In this document: positions 1 through 64,000 of the stretch, piece after piece
Numbering within the stretch: position 1 is the first letter of the stretch
Layout: the number at the start of each line of letters is the position of its first letter
From: Nephrocerus scutellatus
Lineage: Eukaryota > Arthropoda > Insecta > Diptera > Pipunculidae
Length of the DNA stretch: 64,000 nucleotides
NCBI GenBank assembly: GCA_947095585.1
Contig: OX352761.1
Location: forward strand, 60,938,832-61,002,831
Reading direction: 5' to 3'
The notes under the pieces: generated by a model
The model's database searches: none
What the model saw: only the letters and a program-made list of their open reading frames with translations
What the model was told of the DNA's origin: nothing
Made by a program: the position numbers and the translations under genes

Positions 1-1245
1 ATGCGAAATGGAAAAAACCCAAGCGATCTGTCACAAGAGAAAACCACCAACAACACGAGAGAGATGAGAGAACTACAAAGCTGCAAGCCTACAAAGAGGC
101 AAAGACAACCAAGAGGCAAATATTATAAAAGGATTAGCACATGAAGAATTGCTCTCTTTGGTCTGCATCAGTGAGACTGTTCACTTCAACAGTGGGACAC
201 CAAAAACGGTAAGTGAGCAGTGAAAAATTAAAACGCCTCGAGGAGATATCAGCAGCATCAGCAACTACCGGAAATTGACACAAAAGCATTTACCGTAAGC
301 GAGACACCCGAACAACATAATTTACAAGAACTACCCACGAAGCTAGAGACGGAGGAATTTTAAAGGCGTGGTACAGGACAATTAACGTTGGTCGGCGCTG
401 GAATCAGGTTAGCCAAATTCCCAGTAGTATTAGTAGTTTAGAATCCCCTTTCTTTGTCTCGAGACTCTGGCGGGCCTTATAGGACTCCATCTCGAGACTC
501 TGAAAACCTCGATAGGGAGAGATTCCCCTTGTTAGATAGAAACCCTTCGAACTCAGGACTCTGGCGGGCCTTATAGAACTCCATCTTGAGTTTCGATTCT
601 CGTAGGGCCGAGTTTTCTCATTTAGTAGAAAGTGAACAGTGAAAGATCTGCCTCTCTCTATTAAATCTAGTTCAGAAACCCCTTTCTTTGTCTCGAGACT
701 CTGGCGGGCCTTATAGGACTCCATCTCGAGACTCTGAAAACCTCGATAGGGAGAGATTCCCCTTGTTAGATAGAAACCCTTCGAACTCAGGACTCTGGCG
801 GGCCTTATAGGACTCCAGGCCTTATAGGACTCCATCTTGAGTTTCGATCTCTCGTATGGCCGAGTTTTCCCATTTAGCGGGGAGCGAGTGGTGAAAGACC
901 TGCTCCTTCCGACTAAATCCCGTAGAGACAAATTCCCCTTAAAGGCGCCTGAAGTGCGAACCAAAGTTTCTTGCCCGTACCACGTCGTTACGAGACCCGA
1001 GTCAGCGGCCAAGAAATCAGGCGTGACGGCAGAAGAACAAGGAGAAACCCCAAAGCGAAACCAGGCGAAACAAATTAAATCAAATCAAAGGAAAGCAATT
1101 TAATAATTATAATATATAATAATATTCAACCAAATTTTACGGAGTCAATAAAGAAATAATTTTGTAACGAAAACAACGGCTTATTAGTTAATAGGCAAAC
1201 GACCCTGGACGCCGGCAAGCGTACCCCGGCATTTACCTCGTTACA
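1..1245 (+). repeat. G1 LTR, copy A, cut by the window start
   Basis: Matches 4809-6053 and 9617-10862. By comparison with the complete LTR at 9359, about 263 nt of the 5' end lie outside the window. It contains the TATA element (about 131), a splice-donor-like GGTAAGTGAG near 210 and a 234-bp internal repeat (starts 449 and 683). It ends in CCTCGTTACA just before the primer site at 1248. Confidence 0.9.
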
Positions 1246-1948
1246 AATGGCGCCCGAGCATGGACCCCGTTAAAGAAATAAATAGCCCCCCAAGTCAAGT
1301 TTTCCAAAAAAAAAAAATAACATATAACTTAATAATAGGCAGTATAATAAGAAAAAAAAATAATCTAAATCGACGGCAGAGAGTGTAAAACTTGAGGAAA
1401 ATCTAGCAAAGAATACCCCAAAATGGTAAAAACAAGTTGGGTCTACGAGCTGAAAAAGGGAGAACTTGCGGTACTTGCGGAAGAATTCGGCTTGGAAGCA
1501 AGTGGTACTGTTGAGGAATTGCGTAAACGGTTTTCGGATCTCATCAACAGCGAAAGCCTTACAGAAGATCAGATAGCCCGCCTGAAGGAACTAGAGGTAC
1601 GTGGCGCGCGAACCCCTTCGCCGATCTCACCTATAACGGGACCAGCGTGTCTAGAAATACCGAAGTCATCAAGGGAGAGTCAAATAAAAATCGCCCCAAA
1701 CGAACGTACATCGCCGATCCCACCGCTTACGGGACCAGCGTGCTTAGAAGCACCGAAGCCATCCAGGGAGATTCAAACAACATTTGTTTCAAATGAACGT
1801 ACATCCCAATACCCTGCACTCATCGACCAAGTGAGAAAGTGGTCAGTGAAATACGACGGCGGAAAGGAACCGCTGGCATTTGTTGAACGCGTGGAGGAGC
1901 TGGCTGATGTGTATAATCTTGACAAGGACTTGTTGCCTCGAACAATGC
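1246..1948 (+). pseudogene. G1 leader and gag 5' fragment, copy A
   Basis: The primer-binding site TGGCGCCCGAGCATGGAC starts at 1248 and an A-rich leader of about 175 nt follows. Gag starts at ATG 1423 and is open for about 175 codons, covering the SAP-like N-terminal domain and a proline/serine-rich linker. At 1948 it switches abruptly to E1 LTR sequence, so the 224-codon open frame that runs to 2097 is a chimera. Compare intact gag at 11041-12207. Confidence 0.85.
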
Positions 1949-2352
1949 GTATAAAATTTGAGGAAAATCGGGTTAATTTTTTAAAAAAAAAATTTAATGG
2001 GAGCCGAAGGGCCTCAAATTTTAATAGAAAGTATTGTCGCCGGAAATATACATCTGTGCACAATTTCAATAAAATCGGGATATGGGAAGTGGGTTAAAAA
2101 TTTATCAGAAAATCTGACCACCCAGCCAGCCAGCCCGCCACGTGCACGCGCAGTTTATATAGAGAATTTAAAAAGGGATCGCTTGATCTCATTCAATTCT
2201 TTAAGCAGTCACCACTTATAGCTGACGATTTCCCCCCACCAGCGGTAAGGGATCCAGAGCTCTAGCTTTAATACTCCTAATAATAAAGATCCGTTTTGAA
2301 AAATTAAAAATATTTGTTTTTTTTTAAATAAATGTGAATCCTTTATTAAAAT
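1949..2352 (+). repeat. E1 5' LTR (5'-truncated), copy B
   Basis: This AT-rich stretch ends directly at a tRNA-Ser-like primer site (2353). It carries a TATA-like TTTATATAGAG near 2152, a putative start region TCTTTAAGCAGTCACC, a donor-like GCGGTAAGGG near 2243 and AATAAA signals. The upstream end is lost at the array junction. A ~70-bp part (2170-2240) is also found at 29086-29163 in front of E3. Confidence 0.65.
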
Positions 2353-2370
2353 TGGCGCAGTCGGTAGGAT
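2353..2370 (+). other. E1 primer-binding site
   Basis: TGGCGCAGTCGGTAGGAT resembles the tRNA-Ser-type primer site of Drosophila 17.6/297-like errantiviruses. It follows the LTR directly. The same site lies at 7160-7177 in copy C. Confidence 0.75.
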
Positions 2371-2702
2371 TGACTAAATAGAACGAATATCTATTAATTT
2401 AAAAAGTCAATCCGTGAAATGAACAAAAACGCGAAAATTTGCAAATCGCGTGAAACATTGAAAGTGAAAAGTGTTCAAGTGATGGACGAATATTAAAAAA
2501 ATTCAATGTTAAAACACTAAATAAAGTGAAAAGTGAAAACCACTTGACCGAATTTAGTGATAAAAAATTATTCGAACGAAAATCGAATATTGAAACGTAA
2601 ATTATTTAGTAACCAAGATTACCAAAAATAATTAATTTTACGAAACCTTATTTAGAGGAAATAATTTAAAGTAAAGTGAAGAAAATTATGTATATGAACA
2701 AT
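2371..2702 (+). other. E1 untranslated leader (first part), copy B
   Basis: AT-rich, rich in GTGAAA runs, with no coding potential seen. It links the primer site to gag and is interrupted by the jockey fragment at 2715-3225; the leader resumes at 3238 and reaches gag at 3323. Confidence 0.6.
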
Positions 2703-2714
2703 AATAAAACAAAT

Positions 2715-3225
2715 TTTTTTTTTTTTTGTTTAGGTGAAGGAGGAAAATCTTGAAAAAGACCCAATGTGGGTACTGTGGGACTCACACCCACTAAAAACCT
2801 CCTCCCTTGTTAGTATTAAAACTAGTCTTGATAGGCTAACTATTAATTTTCGTGTCAGTTCTTTGGGATTGTACTAAATAATTTTAAACAGTTGGAAAAC
2901 TTCTTAGTTTTCCAGCGCTACTAAAATTTTTTTTTAAATTTAACCCAACTCTAACGGATTGATCCGTTTAAGTCGCCTCACAACATTTTGATTGTGAAGC
3001 AAACTTGATGCTTCCACATTAACGTGTTGGTTTAGCCGAACTTTATGCTTTGTAGCAAATTTCTTTATTTCCTCCACCACTGATGGGATTTTGATGTCTC
3101 TATGAATATCAGTATTGCGAACATACCAAGGTGCATTCAGTATATAACGTAGTACTTTGTTTTGAAAAGTTTGGATACTTTGAAGATTAGACCGCTTATC
3201 ACAGCCCCATAGTTGATTTTTTTTT
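2715..3225 (-). mobile_element. R4: 5'-truncated jockey-type non-LTR fragment, copy B
   Basis: On the minus strand an open stretch (about 2940-3215) reads like the extreme C-terminus of a jockey-clade reverse transcriptase: a WGC-(x)n-IQTFQNK-like segment, NAPWYVRN, an IPSV segment and a final RRLKRINPLEL-type tail. A T run at 2715 is the poly(A) tail on the other strand. A 12-bp target duplication, AATAAAACAAAT, flanks it at 2703-2714 and 3226-3237. It sits in the leader of E1 and predates the tandem array, since copy C has it at 7541-8051. Confidence 0.85.
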
Positions 3226-3322
3226 AATAAAACAAATACAAAAATAATTTCATAAAAATTGAGGGAAATTATGAACAATCAATAAAAAATCAAAACAAAA
3301 TGAAGAAAAGTGGTATAATCTA

Positions 3323-4200
3323 ATGCCCCAACCTGATCGACAAATGAAGAGGATTAAAGAACAATTAAGGAAACAACGTAAATTCAACCATTACAAACAG
3401 CAACAGTCATCTAATAATTCAAGCTCCGAAGAGGACGACGAAGGCATCATGATAAATAATCAACATGAACAGCAACAACCACAGCTAGGAAATGGTAATA
3501 ATATTAATAATAATAATGTAATTTTAAAAAGTCTACAATTAAACCCATTAAAATACATAGAAAGACTTAATACTTTTGATGGAAGAACGGAAGATCTTCC
3601 AATTTTTATTCAAAATGTCGATGACATTATTCCCACTTTATTGGAATACAATGATCAGGGCCAAAAAATGTGTATTAATTTGTTAAAATCAAAATTTATA
3701 GGTAGAGCAAGACAAAGTATAGAAATTCATACCCACGACATGGACAGATATCAAAGCTATGCTAATAGAAAATTTCGGTGGCTTTAAAAATAGCATATAT
3801 ATGAGAAATTGAGAAATTCTCAGTACAGAGGGGATGTTATAAAATTTTATAACTACATTCAGAAAACCCTCTCTTCATTAAATCAAAAATACCAACAAGA
3901 ATATAACCTCTTAGATAATTCTAGAAATAATCAAGCGGCACTTAATATCTTTAAAGAAAAAATGCCAACTCATATGAGAACAATCCTCTATGCTCTAAAA
4001 CCAAACACCATGAAGTTAGCACTTTATGAGTTAAATAGTGCGGATTTGTTATAAGACAACACAACGATGTAGACAGTTACAATGAAATACAAAAACACTA
4101 TAATAAAAAATTAGAAAATAGGTATGAGTACAAAAATAGTAATATTTTTAAAAACCCTAATAACCCCTTCAGAAATAATTACAATAGGGAAAATAATTAT
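3323..4200 (+). pseudogene. E1 gag, N-terminal two-thirds, copy B
   Basis: Starts at ATG 3323 (MPQPDRQMKRIKEQLR). Gln/Asn-rich and acidic N-terminus, then a capsid-like helical region (YIERLNTFDGRTEDLPIFIQNVDDII) typical of 17.6/297-type errantivirus Gag. The frame breaks near 3785 and again near 4050 through a one-base loss that copy C does not share. The sequence ends at the R1 insertion: target duplication AATAGGGAAAATAATTAT at 4183-4200. The rest of gag lies across R1 at 21902. Confidence 0.8.
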
Positions 4201-4545
4201 TTTTTTTTTTTTGTTTTTTTGAGGTGAAAATGCTCTTTTACGCACGTAGTGCCGGACTCTTTCGTCTCTGAACTACCGACTAAAAACTCCTCCCATATGC
4301 AGACGTTAATCCATTCTGGAACTACTTTTCGTATTACATCGGAATGGTGTCTCGTGAATGACCTTCCAGGTTACTTCTTTTCTAGTTATCTATTTCATTT
4401 TGTTGTCTTCTGTGCTGGTAATCCATTGCAGATTTCTTCAATCGCAGTATTTTTGTTATGTATTTCACTACAATTTCCCAGTTTGATCTTTGGGATAACA
4501 TCACAGTCACAATATTGTCAGGCGTTAAATTCTCGGTCTTTCTTT
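4201..4545 (-). mobile_element. R1 3' end (poly(A) tail, 3' UTR, end of ORF2), copy B
   Basis: The T-rich stretch at 4201-4220 is the tail of R1 on the minus strand. 4382-4545 encodes the last ~54 residues of its ORF2. Its right edge is the G1 LTR copy B. It is a duplicate of 9015-9358. Confidence 0.85.
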
Positions 4546-6053
4546 TGTAACGACGAAAAATTTGAACTACAATTTTCGTCTTACACCCACTGTGCACGCA
4601 CGGAGATCAAATGCATGCAAAAGCCCAGCGTAACAACACAACACGTGCGTGCAAACAAGTACAGCAGGACACGCACGCACGAAGAAAAAATCAACAAGTG
4701 CTAATCGAATCATGCATGGCTACACAGCGCATGCATGCAAATAAATACAGCATAGCAACTCAACACGTGCATGCAAACAAGTATGTACGAAGTAACGGAG
4801 GTGAGAAAATGCGAAATGGAAAAAACCCAAGCGATCTGTCACAAGAGAAAACCACCAACAACACGAGAGAGATGAGAGAACTACAAAGCTGCAAGCCTAC
4901 AAAGAGGCAAAGACAACCAAGAGGCAAATATTATAAAAGGATTAGCACATGAAGAATTGCTCTCTTTGGTCTGCATCAGTGAGACTGTTCACTTCAACAG
5001 TGGGACACCAAAAACGGTAAGTGAGCAGTGAAAAATTAAAACGCCTCGAGGAGATATCAGCAGCATCAGCAACTACCGGAAATTGACACAAAAGCATTTA
5101 CCGTAAGCGAGACACCCGAACAACATAATTTACAAGAACTACCCACGAAGCTAGAGACGGAGGAATTTTAAAGGCGTGGTACAGGACAATTAACGTTGGT
5201 CGGCGCTGGAATCAGGTTAGCCAAATTCCCAGTAGTATTAGTAGTTTAGAATCCCCTTTCTTTGTCTCGAGACTCTGGCGGGCCTTATAGGACTCCATCT
5301 CGAGACTCTGAAAACCTCGATAGGGAGAGATTCCCCTTGTTAGATAGAAACCCTTCGAACTCAGGACTCTGGCGGGCCTTATAGAACTCCATCTTGAGTT
5401 TCGATTCTCGTAGGGCCGAGTTTTCTCACTTAGTAGAAAGTGAACAGTGAAAGATCTGCCTCTCTCTATTAAATCTAGTTCAGAAACCCCTTTCTTTGTC
5501 TCGAGACTCTGGCGGGCCTTATAGGACTCCATCTCGAGACTCTGAAAACCTCGATAGGGAGAGATTCCCCTTGTTAGATAGAAACCCTTCGAACTCAGGA
5601 CTCTGGCGGGCCTTATAGGACTCCAGGCCTTATAGGACTCCATCTTGAGTTTCGATCTCTCGTATGGCCGAGTTTTCCCATTTAGCGGGGAGCGAGTGGT
5701 GAAAGACCTGCTCCTTCCGACTAAATCCCGTAGGGACAAATTCCCCTTAAAGGCGCCTGAAGTGCGAACCAAAGTTTCTTGCCCGTACCACGTCGTTACG
5801 AGACCCGAGTCAGCGGCCAAGAAATCAGGCGTGACGGCAGAAGAACAAGGAGAAACCCCAAAGCGAAACCAGGCGAAACAAATTAAATCAAATCAAAGGA
5901 AAGCAATTTAATAATTATAATATATAATAATATTCAACCAAATTTTACGGAGTCAATAAAGAAATAATTTTGTAACGAAAACAACGGCTTATAAGTTAAT
6001 AGGCAAACGACCCTGGACGCCGGCAAGCGTACCCTGGCATTTACCTCGTTACA
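4546..6053 (+). repeat. G1 LTR, copy B (1508 bp)
   Basis: Begins TGTAACGACG and ends CCTCGTTACA, so its termini TGTAACGA/TCGTTACA are inverted repeats. Left flank is CTTT, as for copy C. Differences from copies A and C are scattered single bases, e.g. ACCCTGG for ACCCCGG near 6032. Confidence 0.93.
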
Positions 6054-6756
6054 AATGGCGCCCGAGCATGGACCCCGTTAAAGAAAAAAATAGCCCCCCA
6101 AGTCAAGTTTTCCAAAAAAAAAAAATAACATATAACTTAATAATAGGCAGTATAATAAGAAAAAAAAATAATCTAAATCGACGGCAGAGAGTGTAAAACT
6201 TGAGGAAAATCTAGCAAAGAATACCCCAAAATGGTAAAAACAAGTTGGGTCTACGAGCTGAAAAAGGGAGAACTTGCGGTACTTGCGGAAGAATTCGGCT
6301 TGGAAGCAAGTGGTACTGTTGAGGAATTGCGTTAACGGTTTTCGGCTCTCATCAACAGCGAAAGCCTTACAGAAGATCAGATAGCCCGCCTGAAGGAACT
6401 AGAGGTACGTGGCGCGCGAACCCCTTCGCCGATCTCACCTATAACGGGACCAGCGTGTCTAGAAATACCGAAGTCATCAAGGGAGAGTCAAATAAAAATC
6501 GCCCCAAACGAACGTACATCGCCGATCCCACCGCTTACGGGACCAGCGTGCTTAGAAGCACCGAAGCCATCCAGGGAGATTCAAACAACATTTGTTTCAA
6601 ATGAACGTACATCCCAATACCCTGTACTCATCGACCAAGTGAGAAAGTGGTCAGTGAAATACGACGGCGGAAAGGAACCGCTGGCATTTGTTGAACGCGT
6701 GGAGGAGCTGGCTGATGTGTATAATCTGGACAAGGACTTGTTGCCTCGAACAATGC
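6054..6756 (+). pseudogene. G1 leader and gag 5' fragment, copy B
   Basis: Primer site at 6056. Gag ATG at 6231, with a nonsense change (TTGCGTTAACGG) at about 6333 that copies A and C lack. It stops at the array junction at 6756, where E1 LTR sequence takes over. Confidence 0.85.
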
Positions 6757-7540
6757 GTATAAAATTTGAGGAAAATCTGGTTAATTTTTTTAAAAAAAAA
6801 TTTAATGGGAGCCGTAGGGCCTCAAATTTTAATAGAAAGTATTGTCACCGGAAATATACATCTGTGCACAATTTCAATAAAATCGGGATATGGGAAGTGG
6901 GTTAAAAATTTATCAGAAAATCTGACCACCCAGCCAGCCAGCCCGCCACGTGCACGCGCAGTTTATATAGAGAATTTAAAAAGGGATCGCTTGATCTCAT
7001 TCAATTCTTTAAGCAGTCACCACTTATAGCTGACGATTTCCCCCCACCAGCGGTAAGGGATCCAGAGCTCTAGCTTTAATACTCCTAATAATAAAGATCC
7101 GTTTTGAAAAATTAAAAATATTTGTTTTTTTTAAATAAATGTGAATCCTTTATTAAAATTGGCGCAGTCGGTAGGATTGACTAAATAGAACGAATATCTA
7201 TTAATTTAAAAAGTCAATCCGTGAAATGAACAAAAACGCGAAAATTTGCAAATCGCGTGAAACATTGAAAGTGAAAAGTGTTCAAGTGATGGACGAATAT
7301 TAAAAAAATTCAATGTTAAAACACTAAATAAAGTGAAAAGTGAAAACCACTTGACCGAATTTAGTGATAAAAAATTATTCGAACGAAAATCGAATTATCG
7401 AACGAAAATCGAATATTGAAACGTAAATTATTTAGTAACCAAGATTACCAAAAATAATTAATTTTACGAAACCTTATTTAGAGGAAATAATTTAAAGTAA
7501 AGTGAAGAAAATTATGTATATGAACAATAATAAAACAAAT

Positions 7541-8051
7541 TTTTTTTTTTTTTTGTTTAGGTGAAGGAGGAAAATCTTGAAAAAGACCCAATGTGGGTAC
7601 TGTGGGACTCACACCCACTAAAAACCTCCTCCCTTGTTAGTATTAAAACTAGTCTTGATAGGCTAACTATTAATTTTCGTGTCAGTTCTTTGGGATTGTA
7701 CTAAATAATTTTAAACAGTTGGAAAACTACTAAGTTTTCCAGCGCTACTAAAATTTTTTTTTAAATTTAACCCAACTCTAACGGATTGGTCCGTTTAAGT
7801 CGCCTCACAACATTTTGATTGTGAAGCAAACTTGATGCTTCCACATTAACGTGTTGGTTTAGCCGAACTTTATGCTTTGCAGCAAATTTCTTTATTTCCT
7901 CCACCACTGATGGGATTTTGATGTCTCTATGAATATCAGTATTGCGAACATACCAAGGTGCATTCAGTATATAACGTAGTACTTTGTTTTGAAAAGTTTG
8001 GATACTTTGAAGATTAGACCGCTTATCACAGCCCCATAGTTGATTTTTTTT
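7541..8051 (-). mobile_element. R4: jockey fragment, copy C
   Basis: Same fragment as at 2715-3225, with target duplication AATAAAACAAAT at 7529-7540 and 8052-8063. Confidence 0.85.
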
Positions 8052-8148
8052 AATAAAACAAATACAAAAATAATTTCATAAAAATTGAGGGAAATTATGA
8101 ACAATCAATAAAAAATCAAAACAAAATGAAGAAAAGTGGTATAATCTA

Positions 8149-9014
8149 ATGCCCCAACCTGATCGACAAATGAAGAGGATTAAAGAACAATTAAGGAAAC
8201 AACGTAAATTCAACCATTACAAACAGCAACAGTCATCTAATAATTCAAGCTCCGAAGAGGACGACGAAGGCATCATGATAAATAATCAACATGAACAGCA
8301 ACAACCACAGCTAGGAAATGGTCATAATATTAATAATAATAATGTAATTTTAAAAAGTCTACAATTAAACCCATTAAAATACATAGAAAGACTTAATACT
8401 TTTGATGGAAGAACGGAAGATCTTCCAATTTTTATTCAAAATGTCGATGACATTATTCCCACTTTATTGGAATACAATGATCAGGGCCAAAAAATGTGTA
8501 TTAATTTGTTAAAATCAAAATTTATAGGTAGAGCAAGACAAAGTATAGAAATTCATACCCACGACATGGACAGATATCAAAGCTATGCTAATAGAAAATT
8601 TCGGTGGCTTTAAAAATAGCATACATATGAGAAATTGAGAAATTCTCAGTACAGAGGGGATGTTATAAAATTTTATAACTACATTCTTCATTAAATCAAA
8701 AATACCAACAAGAATATAACCTCTTAGATAATTCTAGAAATAATCAAGCGGCACTTAATATCTTTAAAGAAAAAATGCCAACTCATATGAGAACAATCCT
8801 CTATGCTCTAAAACCAAACACCATGAAGTTAGCACTTTATGAGTTAAATAGTGCAGGATTTGTTATAAGACAACACAACGATGTAGACAGTTACAATGAA
8901 ATACAAAAACACTATAATAAAAAATTAGAAAATAGGTATGAGTACAAAAATAGTAATATTTTTAAAAACCCTAATAACCCCTTCAGAAATAATTACAATA
9001 GGGAAAATAATTAT
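8149..9014 (+). pseudogene. E1 gag, N-terminal part, copy C
   Basis: ATG at 8149. The first 154 codons match copy B apart from one substitution (N to H). The frame is lost after about 8613; a 13-nt deletion near 8685 is private to this copy. From 8775 an 80-codon stretch ends in an Asn-rich nucleocapsid-like region that breaks at the R1 target duplication and continues in frame at 21902. Non-functional as it stands. Confidence 0.8.
8997..9014. repeat. 18-bp target-site duplication of R1 (left copies)
   Basis: AATAGGGAAAATAATTAT occurs at 8997-9014, at 4183-4200 in the duplicated copy, and at 21884-21901. It brackets R1 exactly, with the poly(A)/T tract adjoining the left copy. Confidence 0.95.
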
Positions 9015-9194
9015 TTTTTTTTTTTGTTTTTTTGAGGTGAAAATGCTCTTTTACGCACGTAGTGCCGGACTCTTTCGTCTCTGAACTACCGACTAAAAAC
9101 TCCTCCCATATGCAGACGTTAATCCATTCTGGAACTACTTTTCGTATTACATCGGAATGGTGTCTCGTGAATGACCTTCCAGGTTACTTCTTTT

Positions 9195-9358
9195 CTAGTT
9201 ATCTATTTCATTTTGTTGTCTTCTGTGCTGGTAATCCATTGCAGATTTCTTCAATCGCAGTATTTTTGTTATGTATTTCACTACAATTTCCCAGTTTGAT
9301 CTTTGGGATAACATCACAGTCACAATATTGTCAGGCGTTAAATTCTCGGTCTTTCTTT
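9195..9358 (-). pseudogene. R1 ORF2, last ~54 codons
   Basis: Minus-strand open frame ending with a stop at 9195. When the CTTT duplication is allowed for, its frame is continuous with the ORF2 segment at 17727-17956 on the far side of G1, which proves that G1 landed in an open ORF2. The residues are basic and show no recognised domain. 9015-9194 is the 3' UTR and tail. Confidence 0.85.
9355..9358. repeat. Target-site duplication of G1
   Basis: CTTT at 9355-9358 and again at 17727-17730 directly flank the two G1 LTRs. Four bases are normal for this group. Confidence 0.9.
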
Positions 9359-10862
9359 TGTAACGACGAAAAATTTGAACTACAATTTTCGTCTTACACC
9401 CACTGTGCACGCACGGAGATCAAATGCAAAAGCCCAGCGTAACAACACAACAAGTGCGTGCAAACAAGTACAGCAGGACACGCACGCACGAAGAAAAAAT
9501 CAACAAGTGCTAATCGAATCATGCATGGCTACACAGCGCATGCATGCAAATAAATACAGCATAGCAACTCAACACGTGCATGCAAACAAGTATGTACGAA
9601 GTAACGGAGGTGAGAAAATGCGAAATGGAAAAAACCCAAGCGATCTGTCACAAGAGAAAACCACCAACAACACGAGAGAGATGAGAGAACTACAAAGCTG
9701 CAAGCCTACAAAGAGGCAAAGACAACCAAGAGGAAAATATTATAAAAGGATTAGCACATGAAGAATTGCTCTCTTTGGTCTGCATCAGTGAGACTGTTCA
9801 CTTCAACAGTGGGACACCAAAAACGGTAAGTGAGCAGTGAAAAATTAAAACGCCTCGAGGAGATATCAGCAGCATCAGCAACTACCGGAAATTGACACAA
9901 AAGCATTTACCGTAAGCGAGACACCCGAACAACATAATTTACAAGAACTACCCACGAAGCTAGAGACGGAGGAATTTTAAAGGCGTGGTACAGGACAATT
10001 AACGTTGGTCGGCGCTGGAATCAGGTTAGCCAAATTCCCAGTAGTATTAGTAGTTTAGAATCCCCTTTCTTTGTCTCGAGACTCTGGCGGGCCTTATAGG
10101 ACTCCATCTCGAGACTCTGAAAACCTCGATAGGGAGAGATTCCCCTTGTTAGATAGAAACCCTTCGAACTCAGGACTCTGGCGGGCCTTATAGAACTCCA
10201 TCTTGAGTTTCGATTCTCGTAGGGCCGAGTTTTCTCATTTAGTAGAAAGTGAACAGTGAAAGATCTGCCTCTCTCTATTAAATCTAGTTCAGAAACCCCT
10301 TTCTTTGTCTCGAGACTCTGGCGGGCCTTATAGGACTCCATCTCGAGACTCTGAAAACCTCGATAGGGAGAGATTCCCCTTGTTAGATAGAAACCCTTCG
10401 AACTCAGGACTCTGGCGGGCCTTATAGGACTCCAGGCCTTATAGGACTCCATCTTGAGTTTCGATCTCTCCTATGGCCGAGTTTTCCCATTTAGCGGGGA
10501 GCGAGTGGTGAAAGACCTGCTCCTTCCGACTAAATCCCGTAGGGACAAATTCCCCTTAAAGGCGCCTGAAGTGCGAACCAAAGTTTCTTGCCCGTACCAC
10601 GTCGTTACGAGACCCGAGTCAGCGGCCAAGAAATCAGGCGTGACGGCAGAAGAACAAGGAGAAACCCCAAAGCGAAACCAGGCGAAACAAATTAAATCAA
10701 ATCAAAGGAAAGCAATTTAATAATTATAATATATAATAATATTCAACCAAATTTTACGGAGTCAATAAAGAAATAATTTTGTAACGAAAACAACGGCTTA
10801 TTAGTTAATAGGCAAACGACCCTGGACGCCGGCAAGCGTACCCCGGCATTTACCTCGTTACA
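9359..10862 (+). repeat. G1 5' LTR
   Basis: TGTAACGACG...CCTCGTTACA, 1504 bp. It holds a TATAAAAGG box at 9741-9749, the donor-like GGTAAGTGAG at 9825-9834, a direct repeat of 234 bp (starts 10066 and 10300) rich in GGCGGGCCTTATAGGACTCC, and AATAAAGAAATAA polyadenylation-type signals near 10765. Minus-strand open frames in it are side products of the repeats. Confidence 0.95.
9741..9749 (+). promoter_or_regulatory. G1 core promoter TATA box
   Basis: TATAAAAGG lies in the middle of the LTR, so U3 is about 380-410 bp and R/U5 is unusually long (about 1.1 kb). Copies lie at about 131, 4932 and 16630-16638. A start about 30 bp downstream is expected. Confidence 0.7.
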
Positions 10863-10864
10863 AA

Positions 10865-10882
10865 TGGCGCCCGAGCATGGAC
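10865..10882 (+). other. G1 primer-binding site
   Basis: TGGCGCCCGAGCATGGAC begins two bases after the LTR. It resembles the 3' end complement of insect tRNA-Lys with about two mismatches. Confidence 0.8.
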
Positions 10883-11040
10883 CCCGTTAAAGAAAAAAAT
10901 TGCCCCCCAAGTCAAGTTTTCCTAAAAAAAAAAAATAACATATAACTTAATAATAGGCAGTATAATAAGAAAAAAAAATAATCTAAATCGACGGCAGAGA
11001 GTGTAAAACTTGAGGAAAATCTAGCAAGGAATACCCCAAA
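10883..11040 (+). other. G1 untranslated leader
   Basis: A-rich, 158 nt, with no open frame; it connects the primer site to the gag ATG. Confidence 0.6.
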
Positions 11041-12207
11041 ATGGTAAAAACAAGTTGGGTCTACGAGCTGAAAAAGGGAGAACTTGCGGTACTTGCGGAA
11101 GAATTCGGCTTGGAAGCAAGTGGTACTGTTGAGGAATTGCGTAAACGGTTTTCGGCTCTCATCAACAGCGAAAGCCTTACAGAAGATCAGATAGCCCGCC
11201 TGAAGGAACTAGAGGTACGTGGCGCGCGAACCCCTTCGCCGATCTCACCTATAACGGGACCAGCGTGTCTAGAAATACCGAAGTCATCAAGGGAGAGTCA
11301 AATAAAAATCGCCCCAAACGAACGTACATCGCCGATCCCACCGCTTACGGGACCAGCGTGCTTAGAAGCACCGAAGCCATCCAGGGAGAGTCAAACAACA
11401 TTTGTTTCAAATGAACGTACATCCCAATACCCTGCACTCATCGACCAAGTGAGAAAGTGGTCAGTGAAATACGACGGCGGAAAGGAACCGCTGGCATTTG
11501 TTGAACGCGTGGAGGAGCTGGCTGATGTGTATAATCTGGACAAGGACTTGTTGCCTCGAACAATGCCTGAGCTGTTACGCGATCGTGCGCTGGCTTGGTA
11601 CAGGAACAACAACCGACAGTGGCAGCGATGGAGCGATTTCAAAAGGGACTTTATGAAATTTTTTCTCCCGAACCGTTATTTAGAACGATTGGAAGATGAC
11701 ATCCAACAACGGCACCAAAAACCTCGCGAGTGTTTCAAAGACTTCGTCCTCGCCCTCCAAACACTGATGCGCCACGCCAACTACACCGATGAACAACGGC
11801 TAGATTGCATATTCGAGAACGCCTTGCAGGAGTACCAGCTATACATACGCCGTAGAGATTTCCATCACCTGGAAGAGTTGATAGAAATGGCCGAGGATTT
11901 CAAGAGGATTCGGGGAAACAAAGAACCAGTTGCGGCCACACACAGACGCAGCCCACAGCCGATACACTGTGGAATTACACCAGACGCCGAGTTTCTCACT
12001 AACCCACGAACAGCATGCCGCCGATGTGGACAACAGGGGCATTTCCACAGAGATTGCAAATACGAAACGCTACTTTTTTGCTGGGAATGTGGCCGGAGGA
12101 ATGTTCGCACTAAAGACTGTTGCAGGTTAAACGCGGGAAACGGAAGAGGGGACCGGAACGAGCGGGGCACATCCGGACCTCAGACACCCATGCCTCGAAG
12201 ACAGTAG
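11041..12207 (+). CDS. gag: G1 Gag polyprotein
   Basis: 388 codons from ATG 11041 (context CAAAATGG). Residues ~1-45 look like a SAP-type helix-turn-helix module (LKKGELAVLAEEFGLEASG, then VEELRKRF). A Pro/Ser linker with repeated TGPACLE follows, then a capsid-like region (~135-300: WYRNNNRQWQRWSDFKRDF, RYLERLEDDIQQRHQ, RPRECF-like, LQTLMRH). The nucleocapsid has one complete zinc knuckle (CRRCGQQGHFHRDC) and one degenerate one (CWECG...CC). It appears intact, the only full gag in the window, and overlaps pol by 88 nt in the -1 frame. It should form the particle shell and bind RNA. Confidence 0.9.
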   Translation: MVKTSWVYELKKGELAVLAEEFGLEASGTVEELRKRFSALINSESLTEDQIARLKELEVRGARTPSPISPITGPACLEIPKSSRESQIKIAPNERTSPIPPLTGPACLEAPKPSRESQTTFVSNERTSQYPALIDQVRKWSVKYDGGKEPLAFVERVEELADVYNLDKDLLPRTMPELLRDRALAWYRNNNRQWQRWSDFKRDFMKFFLPNRYLERLEDDIQQRHQKPRECFKDFVLALQTLMRHANYTDEQRLDCIFENALQEYQLYIRRRDFHHLEELIEMAEDFKRIRGNKEPVAATHRRSPQPIHCGITPDAEFLTNPRTACRRCGQQGHFHRDCKYETLLFCWECGRRNVRTKDCCRLNAGNGRGDRNERGTSGPQTPMPRRQ

Positions 12208-14507
12208 GGTTCCTCAAGCAAGACGCGCGCCGGGTGTACGCGCATGTAATCCTCAACGGTACACCAGCGATCGCAACCATAGACACGGGGGTAACACGAA
12301 GTTTTGCTAGTGAAGATTTCATCAAAAAGCGGGGACAGTTCCAGACCAAACCACGACCGACAAAAATAATTGCTCGTATGGCCGACGGAACTCCGAGGGA
12401 AATTTACAACTGCATTGATGTCGAAGTGAAACTAGGAACCGCACGATGTCAAACTACTTTTCTAGTACTACCAGGAGCGATAGACGACGTGCTGCTGGGA
12501 ATGGACTGTCTAGCTCAACTTGGACTTGTCATGAGCTGCGGAGGTTCATCACTCTCAGTAGATAACACCAGTGGAAGCAGATTTCAGGAAGGAGTCACCA
12601 AGCTTACCATGGTCTCGTTAGATAACACCAGTGGAAGCAGATTTCAGGAAGGAGTCACCAAGCTTACCATGGTCCCGTTAGATAACACCAGTGGAAGCAG
12701 ATTTCAAGGTGGAGTCACCAAGCTTACCATGGTCAGGAACATAGAGGATGAAGGCGAGTTAATCAAGTCATTCTTAGATGAGGAATTGCCCAAGTTTGAG
12801 AGGTTACAAGGAACGACAGTCATAGCCAGCCACAAAATCATATTGTCTGATGATCGCCCCGTTAAACAACGGTACTTTCCCAAGAATCCAGCAATGCAGG
12901 AGATAATCAACGCGGAAGTCGACGAGTTATTAAGCAAAGGATGTATTGAGCCATCGCACAGCCCTTACAGCGCCCCTATTGTGCTAGTACGAAAGAAGAC
13001 AGGAAAGTGGAGGCTTTGCATCGATTACCGACAGCTTAATTCCAAGTCTGTCCCAGATGCATACCCGCTACCCAGAATCAACCACATCCTGGAAAAGCTG
13101 AGGAATGCAAAATATATCAGCAGTCTGGACCTAAAAAATGGTTACTAGCAAATCCCGATGCACGAAGAAAGCAAACAGTTCACAGCGTTCACAGTCCCGG
13201 GTCGTGGATTATTTCAGGGGCGGGTCATGCCATTTGGCCTACACTCAGCGCCCGCCACCTTTCAAAGAGCGCTAGATCAGGTAATTGGCTCCGAGATGGA
13301 ACACCACGCATTTGCCTATTTGGACGATATCATCGTGGTTGGAAATACGTTAGAGCACCACATGCAGAATCTGAGGGAAGTCTTCCGGCGATTGCGAGCA
13401 GCAAACCTCAATATTAATCTAGAAAAGTGTGAGTTCTTTAAAAAAGAGCCTAAATACCTCGGACACGTCGTTAGCGAAGAAGGAATCCACACAGACCCGG
13501 AGAAAGTAGCCGCTATACGTGAACTGCAACTACCAAAGAATGTTCGGGAGCTGCGCCGCTGCTTGGGAATCGCTTCGTGGTACAGGCGTTTCGTACCAGA
13601 ATTTTCCAATATCGTCCACCCACTCACACGTCTGCTCAAGAAGGGAAAACATTAGAAGTGGACGGAACAAGAGCAAGAGGCTTTCGAGGGACTCAAATTG
13701 AGGCTCACAGAGGCACCTGTACTGGCATGCCCAGACTTTATCCAAAAGTTCACCCTACAAACCGACGCCAGCGACTATGGTTTGGGTGCGGTACTTACGC
13801 AAGAGGTAAATGGCCACGAGAAAGTGATCGCCTATGCCAGCCGTCACCTGAATAAAGCCGAAATGAACTTTTCCCCAACAGAGAAGGAATGCCTAGCGAT
13901 CGTATGGGGGATCAGAAAAATGAGGCCCTACCTGGAAGGTTACAGGTTCAGCGTAGTTACGGACCATCTTTCTCTTAAGTGGCTCAACTCGATCGAAAGC
14001 CCCGCAGGACGTATCGCACGATGGGCATTGGAACTACAGCAATACAGCTTCGACATCCAATACCGCAGAGGTAAGCTTAACGTGATTGCTGACGCTCTGT
14101 CGCGACAACCCCTAGAAGTATTCGCCAGGTTGGCCGATACTCCGCCCGAACGACAGGAATGTGGCTGGATCAAGCGCAAGATAGCGGAAACACTAGAGAA
14201 ACCAGAGAAATTTCCGGACTATACTATGCAAAATGGACAGCTGTACCGTCATATACACAGACAAGCGGGCGACGACGATTGTGCCCCATGGAAGCTCTGT
14301 GTGCCGACCCATTGTCGTGACAGGGTGATGCGTGAGAACCATGACGATGCAACAGCTGGACACATGGGTGTTCGGAAGACGACGGAGAGAGTATGCGACA
14401 GGTACTATTGGCCAGGGATATTTCGCGATATCCGGCGACACGTCAACAAATGCCAAGTCTGTCAACGCTTTAAGCCGGGTCAGCAGCATCCAGCAGGAAA
14501 ATGCTGA
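12120..14507 (+). pseudogene. pol: G1 pol: protease, reverse transcriptase, RNase H, integrase zinc finger
   Basis: Frame is -1 to gag. Protease: IDTG at 12279-12290 (expected IDTGA/S; here IDTGVT) and LLGMDCL. A 20-residue segment is then repeated three times (12561-12740). RT: LCIDYRQLN, MPFGLHSAPATFQ and YLDD (DD codons 13323-13328). RNase H: TDASDYGLGAVL, EKECLAIVWG, and D of TDH. The integrase HHCC finger is at about 14338-14470. Two Trp codons have become TAG (13146 in GYWQIP, and 13653), and a one-base loss in an A-run near 14497 shifts the frame, so translation ends at 14507. Inactive as found. Confidence 0.9.
12558..12740 (+). repeat. Three in-frame 60-bp repeats between G1 protease and RT
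   Basis: Units start at 12561, 12621 and 12681 and encode DNTSGSRFQEGVTKLTMV-like 20-residue blocks. They differ by only a few bases. The position is a linker between domains. Confidence 0.95.
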
Positions 14508-15091
14508 CGCAGGTACCAGAAGAACCTTGGTCGATATAGTGCGCAGACTTCATGGGACCCTTCCCTCGCTCTAAACATGGCAACACTATGCTACTGGTTT
14601 TCTTCGACAAGTTCTCCAAATGGACAAAGCTGATACCACTACGCACAGCCACAGCAGAAGGAGTGCAAAAGGCATTCAGGGAACGTGTCCTGGCACGATT
14701 TGGCATACCTAAGGTTCTTGTTACCGATAATGGAACCCAATTCACAGCTCGAGGTTTCCAACGATTTATGCGCGAGATGGGAACTCGACAGCAATTTACT
14801 GCACCCTACACGCCACAAGAGAGCCCAACAGAAAGGACCAACCGGACAGTCAAAATGATCATTGCACAACTCCTGGGTGCTGACCAACGGCTTTGGGATG
14901 AGAAGCTTCCGGAAATAATGCTGGCGATAAACACTGCGAAGTCTGAAACAACCGGATTCAGCCCAGCATTCTTGTTACAAGGACGCGAGCCACGGGTCCC
15001 AAAAACCTTGTACGACGAAGTGACCCCTGCTACAGTAACGATAGTGACTCCGGCAAACAAGGCTTTACGCCTGCGAGAGGTGTTCAAAATT
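14501..15091 (+). pseudogene. G1 integrase catalytic core
   Basis: Same polyprotein as the upstream pol but in the next frame. Asp codons at 14546-14548 (CADF) and 14726-14728 (TDNGTQF) and Glu at 14831-14833 (PTERTN) make the DDE set. A TAG at 14537 interrupts the start, so the open frame really begins at ATG 14552, after the first Asp. The C-terminal part reaches LRLREVFKIVR and then, with no break, passes into the Ulp1 domain; the usual GPY/F-type end of integrase is not seen. Confidence 0.88.
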
Positions 15092-15762
15092 GTGCGGTAT
15101 CCCCAAGGGCAAGGCGGGATCTGCATCGGCAAGGAGGAGTACCGAATTTTGGGACCGGGCAATTTCCTGAACGATGCCATCATCGACTTCTACCTTCGAT
15201 GGGTCGCCGATCTTCGACTTTCGGAGGAGGATAGGAGCCACCTACACATCTGCAGCACCTTCTTCTATTCCCGACTGACCAGTGGAGGGGAAAGCGAGAC
15301 CGAACGACATGACGGAGTGCGCCGATGGACAAGAAAGCTGGATATCTTCGGGAAAACACATGTGATCGTGCCGAACGAAAATAAACACTGGTACCTCATA
15401 ATAATTTGCAACCCAGGAGATGCCATACGGGAAAACTTTGGCCGGCCGGCTATCCTCGTTTTCAACTCGTTGGTAGCAGCCTACGCAACCACGCGGTCGA
15501 GATTGTTCGTGACTACCTCAGGCGAGAGTTCGTGGCGAAATTTCCCGAAGCAGCACCAGTCGAGTTCGGTGAAAGAACCTTACCTGTATTCCACGTCAGG
15601 ACCCCGCAACAACCAAATTTCACCGATTGTGGGGTGTACCTCCTGCAGTTCGTGGAATCCTTCTTGGAAGACCCTATGCGAGAATACTCGGATGACCGAA
15701 GTGCCTGGTTCGAACACCAAATAATAAGTAAGAAGAGAGAGGGGATAAGGGCGCTCCTTTGA
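15092..15762 (+). pseudogene. Ulp1/SENP-type cysteine protease domain fused to G1 integrase
   Basis: The integrase frame continues into a C48 peptidase signature: GPGNFLNDAIIDFYLRWV, HICSTFFYSRL, VRRWTRKLDIF, then KHWYLIIICNP with the catalytic His (15386-15388) and Trp. ILVFNSL holds Asn (AAC 15464-15466) where the family has the catalytic Asp. A frameshift close by moves the rest to the next frame: RNHAVEIVRDYLRREF, then PQQPNFTDCGVYLLQF with the catalytic Cys (15628-15630). Order and spacing are closest to SENP6/7-type deSUMOylases. The family cleaves SUMO or related modifiers; the role here is unknown. Stop TGA at 15760. This copy lacks an intact triad and frame. Confidence 0.88.
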
Positions 15763-15791
15763 TTCCTGTCGACAAACGACAACAACCAAAA

Positions 15792-15971
15792 CATCAACGC
15801 ATCTGGCAACAACCTCAGCAACAATCACGGACAAGGCATCAACACATCTGGCAACAACCTCAGCAACAATCACGGACAAGGCATCAACACATCTGGCAAC
15901 AACCTCAGCAACAATCATTGACAAGGCATCAACACATCTGGCAACAACCTCGGCAACAACCACGGACAAGG
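15792..15971 (+). repeat. 45-bp minisatellite, four units
   Basis: Units at 15792, 15837, 15882 and 15927, near identical. Length is a multiple of three, so all frames stay open: Gln-rich in one, Asn/Gly-rich in the frame of the protease, Val/Ala-rich on the minus strand. Confidence 0.95.
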
Positions 15972-16236
15972 CAACAACACGCATGATGACAACCCCAGCG
16001 ACAAACACGACCTCAGCCACACTAAGGGTGTCGAACAAGGCGACGGAGGGTGCAGGACACACAAGAGGCGCAGAGAAGCGAGAACACCGGAGGAGGAACT
16101 CGAAGACATAGTGGAACAGGCACGCAGAGACCATGTCCTAGGCAAATCAATGTCGTTTCAGCGATTCATCGGTGGGAAAAGGGTGAAAATACAGCTCAGT
16201 CGCCAAGGAGAAGCAAAGGTCACAGTCACCGGTAGT

Positions 16237-16246
16237 AAGGGGGGAG
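16237..16246 (+). other. G1 polypurine tract
   Basis: AAGGGGGGAG directly before the TGTAACG of the 3' LTR; primes plus-strand synthesis. Confidence 0.9.
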
Positions 16247-17726
16247 TGTAACGACGAAAAATTTGAACTACAATTTTCGTCTTTTACCCACTGTGCACGC
16301 ACGGAGATCAAATGCATGCAAAAGCCCAGCGTAACAACACAAACGTGCGTGCAAATAAGTACAGCAGGGCACGCACGCACGAAGAAAAAATCAACAAGTG
16401 CTAATCGAATCATGCATGGTAACACAGCGCATGCATGCAAATAAATACAGCATAGCAACTCAACACGTGCATGCAAACAAGTATGTACGAAGTAACGGAG
16501 GTGAGAAAAATCCATGGAAAAAACCCAAGCGATCTGTCACAAGAGAAAACCACCAACAACACGAGAGAGATGAGAGAACTACAAAGCTGCAAGCCTACAA
16601 AGAGGCAAAGACAACCAAGAGGCAAATATTATAAAAGGATTAGCACATGAAGAATTGCTCTCTTTGGTCTGCATCAGTGAGACTGTTCACTTCAACAGTG
16701 GGACACCAAAAACGGTAAGTGAGCAGTGAAAAATTAAAACGCCTCGAGGAGATATCAGCAGCATCAGCAACTACCGGAAATTGACACAAAAGCATTTACC
16801 GTAAGCGAGACACCCGAACAACATAATTTACAAGAACTACCCACGAAGCTAGAGACGGAGGAATTTTAAAGGCGTGGTACAGGACAATTAACGTTGGTCG
16901 GCGCTGGAATCAGGTTAGCCAAATTCCCAGTAGTATTAGTAGTTTAGAATCACCTTTCTTTGTCTCGAGACTCTGGCGGGCCTTATAGGACTCCATCTCG
17001 AGACTCTGAAAACCTCGATAGGGAGAGATTCCCCTTGTTAGATAGAAACCCTTCGAACTCAGGACTCTGGCGGGCCTTATAGGACTCCATCTTGAGTTTC
17101 GATTCTCGTAGGGCCGAGTTTTCCCATTTAGTAGAAAGTGAACAGTGAAAGATCTCCCTCTCTCTATTAAATCTAGTTCAGAAACCCCTTTCTTTGTCTC
17201 ATAGGGCCTCATAGGACTCCATCTCGAGACTCTGAAAACCTCGATAGGGAGAGATTCCCCTTGTTAGATAGAAACCCTTCGAACTCAGGACTCTGGCGGG
17301 CCTTATAGGACTCCATCTTGAGTTTCGATCTCTCGTAGGGCCGAGTTTTCCCATTTAGCGGGGATCGAGTGGTGAAAGACCTGCTCCTTCCGACTAAATC
17401 CCGTAGGGACAAATTCCCCTTAAAGGCGCCTGAAGTGCGAACCAAAGTTTCTTGCCCGTACCACGTCGTTACGAGACCCGAGTCAGCGGCCAAGAAACCA
17501 GGCGTGACGGCAGAAGAACAAGGAGAAACCCCAAAGCGAAACCAGACGAAACAAATTAAATCAAATCAAAGGAAAGCAATTTAATAATTATAATATATAA
17601 TAATATTCAACCAAATTTTACGGAGTCAATAAAGAAATAATTTTGTAACGAAAACAACGGCTTATTAGTTAATAGGCAAACGACCTTGGACGCCGGCGAG
17701 CGTACCCCGGCATTTACCTCGTTACA
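16247..17726 (+). repeat. G1 3' LTR
   Basis: 1480 bp, TGTAACGACG...CTCGTTACA. Lacks the ~24-bp duplication (GGCCTTATAGGACTCC) present in the 5' LTR near 10434 and differs in the second 234-bp repeat (ATAGGGCCTCATAGG). TATAAAAGG at 16630-16638. Followed by CTTT. Confidence 0.95.
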
Positions 17727-19464
17727 CTTTCAACTTCTTCCCTTTCCAGTTTCCAATGGTCGCATGCGAAAAAGTTGTGTTCGGCGTCGTCCCGGCCTGA
17801 GTCGCCGTAGATGCACGATGGGTCCTCTATTTTCCGCATTGTGTGTAGATACTTGCAGAAATATCCGTGGCCTGTCAGGGGCTGGGTGAGGAAGTAGTTA
17901 ACTTCTACATGTTCCCTATGAATCCATTCGTCAAGGTTTTGCTTCTTCGATACCAAGGCTACTTTTTGTGTTGTATATCAGCTTCTTTTCCTGCGCCATT
18001 AGATCGATAGGAATCACACCAGCAATGACCAAAATGGCCGGCTCCGATACTGTTCTATATGAACTTGTTATCCTGAGTGCACCTCGGCGTTGTACAATTG
18101 CCATTTTCTTTCGGTATTTCTCTATTTTGAGTTTGTCGGCCCATATTTCACATCCATATTGGAGAATTGAATTTGTAACCGACATCAGTAGTTTCCGTTT
18201 CACTGTCGACGAACCTCCTATATTCGACATCAGCCTGCTTAGAGCGATTATAACTTTGGTTGCCTTCTCGGAGGAGTGTCTTATTTGTTCTCCAAACGTT
18301 AATTTCGTGTCCAAACGCACTCCAAGATATTTAATTGCCGGTTTGGAGAGAGTTGCCTTGTTTTCAACATTGAATGTAATTTCTGTAGTCATATGTCGCC
18401 TGGTGAGTAATACCAATTCCGTCTTATCCGTCGCAAGGGCCAGACCATGATCATTTAGCCATGAGCTGGTTTTCCGCATCACCTGATTAAGCTTGCGCTG
18501 AGCTTCATGTGTGTCACGTGCAATTACTATAGCCGCGATGTCGTCTGCGTATCCTACAAGGAATGTGTCGTCGGGCATTTCCATGCGTAAAATTCCATCA
18601 TATGTGATATTCCAGAGATCGGAGCCAAGAATAGATCCTTGGGCGGCACCTCCTGTGACCTCTCTACTACAAAGCCCATCCGTGGTTTCGAAAATCAATT
18701 TTCTGTCTCTTAGGTTGCGGTGCATCATTCTTAGGAGATAGTCCGGCGTGTTAAACACGTTTGTCAATGCCAACAGCATGTCGGCCCACCTCGCAGAATT
18801 GAAGGCATTCTTCACGTCTAATAATGGCAAGTAGCACAATTTTTCTCGAGAAGTGATTTCCTTGATTTGTTATGGGGAAGGCTTTAACAACTTCTTCTAC
18901 GGCACCAATAGTAGACCGGGATTTCCTGAAACCGTTCTGTTTGCTGAAGAGGTCTCCTGCTATTTGGATGGCAGCTGTGAGCCTTGGCTTTAGTAGGCGC
19001 TCCAGTAGTTTTCCAGCTGTGTCGAGCATGCATAAAGGTCTGTACGCTGACGGGGAATTTGGGTTCCCTTTCTTCTTATTGATTAGTACCAGTCGCTGGT
19101 TCTTCCAAGCTTTCGGGAAAACACCTTCTGCTAGGCAGCTGTTGTACATATGCAGTAGAACTTCTGGTTGGAGTCGGGCAATTCCTTTCAGCGCTTCTAC
19201 AGGTATCATGTCTGGACCCGCTGCTTTATTGTTTTGGAGAGAATCGGCGGCGTCTTGTAACTCCTTCGTGGTAAAAGCAGGTACTTCTTCCGGTTTATCG
19301 GGACAAGGTGGCCGACCGTTGTTTGGTTGAATCGGGAAAAGCGAGTTTACAATATGCCACATTTTTATTGGCTCTACTTTTGGGCTGGGCCCTTGAGGTG
19401 CAAGCTTACGCATAACAATCTTGTACCCCAGGCCCCAGGGGTCTCTATCTACCTCCCGCTTCAA
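17727..19464 (-). pseudogene. R1 ORF2: reverse transcriptase and C-terminal domain
   Basis: Minus strand. From the right: RT with GPDMIPVEAL, AYRPLCMLDT, KQNGFRKSRST (18751-19464), then after a frameshift near 18840 LLDVKNAFNSA, GAAQGSILGSDLWN, VGYADD and KYLGVRLD (17931-18839). The C-terminal part (17714-17956) has the LTQPLTGHGYFCKYLH block and a worn CCHC motif (CIYG for CxxC, then AEHNFFAC), both typical of R1-clade elements. It copies R1 RNA at the nicked target. ORF2 then continues at 9358 beyond G1. At least three frame breaks. Confidence 0.85.
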
Positions 19465-20424
19465 GTCCTCCCATTTGCGATGCTTACTTCTGATAATTTC
19501 TATCTTTAGTGCACGTCTGGCTAGTCGGTATTGGTCGTGTTCGTATTCTGCCGCAAGCCTATCTCTTCGTCTTGCCCTGGTGACTAAGCGTTTGAGATGT
19601 AGGCATCGTTTCCGTAGCTTTGCTATTTTATCAGACCACCAGTAGACCGCGGTTTTTTTTCACTTAGGCCTTTTCTTTTTGGCATGGCCGCGTCACATGC
19701 TCGCTTCACCAGTCGCATTGTGGCACTCGCAAGTTCTTCGGGCGATCCATTTCGTTGCATAAGTTGGTTCCAACCTTTTGTTCGGTTTACGCTTCTGTTG
19801 GTCGGTCTTAATCCCTTCAGTACACTGTAAGTTATATATTGGTGGTCGCTACCAATATACTCTTCTATTACTCTCCAACCAATGACATCCTGAGTTATCC
19901 CGTCGGACACCAAGGTGATATCAGGAATCGTTTCGGCATAGCCTGGTCTTCTAAAGGTCAACACCTCGCCGTCGTTTATCACCGTAAGTCCTATTTTGTC
20001 TGCCATGTCAAGAATATACCGGCCTCTTGTGTTCGTTGTGTTCATGCCCCACTCCAGCGCTTTCGCGTTAAAGTTTCCGGCTATAACAAAGGCACCGCTC
20101 ATTTCCCGTACTTTGTCCTCTAGTGCGTCAATTTTTTCCCTAAAACCATTTATAGGCTCATTTGGGGTAAAATAACAGCTTACATATATGATGTTGTGGA
20201 TTTTGGCCCATACAAATCCGTTCTCAGTACCATGGCTCTCTATTATTGTCATGTTTGGGATCCAGATGGCTGCAGTGCCGAGGTAATCGGAGTACCATCC
20301 GGTTTCGTTTCTGTTCCGGTATTGCTCACTGATTATAAGCACATCTGCACTATTTTATTTGGTCGAGTAATGCATCCGCTGTTCTACTTCTATGGAGGTT
20401 CCCCTGGAGAACCTTTATTTTTGT
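19465..20424 (-). pseudogene. R1 ORF2: AP-type endonuclease
   Basis: Minus strand 19623-20342 is open and reads as an exonuclease-endonuclease-phosphatase domain: ISEQYR, CYFTPNEP, VIAGNFNAKALEWG, ITLVSD and GSDHQYI. The usual GDFNA Asp is Asn (GNFNA) here. The N-terminal KIKVLQGNLHRSR start lies at 20343-20424, separated by a frameshift. 19465-19622 is the linker to RT, broken by frame changes. The enzyme nicks target DNA for reverse transcription. Confidence 0.82.
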
Positions 20425-21661
20425 GAGCTATTTCTTGTTTTGGCAAGGGCCTGCCGGAAAACTGAGCATGAACTTGACCCGGGTACGTGTTTAAGATTTT
20501 TATTATCGACTCCCTGCTCCGCACAAAGGAAACATTTCGGTTCTAAGTGACAGTCCTTCTTCAGGTGACCTTTTTCACCGCATTGGATGCAGATGCCTTG
20601 TTTCTTTCTATCGGGCCCTCTGCAGTTGGCCTGGTGATGCCCGAAGCCAAAGCAGGCGAAGCATCTCGGAACTGTATTTCTCCGCAGTATTCTGCAGTAC
20701 ACCCATCCTATTTTTAATCGAGCTATTTCAAGGAGTTCGAAGGCTTCACGAGCTCCGATCTCCACGAATGCCAACTTCTGTTCTATGGAGTTAGTCTTGC
20801 TAAGTGTGACTTTAAGATCCACGTTAAAGTTTTTCAAGGATCTTTGTATTGCCTCCTTTACTTCGGCTTCTGAAGTAAGGCAAACGAGGTCTTTAAGTAC
20901 CAAGGTAGTTTTTGTTCCAGGTTCCTTACTGTAGCATCTTCTCCAAGAGCGTCTCTCAAAGCATCGCAGAACTTGGCCTTGTTGTTATTCCCTGGCTCTA
21001 ATTCCAGGAGGACGTCACCTGATCTTGTTCGTCGTACAGCTTTTATTTGTGTCTGGGACTCTTCTACGCTTACGGTGTTCCGGAACTCGCTAAGTACCTG
21101 TGCTGCCTGTTGGTCGTGGCCTTCATCCTAGAGAGAATTGATTTGAACTTTTTTAGTTCGATGTCTTCCTTTTCAATAAAATCTTCTGTTAAAACCGTCC
21201 TAGGGGGGAGTAATCCGGGGGCGGTAAGTGGTGTTGGTGTATACTCTATCGTCCGTCCATTGCTTCGGTTGATATTCCTCCCTCCTCCCCGCTTTTTGTC
21301 GACCCTCTCTTTTGATTGTAGATCGCTGGCTCCAACGGTAGGCAATGGAGAATCTCTCCCCACTGTTCTTAGCGTCATAATCTTCTTCGGTGATCGTAGC
21401 ATTTTGCTATTTCTTCCGTACACCACACTTTCCAAGGGCTTATCGCCTCCCCTCCGCCATGTTGCTTGTAGTCATATCTGCTACAACCGCCAAGTTCACC
21501 ACGGTTGTAACATTGCAGTAGCTGGATCTCGACGAATGGGAGCCTGCTTGCACACTTCCTAAAGCCGCCGGCACTGGGGTTTCGAATCCCTGCACCGTAA
21601 TATTTTCTCCTTCTTGAACTTCTATGCTGGTTTTTCTGTCTGGGGGTCCTTCCCTTAGCAT
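20415..21661 (-). pseudogene. R1 ORF1: nucleic-acid-binding protein with zinc knuckles
   Basis: Three pieces in different frames: 21440-21661, 21070-21435 (Arg/Lys-rich, coiled at its end) and 20415-20903. The last has CFACFGFGHHQANC, CIQCGEKGHLKKDC and a third CFLC knuckle, as in R1-clade ORF1. The end overlaps the start of ORF2. It should coat R1 RNA. Confidence 0.82.
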
Positions 21662-21883
21662 TTTAGACCTACTGCCAGGTGGTAGGCAGCCGCTCCTAAC
21701 CTGGAGGACAGACGCTGACCAAGAAGCCGTCCAATGTGAGTCCGTCGCGCTTGGATTTGTGTTCTAGTTTTGGTCCGCGGGTGGTATTTTATTTCCCACC
21801 TACCCTCCGATAGATCGGTTGGGGCATTCCCCTATCCGCCACCTGGGGACGCGCCTGATGGAAGACTAGAAACTCCATACGGG
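21662..21883 (-). other. R1 5' UTR
   Basis: Non-coding stretch between ORF1 and the right target duplication; expected to hold the internal promoter, though no motif stands out. Confidence 0.5.
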
Positions 21884-21901
21884 AATAGGGAAAATAATTA
21901 T
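21884..21901. repeat. 18-bp target-site duplication of R1 (right copy)
   Basis: AATAGGGAAAATAATTAT, identical to 8997-9014. Confidence 0.95.
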
Positions 21902-22177
21902 AACAACAAAAACAATAATAATAATTGGCAACCAAAAACGTACGTGCCAAACAATCAAAACAATTACCAAAGACCAAATAATAACAATTATAACAGAAAC
22001 TATAACCCCAACAACTATAGACAACAACCCCAAAAATTTAAACCTATGGATGTAGATCCTACATCTTCTCAAATCAAACGAATACCAAAAGCTAATTATG
22101 CGGAAGATACAGAAGGTAATACAAATTTTCGGTATGCAGTCTCGGAACAAGAAGCGGAATGCCCTTTATTAAATTAA
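21902..22177 (+). pseudogene. E1 gag C-terminus (Asn-rich nucleocapsid region)
   Basis: In-frame continuation of the gag piece ending at 9014. Almost wholly Asn, Tyr, Gln and Pro, then KFKPMDVDPTSS. It has no CCHC knuckles, as in 17.6/297-type Gag. Stop near 22175. Confidence 0.78.
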
Positions 22178-23140
22178 AAAAAAAGACAAACAACTTTTAG
22201 AATGCTCATTGATACAGGAGCAGCTAATAGCATTCTCAGAGAAGAAGATGCTCCAAAGAAATTTCTTAAAATAAGAAGAAATCAATTACAAAAATAAAAT
22301 TTTAAAGTTGAACGGTAATAGCATACCTTCTTCTTAAACAGAAATTAAGAAGAAGAATATGAAAGTACAATCAATTATAATATTTCACCTCTTAATAAAA
22401 TTATTGATCATTCTTTTACAAATGAACTTAGGACTGAGCATTTGAACTCAGAAGAAAAAAAATACCTTAATAAAATTATTTAAAACTCACAAAAATTCGT
22501 TTTACCATAAAGGTGACGATTTAAGTTTCAGCAACCACGAAAAACACAACATACCTACGAAAATACTTCCGCTATATATACAAGAATATACAGATATCCT
22601 GAAATCCACAAAAAAGAAGTGGATAAGCAAATAAAAGATTTTTTCAAATAGAAGTTGATGATAAAGATAGAGAAAAAAACAGCATTTAGTACATTAACTG
22701 GGCACTATGAGTTTTTACGAATGCCATTCGGTTTAAAGAATGCACCCGCAACCTTTCAAAGACTCATGAATGAAGTCTTGAAAGACTACATAGAAAAAAT
22801 ATGCTACATTTATTTAGATGATATCATAATATTTTCCTCTAGCCTACAAGAACATATGGATTCACTCCATAAAATCTTATTGACACTTAAGAACGCAAAT
22901 CTTAAAGTGTCATTAAACAAATCTGAATTTCTACGTAAAGAAACATAATTTTTAGGGCATGTAGTAACTCCAAATGGTGTAAAACCAAACCCAAAGAAAA
23001 TAGAAACTATAAAGAATTTTCCTATCCCAAAAACAGTAAAAGAAATCAAAAGATTTCTAGGTTTAACAGGGTACTACAGAAAATGTATAGATGACTATGA
23101 AAAATTAATTAAACCTTTAACTTTATGCCTAAAGAAAGAT
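22178..23140 (+). pseudogene. E1 pol: protease and reverse transcriptase
   Basis: Protease motif MLIDTGAANSILREED around 22203-22250, followed by several frame changes. RT is readable from 22655: [43 protein letters not shown], and after a stop at 22948 FLGHVVTPNGVKPNPKKIE, KRFLGLTGYYRK. The finger part before 22655 is badly worn. Confidence 0.82.
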
Positions 23141-24200
23141 AGTAAAATTAATTTAAAGGATCAAGATTACAAAGAATCCTTTCATAAATTAAAATCGTTA
23201 ATGACAAATGATTTAATAAATAGACACCCAGACTTTTCAAAAGGATTTACACTAACAACTGATGTAAGCAGTTTTGCATTGTATTAAGTCAATCTCATGG
23301 TCCCCTTTGTTTCGCTTCACGCACATTAAACAAACATTAGTGCCAATATAGCACAATAGAAAAGGAATTATTAGCCATTGTCTGGGCTACCGCTTAATTC
23401 CGACGGAAGAAAGTTCGTCATTACCTATGACTGACCACAGGTCATTAGTATAGCTTAGCAATTTAAAAGAACCAAACAGCAAATTACAACACTGGAAAAT
23501 CAAACTCGAAGAGTACGATTTTGAGATACAATATATTCAGGGAAAAGAGAATAATGTGGCTGACGTCCTATCTCGAGTAAAAATAAATATGCTACAACAA
23601 AATTACTTAGCAACCATCCACAGTGCTGAATCAGATAGTTCACATCTTATTCCTATTAGTGAAAAACCGGTTAATTTATTTAATCGACAAATAATACTTG
23701 AAATCAATGAAAATGATCGTCAAGAAATTTTGTATCCACATGTTGGAAAAAGAAGAATAATATTTAGTAAAAAAGAATACAAAGAGAAAGATTTTTTAGA
23801 AATAATAAAAGAAGTGGACACTACAATGATAAATTCTATATATGTTAAAGATGATGAAATATTTAACAACTTCCAAAAAATGAAATTAGGTAAGAAAAAT
23901 ATTTTATATCGTAGCACAAAACTTTTAAATGACATTAACGCAATCGAAGCTGATGAGCTTATCCACAATATACACAAAAAATATAATCATATAAGAATAG
24001 AAAAAGTTTATTTAGAGATATCCAAAGAAAATTATATACCCAATCTAAAACTCATGATATATAAAGTTTTAAATAATTGTGCAATATGCCTGACAAAAGT
24101 TGATAGAAATCCTGTTAAACTACCATTTGAGAAGACACCCACACCAACAGGACCCAGGCAGCATTACCACATTTTTAAAAAAAAAGAAGAAATATGTTAC
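23141..24200 (+). pseudogene. E1 pol: RNase H remnant and integrase N-terminus
   Basis: 23240-23560 holds decayed RNase H pieces (FTLTTDVSSFAL, STIEKELLAIVW, GKENNVADVLSR). From 23556 an open stretch covers the integrase N-terminus: H...H and NNCAICLTKVDRNP (HHCC finger), then KTPTPTGP. Just after 24180 a poly-A slip ends the frame, and the DDE core and 3' LTR are absent because E2 sequence begins. Confidence 0.8.
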
Positions 24201-24239
24201 ATGTGTAGAAGTTATGTTTCCGTGTCCGAAAACGGTTAA

Positions 24240-24705
24240 AAAAATAAGAACAGGTTTTTTCTTTTAATTTTAATGCGCGGCGCGTCCGCGTTTCTTTATT
24301 GCTAAAATCGAATTCAACTACATTACATTCTTTACTTAACATTACACCTAAAGAATAACTTAATTGCTATACGGAAGTTATTGCAATAATTAATTGTTTG
24401 AGTCAGCTACGTAAACCTGATCTACTTTGTTGATTTGGAAATTGCAGGTAAAAGAAAAGAATTGCGTCAATCAAGAATTGCGACAATTAAGTGGAAAGTG
24501 AAATAACGAAAAAGTTGAGTTGCGCAACCGTTTGCGCGTGTGCTAAGTGTGTCAACTGTATGTTTGTAAAGTAAGTTAACGTTTTGTGCTTCGTTAATGT
24601 TTTATGCTGAATTGCGCAATCGTGTGCGCGTGTGTCAATTGTAATTTTGTAAAATAATTTAATATTTTATGTGTTAACTGAAAGTAAATGATTTATGTGT
24701 TAACT
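24240..24705 (-). repeat. E2 3' LTR (left limit approximate)
   Basis: On the minus strand it starts AGTTAACACATAAATC at 24705, right after the polypurine tract. Its end near 24240 is placed where E1 stops; no second LTR copy exists for comparison. Confidence 0.6.
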
Positions 24706-24716
24706 CCTCCCCCTTA
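24706..24716 (-). other. E2 polypurine tract
   Basis: Plus strand CTCCTCCCCCTT gives a minus-strand AAGGGGGAGGAG run directly before the LTR start. Confidence 0.75.
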
Positions 24717-26130
24717 AAAAACGATTGTCCCCAATCGTTAAAAGTATGAAGGTCGTTAATTTTTACTTGCGGGTTTCGAGTTATTGGCGGTTTTATTGGT
24801 GCTTGCATTTGTTCAAAATTGGATTAGTTGTTTGAAAAATAATCTTCTCCTTTCTTCGAATGCAAAATTTCAGTAAGAGTAAGCAAATTGCTAGTAGGGT
24901 AAATAGGGAAATATTTAAATATTTATTAAGCGTAGCGTCTGACTTAAGCAAGTGAATTTTCCTAGTATTATTAATGTTCAATTGATAATTATATTTTAAT
25001 TATAATTGTTGGAATATGTTTGGCGCCTCCGGCACTAATAAACTATACAAAACACTTCTGAAACTTATGATGCAATATATCGCTTAAATGTTTTTATTAT
25101 TTAATAACAACTGAACTTGTTTCTATCCTTTAACAATTTTTATTTAAAATAACAAAATAATTATTTTCTCGAGAAAGAAAATGGTGTGATAGTAGTTACT
25201 GACTGGCGAAAAAAGAACAAAGACAATTATTGTCAATGCGGCAAGTTGCGCTGCGGGCGCTGATAGGTCTGTTCAATTGGATCAGCTACAGGTCTGTTCA
25301 ATGAAATCGGCTACATATGGTACCCATCAGAAATTGAACAGGATGAGTCTAAAACTTTAAGAAGTGGGGAATGCAAAGTTCATTGGAAATATCGGTCAAT
25401 TGACTTTTCTTACATAATTGTATTCCGTTAATTATATTACAATTACCAAAACAATTTTTATTGTATTTTAAAACTTCATTATATTTGAGCTTTATGACTT
25501 TGTTTCCCTTTTTAACAGGTTTATGACCATACTAATATAATTCTCCTTGCTGGTTAGCGGGATTTCGTCACCATATAATAAGGTAGTGCCGTTATACAGA
25601 ATATTAATATCGGCAAAACTAAGGGCTTCTTCTTCTTTCGGAGTATATAAAATGTTTTCTTCTTCGAGTCTGCTATGGAATTTATTACATTGTTTTTTGC
25701 CCATTGTATTGCGTTTTTTACATCTTTTAGTTCGTCTTTAACTAGACTAATTTTCGTTTGTAAATGTAGTGCCTCGTTGTTTGTTATTATTTATGTTATT
25801 TTCATTTAGGATACTCTTAACCAGTTCGAAATCATCGTGGTCCGGTGTACCGGCAATAAATTTCCAAGCTGTTCCGAGCATATTAATTGACCTTTTTTGC
25901 GGAAATTCGGAATTGGTTCTATTGTGTCGAGGAACTCGGGGAAAGCTTTGTTCCTAACCGCTGCAGGATTGTATTTTTCAATTGGTTGACGATTTTTATT
26001 GTGGTTTTTTATGTCAGTGGCTTGTTTGTCTATGAGTCTCTGTACTTTGGTTTGTCGTGCTTTTTCGATGGTTTCAGGGTCTGTGTTAATTTTTCGTCCG
26101 TACGTCTAGGGGCTTCTTTCCTGTTGTGCT
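24717..26130 (-). pseudogene. E2 env remnants
   Basis: Between integrase and the LTR, where errantiviruses keep env. 24793-24981 (minus) has a hydrophobic segment, LFTLLAICLLLLKFCIRRKE, with a basic tail, as at the C-terminus of a membrane fusion protein. 25492-25704 has another open piece (LEEENILYTPKEEEALSFAD). The rest is broken by stops and frameshifts; no signal peptide or fusion peptide could be made out. Confidence 0.5.
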
Positions 26131-26480
26131 ATGAATGGAAAAGTTATATTAATATAACGCTCTCTCTAAGAGTTCTGAGAATGTCCTATTAGTACCTTCG
26201 GTTTTTAGAAAACGCATAATCTCTGTAAGGGTGGAATGGAACCGTTCTACTTGCCCATTCACGGAGCTCGTGTATGGTGGGGATGTGAATATTTTTATAC
26301 CTAGTTGATCTTTTATCATAAAGGTAATTTTGGCAGAGTTGAAGGTTTTCTCATTATCGAATATTACCATTTCTGGCACACCGAATATAAAAAGGATTTC
26401 TCGAAGGGGTTCATTTATGTCCTCCCTGGCTCTTGAATTGATAATTCTACCTTGGGCATATTTCAAAAATTTCTCTATTG
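26131..26480 (-). pseudogene. E2 integrase core fragment
   Basis: Minus 26149-26466: FGVPEMVIFDNEKTFNSAK carries the second catalytic Asp (VIFDN), and PPYTSSVNGQVERFHSTLTE carries the Glu. The first Asp and the zinc finger are not present in this piece; 26481-26740 holds only traces. Confidence 0.8.
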
Positions 26481-26740
26481 CTGTAAGTACAAGTTTGTTC
26501 TGTTTGTTCTGTTCTGTAGATGTCTATGTGGACGATTTGGCCAGGGAACTTTGGAATGGGGGTTTCGTTGGGTGTCGGTCGTATTTGTTAAGTTTGCAAG
26601 TTAAGCACTATTTCACAATTCTGTTAATTTTGTTGTTCATGCTGGGAAAATAGTATTTTTCTAGTATTTGGGTCTTGTTTTCTTTAGCGTTTCTGTGTGC
26701 TCTTGTATGCGTTTCTATAATAATTCCCTCCTGTTGTTTT

Positions 26741-27222
26741 TCATGCTTCCACCTGAAGCTGCGTGAACCTAATCTTATACTTTGCGAAATTGTCTGGGAA
26801 GATTTCTTGGATTTTTTCCAACAGAGGTTCTGAAGCTTTGATGCCGTTTATGACGGACGGATTTAGGTTTTTTTTTTTAGAAGCGACACGAGTTTTTTTT
26901 GGGGTGTATTCATTTTCTGCAATAGTATGCCGGTGTATTGTAGGGAAAACGATTTCGAATTTATGTCCCGATGCTGAGTCTGTATTTAGAATGATTTGAT
27001 TCTTGAAAACGTTTAAGTCACGAAGGATGTCGTCTAATGCACGCTGAAATATCGAGGGTGCGTTCTTTAAGCCAAATGGCAAACGTGTAAACTCATACTT
27101 TCCATTTTTTATGGAAAATGAGGTTTTTTCCACATCAGTGACCTTAAGTGGGATCTGGTGGAAACCGCTTTTGAGGTCGAGCACTGAAAAAAAACTTGCT
27201 ATTATCTAGCATTGACAGGACG
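26741..27222 (-). pseudogene. E2 reverse transcriptase palm with internal deletion
   Basis: MLDLKSGFHQIPLKVTD, KTSFSIKNGKYEFTRLPFGL and KNAPSIFQRALDDILRD are RT. Immediately after, near 27010, the frame jumps to a segment that belongs past RNase H (HKFEIVFPTIHRHTI, then FPDNFAKYKIR). The YxDD box, connection and RNase H are thus deleted. Confidence 0.8.
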
Positions 27223-28329
27223 TCAGCTATCTCTGGGATAGGGTATCTTTTCGGATATTGTCAGTGAATTTAATTTCCTATAATCGACTACCATTCTATA
27301 TTCTTTATTCCCTTTGGAGTCTGGTTTTTTATCTACGATCCATACCGGGGAGTTATAGGGTGAGCGCGATGGTCGTATTATGCCGTCGCTTAGGAGTTTA
27401 CTGATTTGTTGTTCTACTTCATTTTTGAGTGCGGCCGGATATGGGTAAAATTTGCTATAAACGGGAGTGTTTGTTGAGGTTCGGATATCTCCGATGACCT
27501 TTGTGGTGTATGTGAGTTTTTCTTCAGCTTCTGAAAAAAGTTTTGGGAATTGTTTGACTAAGGCGTTTACAGTTTCCTTCTGATTTTCTGTCATTTGTTC
27601 GTCATTTAATTCGATGGAATTTATGCTTTGATTATTAAGTTGTTTAAGTCGGATTTTAGTTTGGCTGCGAATGGACATGAAATTTTTATTAGTATGAATA
27701 ACTGCATCCAAGTCTTTTAGGCTATCATTCCATTTAAGGGTAGGCATATTGTAAAATTTGAGTTTGTCATCTAAATTGTATAAGTTAATATAGGTGTGGG
27801 ACTGAATTTTTATGTCGCATGCAACTGATTTTGGAAAAAATGGAGTGTCGTTTGGAATCACTTTTTTCGCTAGGCTCCGCTGAATATAATTTTTACTAGA
27901 GCCCGTATCTACTAAAAATTTTAACACTTCTCCGCTCTTCGTCTGGCATTCGAAATATGGAAGCGAAGGGTATTCTAAAAAATTCCCTAAAATTCCATGG
28001 AAGGATTTAAGGGTAGGAATAATGTAAAATTTGAGTTTGTCATCTAAATTGAATAAGTTAATATAGGTGTGGGATTGAATTTTTATGTCGCCTGCAACTG
28101 ATTTTGCAAAAAATGGAGTGTCGTTTGGAATCACTTTTTTCGCTAGGTTCGGCTGAATATAATTTTTGCTAGAGCCCGTATCTACTAAAAATTTTAACAC
28201 TTCTCCGCTCTTCGTTTGGCATTCGAAATGTGGAAGCGAAGAGTATTCTAAAAAATCTATGTCACTTAGTACTAATTCTGTTTCTTCGTTCATATCTTCC
28301 GATTCTATGGAGTCGATGTACTCTGCCAA
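27223..28329 (-). pseudogene. E2 protease (tandem duplicate) and RT N-terminus
   Basis: 368-codon minus frame. Two copies of an aspartic protease unit about 91 residues apart, each with FLVDTGSSKNYIQ and HTYINL, then a linker and the RT start: YSKFYPYPAALKNEVEQQIS, GIIRPSRSPYNSPVWIVDKK, EYRMVVDYRKLN. Retroviral-type proteases act as homodimers, so two units in one chain would be a fused dimer; this is inference. A frameshift follows the RT start. Confidence 0.85.
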
Positions 28330-28916
28330 TGTCAGGTCATAATCGTAATGTTATTCATAAGTGTCGTGGCCGTCTGCGTCAATATGGAACACACGTTGAT
28401 TTTTTGTGGGTTGGATATTTTGTTGTGAAGGTGGCTGGGGTGGCCTTTTCCCTAAGAATTGGTTTGCATAAGGTCTATTTGTGTAATTTATTCGTTGAAA
28501 ACGGATGCTTGTGTCAATCTCCATTGGTTCTGGAGGTGATAATGGCTTAGGAGCTATTGGTCTTGGTGGGGGTTGTCTTTGTTGGATATTGTTTATCGGT
28601 ATTTGTCCGTTGTTGATTACAGGTCTTAGATGAGTAGTGAAGTTTTGGGGACGTGGTACATCAGCTAATTGAGGATAGAAAGCCTGTCTATATCTCTGGT
28701 TATAAGGGCTTTTTTGTGGTAAAGGTGGCGGTGTATTGGAAAATTGCCTCCTGGCTACAGATTTATTTTGATTCTGTGCGTGATGAGCTCGGAATTTTTG
28801 ATTCTCAAGCTTTAAGCAGTGATGAAGGGCTTGGGGTAAGTCTGCATGCTCTCTCATACCGAGTAACCTTGGTAGATCTCCATTGAGGCCTCTGATAAAG
28901 GTACCTAATGCTTGTT
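28330..28916 (-). pseudogene. E2 gag C-terminal part
   Basis: Minus 28351-28857: helical start (ADLPQALHHCLKLENQK), then Pro/Gln/Asn-rich, ending MEIDTSIRFQRINYTNRPYA. Truncated at its 5' side at 28916. Frame break before the protease frame. Confidence 0.7.
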
Positions 28917-29165
28917 AAGTATTATAAACAAATCGCTATTTAAATGTAAACGATACAGGGTTTATCGTCCGCAGTCGGAATGCACAGAGGTTATCGTCCG
29001 CAGTAAAAATGCCGCGTGTTAAGTATTATAAAAAAATCGCTATTTTTTGTCCGCAGTCAAAATGCTGCGTTAGCAATTAAGCAGTATAAAAAGGGATCGC
29101 TTGATCTCAATTAATTCAGTCTTTAAGCAGTCACCACTTATAGCTGACGATTTACCCCCACCAGT
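28917..29165 (+). promoter_or_regulatory. E3 upstream/promoter region with short repeats
   Basis: GTTAAGTATTATAAA occurs at 28916 and 29020; GTCCGCAGT occurs three times (near 28969, 28999, 29039). AGTATAAAAAGGGATCGC near 29086 is a TATA box, with an initiator-like TTCAGTCTTTAAGCAG downstream. 29086-29163 closely matches the E1 LTR (2170-2240). Confidence 0.6.
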
Positions 29166-30191
29166 GATAAATCTCAACTCGTTTACGGTCAAGCAGTTGC
29201 AGGCATTCTTACGGGAATAAGAACTGTCGTATCGCTACGCTACGTTAAGACAGACTTAGTAGAACGCATATGCACGAAATTTGGGTCAATAGAAGTGAAC
29301 GACGTGTTATCGGTTGTGAAAAATGACGACGAATTTAACTCAGATCAGGAAAATCAGAACGACGAAGACAACGAAGAATACAAAGTACAAGAGCACGAGG
29401 TAAACGAGGACAGCAGAGCGCAAAGCGATAACGACGTCGACGCAGAGAGTAACACAGAAAACTACGAAGCAGAGAACTCAGAAGAAGTAAGCAGAATGTC
29501 AAGTAAGAATAATTTAATTTTTAAGGACATTGAAGAGTCGTTGGAAAAATTCTCCGGTGTAGAACGTCGCAATTATCAAGATTGGTTAAAGGAGTTTGAG
29601 GATATTGCATCCGCTTGCGTGTGGAATGATGTGCAAAGATATCTGTATGCGCGGCGTCTGTTAAAGGGTGCCGCCAAGTTAGCCGTCGAGGCAACAGGTG
29701 GAGTTAAGAATTCGTCTACGTTGAAAGACAAATTGGTGAAAGAGTTCGGGAGAAATCCATCGGCTTCTGAGATTCATCGATTGATGGAAAATAGGAATAG
29801 GAACACGACCGAAAGCTTGTTAGAGTATTTTTACATTATGACACAGATGGCTAACAAGGGCAAGGTAGATGAATCATCTACGGTTGAGTACATCATCAAT
29901 GGGATTCCGGACTCTGCAGCCAACAAACTAATACTATACGAGGTAGCAACGCTACATGAACTTAAGGGAAAACTGGAGTGCTACAAGAGGATGCAACGAA
30001 ACATGTCGAAACAAAGAGTGGAGTAAGCCGAGTTCCTCTTGTGGGGGACGTCCAGATGTTACAAATAAACGATGTCACAATTGCGGTTCCGTTGCACATT
30101 TCGCGCAGAATTGTCCTGATTAAGACAGTGGAAGGAAGTGCTTCAAGTGCAATCAGTTCGGACATATGTCCGCCAGTTGTCCGAGCAATGA
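29166..30191 (+). pseudogene. E3 Gag
   Basis: The N-terminus seems to be a SAP-like piece (FTVKQLQAFLRE) starting at ATA where ATG would be expected, broken by TAA near 29220. The main frame 29295-30026 has an acidic stretch, then a capsid region (FSGVERRNYQDWLKEFED, RLLKGAAKLAVEATGG, NGIPDSAANKLILYE). After a frameshift near 30026 come two CCHC knuckles (CHNCGSVAHFAQNC and CFKCNQFGHMSASC) with a TAA between them at about 30120. Two knuckles fit mag-type Gag. Confidence 0.82.
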
Positions 30192-31197
30192 CAGAAGGGA
30201 AGGTGCAACGTCAAGGGGTGTCAGCCGAATACAAAGACTTAACGCCGAAGATGGTCAGATACTCATAGGGATCGGGAACAAAAACTACTATGCCTACGTA
30301 GACAGTGGGAGTGACGTATCAGTCATGCACGCGTCCGTGCAAAAGGAGATTGGTTTCAGTATGACCGAGCAACCTGGAATGATGCTGAAAGGATTTGGCA
30401 ACGCACCGCATACAGCATTAGGATCTGGTGTACTGTCGTTGACGATCAACGCAAATCAATATGAAGTTAGATTCCAGGTCGTACGCGACAAGTGGATTCC
30501 AGATCAGATTCTTTTGGGTAAGGATTTTCTTGAAAACGCTGAGGTGGTAATCAACCAAGGCAAGATAGTTAGCATCCGGGATTTATGTAAAAAGGAAAAG
30601 CTCTCCAACAGTGTAAGTCTAGAAGAAAATGATATTTTAAGTATTGCAGTAACAAATCTGGAAGAGGACAATAATAAGAGTCCGTGCATAGGCAACGAAG
30701 ACTTCAAGGAACGAATTGAGAATGTCGTCGCATCATACTCACCTAGAAGGGTACAGCAATCTTGTGTAGAAATGAACTTAATACTGCAAGACGAAGTCCC
30801 GGTGTACCAAAAGGCGAGACGTCTGGCTGCTCCAGAAAAAGAAATTGTGAACCGGCAGATAGACGAGTGGTTGGAGGAAGGTATAATCCGACACAGCCGT
30901 TCGGACTTTGCTAGTCCTATAGTGTTGGTAAAGAAAAAAGATGGTAGCAGTCGTTTATGAGTAGATTATCGTAAGCTGAACACGAAGATGATCAAAGATC
31001 GCTATCCTCTGCCTGTTATGGAGGAGATAAAGAATTTACAACACTTGATCTACGAAATGGTTTTTTTTCACGTCAACGTAGCCGAAGATAGTAGAAAGCA
31101 CACATCTTTTGTAAGGCCGAACGGGCAGTATGAGTTTCTAAAAGTTCCCTTCGGCTTGTGAAACTCACCATCTGTTTTCCAGCGCTTCATCAACACT
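30192..31197 (+). pseudogene. E3 protease and RT N-terminal half
   Basis: Protease YAYVDSGSDVSVMH (DSG) and ILLGKDFLEN. RT: VYQKARRLAAPEKEIVNRQI, GIIRHSRSDFASPIVLVKKK, then TGA at 30958, VDYRKLN, KVPFGL followed by TGA at 31159, SPSVFQRFIN. A short loss before 31060 removes the palm motif around the first Asp. Confidence 0.82.
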
Positions 31198-31935
31198 GTG
31201 TTCCGTGATCTGATTCGACAGGATTACTTACTGCTATATTTTGATGACGTCATCATCGCTGCCAAAGATGAAGATGACATCTTTAGGAAGCTGACTAGAG
31301 TATTAAAGGTAGCCGAGGAAAACGGATTGTTCATCAAGTGGGGAAAGTGCAATTTCCTAAGTAAGAAGGTCGAATTCCTTGGTCATGTCGTCGAAGATGG
31401 GAACATCAAACCTTCAGTGGAAAAGTTGAAAGCAGTTAAACATTTTCCGAAGCCAGTGAACGTGAAACAGGTTCAACGTTTCTTAGGGCTGACCGGATTT
31501 TTCCGGAAGTTTATACCAAATTATGCCGGTCTGGCAAAACCATTGTCGAACTTGACGAAGAAAGATACTGTGTTCTTGTTTGGACTATATCAAAACACCG
31601 CGTTTGGCTGTCTTAAGGACATGTTATGCGGGGAGCCCGTGCTGAAACTATTCCAACCAGCATTCGAGACGGAGTTACATACTGATGCTAGCATGACAGG
31701 GTATGGAGGGGTGCTTCTACAGAAGCATGATACAGGTTTGCATCCGGTGTTCTACATAAGTTTCAAAGCAACGCCAGCAGATCAAAATTACACTAGCTAT
31801 GAACACGAGGTGTTGGCCGTTGTGAAATGTATCAAGAAGTTGAGAAGTTCTGCATCGGGACGGATCTGCCATGCGCCATGTAGATGCCCTAAGTCGCTAT
31901 CCGGCGTATTGAAAATGGCATCATTCCACGGATAA
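31198..31935 (+). pseudogene. E3 RT C-terminal half and RNase H start
   Basis: YFDDVIIAAKDEDD, FLGHVVEDGNIKPS, RFLGLTGFFRKFIPNY, then HTDASMTGYGGVLLQ and YTSYEHEVLAVV of RNase H. The remainder of RNase H is deleted; the frame runs into a shifted DALSRYPA-like motif. Confidence 0.85.
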
Positions 31936-32746
31936 AAAACGCTCAAGGTAAAGATGAACATTGTCAAATAATAATAGATATTTTGGCCGTTACAGGATCT
32001 TACAAGGACTTTGAGATAAGGAACGACCTGTTGTATAAGTTTGTAGCCGGAAATTACCTTCTAGTGGTTCCAAAAATCATGCAGAGGGAAATTATAAGAA
32101 ACGCACACGAGTCGGGTCATATCAATTCAGTAAAAGTGGAAGATATTCTTAAACAAGACTACTACATTCCGATCGTGACCGCTGCATTGGAATGCGTAAT
32201 TGCAAATTGCGTGGCATGCATTCTAGCGTCAAGGAGTGGTATAAGGCAGTCAGCAACTTGCAAACCACGTTGAATTCCACGGTGTCCAGAAGCACAAAGA
32301 GGAGTCCTTTTCAGTTAATGTTCGGAGCGGTTATTAGAAAGGAATGTGATCTTGTGTTGAAGACGTTACTTGAAGAAGCAATTCTGGATGACTTCGAGAG
32401 TAGTCGCGATGCAGTAAGAACAGCAGCAAAGGAAGAAATACATAAAGTTCAGGAAAAAAATAAGCAAAACTATGATCCGAAGCGAAAGCAACCTCGAAAA
32501 TACGAAGTGGGAGATCTAGTCGCTATTCAACGCACGCAGTTTGGAGTTGGATTTAAGTTATGCCCAAAGTTTTTCGGGCATTATGAAGTCATTAAGGCCA
32601 AAAGGAATGATCGGTACGATGTACGCAAGGTTGGCCAGCATGACGGACCAGGCCAGACATCCACGGCCGTAGATCTTATGAAATCATGGGTCAGTGGCGA
32701 AGGAGCCAGCGAAGATGACTATGAAGATGCTTCGATGCTCGACTGA
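31936..32746 (+). pseudogene. E3 integrase without catalytic core
   Basis: 31983-32240 gives the HHCC finger (HESGHINSVKVED, CVIANCVACIL). The sequence then jumps straight to the region after the catalytic Glu (TTLNSTVSRSTKRSPFQLMFG) and a C-terminal tail (YEVGDLVAIQRTQFG, KFFGHYEVIK, YDVRKVG). The DDE core, roughly 150 residues, is missing, so integration by this copy is not possible. Confidence 0.85.
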
Positions 32747-32772
32747 GGACAGTCGAGAAATCCAGGATGGCC

Positions 32773-32910
32773 GTGTAGGATAAGTTATTCTGTTAATTAG
32801 CTTTTACATTACTCATAATGTGTAGGATTAGTTATTCTGTTAATTATCTTTTGCATTACTCATAACGTGTAGGATTAGTTATTCCGTTAATTATCTTTTT
32901 GTACAATAAG
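32773..32910 (+). repeat. 47-bp tandem repeats after E3
   Basis: GTGTAGGATWAGTTATTC starts at 32773, 32820 and 32867, period 47, about 2.7 units. Probably the U3 part of the E3 3' LTR. 32911-32971 has nothing recognisable. Confidence 0.85.
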
Positions 32911-32971
32911 CATTATGTTTCTACTCCTGGTACGTTGCGCAGTCGCCATAGTTTTGGGTCGTTGCGCTACT

Positions 32972-34251
32972 TGTAATGACGAAAATTTTAACAGCAAATT
33001 TTCGTCTTACACCCACTGTGCACGCACGAAGATTAAATGATACAAATAAGCCCAGCATAGCAATACAACACGTGCGTGCAAACAAGTACAGCAGGGCACG
33101 CACGAAGAAAAAATCAACAAGCGCTAACCGAATCATGCATGCAAACGAGTACAGCATGGCAACACAGTGCATGCATGCAAGTGCGCCAAGTATAGCAACA
33201 CAGCCAGCGGAGTATGCACGAAGTAACGGAGATGAGAAAATGCCAAATGGAAAAACCACAGCGATCTGTTACAAGCGTTGTTACACCAACAACGCGAGAG
33301 AGAGGAGAGAGCTACAAAACTGCAAGCCTACAAAGATGCAAAGTCAACCAAGAGGCAAAGATTATAAAAGGAGGAACACATGAAGAATTGTTCTCTTTTG
33401 TCTGCATCAGTGAGACTGTTCACTTCAGTAGTGGGACACCAGAAACGGTAAGTGAACAGTGGACAATTAAAACTCGAAGAGATATCAGCAGCATCGGCAA
33501 CTACCGGACATTGACACAAAAGAATTTACCGCGAGCGAGACTCCCGAACAACATAATTTACATGAGAACTACCCACGAAGCCAAAGACGGAGGAATTTTA
33601 AAGGCAGGGTACAGTTCGGCGCTGGAATCAGGTGAGCCAAATTCCCCAGTGAATAGTTTAGAATCCCCTTTCTTTGTCTCGAGACTCTGGCGGGCCTTAT
33701 AGGACTCCATCTCGATACTCTGAAAACCTCGATATGGAGAGATTCCCCTTTGCTAGGCAGAAACCCTTCGAACTCAGGACTCTGGCGGACCTCATAGGAC
33801 TCCATCCTGAGTTTCGATATCTTTTAGGCCCCAGTTCCCAACTAGTGGGGAGCGAGTGGTGAAAGACCCGCTCCTGCCGACTAATCCCGTAGGGATAATT
33901 CCCGTAAAGGTGCCTGAAGCGTGATCTAACGTTTTTTGCCCGTACCACGTCGTTACGAGACCCGAGTCAGCAGCCAAGGAACTAGGCGTGACGGCAGAAC
34001 AGCAAAGAGAAACCCCAAAGCGAAACCAGGCGTGGCGGCAGAACAACAAGGAGAAACGCCAAACCGAAACCAGGCGAAACAAATTAAATTAAATCAAAGA
34101 GAAATCAATTAATAATTATAATATAAATATTTACCAGAATTTCATGTAGTCAATAAAGAATAAATTTTTGTAACGAAAACAACCGCTTATTAGTTTATAG
34201 GCACACGACACTGGACGCCGGCGAGTGTACCCCGGCATTTACCTCGTTACA
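32972..34251 (+). repeat. G1-family LTR, diverged
   Basis: TGTAATGACG...CCTCGTTACA, about 1280 bp, alignable with the G1 LTR along its length (CACGCACGAAGATTAAATG, TATAAAAGGAGG, GGCGGGCCTTATAGGACTCC) but clearly diverged and with only one copy of the 234-bp repeat. Flanks TACT and AATG differ, so it is not a clean solo LTR. TGGCTCG after it could be a decayed primer site. Confidence 0.88.
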
Positions 34252-34740
34252 AATGGCTCGTCCGAATTCCTAAGCGTCTGTTTTCTTCGCCGTACGTGGA
34301 ATACATTAATGTAGGTCGGCTGAATCATCACACGGGTGATTGGCAGCCTGATAAATAGGCAAGTCAGCGATGGTTGGTGTGATCTGTTAGCGATGACACT
34401 GGCCAAGCTGCTAGTCGCCGTCGCAGCTGCGGGCGGCATTGGATTGCCGCTGACGGTACTGCTAAAACTATGGACATGGTACCGGCTGTTTGCATGTGTG
34501 GGACATGCTTTAAGGCGAAAACGAGGGTGACTGCACAACAAGAGCAGAGTTCTGTTTTAAGCTACGCAGCCATGTGGTCGTATCTTCTGTTTTATTGATT
34601 TTCCGAATTGAATGTATTGTAATTGTAATCGACAGTATTTTGTCTTATTTTTTGAATTACAAATGTTATTGTTCTTTTTTTATACAATTTAAACTTGTGT
34701 GTTTTTATTATTTTTATGAAACAATTTTCGATTTAAAAAA
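34252..34740 (+). other. Unassigned stretch with a small hydrophobic open frame
   Basis: After the LTR comes about 490 bp I cannot assign. From ATG 34397 a 44-codon frame ends at 34530; its residues include a membrane-like segment (LLVAVAAAGGIGLPLTVLL) and a basic end (RRKRG). It may be leader/internal sequence of the G1-like relative. The rest is AT-rich with no motif. Confidence 0.35.
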
Positions 34741-34756
34741 CAGAATCCAATTCTAC

Positions 34757-34757
<1 letters not shown>

Positions 34758-34838
<81 letters not shown>
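34758..34838. repeat. AT dinucleotide microsatellite
   Basis: Nearly pure (AT)n with an interruption of AAATAAATAAAT. It marks the left edge of tandem array 2; the same kind of tract lies at 38978-38994 and 43645-43685. Confidence 0.95.
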
Positions 34839-34839
<1 letters not shown>

Positions 34840-36489
34840 TTCAATACGTTGGTTATAATTTGCATAATAATGAGACCAGATAATGTTACAATATTCCAAA
34901 ATAGGTCTTACCAAATAAATATACAGCGATTTAGCCGTGTAAGGGTCATAAAAAAGAATTTGAATTTCGTTTAACAAATCCTAACATTTTGTTTGCTTTT
35001 GTAATAATATATTGATAATGCTGATGAATATCTAAATTTGAGTCAACGTATACCCCCAAATCACAAAAGCTGGAGACTCTGGTCAGCGGTACATTACTAA
35101 TATAATAATCATTTATTATTAGCTGCGTCTTTCTCGATAAGGTAAGGACCCTACATTTATTTGTATTAAAGTGAATAATATAAATAATAATATAAATAAT
35201 ACCAGAGATACCAGGGATACCAGAGAACGAGTAGATTGTTTTAGAATAAACTGAGCCAATTTTAACTACTGCCTCCTGTCAGTTAAGTAGTTGGATATCC
35301 ATTTTAGAAAATTTCCATGAAAGCCCATTAACTTAATTTTCTTTATTAAGTTAACATGTTGGACTCGAAAAAAAGCTTTCGAGAAGTCAGTGTAAGCAAC
35401 GTCAACCTGATGATTGTTTTCAAGATAGGGTAGATTGGATCCAGTTGATCAGTCTCCTACAAAGCCGTGTTGAAGTTCTGATATCTTGTTAGATAAAAAG
35501 GATGCAAGCTTTCTTTTTACAATAGCTTCAAAGATTTTTGGAACTAACGGCAATTTAGATATAGGCCTTTAATTCTCGATATTTTGGCGTTGGCCATTTT
35601 TATGGATTGGAGTTATAAACGAAAATTACCAATCTTTTAAGAATTCACCGCTAGCTAAAGACAAATTAAATATGTGAAATAAGGGCTTTAAGACGTTGAG
35701 TTTACAACTTTTAATATAAAGGGAGGGAATTAAATCAGGTCCAGTTTTACTATTATTATCTAGATTAGATAGTTCATATATGACCTCCTCCTCAGTAAGA
35801 AAAAGCTGACCCATATCTATTATTTGGTGCCCAAGATATTTGACATTATCGGAATCGACACAGGAGTTACCATAACTCGACTGAAAATAAGATGCGAACA
35901 TATTACATACGACACTTAAATCGCTGGATACATTATTTTTGTAAGACATATTATATGGCAAGCCGAAGTACTCTTTTTAGCTATTTAAAAAAGACCAAAA
36001 ACTTTTGGATTATGCCTTATATTACTTTCAATAGAAAGAAGATATTGTTTATAAGTAAAATATTTTAAGAATTCATACTCCTTACGTAATCGCAGAAAAT
36101 TTATACGCAAGGAACTGTCGGAATGGCTATTTTTTGCATTTTATTTAAAATATTTTTTAACCTTTTTAAACATTTATTGAACCAAACTGGCTTATTTCCA
36201 TACGGAAACTTCTTTTTAGGAATAAATAAATGGAATTTATGAAAATTAGTGTTAGGAAAAACTTCATTACAAGATGTTAAGTTTAAGTTCGCGAAAATTT
36301 CATCCCACTTAAGCATTGTTAAGTAATGATTTATTGCATTGTTATCTGCTTTTACAAAGATGTAATCGTAATTAATCCTACTATTATATGCTGTATCAAT
36401 ATATGAAAATATACTAAAATTAAAGTTTATAAGAATACACTTATGATGTATTCCATCTATAAATAAGGGAAAGTTGTGTAGCTTCCAAT
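34839..36489 (-). pseudogene. R2 non-LTR reverse transcriptase fragment, copy 1
   Basis: Minus strand. 36101-36499 resembles the end of the endonuclease and its linker (IPKKKFPYGNKPVWFNKCLK). 35626-35961 is the RT N-terminus (LTEEEVIYELSNLDNNSKTG, GPDLIPSLYIKSC). Farther left, broken frames contain VDVAYTDFSKAFDR-like and LVRPILEYCNIIW-like RT motifs. It stops within RT at the AT repeat, so the 3' end is missing. Clade uncertain (jockey/CR1 group). Confidence 0.78.
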
Positions 36490-36810
36490 AAAATCTCAAA
36501 ATGTAGTTTTAATAATCGTTCAACACCCTCTTTACAATTATTAAGCAACGCAAAAGTCACTCAATTGTCGGCAAAATGGCCAATATCTCGTTTTCTCCTT
36601 TTTTTCTTTTCCTCTTACGAGCAATAGGCGATTAACAGATCATAGTGCATTTAACGCAGATGCACAACGCATGATCTCTATTACGACATCAGTAGATGAT
36701 CACTACGGCACACAGCAGCGAATTCGCCGGAGAGAACGTCTGTCCCCCTCACGCTCAGGCAGTAGGTACAGACGTACTCTCACGCATAGCAAACAAAAAT
36801 CAAAATACCA
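36490..36810. other. Unassigned spacer, copy 1 (mariner edge and unknown sequence)
   Basis: Matches 41065-41399 and 45895-46229. Contains TTAATAATCGTTCAACACCC and a CT-rich run. An open frame on the plus strand from 36671 is not recognised. A 452-bp deletion between TTCCAAT repeats lies at its left edge. Confidence 0.4.
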
Positions 36811-37281
36811 TGTAACGGCTGATGGTGTCAGTGGGCTCGCCAACGCATGTAGACAACGACATGCGTATTCGAAACTGAGCAATGATGGATTTGTGCATAC
36901 ACACACACACGTTGTAATGCAGACAACAACATGCGTATTCGAAACTGAGCAATGATGGATTTGTTCATACACACACACACGTTGTAATGCAGAAGAAACA
37001 TGTATACCATACATGTTGTTATTCAGAGGAAACATCCTAAGAAGAACATGTATATGTCAAACGCGCATACATGCGTCTGGATTTATGGAAATCTTGGCAC
37101 AACAACAACGAACACGATGAAAACGAGAAGCCAACGAAAAACCAACCGCAGGAAACAGTATAAAAGGAGCACGTAGCTCAAGCAAAAGTATATTCTTCCC
37201 GAGTTCCTTCCCTTGTTCACAACTAATAGTTCAAGAGTACTACCTTGCTATTATTGCTGAACTAAACCCTGCGCAAGAACC
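36811..37281 (+). promoter_or_regulatory. G3 LTR-like promoter region, copy 1
   Basis: Starts TGTAACGGCTGATGG, has two ~70-bp repeats with (AC)n cores, then AGTATAAAAGGAGCAC (TATA) near 37158 and one unit of the TTCAAGAGTACTACC array. Cut by the G2 LTR. Confidence 0.55.
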
Positions 37282-38663
37282 TGTAACGAAGTTGCCTACC
37301 AGCAACTACGCCACAACCATACGGCTAATAAAATTACATTCAAAAATATATATATAAGTAATATGTGCGCACAGCTCACATGAGTTGCATGACACCAATC
37401 AAAATATATACACACGTACATACATACGTATACACTTTTAGAATAAATTGCTTGAGTAACCATATAGGAATGTCAACGTAGTAAGCATGCGGCAGAATAT
37501 TTCTCATTCGACAGGCATGCTAATCGGCGTTGATATTAAGATATATTCTTGTGTTACTCAAGTGAGTCAATAGCGCCAGCGGAGAGCTATGAGCTAGAAG
37601 TCTCATTGACTCGGATATTTTTAATTTTACTATCATATATAATAAAAAATTCATTCGGCCCTATGTCTTCATAACAAAAGAAAAGGCTTGTATTTGTTAT
37701 AAACAATGGAGGAAAAGGTATATTCATATAATATTAGCATTAGTAATTCAACAATAATCAGTCAATAAATTATTAGAAATTTCCTATTTGGTTTGGAAGA
37801 TAAATATAATTCTCAAAAAGCCTTTACTTTTTATTAAAGACATAGGGACCGAAAACGCAGTACAATCAGAGATCTATACTCCAAAAAAACCTAACTCAGT
37901 ATATATACTGGAAGTGGTTAAGAGTCTCTCACTGTTCTACACGAACAAACTTTTGACGGGAACAGTAATCTACTGAACCCATACATACAACGCAGCTCCT
38001 ATAATATTTTAGCCAGAGATTCAATCGCTTTCTCTTCCTAACATATTACACCCTGGCTGGAAGTCGACAAACAGTACCCGCAGTGCGAAATAAGTAGATT
38101 CAATCGCTTTTTCGTCACTGATGGTCTGTTCTGCCAAAATTTCTCGTGGGCTTGCAAGGGATAAGTAGATTCAATCGCTTTTCCTTACTTGCGCCACTCT
38201 TTGTTGACCGGCACAGGAAGTAAGTAGATTCAATCGCCTCTTCCTCAGTTAGAACCCACTGGTCAATCGCATATAGCGGGGAATAGGAGACGTCAGTCTG
38301 TGTTTCCCCACTATAGCCAATTCTTTTCAGTCGACTGCGAAGTCCGACTGTGGTATAGGGTATTGGATGCGCCAATCTCCTATATAGGCAAATACCTCTA
38401 AACGTAGGTTTAGAAATATATATATAGTTAGGTATAAATAAGTAGTTATTCTTAGTTTAAGCACTTAAAAAGCATGTAATTTAATATTAAAATCTCAAGA
38501 AGAGAAGAAAAGAAAAGAAAACAAATAACAAAGACAAAAACCAAAATACCAACAAAAAACCGAATTCTTATTTATAAGGAAAACAAAAACAATTTGTAAC
38601 ACCGACGTAGAGGAGAAGAACCCTGGGTAAGCCGGCGAGCGTCACCCGAGTAGAAACGTTACA
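37282..38663 (+). repeat. G2 LTR, copy 1 (1382 bp)
   Basis: TGTAACGAAGTTGCC...GTAGAAACGTTACA. Lacks 24 bp of the tRNA-like segment (near 37605) and part of the first AAGTAGATTCAATCGC repeat (38016) that the other copies have. Confidence 0.93.
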
Positions 38664-38994
38664 AATTTGGCGCCCGAGCAGGGACTATATTAAAATAGTC
38701 ACCCCCCCCCGCAAAACCAAAAAAAAAAATCATATATAAGTAATATAAGCCAAACGACAAGAATGGTCGCAGTAATTGCGTAAAGCCTAGTCTAAATATT
38801 AGCAAACGACACGAATGGTCGCACCGATAGAAACACATTTAGAGCCCGTTTTAAATAAGTCGACAACCAGAATAGTCGCACCATCAGAAAATTAAAACCA
38901 ACGTAAATATAAGCAGACGACACGAACGGTCGTATCACCAGAAAATTATTAGAACCAACACTAGTTTAAGCGAACGATTATATATATATATATA
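38664..38994 (+). other. G2 primer site and leader, copy 1
   Basis: TGGCGCCCGAGCAGGGAC at 38668-38685 resembles a tRNA-Lys primer site with one mismatch. The leader has six GACNNGAATRGTCGCA-like iterations and ends at the AT tract. Confidence 0.8.
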
Positions 38995-38997
38995 CGC

Positions 38998-40842
38998 GTT
39001 CAATACGTTGGTTATAATTTGCATAATACAATATACAATGTTACAATATTTCAAAATAGGTCTTACTAAAGAAATATACAGCGATTTAGCCGTGTAAGGG
39101 TCATAAAAAAACATTTGAATTTCGTTTAACGAATCCTATTTTGTTTGCTTTTGTAATAATATATTGATAATGCTGATGAATATCTAAATTAGAGTCAACG
39201 TATACCCCCAAATCACAAAAGCTGGAGACTCTGGTCAGCGGTATATTACTAATATAATAATCATTTATTATTAGCTGCGTCTTTCTCGATAAGGTAAGGA
39301 CCCTACATTTATTTGTATTAAAGTGAATAATATAAATAATAATATAAATAATACCAGAGATACCAGGGATACCAGAGAACGAGTAGATTGTTTTAGAATA
39401 AACTGAGCCAATTTTAACTACTGCCTCCTGTCAGTTAAGTAGTTGGATATCCATTTTAGAAAATTTCCATGAAAGCCCATTAACTTAATTTTCTTTATTA
39501 AGTTAACATGTTGGACTCGATCAAAAGCTTTCGAGAAGTCAGTGTAAGCAACGTCAACCTGTTGATTGTTTTCAAGGTAGGGTAGATTGGATCCAGTTGA
39601 TCAGTCTACTACAAAGCCGTGTTGAAGTTCTGATATCTTGTTAGATAAAAAGGATGCAAGCTTTCTTTTTACAATAGCTTCAAAGATTTTTGGAACTAAC
39701 GGCAATTTAGATATAGGCCTTTAATTCTCGATATTTTGGCGTTGGCCATTTTTATGGATTGGAGTTATAAACGAAAATTTCCAATCTTTTAAGAATTCAC
39801 CGCCAGCTAAAGACAAATTATATATGTGTAATAAGGGCTTTAAGACGTTGAGTTTACAACTTTTAATATAAAGGGAGGGAAATAAATCAGGTCCAGTCTT
39901 ACTATTATTATCTAGATTAGATAGTTCATATAAGACCTCCTCCTCAGTAAGAAAAAGCTGACCCATATCTGTTATTTGGTGCCCGAGATATTTGGCATTA
40001 TCGGAATCGACACAGGGGTTACCATAACTCGACTGAAAATAAGATGCGAACATATTACATACGACACTTAAATCGCTGGATACATTATTTTTGTAAGACA
40101 TATTAGATGGCAAGCCGAAGTACTCTTTTTTGCTACTCAAAAAAGACCAAAAACTTTTTGGATTTTGCCTTATATTACTTTCAATATTTTAAGAATTCAT
40201 ACTCCTTACGTAATCGCAGAAAATTCATACGCAAGGAACTGTCGGAATGGCTATTTTTTGCATTTTATTTAAAATATTTTTTAACCTTTTTAAACTTTTA
40301 TTGAACTAAACTGGCTTATTTCCATACGGAAACTTCTTTTTAGGAATAAATAAATGGAATTTATGAAAATTAGTGTTAGGAAAAACTTCATTACAAGATG
40401 TTAAGTTTAAGTTCGCGAAATTTCATCCCACTTAAGCATTGTTAAGTAATGATTTATTGCATTGTAATCTGCTTTTACAAAGTTGTAATCGTAATTAATC
40501 CTACTATTATATGCTGTATCAATATATGAAAATATACTAAAATTAAAGTTTATAAGAATACACTTATGATGTATTCCATCTATAAATAAGGGAAAGTTGT
40601 GTAGCTTCCAATTCCTTATGAATAGAAATTAAATCTAAAATTCTGTTTAAGCTATTTTTAATATTATTAATTTGTATAAAATTCATAGAAAACATTTTAT
40701 CAATGGTTTCAATTTCAATCGTTTTAGAAAAATTATATGGCAAAAGGCATTTCTCTTCATTTGAAAATGACCATTCAATGTTGCCTAGATTAAAATCACC
40801 TATTACTACAGCAATTGAATTTTCATCAAATGATTCTATTAT
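38998..40842 (-). pseudogene. R2 RT fragment, copy 2
   Basis: As copy 1 but longer on its 5' side (40613-40842 retained), and 39721-40140 gives one open RT stretch from YFGLPSNMSYKNN to FSFITPIHKNGQRQN. Ends at the mariner insertion after TA 40841-40842. Confidence 0.78.
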
Positions 40843-41057
40843 ACCGGGAAATATTCAGAAAAGAGTTATCCGCAATGGAATTCAAGCGTAATATTGTGAT
40901 TGCTCTATTTTTGGCTGGAAAACCACAGCCGCAGATTGTTAACCAGTTAAAACATGTGCATGTGAAAAAAATGTTTTTGTATCGCACCATAAATTGTGAG
41001 GAGCAAAATTCTTCACACTAGAATTTTCCCCACACAATATGTCTGGAAATACTTAAT
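40843..41057 (+). mobile_element. Mariner-like fragment, copy 2
   Basis: ATG 40875 opens a 48-codon frame, MEFKRNIVIALFLAGKPQPQ, then QLKHVHVKKMFLYRTI, like the first helix-turn-helix of a mariner-superfamily transposase. It lacks the 5' terminal repeat, removed by a ~130-bp deletion between GGG repeats. No catalytic domain. Confidence 0.75.
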
Positions 41058-41399
41058 TTCCAATAAAAACTCAAAATGTAGTTTTAATAATCGTTCAACA
41101 CCCTCTTTACAATTATTAAGCAACGCAAAAGTCACTCAATTGTCGGCCAAATGGCCAATATCTCGTTTTCTCCTTTTTTTCTTTTCCTCTTACGAGCAAT
41201 AGGCGATTAACAGATCATAGTGCATTTAACAAAACTACCACCACGCAGATGCACAACGCATGATCTCTATTACGACATCAGTAGATGATCACTACGGCAC
41301 ACAGCAGCGAATTCGCCGGAGAGAACGTCTGTCCCCCTCACGCTCAGGCAGTAGGTACAGACGTACTCTCACGCATAGCAAACAAAAATCAAAATACCA
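41058..41399. other. Unassigned spacer, copy 2
   Basis: Same sequence as 36490-36810, here with the left part intact and an additional CAAAACTACCACCACG. Nothing recognised. Confidence 0.4.
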
Positions 41400-41905
41400 T
41401 GTAACGGCTGATGGTGTCAATGACGTGAGCACCGCTCAGGCAAGAAATTACCAAGTGGGCTCGCCAACGCATGTAGACAACGACATGCGTATTCGAAACT
41501 GAGCAATAATGGATTTGTGCATACACACACACACGTTGTAATGCAGACAACAACATGCGTATTCGAAACTGAGCAATGATGGATTTGTTCATACACACAC
41601 ACACGTTGTAATGCAGAAGAAACATGTATACCATACATGTTGTTATTCAGAGGAAACATCCTACGAAGAACATGTATATGTCAAACGCGCATACATGCGT
41701 CTGGATTTATGGAAATCTTGGCACAACAACAACGAACACGATGAAAACGAGAAGCCAACGAAAAACCAACCGCAGGAAACAGTATAAAAGGAGCACGCAG
41801 CTCAAGCAAAAGTCTATTCTTCCCGAGTTCCTTCCCTTGTTCACAACTAATAGTTCAAGAGTACTACCTTGCTATTATTGCTGAACTAAACCCTGCGCAA
41901 GAACC
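41400..41905 (+). promoter_or_regulatory. G3 LTR-like promoter region, copy 2
   Basis: TGTAACGGCTGATGG start; carries a ~35-bp segment (ACGTGAGCACCGCTCAGGCA) that copy 1 lacks; TATAAAAGG near 41783. Confidence 0.55.
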
Positions 41906-43324
41906 TGTAACGAAGTTGCCTTCCAGCAACTACGCCACAACCATACGGCTAATAAAATTACATTCAAAAATATATATATAAGTAATATGTGCGCACAGCT
42001 CACATGAGTTGCATGGCACCAATCAAAATATATACACACGTACATACATACGTATACACTTTTAGAATAAATTGCTTGAGTAACCATATAGGAATGTCAA
42101 CGTAGTAAGCATGCGGCAGAATATTTCTCATTCGACAGGCATGCTAATCGGCGTTGATATTAAGATATATTCTTGTGTTACTCAAGTGAGTCAATAGCGC
42201 CAGCGGAGAGCTATGAGCTAAAAGTCTCTAGTTACCGGGTTCATACTCCGGCATTGGCTCGGATATTTTTAATTTTACTATCATATATAATAAAATATTC
42301 ATTCGGCCCTATGTCTTCATAACAAAAGAAAAGGCTTGTATTTGTTATAAACAATGGAGGAAAAGGTATATTAATATAATATTAGCATTAGTTATTCAAC
42401 AATAATCAGTCAATAAATTATTAGAAATTTCCTATTTGGTTTGGGAGATAAATATTATTCTCAACAAGCCTTTACTTTTTATTAAAGACATAGGGACCGA
42501 AAACGCAGTACAATCAGAGATCTATACTCAAAAAAAACCTAACTCAGTATATATACTGGAAGTGGTTAAGAGTCTCTCACTGTTCTACACGAACAAACTT
42601 TTGACGGGAACAGTAATCTACTGAACTCAACTCATACATACAAAGCAGCTCCTATAATATTTTAGCCAGAGATAAGTAGATTCAATCGCTTTCTCTTCCT
42701 AACATATTACACCCTGGCTGGAAGTCGACAAACAGTACCCGCAGTGCGAAATAAGTAGATTCAATCGCTTTTTCGTCACTGATGGTCTGTTCTGCCGAAA
42801 TTTCTCGTGGGCTTGCAAGGGATAAGTAGATTCAATCGCTTTTCCTTACTTGCGCCACTCTTTGCTGACCGGCACAGGAAGTAAGTAGATTCAATCGCCT
42901 CTTCCTCAGTTAGAACCCACTGGTCAATCGCATATAGCGGGGAATAGGAGACGTCAGTCTGTGTTTCCCCACTATAGCCAATTCTTTTCAGTCGACTGCG
43001 AAGTCCGACTGTGGTATAGGGTATTGGATGCGCCAATCTCCTATATAGGCAAATACCTCTAAACGTAGGTTTAGAAATATATATATAGTTAGGTATAAAT
43101 AAGAAGTTATTCTTAGTTTAAGCACTTAAAAAGCATGTAATTTAATATTAAAATCTCAAGAAGAGAAGAAAAGAAAAGAAAACAAATAATAAAGACAAAA
43201 ACCAAAATACCAACAAAAAACCGAATTCTTATTTATAAGGAAAACAAAAACAATTTGTAACACCGACGTAGAGGAGAAGAACCCTGGGTAAGCCGGCGAG
43301 CGTCACCCGAGTAGAAACGTTACA
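41906..43324 (+). repeat. G2 LTR, copy 2 (1419 bp)
   Basis: TGTAACGAAG...AACGTTACA with four AAGTAGATTCAATCGC repeats and the tRNA-like segment at 42188-42260. Confidence 0.93.
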
Positions 43325-43643
43325 AATTTGGCGCCCGAGCAGGGACTATATTAAAATAGTCACCCCCCCCCCCCGCAAAACCAAAAAAAATCATATATAA
43401 GTAATATAAGCAAAACGACAAGAATGGTCGCAGTAATTGCGTAAAGCCTAGTCTAAATATTAGCAAACGACACGAATGGTCGCACCGATAGAAACACATT
43501 TAGAGCCCGTTTTAAATAAGTCGACAACCAGAATAGTCGCATCATCAGAAAATTAAAACCAAACCAACGTAAATATAAGCAGACGACACGAACGGTCGTA
43601 TCACCAGAAAATTAATTAGAACCAACACTAGTTTAAGCGAACG

Positions 43644-43686
<43 letters not shown>

Positions 43687-43688
43687 GC
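43325..43688 (+). other. G2 primer site, leader and AT tract, copy 2
   Basis: Primer site 43329-43346; leader ends CGAACGATTA and passes into (AT)n at 43645-43685. Confidence 0.8.
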
Positions 43689-45546
43689 GTTCAATACGTT
43701 GGTTATAATTTGCATAATAAGGAGACCAGATAATGTTACCATATTTCAAAATAGGTCTTACCAAATAAATAAAATATACAGCGATTTAGCCGTGTAAGGG
43801 TCTTAAAAAAACATTTGAATTTCGTTTAACGAATCCTAACATTTTGTTTGCTTTTGTAATAAAATATTGATATAGCTGATGAATATCTAAATTAGAGTCA
43901 ACGTATACCCCCAAATCACAAAAGCTGGAGACTCTGGTCAGCGGTACATTACTAATATAATAATCATTTATTATTAGCTGCGTCTTTCTCGATAAGGTAA
44001 GGACCCTACATTTATTTGTATTAAAGTGAATAATATAAATAATAAGGGACCTAGGTGGCTTCCTTGTGGGATACCAGAGAACGAGTACATTGTTTTAGAA
44101 TAAACTGAGCCAATTTTAACTACTGCCTCCTGTCAGTTAAGTAGTTGGATATCCATTTTAGAAAATTTCCATGAAAGCCCATTAACTTAATTTTCTTTAT
44201 TAAGTTAACATGTTGGACTCGATCAAAAGCTTTCGAGAAGTCAGTGTAAGCAACGTCAACCTGATGATTGTTTTCAAGGTAGGGTAGATTGGATCCAGTT
44301 GATCAGTCTCCTACAAAGCCGTGTTGAAGTTCTGATATCTTGTTAGATAAAAAGGATGCAAGCTTTCTTTTTATAATAGCTTCAAAGATTTTTGGAACTA
44401 ACGGCAATTTAGATATAGGCCTTTAATTCTCGATATTTTGGCGTTGGCTATTTTTATGGATTGGAGCTATAAACGAAAATTTCCAATCTTTTAAGAATTC
44501 ACCGCTAGCTAAAGACAAATTAAATATGTGTAATAAGGGCTTTAAGACTTTGAGTTTACAACTTTTAATATAAAGGGAGGGAAATAAATCAGGTCCAGTT
44601 TTACTATTATTATCTAGATTAGATAGTTCATATAAGACCTCCTCCTCAGTAAGAAAAAGCTGACCCATATCTGTTATTTGGTGCCCGAGATATTTGACAT
44701 TATCGGAATCGACACAGGGGTTACCATAACTCGACTGAAAATAAGATGCGAACATATTACATACGACACTTAAATCGCTGGATACATTATTTTTGTAAGA
44801 CATATTAGATGGCAAGCCGAAGTACTCTTTTTTGCTACTCAAAAAAGACCAAAAACTTTTTGGATTTTGCCTTATATTACTTTCAATATTTTAAGAATTC
44901 ATACTCCTTACGTAATCGCAGAAAATTCATACGCAAGGAACTGTCGGAATGGCTATTTTTTGCATTTTATTTAAAATATTTTTTAACCTTTTTAAACTTT
45001 TATTGAACTAAACTGGCTTATTTCCATACGGAAACTTCTTTTTAGGAATAAATAAATGGAATTTATGAAAATTAGTGTTAGGAAAAACTTCATTACAAGA
45101 TGTTAAGTTTAAGTTCGCGAAAATTTCATCCCACTTAAGCATTGTTAAGTAATGATTTATTGCATTGTAATCTGCTTTTACAAAGATGTAATCGTAATTA
45201 ATCCTACTATTATATGCTGTATCAATATATGAAAATATACTAAAATTAAAGTTTATAAGAATACACTTATGATGTATTCCATATATAAATAAGGGAAAGT
45301 TGTGTAGCTTCCAATTCCTTATGAATAGAAATTAAATCTAAAATTCTGTTTAAGCTATTTTTAATATTATTAATTTGTATAAAATTCATAGAAAACATTT
45401 TATCAATGGTTTCAATTTCAATCGTTTTAGAAAAATTATAGTGCAAAAGGCATTTCTCTTCATTTGAAAATGACCATTCAATGTTGCCTAGATTAAAATC
45501 ACCTATTACTACAGCAAATGAATTTTCATCAAATGATTCTATTATA
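43689..45546 (-). pseudogene. R2 RT fragment, copy 3
   Basis: As copies 1 and 2. 44423-44842 open. Near 44045 it keeps a GGACCTAGGTGGCTTCCTTG piece (RT GDP-like motif region) that copies 1 and 2 have replaced by AT-rich repeats, so copy 3 is closest to the parent. Confidence 0.78.
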
Positions 45547-45887
45547 CCGGGTGACTGACACGAAGTGTTACCAACTTCAGACTGTCATTGCTGTCAAACC
45601 AGTGATGACAGAGCGCTCAAAATTTCACTAATGAAAGTTCATTCCATTGTTTACAAGCGCACAAAAGCATTTTAGTGGGAAATATTCTGAAAAGATTTAT
45701 CCGCAATGGAATTCAGGCGTAATATTGTGATTGCTCTATTTTTGGCTGGAAAACCACAGCCGCAGATTGTTAACCAGTTAAAACATGTGCATGTGAAAAA
45801 AATGTTTTTGTATCGCACCATAAATTGTGAGGAGCAAAATTCTTCACACTAGAATTTTCCCCACACAATATGTCTGGAAATACTTAA
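45547..45887 (+). mobile_element. Mariner-like fragment with 5' terminal repeat, copy 3
   Basis: Begins CCGGGTGACTGACACGAAGT directly after TA 45545-45546, as expected for a mariner insertion. Transposase ATG at 45706. No 3' terminal repeat found, so the element is truncated. Confidence 0.75.
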
Positions 45888-46229
45888 TTTCCAATAAAAA
45901 CTCAAAATGTAGTTTTAATAATCGTTCAACACCCTCTTTACAATTATTAAGCAACGCAAAAGTCACTCAATTGTCGGCCAAATGGCCAATATCTCGTTTT
46001 CTCCTTTTTTCTTTTCCTCTTACGAGCAATAGGCGATTAACAGATCATAGTGCATTTAACAAAACTACCACCACGCAGATGCACAACGCATGATCTCTAT
46101 TACGACATCAGTAGATGATCACTACGGCACACAGCAGCGAATTCGCCGGAGAGAACGTCTGTCCCCCTCACGCTCAGGCAGTAGGTACAGACGTACTCTC
46201 ACGCATAGCAAACAAAAATCAAAATACCA
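45888..46229. other. Unassigned spacer, copy 3
   Basis: As 41058-41399. May be the internal 3' end of G3, since it abuts the G3 TGTAACGG start, but no polypurine tract is visible. Confidence 0.4.
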
Positions 46230-46735
46230 TGTAACGGCTGATGGTGTCAATGACCTGAGCACCGCTTAGGCAAGAAATTACCAAGTGGGCTCGCCAACGC
46301 ATGTAGACAACGACATGCGTATTCGAAACTGAGCAATGATGGATTTGTGCATACACACACACACGTTGTAATGCAGACAACAACATGCGTATTCGAAACT
46401 GAGCAATGATGGATTTGTTCATACACACACACACGTTGTAATGCAGAAGAAACATGTATACCATACATGTTGTTATTCAGAGGAAACATCCTACGAAGAA
46501 CATGTATATGTCAAACGCGCATACATGCGTCTGGATTTATGGAAATCTTGGCACAACAACAACGAACACGATGAAAACGAGAAGCCAACGAAAAACCAAC
46601 CGCAGGAAACAGTATAAAAGGAGCACGCAGCTCAAGCAAAAGTCTATTCTTCCCGAGTTCCTTCCCTTGTTCAAAACTAATAGTTCAAGAGTACTACCTT
46701 GCTATTATTGCTGAACTAAACCCTGCGCAAGAACC
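46230..46735 (+). promoter_or_regulatory. G3 LTR-like promoter region, copy 3
   Basis: TGTAACGGCTG start, two ~70-bp repeats with ATTCGAAACTGAGCAATG (46321, 46391), TATAAAAGG at 46613-46621, then the first unit of the 66-bp array (TTCAAGAGTACTACC at 46684). G2 is inserted here; the array resumes at 63316. Confidence 0.6.
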
Positions 46736-47021
46736 TGTAACGAAGTTGCCTTCCAGCAACTACGCCACAACCATACGGCTAATAAAATTACATTCAAAAA
46801 TATATATATTTATAAGTAATATGTGCGCACAGCTCACATGAGTTGCATGGCACCAATCAAAATATATACACACGTACATACATACGTATACACTTTTATA
46901 ATAAATTGCTTGAGTAACCATATAGGAATGTCAACGTAGTAAGCATGCGGCAGAATATTTCTCATTCGACAGGCATGCTAATCGGCGTTGATATTAAGAT
47001 ATATTCTTGTGTTACTCAAGT

Positions 47022-47094
47022 GAGTCAATAGCGCCAGCGGAGAGCTATGAGCTAGAAGTCTCTAGTTACCGGGTTCATACTCCGGCATTGACTC
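47022..47094 (+). other. tRNA-like 73-nt segment in the G2 LTR
   Basis: GAGTCAAT and ATTGACTC at the two ends pair as an acceptor-like stem. Inside are TAGCGCC...GAGAGC (D-arm-like, A-box-like) and CCGGGTTCATACTCCGG (T-arm-like with a GGTTC B-box core). The anticodon arm is poor. Also at 42188-42260 and 62290-62362; partly deleted in copy 1. May be a tRNA-derived piece or a chance palindrome. Confidence 0.35.
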
Positions 47095-47507
47095 GGATAT
47101 TTTTAATTTTACTATCATATATAATAAAATATTCATTCGGCCCTATGTCTTCATAACAAAAGAAAAGGCTTGTATTTGTTATAAACAATGGAGGAAAAGG
47201 TATATTAATATAATATTAGCATTAGTTATTCAACAATAATCAGTCAATAAATTATTAGAAATTTCCTATTTGGTTTGGGAGATAAATATTATTCTCAACA
47301 AGCCTTTACTTTTTATTAAAGACATAGGGACCGAAAACGCAGTACAATCAGAGATCTATACTCAAAAAAAACCTAACTCAGTATATATACTGGAAGTGGT
47401 TAAGAGTCTCTCACTGTTCTACACGAACAAACTTTTGACGGGAACAGTAATCTACTGAACTCAACTCATACATACAAAGCAGCTCCTATAATATTTTAGC
47501 CAGAGAT

Positions 47508-47740
47508 AAGTAGATTCAATCGCTTTCTCTTCCTAACATATTACACCCTGGCTGGAAGTCGACAAACAGTACCCGCAGTGCGAAATAAGTAGATTCAATC
47601 GCTTTTTCGTCACTGATGGTCTGTTCTGCCGAAATTTCTCGTGGGTTTGCAAGGGATAAGTAGATTCAATCGCTTTTCCTTACTTGCGCCACTCTTTGTT
47701 GACCGGCACAGGAAGTAAGTAGATTCAATCGCCTCTTCCT
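47508..47740 (+). promoter_or_regulatory. Four-fold iterated motif in the G2 LTR
   Basis: AAGTAGATTCAATCGCYTYT occurs four times at about 60-80-bp spacing, upstream of the TATA element. The same array lies in LTR copy 2 (42674-42905) and the 3' LTR (62660-62892). Repeated sites of this kind often bind a factor; which one is unknown. Confidence 0.6.
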
Positions 47741-48157
47741 CAGTTAGAGCCCACTGGTCAATCGCATATAGCGGGGAATAGGTGACGTCAGTCTGTGTTT
47801 CCCCACTATAGCCAATTCTTTTCAGTCGACTGCGAAGTCCGACTGTGGTATAGGGTATTGGATTCGCCAATCTCCTATATAGGCAAATACCTCGTAGGTT
47901 TAGGAATATATATATAGTTAGGTATAAATAAGTAGTTATTCTTAGTTTAAGCACTTGAAAAGCATGTAATTTAATATTAAAATCTCAAGAAGAGAAGAAA
48001 AGAAAAGAAAACAAATAATAAAGACAAAAACCAAAATACCAACAAAAAACCGAATTGTTATTTATAAGGAAAACAAAATCAATTTGTAACACCGACGTAG
48101 AGGAGAAGAACCCTGGGTAAGCCGGCGAGCGTCATCCGAGTAGAAACGTAACAAATT

Positions 48158-48175
48158 TGGCGCCCAAGCAGGGAC
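48158..48175 (+). other. G2 primer-binding site
   Basis: TGGCGCCCAAGCAGGGAC; one base differs from copies 1 and 2 (CCCGAGCAGGGAC). tRNA-Lys-like. The leader follows to about 48621 with no clear feature. Confidence 0.8.
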
Positions 48176-48621
48176 TATATTAAAATAGTCACCCCCCGCA
48201 AAATCAAAAAAAAAAAATTATATATAAGTAATATAAGCAAAACGACAAGAATGGTCGCAGTAATTGCGTAAAGCCTAGTCTAAATATTACATTTAGTCTA
48301 ATACACATTTAGAGACCGTTTTAAATAAGTCGACAACCAGAATAGTCGCATCATCAGAAAATTAAAACCAACGTAAATATAAGCAGACGACACGAACGGT
48401 CGTATCACCAGAAAATTAATTAGAACCAACACTAGTTTAAGCGAACGATTAGAATAGTAGCAGCAAAGAAAAATTTTATTTATGAAAGAGACATCTACCG
48501 GGCCACCTATCAAAGGGAAAAAGGTTGCTGATATTGGTGAAAGCGTCACCACTGACATAGTCTGGGTACCAACCGGGGTGTGTCCAAATTCAGACCCGAG
48601 CAACAAACCTCCTTTTTGGCA

Positions 48622-49618
48622 ATGGCAACCACAGACACTGGACTGAGTGCGTCTGGGGTGTACTCTTTGCGAAAAGAAGAGTTGATCAGCGAACTGGAAC
48701 GTCGTGGCCTAGACCAGACAGGAACCGTAGATGAACTACGAAAGAAATTAGCAGCTGAATTAAAGTTCAAATCGTGTGAAGACCTGCGGACTGGGGAAAT
48801 AGCAGCCACAAACAGAAAAATGGTCGAAATTCCCATAGTCATTCATCCAGCAGTAGATGCAAGTACTTCGCAGCCGCTAGCCTATCGTCCATCTGACTCT
48901 GAGGTCATGGATAAAGTTATGAAATGGAATGTAAGGTACGATGGAGGTACAAACAACCCAGTAGAATTTTTGGAACGCGTGGAAGAACTGGCTGATTGTG
49001 CGCCGTTTCTTTTTATCTCCGCGGTTCTACTCACAACTACTAGATCGAATTCGAAATAGAACACAGGGGAATAAAGAAAAAGGGAAGGAGTTCATCACTG
49101 CCATTCAGGCCCTGATGAGATGGCATACTCCCCTCATGACCGATGAAAAGCTACAGCGAATTTATGATAATTTGCGCCCTGAATACAGGCATTACATTAA
49201 ACGTAGAGAGTTCGCAAATTTGTCAAACTCACCGCCCTCATCGAAGACTTCGAGTGCTTGATGGCTGAACAACATTCGCCACGGCCTATGCAGATGCCGA
49301 ATCGGCAGGTACCACTACGTTCTACTGCACCACCGCTTCGTCACACAGCACCACCGTTTCAGCCAGCAATTGTACCCCATACACGCTATAGTCCAACAGC
49401 ACCACAGCCAATATCCGTTCCACACCAGACGACCATCCAGTCAGCTTGACAAATCTTCGCACCAACAAGACAAAGCAACGATGTAACATATCCGCATCAT
49501 ACCAGCAATGTCACGTACCCTATCGTGGCCAACGATGTAATATATCCGCATCATGCCAGCAATGTCACATACCCTATCGGGGCCAACGATGTAACACGTT
49601 CGCAGCATACCAACCAGA
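48622..49618 (+). pseudogene. G2 Gag, before the R3 insertion
   Basis: ATG 48622. N-terminal SAP-like module (YSLRKEELISELERRGLDQ, TVDELRKKLA), then WNVRYDGGTNNPVEFLERVEELA, closely matching G1 Gag. Near 48990 a deletion of roughly 40 residues and a frameshift occur; the capsid end continues in 48998-49261 (FLSPRFYSQLLDRIRNRTQG, LMRWHTPLMTDEKLQRIYDN). Then a Pro-rich part and 18-residue repeats (NDVTYPHHTSNVTYPI). R3 splits the gene; its zinc knuckle is beyond R3 near 55385. Confidence 0.85.
49478..49618 (+). repeat. 54-bp in-frame repeats in G2 gag
   Basis: Units at 49478, 49532 and 49586 (2.6 copies), each 18 codons. Confidence 0.9.
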
Positions 49619-49631
49619 TCAACGATCAGAT
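49619..49631. repeat. 13-bp target-site duplication of R3
   Basis: TCAACGATCAGAT at 49619-49631 and 55324-55336, one next to a 20-base T run (poly(A) of the minus strand), the other at the R3 5' end. Confidence 0.93.
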
Positions 49632-49712
49632 TTTTTTTTTTTTTTTTTTTGGGGATCCCTAGTCCAAGTGACTGACACCGCGACCTGAAAGATCTATTGT
49701 ATCAATAGGGCA

Positions 49713-51220
49713 TTAATTGTCTAAAAGACATACAACCTTCCTAATAAAGGCTAATATGTCCTTAGTAGCAGAGTTTTTCAACTCCGCTGTTGAGCACATT
49801 TCCTTATGGAATATGCGTTTCCTTAACCAAATAAGTGCTGGGCGATCGCAGAGAACATGTTCTGATGACTCCTTATCCTCCGCACAGAATCTGCATTCTA
49901 TTAGAGAGCCCACACCTATTTTGTTAAGATGGTATCTAAGGCCACAGTGGCCAGTTAGAAAACCTACTATTTTCCTAATACTACCTTTATCAAGATTCAG
50001 GATTTCTTTGTATGAATAGGGTCTGATCAGTTGTTTGGATTGCCTTAGCCCTGGGGTATTAATCCAATGTGCCAGGCGAAGTTCGCCCTCCCAACAGTTT
50101 AAGACCTTTGTGGCGGCACACCAGTTGACGCTACAAAAAGGTTCAGGTCCTATGAGTGCAGTTTCTGAGCCAGCTCTAGCTAGTTCATCTGCGGCTTCGT
50201 TGCCTGCGATACCTCTATGACCTGGTACCCAACCGAGCTTAACCCTGTTGTGTCTGGCCAGAGATTGCAATGCTTCGTAGCTGCTTTTTACTGTTAAAGA
50301 GTCCATTAAGTTGGACGATTTGATTGCTGCATGGCTGTCTGAGTAAATATATATTCTAGCGCCTTAAACGCCTTTGCTAAGGTTTAACCTGGCACAGATC
50401 TCAATGGCATGGAATTCGGCTTGGAAGACCGTTGGACTGTCTCCCATTGGAATCGAGACCTTTGTATTAGGTCCGTAGACACCGGCTCCAACTCCAGATT
50501 CCATCTTTGATCCATCAGTGAACCAAACCAGACCATTAGTGTCTAGTGTCGGAGCACCGTTTGACCAGCTTGCGCGGTCTGAGATCTCTACTTCAAATAA
50601 CCTTCCGAAACAGTACTCCCTGACCATAACGTCCGGTACTGTGCAGAACATGTCTTTGGGGAATTGAGTTGAGAATACTCAGGTGTCCCACAAGGTCGCC
50701 TGGTTTATACTTAAATTCTAGTTGCAGCTTAATAGCGCATCTAGCGGCCGTCTTCCTGATGAATACCTGAAGGGGCGAAAGACCTACGATAGCTTCTAAT
50801 GCTGTCGTTGGGCAGGTGCGCATAGCACCTGTAATACCTAGACAGGCAATTCTTTGGAGCTTCTGAAGCTTGTTTGCCGTTTTTCGCTCGAGTACCTTGG
50901 GCCACCATATTATGGCTGCATACGAGATTATGGGTCTCGCCATCAATGTGTAAATCCAATATATCATCTTAGGATTGAGGCCCCAAGTACTGCCGTAAAG
51001 TCTCCTGCAGGCCCATAGGGCCCTTGTAGCGCGTTTAGTAGCAGACTTGATATGAGCATTCCAGTTAAGTATTTTATCAAGGATAACACCGAGGTATTTG
51101 ACCTCGCTGGAGTACTTAAGAGTGGTGCCTTTAATGGTGATTGGGTTTAAGTCAATCGAAATTCTTTTGGTGAAAGGCACTAGAACCGTCTTGCAAGGAT
51201 TGAGGATAACCCTTCCCAGC
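49713..51220 (-). pseudogene. R3 ORF2 C-terminal part: RT thumb and RNase H
   Basis: Minus strand. 50593-51180: SEVKYLGVILDKILNWNAHI and the TRALWACRRLYG thumb region. RNase H: WFTDGSKMESGVGAGVYG, FQAEFHAI, IYSDSHAAIKSS, LGWVPGHRGIAGNEAADELA, i.e. the D-E-D-H/D set. A C-terminal CRFCAEDKESSEHVLCDRP zinc motif follows. A frameshift near 51195 separates this from the main ORF2, another lies near 50600 and a TAA near 50364 breaks RNase H. Confidence 0.88.
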
Positions 51221-53321
51221 TACACCAGTCTAAAACTTTTAAGAGTGCACATTGCATGACAGCAGAGATAGTCTTGCAGTGTTTGCCTCTAATTATAATT
51301 GCCAGGTCGTCAGCATAACCAATGGCGGTGTAGCCTGATCTGTGTAGATTGGCCAAGAGATCATCTATGACCAGTGACCACAGAAGGGGAGAGAGAACTC
51401 CTCCTTGGGGGCATCCCTTTACTGCGGTCACAGACACTGACACTCCTCCTGAGGAAGATGTAATATCCCGACTCTCGAGCATAGCCCTAATCCACAGATT
51501 GGTCGAGGCTTCGATACCCTTGTTGCTAATAGCTCTCTCTATAGAGTCATTGCCAGTGTTATCGAAGGCGCCTTCAATGTCCAAAAATGCACACAAAGCA
51601 ACCTCCTTGGACCGAAATGTTCCTTCTATCTTTTTAACCAGATAGTGGAGGGCACCTTCTGTGCTTTTGCCTTTTCTGTATGCAAACTGGCTTGAGTGCA
51701 AAGGAGCAGACACCTCTAGTCTGCTTCTAATATGAACAGCAATGAGTCTCTCCATTATTTTTAGGACAAACGATGTTAGACTGATTGGTCTGTATGATTT
51801 AGGTAGTTCACTAGGCCTATTGCCTGGTTTGGGGATAAAAATAACGTTTACCTGTCTCCAGGCAAAAGGGATGTATCCCCAGTTGAAGCTAGCTCTAAAT
51901 AATAAAATTAAACTCGGAAGGATTGCATCGATCGCTTGCTGTAGAAGAGCAGGAAAGATGCCATCCCCCCCAGGGGCTTTGAATGGTTTGAAGGAGCCTA
52001 CTGCCCATCTAACCTTATCTAAGGCAAATATTTTACCATATAAACTATTGGCTCTACTAGCGATACTAACCCTACGGTCAATCGTGTTCGAATTTGTGTG
52101 TGGTACACTGTTGTACGAGCCGGGGAAATGAACATGTAGAAGTGTTTTTAGTGTGTCCTCCCGGTCCGTCATGTAGGTGCCGTCATTCTTTTTCAACAGA
52201 TCCACACTATTTGTCTGATCCTTAACAAGTGCCTTGTGGATTCGCGCAGCTGCTGGCATTTCAGCGATATTATCGCAGCATTTCCTCCACGTGGCCCGCT
52301 TAGATCGTCTTAATTCAGAGTTGTATTCTGTAAGGGCGGACTTATATTCGTCCCACCTCTTTGTGTGTTTAGCTGAGTTGAAGAGCTTTCTAACTTTCCT
52401 CTTGAGCTTGGCCAGTGTGTCATTCCACCAAGGAACTTTGCGTTTACAAAGATTAGTTTTGACGACACAACTGCCATGGTAGGAAGTAAGTAGTAAATCA
52501 TTTACTTGGTAAGCTGCCTCGTCTAGTACTTCTATTGAGTCAATAGGTGAGACAAGCATATTTGATTTGGAGAGAACTAGTCCTCGATAAAGATTCCAGT
52601 CGGTTGACTTAGGATCGTATCTGGGAGAGGCATGTTCCAACGCGCCTGGAATGTCAAACCTGATGTGTTGGTGGTCTGACAGCGAGGCCTCATCGGACAC
52701 ATGCCAATTAAAAATGGAATTTGAGATAAATGGACTCACGAGTGTGATGTCTAGTACCTCTTCGCGAATCGCATTTACGAAGGTTGGTTTAGAGCCCTTG
52801 TTTGCGATATCTACATTATTGCTAATAAGATAATCTAAAAGACACTCACCCCTTCGATTGATACCGCTGCTTCCCCAAACCTCATGATGAGCGTTGGCAT
52901 CACATCCTATGATGAAATGGATGTTTCTATCCTTACAGTGCGTGATCATATCCTGCACCTCTTTGGGCGGAATGGTATCTTCGTCGCCGGGGAAGTATGC
53001 CGAGGCACATACAATATTTTGTTTCCCCCTCTCGGTCGGAACCTCCACCAGAACGGCAACCAGGTCCCTAGTTGTAAATTCTGGAATGGGAAGGAAGTTT
53101 ATGTTAGATCTAATAAGGCAGGCCGCTCTTGGAACTGCCTCCCCACATTTTACTATTAACTTACCTTTTCCGTCCTTTAGACCCTTCACCTGTCCGCTAA
53201 TAGCCCAAGGCTCCTGTATGAGGCCAAGGGCCATGTTCTCTTCGGCGAATCTTTTGCTAAGTGTAGCGGACACCCCCTTAGCATGATGTAGATTCACCTG
53301 TAGCACCTTTATGGTGCTCAA
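51180..53321 (-). CDS. R3 ORF2: endonuclease and reverse transcriptase
   Basis: 713 codons open. Endonuclease: VLQVNLHHAKG, LIQEPW, IIGCDANAHHEVWGS, DITLVS and LSDHQHI. RT: APGGDGIFPALLQQ, SYRPISLTSFVLKIMERLI, FAYRKGKSTEGAL, AFLDIEGAFD, GCPQGGVLSPLLWSL, GYADD. The first codon of the frame is TTG (53319-53321), overlapping the ORF1 stop (TTTGAGC), so translation may depend on reinitiation or -1 shifting. A one-base shift near 51195 ends the frame early. Confidence 0.9.
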   Translation of the reverse strand: MSTIKVLQVNLHHAKGVSATLSKRFAEENMALGLIQEPWAISGQVKGLKDGKGKLIVKCGEAVPRAACLIRSNINFLPIPEFTTRDLVAVLVEVPTERGKQNIVCASAYFPGDEDTIPPKEVQDMITHCKDRNIHFIIGCDANAHHEVWGSSGINRRGECLLDYLISNNVDIANKGSKPTFVNAIREEVLDITLVSPFISNSIFNWHVSDEASLSDHQHIRFDIPGALEHASPRYDPKSTDWNLYRGLVLSKSNMLVSPIDSIEVLDEAAYQVNDLLLTSYHGSCVVKTNLCKRKVPWWNDTLAKLKRKVRKLFNSAKHTKRWDEYKSALTEYNSELRRSKRATWRKCCDNIAEMPAAARIHKALVKDQTNSVDLLKKNDGTYMTDREDTLKTLLHVHFPGSYNSVPHTNSNTIDRRVSIASRANSLYGKIFALDKVRWAVGSFKPFKAPGGDGIFPALLQQAIDAILPSLILLFRASFNWGYIPFAWRQVNVIFIPKPGNRPSELPKSYRPISLTSFVLKIMERLIAVHIRSRLEVSAPLHSSQFAYRKGKSTEGALHYLVKKIEGTFRSKEVALCAFLDIEGAFDNTGNDSIERAISNKGIEASTNLWIRAMLESRDITSSSGGVSVSVTAVKGCPQGGVLSPLLWSLVIDDLLANLHRSGYTAIGYADDLAIIIRGKHCKTISAVMQCALLKVLDWCSWEGLSSILARRF

Positions 53322-55042
53322 ACTTCCTCTTTCTGAGAAAGAGCCTGCCGGATTAGAACCGCTTTTTTGGGGCCCTTACCCTTACGGCAGGCGGTCTGGC
53401 TCGGTTGGCCCGTTGGTCTGCCCTTGCCTATCCTACTCCTAGGAGTAAGTGCAGCTCTTGCTGCGTTTTTACCATTTCTGGAAGGAATTGAACCAGATGG
53501 CTTGGTAGCCTTGCTGGACGATGGAGCTGGTCGTATTACCAGCTTTGATGTTTTGGTTCCAGACCCGCTGTGATCAACCTGCCCGGAAGAGCTGGTGACC
53601 GAAGAGACAGTCTTCTGTTTAGCTGGCGCTGGGTCGGAGCCACTCAGACACGCTAGCTCAGTGGTATTTTTAGCAGAGCTGTCTGTGTTAGAGGTGCATT
53701 GGTCAGATGCTGAGTTCTTATCGGTGCTCTTAAGAATCAGCCTAATCTGACCAAAGCGGTACCCTATAATGCCTTTGTTGGCACTGAGTCTTATCATGGA
53801 GGCGTCGTCAACCGCCATTACGAGATGAAGGAGCGCACCTTCCTTATTTCTCTGTACCACCTTCCATGAAGTGGCATTTAAGCCTTCGTTCTGGGCCTCG
53901 ATTGTGGCCAGCACCTTCTCTGAAGGGAGCTCAGTGCTTTGTGGAAAGAACCCACGGACGATGTGTGTCTTCGGGAAAGATCCCTCTTCCACTAGCATCA
54001 CGTCCAGTCCACTTTTGTTCTTAATTTTTTGGAAATTGGAGCGCATCCACCCGGCAGTAGAGCTGTCTAGACAGATGAAAATCATCCATCCTGATTTGGG
54101 ATACGTTCCAGTGAAGCGCGGCCAAACGCCGCAGCCAGTCATCTCAATCGAGGTGTCGATTACCGCTTCTTGGAGGTGAGCGATTTGCTCCTTTGTCAGC
54201 GGTTTCTTCGACAGGTCGATCGGGACAACCCCCAGTCTGACAGCACTAGTCACTTGACTGAAAGTGGGATTGTCAGGTGATGGTCCTGCTCTGGCCTTCT
54301 TGGCAGTCGATGAGGGCGGTATCAGGTCTTCCGACCTGACGCGTTTGACAACGCTCTTAGTAGGAGGCGCCGCTTTGGCAAAAACAAGAGCACTGTCTCT
54401 GTCTTTCCCTATGCGTAAAGCATACTTAAAGCGTCTTTTCTCCCTCGAAGTTAGCTTAACATAAGCCTGTTGTTGGATCTGCATTCCCCCTAATGCGATC
54501 CCAACCGAGGAGCACCCGGATTTCTCCGAGATGACGCTGATGGTGTCGACAACTTCGGATGTGTCAGACTCGGATGAATTCGAATCCACACCCTTGTTGC
54601 CAACATCTAAAAGTGACGTTGTGTTCAACACGGGGTTGATCTTGGAGAGCTTATCCCCCACCGACAAAACAACGGTCTGCATTTGAGCAGGTTCCGCGTT
54701 TGCTGTCAACACTTGATTGACCGTCGGAAGGGAATCAGTTCCTGACGAGGTTTCGAGTGGCCCAGAAGCACATCTCGATATTGGTGTCACCACTGGGATG
54801 ACTGTCAGGGGCACAGAAGCCTCTGACACTACAAAGGGCCGCTCTAACGCAGCTCCCGAGGTTGATGCGATTGGAGATGCATCGGTCTCATAAATTATAT
54901 TTGGATTCTCAATAATTCCCACGAGTATCCGGGAAAATATGTCACCCATGGTAGAGCCCGGTATACCACGAGAAGACCGGTTAAAATCGGAGGTTGCCAG
55001 GTATCCGAAGTCCCGTGCTAGCGACCAACAACTCATGGCCAT
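53318..55042 (-). CDS. R3 ORF1 protein
   Basis: 574 codons from ATG 55042, apparently intact. Ser/Thr-rich N-terminal half; basic centre (LTSREKRRFKYALRIGKDRD); then a folded region (~270-430: LTKEQIAHLQEAVIDTSIEM, PRFTGTYPKSGWMIFICLDS, WKVVQRNKEGALLHLVMAVD) resembling the DUF4780-type domain of insect LOA-like elements; and a Ser/Lys/Arg-rich tail. No CCHC knuckle seen. Presumed RNA-binding. The 5' UTR is 55043-55323. Confidence 0.82.
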   Translation of the reverse strand: MAMSCWSLARDFGYLATSDFNRSSRGIPGSTMGDIFSRILVGIIENPNIIYETDASPIASTSGAALERPFVVSEASVPLTVIPVVTPISRCASGPLETSSGTDSLPTVNQVLTANAEPAQMQTVVLSVGDKLSKINPVLNTTSLLDVGNKGVDSNSSESDTSEVVDTISVISEKSGCSSVGIALGGMQIQQQAYVKLTSREKRRFKYALRIGKDRDSALVFAKAAPPTKSVVKRVRSEDLIPPSSTAKKARAGPSPDNPTFSQVTSAVRLGVVPIDLSKKPLTKEQIAHLQEAVIDTSIEMTGCGVWPRFTGTYPKSGWMIFICLDSSTAGWMRSNFQKIKNKSGLDVMLVEEGSFPKTHIVRGFFPQSTELPSEKVLATIEAQNEGLNATSWKVVQRNKEGALLHLVMAVDDASMIRLSANKGIIGYRFGQIRLILKSTDKNSASDQCTSNTDSSAKNTTELACLSGSDPAPAKQKTVSSVTSSSGQVDHSGSGTKTSKLVIRPAPSSSKATKPSGSIPSRNGKNAARAALTPRSRIGKGRPTGQPSQTACRKGKGPKKAVLIRQALSQKEEV

Positions 55043-55336
55043 GGATCCCTGGGCGCACGTGTCTCACCACTGGATTTAGGATTTTTTAGTCTGTCGAGGT
55101 TTACTCCTCCACTTGCTTTATTGAGGATAGGGTTGCCCCGTTACCTCACACCCTCCTCCTTTACCCGGGCTTGGGACCGGCATGCTGTCTACGTACTAGG
55201 AGAGGTGGTCGTCTCATTCACCTACCAAAATCACACCTACTCAACTCTAAAGAGTGAACAGCTGTGATTTGTGACCAACTCAGAGACCACTCCCACTCCC
55301 ACACGACGGAAAACAAGGCGGAGTCAACGATCAGAT

Positions 55337-56376
55337 ACCCATCAGTAGTATACCACCCACCAGCGCATATAAACGGAAAACCCATTGTTGGAAGTGCGGT
55401 CAACCAGGGCATGTTCGAAGGAAATGCCAACATGCACGGCAACTGTTCTGTTCATATAGCGACACCTCAACGGTCAATGTAGACCGGGAAACGCCGACGG
55501 GCCATCCAATCCTATGAGGAATTAGACGTCCCAGACCCGACTGTCCTCAGTCACGCTTCATACACATTACCAATTGTATGTTACAATAAGCAATAAAATG
55601 CCGTCATCGATAGTGGGGCAGGGAAATCATGCATCGGAAAAACGATACAGCAAGTCTGTATAACCAAGCAAGTACCGTTAGACCGATAACTATGACTTTC
55701 GCCTTAGCCAACAAATCTACAGTCACCGCTCGTCAGGCATATATGATACAATTGGAATGGAAAGGCCACACGTACATCCAAGAGTTTGCCTTCATACCAG
55801 AACTGATGGACAAATTCCTAATAGGAACTGATTTCCTATCGAAATTTGGTTTCACCATTAATAAAGAAACAATAGTAGCACGTACCGAACCGAGTCAACC
55901 AGTGATCCAAAGTCTTCTGACCGAAAGGCAGCAGTTGGACAAGTTCCTGGCAGTTGAATTACCACAGTTTGAAAACGTTAAAGGACCAACCAGTGTTACT
56001 GAGCACGAGATTCGACTCAAACACCAGCGGCCGTTCAAACAGTGGTATATGCCAAGAAACCCCGCGATGCAAGCGATTATCAATGAAGAGATCGACCAAT
56101 TATTGGCAGAAGGGAAAATCGAATCATCCAACAGTCCATATAGCTCACCCATCGTGTTGGTCAGGAAGAAGAAGCAAGGTACCTGGAGGCTATGTGTTGA
56201 CTATCGACAACTGAATGAAATCTCAATCAAAGATGCATATCCATTACCACAGATTAACCACATACTCGACAAGCTCAAAGGAGCCAAATACATTTCTACG
56301 ATCGACCCTAAGCAAGGATACTGGCGGATACCGCTGAAGGCAACAAGTCGACCATATACTACGTTCACCGTTCCTA
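55337..56376 (+). pseudogene. G2 nucleocapsid, protease and RT start, array copy 1
   Basis: CCHC knuckle CWKCGQPGHVRRKC near 55385-55430, protease AVIDSGAGKSCIGKT near 55605, then after a frameshift the open frame 55629-56453: FIPELMDKFLIGTDFLSKFG (end of protease) and RT PFKQWYMPRNPAMQ, SNSPYSSPIVLVRKKKQGTW, RLCVDYRQLN. Cut after YTTFTVP where the R3 sequence begins, so the last ~25 codons are chimeric. Confidence 0.88.
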
Positions 56377-57083
56377 AAAGTGACGTTGTGTTCAACATGG
56401 GGTTGATCTTGGAGAGCTTATCCCCCACCGACAAAACAACGGTCTGCATTTGAGCAGGTTCCGCGTTTGCTGTCAACACTTGATTGACCGTCGGAAGGGA
56501 TTCAGTTCCTAACGAGGTTTCGAGTGGCCCAGAAGCACATCTCGATATTGGTGTCACCACTGGGATGACTGTCAGGGGCACAGAAGCCTCTGACACTACA
56601 AAGGGCCGCTCTAACGCAGCTCCCGAGGTTGATGCGATTGGAGATGCATCGGTCTCATAAATTATATTTGGATTCTCAATAATTCCCACGAGTATCCGGG
56701 AAAATATGTCACCCATGGTAGAGCCCGGTATACCACGAGAAGACCGGTTAAAATCGGAGGTTGCCAGGTATCCGAAGTCCCGTGCTAGCGACCAACAACT
56801 CATGGCCATGGATCCCTGGGCGCACGTGTCTCACCACTGGATTTAGGATTTTTTAGTCTGTCGAGGTTTACTCCTCCACTTGCTTTATTGAGGATAGGGT
56901 TGCCCCGTTACCTCACACCCTCCTCCTTTACCCGGGCTTGGGACCGGCATGCTGTCTACGTACTAGGAGAGGTGGTCGTCTCATTCACCTACCAAAATCA
57001 CACCTACTCAACTCTAAAGAGTGAACAGCTGTGATTTGTGACCAACTCAGAGACCACTCCCACACGACGGAAAACAAGGCGGA
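56377..57083 (-). pseudogene. R3 5' fragment, array copy 2
   Basis: 5' UTR and the first ~140 codons of ORF1 (minus, ATG at 56809), ending at the junction with G2 RT. Confidence 0.9.
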
Positions 57084-58137
57084 GTCAACGATCAGATACC
57101 CATCAGTAGTATACCACCCACCAGCGCATATAAACGGAAAACCCATTGTTGGAAGTGCGGTCAACCAGGGCATGTTCGAAGGAAATGCCAACATGCACGG
57201 CAACTCTTCTGTTCATATAGCGACACCTCAACGGTCAATGTAGACCGGGAAACGCCGACGGGCCATCCAATCCTATGAGGAATTAGACGTCCCAGACCCG
57301 ACTGTCCTCAGTCACGCTTCATACACATTACCAATTGTATGTTACAATAAGCAATAAAATGCCGTCATCGATAGTGGGGCAGGGAAATCATGCATCGGAA
57401 AAACGATACAGCAAGTCTGTATAACCAAGCAAGTACCGTTAGACCGATAACTATGACTTTCGCCTTAGCCAACAAATCTACAGTCACCGCTCGTCAGGCA
57501 TATATGATACAATTGGAATGGAAAGGCCACACGTACATCCAAGAGTTTGCCTTCATACCAGAACTGATGGACAAATTCCTAATAGGAACTGATTTCCTAT
57601 CGAAATTTGGTTTCACCATTAATAAAGAAACAATAATAGCACGAACCGAACCGAGTCAACCAGTGATCCAAAGTCTTCTGACCGAAAGGCAGCAGTTGGA
57701 CAAGTTCCTGGCAGTTGAATTACCACAGTTTGAAAACGTTAAAGGACCAACCAGTGTTACTGAGCACGAGATTCGACTCAAACACCAGCGGCCGTTCAAA
57801 CAGTGGTATATGCCAAGAAACCCCGCGATGCAAGCGATTATCAATGAAGAGATCGACCAATTATTGGCAGAAGGGAAAATCGAATCATCCAACAGTCCAT
57901 ATAGCTCACCCATCGTGTTGGTCAGGAAGAAGAAGCAAGGTACCTGGAGGCTATGTGTTGACTATCGACAACTGAATGAAATCTCAATCAAAGATGCATA
58001 TCCATTACCACAGATTAACCACATACTCGACAAGCTCAAAGGAGCCAAATACATTTCTACGATCGACCCTAAGCAAGGATACTGGCGGATACCGCTGAAG
58101 GCAACAAGTCGACCATATACTACGTTCACCGTTCCTA
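57084..58137 (+). pseudogene. G2 nucleocapsid, protease and RT start, array copy 2
   Basis: Nearly identical to 55324-56376 (e.g. one Val to Ile change); open frame 57390-58214 crosses the junction. Confidence 0.9.
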
Positions 58138-58850
58138 AAAGTGACGTTGTGTTCAACATGGGGTTGATCTTGGAGAGCTTATCCCCCACCGACAAAACAA
58201 CGGTCTGCATTTGAGCAGGTTCCGCGTTTGCTGTCAACACTTGATTGACCGTCGGAAGGGAATCAGTTCCTAACGAGGTTTCGAGTGGCCCAGAAGCACA
58301 TCTCGATATTGGTGTCACCACTGGGATGACTGTCAGGGGCACAGAAGCCTCTGACACTACAAAGGGCCGCTCTAACGCAGCTCCCGAGGTTGATGCGATT
58401 GGAGATGCATCGGTCTCATAAATTATATTTGGATTCTCAATAATTCCCACGAGTATCCGGGAAAATATGTCACCCATGGTAGAGCCCGGTATACCACGAG
58501 AAGACCGGTTAAAATCGGAGGTTGCCAGGTATCCGAAGTCCCGTGCTAGCGACCAACAACTCATGGCCATGGATCCCTGGGCGCACGTGTCTCACCACTG
58601 GATTTAGGATTTTTTAGTCTGTCGAGGTTTACTCCTCCACTTGCTTTATTGAGGATAGGGTTGCCCCGTTACCTCACACCCTCCTCCTTTACCCGGGCTT
58701 GGGACCGGCATGCTGTCTACGTACTAGGAGAGGTGGTCGTCTCATTCACCTACCAAAATCACACCTACTCAACTCTAAAGAGTGAACAGCTGTGATTTGT
58801 GACCAACTCAGAGACCACTCCCACTCCCACACGACGGAAAACAAGGCGGA
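58138..58850 (-). pseudogene. R3 5' fragment, array copy 3
   Basis: As copy 2, ORF1 ATG at 58570. Confidence 0.9.
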
Positions 58851-60845
58851 GTCAACGATCAGATACCCATCAGTAGTATACCACCCACCAGCGCATATAA
58901 ACGGAAAACCCATTGTTGGAAGTGCGGTCAACCAGGGCATGTTCGAAGGAAATGCCAACATGCACGGCAACTGTTCTGTTCATATAGCGACACCTCAACG
59001 GTCAATGTAGACCGGGAAACGCCGACGGGCCGTCCAATCCTATGAGGAATTAGACGTCCCAGACCCGACTGTCCTCAGTCACGCTTCATACACATTACCA
59101 ATTGTATGTTACAATAAGCAATAAAATGCCGTCATCGATAGTGGGGCAGGGAAATCATGCATCGGAAAAACGATACAGCAAGTCTGTATAACCAAGCAAG
59201 TACCGTTAGACCGATAACTATGACTTTCGCCTTAGCCAACAAATCTACAGTCACCGCTCGTCAGGCATATATGATACAATTGGAATGGAAAGGCCACACG
59301 TACATCCAAGAGTTTGCCTTCATACCAGAACTGATGGACAAATTCCTAATAGGAACTGATTTCCTATCGAAATTTGGTTTCACCATTAATAAAGAAACAA
59401 TAGTAGCACGTACCGAACCGAGTCAACCAGTGATCCAAAGTCTTCTGACCGAAAGGCAGCAGTTGGACAAGTTCCTGGCAGTTGAATTACCACAGTTTGA
59501 AAACGTTAAAGGACAAACCAGTGTTACTGAGCACGAGATTCGACTCAAACACCAGCGGCCGTTCAAACAGTGGTATATGCCAAGAAACCCCGCGATGCAA
59601 GCGATTATCAATGAAGAGATCGACCAATTATTGGCAGAAGGGAAAATCGAATCATCCAACAGTCCATATAGCTCACCCATCGTGTTGGTCAGGAAGAAGA
59701 AGCAAGGTACCTGGAGGCTATGTGTTGACTATCGACAACTGAATGAAATCTCAATCAAAGATGCATATCCATTACCACAGATTAACCACATACTCGACAA
59801 GCTCAAAGGAGCCAAATACATTTCTACGATCGACCCTAAGCAAGGATACTGGCAGATACCGCTGAAGGCAACAAGTCGACCATATACTACGTTCACCGTT
59901 CCTGGCAGAGGACTCTACCAGTGGAAAGTTATGCCATTTGGGTTACACTCAGCCCCTGCTACTTTTCAACGACTGCTCGACAGAATTATCAGTCCGGAAC
60001 TGGAACAATACGCGTTCGCCTACTTGGATGATATCATTGTCATCGGAAGCACCTTCGCTGAACATATGAATGCCCTGACTGAAGTATTCAAACGCTTGAA
60101 ATCGGCCGGACTTAAGATCAATGCTGAGAAATGTGAATTCGGCAAAGCAGAAATGCGCTATCTTGGACACATGGTCAATCAGAGCGGTATTCACACGGAT
60201 CCCGACAAGATTGAAGCAGTTAAATCGCTGGTACCCCCGCGAAACATAAAGAAACTTCGTCGTATTATTGGAATCGCATCATGGTATCGACGCTTCGTCC
60301 CAAATTTTTCGACCATCACGGCACCTTTAACCAAATTATTAAAAAAGAAGCAGAAGTGGTCATGGGGAGAAGCCCAAAAGGAAGCATTCGAAACACTGAA
60401 AACGAAACTAACCGAGGCACCAGTTCTTGCCTGCCCAGATTTTTCCAGACAGTTCGTCCTGCAAACAGACGCTAGCGCCGATGGACTTGGAACAGTACTC
60501 TGGCAGACAATAAACAACCAGGAGCGAGTGATCGCATACGCTAGTCGAACGCTTACAGACGCTGAACGAAATTACTCAGTCACCGAAAGGGAGTGTTTGG
60601 CGGTAGTGTGGGGTATACGGAAAATGAGACCATACCTAGAAGGGTATGTCCTTGTACAGACCGATCATCAGTCGCTGAGATGGCTTCATAGCATCGATAA
60701 CCCATCTGGACGACTGGCGCGCTGGGCCATAGAATTACAACAACACGAATTCGAGATTCGCTATCGAAAGGGATCATCAAATACAGTGGCAGATATATAT
60801 GGAATATATGGAACCCCAAATCAAGATATTATTACCTATTACTGA
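58851..60845 (+). pseudogene. pol: G2 pol: protease, RT and RNase H
   Basis: After the knuckle and the protease DSG (frameshift near 59150) the frame 59157-60845 is open for 562 codons. RT: RLCVDYRQLN, WQIPLKATSRPYTTFTVPGR, MPFGLHSAPATFQ, YLDDIIVIG, LGHMVNQSGIHTDP, IGIASWYRRFVPNFS. RNase H: TDASADGLGTVLWQ, ERECLAVVWG, TDHQSLRW, then NTVADIYG where family members have ADALSR; the frame ends soon after. No lesion inside RT, so the enzyme core of this copy looks whole. Confidence 0.92.
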
Positions 60846-61660
60846 AACCTGTTCGTGGTACGACTCCAAGATCCAGGCAGTCACCATGAAACCAGAAGAC
60901 AACGCCGAATACCAGGTCCTCGACAAAACCCTATATAGACACATCTATAACCCAACCTGTTACACAGAAACCGCTCAATCTGCATGGAAGATTTGCGTCC
61001 CCAAACCATTACGTCCACAAGTCTTTGTCTTTGTCCGGAGATGCCCTACGTGCATAGAATACAAGGTACCAACTTGCAAACCCGCTGGAAAAATGTATAT
61101 GACTGTCCACTGCCACGGTCGACGAAGGTAAACACGATGATACTCGTTTTCTACGACAAGTTTTCTAAATGGGTAGAAGTCATGGCGTTGCACAACCCCC
61201 GCGTTGATAAAAAGATTCAGGGAACGAATACTTAGCCGGTATGGCTGCCCAAAATTGTAAATAACTGACAACTGTACGCAATACAGAAGTAAACAGTTCC
61301 AAAACCTGCTCGCGCAATTACAAATAAAGCAGAGGTTTACGCCGCCATATGCGACGCAAGCCAACCCAACGGAAAGGATGAACCGCGTCATCAAGACCAT
61401 GATCGCACAATATGTATAGACGGACTATCGCAGATGGGATGAGCATCTACCAGAGCTAATTTTAGCTATAAACACTAGCCGAAACGAAGTAACAGGCTAC
61501 TCAGCGGCATATCTCAAAAGGGACGTCCACGACGATTCAGGCTAACCGGCCCCTTAGGGCACATATACGGGAAGCAAATCGCCGACGACACGGTTCTGCT
61601 GAAGACGGAGTCACACCAACAGATCACTCTACGGAACCAGGCAAGGAGTAAACAAACAAA
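60846..61660 (+). pseudogene. G2 integrase remnant
   Basis: Scattered over three frames: TLYRHIYNPTCY and APWKICVP-like start, CPTCIEYKVPTCKPAGKM (end of zinc finger; its His part is deleted), MILVFYDKFSKWVEVMAL, then PPYATQANPTERMN with the catalytic Glu and NTSRNEVTGYSAAYL. The second Asp motif is corrupted. After the integrase there is only about 100 nt before AT-rich non-coding sequence, and no Ulp1-like motif. Confidence 0.82.
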
Positions 61661-62010
61661 AAATATATATATATAAAAAAAATAAAAACAAACACAATTA
61701 TTTATATAAAACCAAAAAAAAAAACATATATATATTTATATATAAAAAAAAAAAAAAAAAAAAAAAACTAGCACTAAGCATATAATCAAAGGTAGATTCT
61801 TTCTTTTGTAACTTGGGCCGGTGACTGGCACGACAAATAAAGGTTATCCCACAAAGTAGAGTGACCACACCAACCGAGGAAAGTAGAGTAAAAATATTAT
61901 TAAGCCATAAAATAAACAACGAAAACACAATTATATTAGAGAACTCCTGTTATCCAACATGTATATACATTATTATATACCCCCTAGCATTTTCGTTTCT
62001 TCCCGAAGTA
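61661..62010 (+). other. G2 3' non-coding region
   Basis: AT and poly-A simple repeats (61661-61765), then about 240 bp with no feature I can name. Minus-strand hydrophobic open frame here is not supported. Confidence 0.5.
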
Positions 62011-62019
62011 GGAGGGGAA
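62011..62019 (+). other. G2 polypurine tract
   Basis: GGAGGGGAA directly before TGTAACAAAG of the 3' LTR. Confidence 0.88.
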
Positions 62020-63311
62020 TGTAACAAAGTTGCCTACCAGCAACTACGCCACAACAAAATTACATTCAAAAATATATATATAAGTAATATGTGCGCACAG
62101 CTCACATAAGTTGCATGGCACCAATCAAAATATATACACACGTACATACATACGTATACACTTTTAGAATAAATTGCTTGAGTAACCATATAGGAATGTC
62201 AACGTAGTAAGCATTCGCCAGAATATTTCTCATTCGACAGGCATGCTAATCGGCGTTGATATTAAGATATATTCTTGTGTTACTCAAGTGAGTCAATAGC
62301 GCCAGCGGAGAGCTATGAGCTAGAAGTCTCTAGTTACCGGGTTCATACTGCGGCATTGACTCGGATATTTTTAATTTTACTATCATATATAATAAAATAT
62401 TCATTCGGCCCTATGTCTTCATAACAAAAGAAAAGGCTTGTATTTTTTATAAACAATGGAGGATAAGGTATATTCATATAGTATTAGCATTAGTAATTCA
62501 ACAATCAGATATCTATACTCCAAAAAAAACCTAACTCAGTATATATACTGGAAGTGGTTAAGAGTCTCTCACTGTTCTACACGAACAAACTTTTGACGGG
62601 AACAGTAATCTACTGAACCCATACATACAACGCAGCTCCTATAATATTTTAGCCAGAGATAAGTAGATTCAATCGCTTTCTCTTCCTAACATATTACACC
62701 CTGGCTGGAAGTCGACAAACAGTACCCGCAGTGCGAAATAAGTAGATTCAATCGCTTTTTCGTCACTGATGGTCTGTTCTGCCGAAATTTCTCGTGGGCT
62801 TGCAAGGGATAAGTAGATTCAATCGCTTTTCCTTACTTGCGCCACTCTTTGTTGACCGGCACAGGAAGTAAGTAGATTCAATCGACTCTTCCTCAGTTAG
62901 AGCCCACTGGTCAATCGCATATAGCGGGGAATAGGTGACGTAAGTCTGTGTTTCCCCACTATAGCCAATTCTTTTCAGTCGACTGCTAAGTCCGACTGTG
63001 GTATAGGGTATTGGATGCGCCAATCTCCTATATAGGCAAATACCTCTATACGTAGGTTTAGGAATATATATATAGTTAGGTATAAATAAGTAGTTATTCT
63101 TAGTTTAAGCACTTGAAAAGCATGTAATTTAATATTAAAATCTCAAGAAGAGAAGAAAAGAAAAGAAAACAAATAATAAAGACAAAAACCAAAATACCAA
63201 CAAAAAACCGAATTCTTATTTATAAGAAAAACAAAAACAATTTGTAACACCGACGTAGAGGAGAAGAACCCTGGGTAATCCGGCGAGCATCACCCGAGTA
63301 GAAACGTTACA
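62020..63311 (+). repeat. G2 3' LTR
   Basis: TGTAACAAAGTTGCC...AACGTTACA, 1292 bp. Lacks CCATACGGCTAAT-type and other short segments of the 5' LTR and about 90 bp near 62505, so the LTRs have diverged by indels. TATAAATA at 63081-63088. Followed by AACC. Confidence 0.94.
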
Positions 63312-63315
63312 AACC

Positions 63316-63580
63316 AAATCCAAGACTAATAGTTCAAGAGTACTACCTTGCTATTATTGCTGAACTACACCCTGCCGAACCCAAATCCTCGATTAATAGT
63401 TCAAGAGTAGTACCTTGGTATTATTTCCGAGCTAAACGCTGAAAACCCAAATCCTCGATTAATAGTTCAAGAGTACTACCTTGCTATTATTTCCGAGCTA
63501 AACGCCGAAAACCCAAATCCTGGATTAATAGTTCAAGAGTACTACCTTGCTATTACTTCCGACCTCTCTTTTCAGCTACA
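63316..63580 (+). repeat. 66-bp tandem array
   Basis: TTCAAGAGTACTACCTTGC starts at 63333, 63400, 63466 and 63532 (period 66-67). One further unit lies left of G2 (46684); removing G2 joins the two with a spacing of about 69. Confidence 0.92.
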
Positions 63581-64000
63581 GTGGTTTAAGAGTGCTACCT
63601 TGCCACTACGATTAACCCGTTCTCTCCCTAATTCTAGGAGCCAAGGGGGAACAAGTACTTTGTAATTATACCCACCACTAATCCATAAACTTTCTTTGCA
63701 GCTACAGTGGTTCAAGAGTGCTACCTTGCCACTACGATTAACCCGTTCTCTCCCTAATTCTAGGAGCCAATGGGGTACAAGTACTTTGTACTTATACCCA
63801 CCACTAATCCATAAACTTTCTTTGCAGCTACAGTGGTTCAAGAGTTCTACCTTGCCACTACGATTAACCCGTTCCCTCCCTAATTCTAGGAGCCAAGGGG
63901 GTACAAGTACTTTGTACTTATACCCACCACTAATCCATAAACTTTATTTTCAGCTACAGTGGTTCAAGAGTGCTACCTTGCCACTACGATTAACCCGTTC
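63581..64000 (+). repeat. 126-bp tandem array, running off the window
   Basis: Units start at 63585, 63711, 63837 and 63963, exactly 126 bp apart. Core TTCAAGAGTGCTACCTTGCC is a variant of the 66-bp core. Each contains TTCTTTGCAG-like (pyrimidine tract plus AG) and GTACAAGTACTTTGTAC, a palindrome. A 42-residue open frame on the minus strand is a by-product of the period being divisible by three. Confidence 0.93.

What the first reader, a model, noticed from the sequence alone, without database searches (positions are those of the whole stretch)
15092..15762. A Ulp1/SENP-like protease domain fused to a gypsy-type integrase
Seen: one continuous frame (14552-15724) runs from integrase (TDNGTQF, PTERTN) into FLNDAIIDFYLRWV, FFYSRL, WTRKLDIF, KHWYLIIICNP; the matching second half, NFTDCGVYLLQF, follows in the next frame. 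Known: this His-(Asp)-Cys order defines peptidase family C48, and the spacing is SENP6/7-like. Some DNA transposon groups (Kaonashi MULEs) have captured Ulp1 domains; I do not know of a Ty3/gypsy element with one. Inference: a retrotransposon captured a host deSUMOylase domain, perhaps to counter SUMO-dependent piRNA/heterochromatin silencing.
Basis: partly seen in the sequence, partly recalled or inferred. Interest (0 to 1): 0.93.

Follow-up and report, generated by a model that had tools for sequence, protein, structure and literature searches.

The report
SUMO-protease domain fused to retrotransposon integrase
A broken copy of a jumping gene, probably from a fly, carries a domain resembling the host enzymes that remove the protein tag SUMO in the place where its integrase should end, a combination not seen in the papers we searched; whether working copies with it exist is not known.

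Summary
One open frame (14540-15724) runs from a Ty3/gypsy integrase core into a Ulp1/SENP (C48) domain. The domain's second half follows in another frame to 15759. Both halves pass Pfam's PF02902 cut-off (E 6e-17, 9e-8); SENP7 is the closest solved structure for both. The domain lies between two LTRs with primer-binding and polypurine sites.

In the 23 integrase relatives (of 46) whose alignment passes residue 185, similarity ends at residues 186-199. 11 of 16 relatives aligned there run on into the usual C-terminal domain; this copy has SENP. Whether the element's own tail follows is only weakly supported.

This copy is dead: stops and frameshifts in pol and in the domain, and by eye Asn at the catalytic Asp. 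Ulp1 domains are known in Ginger1 and Mutator DNA transposons and non-LTR NeSL/Utopia. My seven paper searches on this question listed none in an LTR element.

The decisive search for other copies did not complete. A working lineage and a one-off transduced chimera both remain open; I slightly favour the former.

The parts
9359..10862 (+). 5' LTR of the element copy (TGTAAC...GTTACA), shared with the neighbouring copy B in a head-to-tail array
   Evidence: self-BLAST, ends printed
10865..10882 (+). primer-binding site (TGGCGCCCGAGC...), two bases after the LTR; tRNA identity (Lys type) recalled, not tested
   Evidence: sequence printed
11014..12207 (+). gag: Retrotrans_gag; zinc knuckle and SAP-like N-terminus both below cut-off
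   Evidence: Pfam PF03732 3.2e-9, PF00098 0.0097, SAP_new25 0.092
12114..13148 (+). pol: aspartyl protease and start of reverse transcriptase, ended by a stop
   Evidence: PF13975 9.2e-10; RVT_1 profile positions 1-79, 25.9 bits, below its cut-off of 29.6
13149..13655 (+). pol: rest of reverse transcriptase, ended by a stop
   Evidence: RVT_1 1.5e-26
13656..14507 (+). pol: RNase H and integrase zinc-binding domain; frame lost between here and 14540
   Evidence: PF17917 1.9e-39, PF17921 4.6e-22
14540..15097 (+). integrase catalytic core; similarity to relatives ends at residues 186-199 of this frame
   Evidence: PF00665 1.4e-14
15092..15478 (+). first half of the SENP6/7-like C48 domain (contains the catalytic His; the acid position reads Asn by eye), same frame as the integrase core
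   Evidence: PF02902 6.1e-17; SENP7 5.4e-21
15475..15762 (+). second half of the C48 domain (contains the Gln and catalytic Cys), in another frame, ended by a stop at 15760
   Evidence: PF02902 8.9e-8; SENP7 1.1e-11
15792..15980 (+). 45-base tandem repeat, 4.2 copies; one copy holds a stop in the frame of the domain's second half
   Evidence: frames
16096..16251 (+). possible C-terminal tail of the element's pol frame, ending at the LTR start; same frame as the domain's second half
   Evidence: 3 of 2000 shuffles reach the score against P0002, but 922 of 2000 against P0038; tblastn of both relatives' tails against the window gives no match here at E up to 1
16237..16246 (+). polypurine tract directly before the 3' LTR
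16247..17726 (+). 3' LTR, 26 of 1476 aligned positions different from the 5' LTR (1.76%)

Best explanation
This is a decayed copy of a Ty3/gypsy LTR retrotransposon in which a SENP6/7-type C48 catalytic domain stands in place of the integrase C-terminal domain, joined in frame just after the catalytic core. Shown: the fusion, the swap, and its place between LTR/PBS and PPT/LTR. Inferred: the piece came in through RNA (template switching between element RNA and a SENP messenger), because the domain is not interrupted by an intron and the element ends are kept. Inferred: before decay, integrase was made as an integrase-SENP fusion, perhaps running on into the element's own tail. Inferred, least certain: the fusion brought a SUMO isopeptidase to the pre-integration complex or target chromatin and removed SUMO from silencing or repair proteins, aiding integration or expression.
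For: C48 profile matches in both halves and SENP7 matches in both. Integrase core and the domain's first half share one open frame. In the 23 integrase relatives whose alignment passes residue 185 (of 46; 22 others were not printed and one, P0046, matches only SENP), similarity stops at residues 186-199. 11 of 16 relatives aligned at the junction run on to the GPY motif; the SH3_Tf2-1 domain is precomputed in 11 of 46 hits. tblastn of two relatives' C-terminal domains finds none at this locus. The domain's second half and the frame that ends at the LTR are in the same frame. LTR, PBS and PPT ends are in place, with LTR divergence 1.76%. The piece starts and ends close to the borders of the catalytic domain. 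His, Gln and Cys are kept.
Against: Only one copy is known. Losing the SH3-like C-terminal domain should harm a normal integrase (inference). By eye the acid of the triad reads Asn. Retention of the tail is weakly supported: it resembles P0002 (3 of 2000 shuffles) but not P0038 (922 of 2000), and tblastn of both tails misses it. Two stops lie between the domain and that tail. Copies A and B in the same array also have foreign DNA in place of pol, so chimera formation may be common and meaningless here. No activity, expression or selection was tested.
Confidence: 0.47

Rival explanations
1. A one-off transduced chimera, as in acutely transforming retroviruses (comparison recalled): a defective element RNA picked up part of a SENP messenger, was copied and integrated once by proteins of intact relatives, and never worked as a family.
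For: Only one copy in the window. The integrase C-terminal domain is missing. Copies A and B next to it keep LTRs and about the first half of gag but have foreign DNA in place of the rest of gag and of pol.
Against: In-frame 5' junction, and a piece that covers about the whole catalytic domain: more order than random breakpoints would usually give.
Confidence: 0.4
2. A SENP retrocopy or fragment dropped into an already dead element by LINE-type retroposition or ectopic recombination.
For: The region is dense in nested and tandem elements.
Against: No poly-A run follows the domain. The integrase C-terminal domain is gone rather than split. The 5' junction is in frame.
Confidence: 0.08
3. An assembly or sequencing artefact that joined an element and a host SENP gene.
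For: Repeat-rich tandem region, hard to assemble.
Against: The PPT and the matching LTR follow within 500 bases on the 3' side, and the 5' junction is in frame.
Confidence: 0.05

Closest known systems
Ginger1 DNA transposons (PMC2836005; passages read)
   Same: Gypsy-type integrase core and a Ulp1 (PF02902) domain in one protein (in some families; others have OTU)
   Different: Ginger1 is a cut-and-paste DNA transposon with inverted repeats; its Ulp1 or OTU domain is additional to a kept GPY/F motif. Here no GPY/F (SH3-like) domain was found and the element has LTRs, gag and RT.
NeSL and Utopia non-LTR retrotransposons (PMC4640811; passages read)
   Same: A retroelement that encodes a Ulp1-like cysteine protease domain (NeSL of nematodes; Utopia-1_TSP)
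   Different: Non-LTR elements with an N-terminal Ulp1-like domain and restriction-like endonuclease; here an LTR element with the domain after the integrase core
Mutator-like elements with Ulp1 domains
   Same: Transposable elements carrying a Ulp1-type domain
   Different: DNA transposons; no integrase-RT polyprotein (recalled)
SENP6/SENP7 and fly Velo (PMC4281951 and PMC8324896; passages read)
   Same: SENP7 is the closest catalytic domain of known structure; same block order His ... Gln, Cys
Bdelloid LTR elements with captured ORF3 genes (PMC5408684; passages read)
   Same: LTR retrotransposons that acquired enzymatic genes
   Different: Acquired genes are extra ORFs for exonuclease and GDSL esterase/lipase, not a C48 domain inside pol

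Membership tests
C48 (Ulp1/SENP) homologue by descent | Match to PF02902 above the curated cut-off | tested here: met
   62.6 and 32.7 bits against 20.7 for the two halves
Active C48 peptidase | Catalytic His, oxyanion Gln and catalytic Cys | tested here: met
   HWYL, and Q...DCG, line up with SENP7
Active C48 peptidase | Catalytic Asp | tested here: inconclusive
   By eye the block RPAILVFNSL against SENP7 RPCILILDSL puts Asn on Asp, but searches do not cover it. P0046 (PF02902 1.8e-31) also has FNSL, though HMMER sets SENP7's Asp on its Phe; P0047 shows Asp in that column
Active C48 peptidase | One uninterrupted frame | tested here: not met
   Halves lie in two frames
Active C48 peptidase | Cleaves SUMO | not testable with these tools
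   needs a bench assay
SENP6/7 subfamily | Closest to SENP6/7 among SENPs | tested here: met
   SENP7 first among 17 and 11 distinct PDB sequences; no tree built
SENP6/7 subfamily | Conserved sequence insertions in the catalytic domain | tested here: inconclusive
   Loops before WTR and before the FNSL block are shorter than in SENP7 and P0046; state in flies unknown
Ty3/gypsy LTR retrotransposon | LTRs, PBS, PPT, and gag-PR-RT-RNaseH-IN order | tested here: met
Ty3/gypsy LTR retrotransposon | Integrase with SH3-like C-terminal (GPY/F) domain | tested here: not met
   No Pfam or tblastn match at the locus; 11 of 16 aligned relatives reach GPY
Ginger1 | DNA transposon with terminal inverted repeats and no RT (lack of RT recalled) | tested here: not met
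   RT and LTRs present

The most novel reading that the evidence does not exclude
A lineage of Ty3/gypsy elements in flies exchanged its integrase targeting domain for a SUMO isopeptidase, so that the integration complex itself strips SUMO from chromatin or from SUMO-dependent silencing factors; the SUMO-binding-like motifs in the integrase tails of two relatives would be the earlier stage of the same strategy.
Probability: 0.2. Interest if true: 0.87.

Novelty: new variant of a known kind. Interest (0 to 1): 0.6.

Why it matters
Ulp1/SENP domains turn up in unrelated transposons, but their role there is open. [quoted passage not shown] If it is a one-off, it is still a clear case of an enzyme domain captured by an LTR element.

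Tried and rejected
Searching the window's own genome for further copies: the genome search was called 20 times, twice after waits of nearly five minutes, and never answered.

Protein database: the first search gave 46 proteins of 2397 candidates, one with PF02902 (P0046, no integrase). A search limited to the SENP stretch gave one Aphis gossypii protein of 86 candidates. A third, set for proteins of about 770-2450 residues, gave none of 104 candidates. I do not read these negatives as proof of absence or of great divergence: one search failed to list P0046, which one search had found.

Viral contigs: five scans, with the SENP piece, the integrase piece (39), the RNase H piece (40), P0046 (41) and alignment A2 (79); none gave a confirmed relative. 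Prokaryote contigs: one short match in a metagenome bin, 37% over query residues 29-71 (L001), not pursued.

Structure prediction of the integrase core plus first half of the domain: block means 52-93 up to residue 140, at most 55 from residue 191 on, mean pLDDT 56. It shows only that the junction lies near the end of a predicted helix (171-190), itself uncertain from 185 on. No fold search was made.

GC3 as a sign of origin: SENP halves 0.63 and 0.59, tail 0.63, rest of the coding region 0.49-0.55. Too weak to use.

Papers looked into without finding a Ulp1 or SUMO-protease domain: PMC6338049 (no hit for SUMO or Ulp) and PMC5741268 (SUMO only in the reference list).

Considered and rejected: an ordinary C-terminal domain misread as SENP (one search finds none at the locus); a Ginger1 transposon (LTRs and RT present); a chromodomain (no Pfam match in the pieces scanned).

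Changed on checking: the tail is now called weakly supported, because one search misses it. For that reason I lowered the best explanation from 0.50 to 0.47 and the novel case from 0.22 to 0.20, raised the first two rivals slightly, and set interest to 0.60.

Full report
What is there. The window holds a Ty3/gypsy element between an LTR at 9359-10862 and one at 16247-17726, with a primer-binding site just after the first and a polypurine tract directly before the second. Gag, aspartyl protease, reverse transcriptase, RNase H, integrase zinc finger and integrase core are recognised by Pfam in that order (the first reverse-transcriptase piece is below its cut-off). Stops break pol at 13146-13148 and 13653-13655, and the frame changes between 14507 and 14540. 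The host is probably a fly: the named integrase relatives are mostly from Drosophila, with Bactrocera, Lucilia and Rhagoletis.

The finding. The frame 14540-15724 continues from the integrase core into a C48 domain: PF02902 at 62.6 bits (cut-off 20.7), with rve in the same ORF. A second frame, to 15759, carries the rest of PF02902 at 32.7 bits. SENP7 is the best of 17 distinct PDB sequences for the first half (E 5.4e-21) and of 11 for the second (E 1.1e-11, list taken up to E 1). The His block (HWYL) and the Gln and Cys block (QQPNFTDCG) align with SENP7. By eye the acid position reads Asn (FNSL) where SENP7 has Asp (LDSL); searches do not cover this block. P0046, a C48 protein from the database, also has FNSL, although HMMER sets SENP7's Asp on the preceding Phe there, and P0047 shows Asp in that column. 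Asn may be a natural variant or decay.

A swap, not an addition. Of 46 database relatives, 24 have an alignment that passes residue 185 of the query or matches the second half; I printed only these and dropped 22. One is P0046, which matches the SENP part. The other 23 match the integrase and end at residues 186-199 (16 of them at 186), where the query turns into SENP. Of 16 relatives aligned across the junction, 11 run on through the basic linker to the GPY motif; the others end, diverge or are cut. SH3_Tf2-1 is precomputed in 11 of the 46; in my own scan it is found in P0002 and P0020, below its cut-off of 30 bits (28.2 and 23.7). By the precomputed labels none of the 46 has both an integrase and a C48 domain. 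tblastn with C-terminal domains of two relatives finds none at the locus; the only match below E 0.01 is at 32453-32593, in another element. In Ty3 itself this C-terminal region is an SH3 fold on a long linker helix and contacts the target-site factor TFIIIB (PMC8632968, passages read). The junction here lies near the end of a predicted helix (low confidence), so the swap is at the targeting end of the integrase.

Return into the element. After the domain come a stop at 15760, a 45-base tandem repeat holding another stop, and a frame that ends at the LTR start. This frame is the one of the domain's second half. Its end resembles the end of relative P0002 (3 of 2000 shuffles reach the score) but not that of P0038 (922 of 2000), and tblastn with both relatives' tails does not find it at E up to 1. 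So it is only weakly supported that the element's own tail is kept and that integrase, SENP and tail once formed one frame.

Age and state. The two LTRs differ at 26 of 1476 positions (1.76%), while the three upstream LTRs of the array (the first cut by the window edge) differ from each other by 0.24-0.40%. The copy is fairly young if LTR3 and LTR4 are its original pair, which the tandem array leaves uncertain. This copy cannot make the fusion enzyme.

Neighbouring copies. Copies A (1252-4545) and B (6054-9358) share LTRs with this copy in a head-to-tail array. They keep about the first half of gag and then have unrelated DNA, with no match to this element's pol pieces. They say nothing on whether other pol-bearing copies have SENP, but they show that this family makes chimeras.

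How it may work. If an intact form existed, integrase would have carried a SUMO isopeptidase on its C-terminal side. [quoted passage not shown] Removing SUMO at or near the new insertion could delay silencing. Alternatively it could act on repair factors, as was suggested for Ginger1 (PMC2836005, passages). All of this is inference. The main rival is a one-off transduced chimera moved by helper proteins, and I rate the two close to even.

Novelty. Ulp1 domains are reported in Ginger1 and Mutator DNA transposons and in NeSL/Utopia non-LTR elements. Of my ten paper searches, seven bore on this question (one search returned nothing) and three on SUMO biology. The listings of those seven, at most 20 papers each, named no LTR retrotransposon with such a domain. 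The library holds open-access PMC papers only, I judged most papers from the listing, and Repbase was not searched.

What is missing. The own-genome search did not complete in 20 tries, and dipteran SENP6/7 genes were not obtained, so copy number, host origin and selection are open.

Noticed in passing
relatives P0002 (residue 405), P0038 (residue 397), P0020: Integrase C-terminal tails of two relatives hold SUMO-interaction-like motifs (VIEISSD, IIEIHSD). The strict pattern, which I set after seeing them, appears in 60 of 5000 and 15 of 5000 shuffles of these tails. P0020 has only a looser LIMLSDD that fails the pattern. Of the 46 relatives scanned, most lack a long tail and only these two match. 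The window's element has no match in three forward frames.
   Followed up: partly
1-17726: Head-to-tail array LTR-A-LTR-B-LTR-C-LTR sharing LTRs; A and B keep about the first half of gag, then have foreign DNA, and are about 99% identical to each other.
   Followed up: partly
11074-11175: The gag N-terminus looks SAP-like (SAP_new25, E 0.092, below cut-off).
   Followed up: no
54607-59903: Three tandem units of about 1.77 kb, over 99% alike, joining what looks by eye like a LINE-type ORF on the minus strand and gypsy-type pol on the plus strand.
   Followed up: no
59142-61515: A second related gypsy element (RT 63% over 158 residues, integrase 49% over 109 residues), without a SENP match.
   Followed up: partly
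34796-48451: Large tandem or nested repeats at offsets of about 4.6-4.8 kb, 94-97% alike.
   Followed up: no
32971-34257: An LTR about 79-85% identical to this element's LTRs; an integrase C-terminal domain of another element lies just upstream at 32453-32593.
   Followed up: partly
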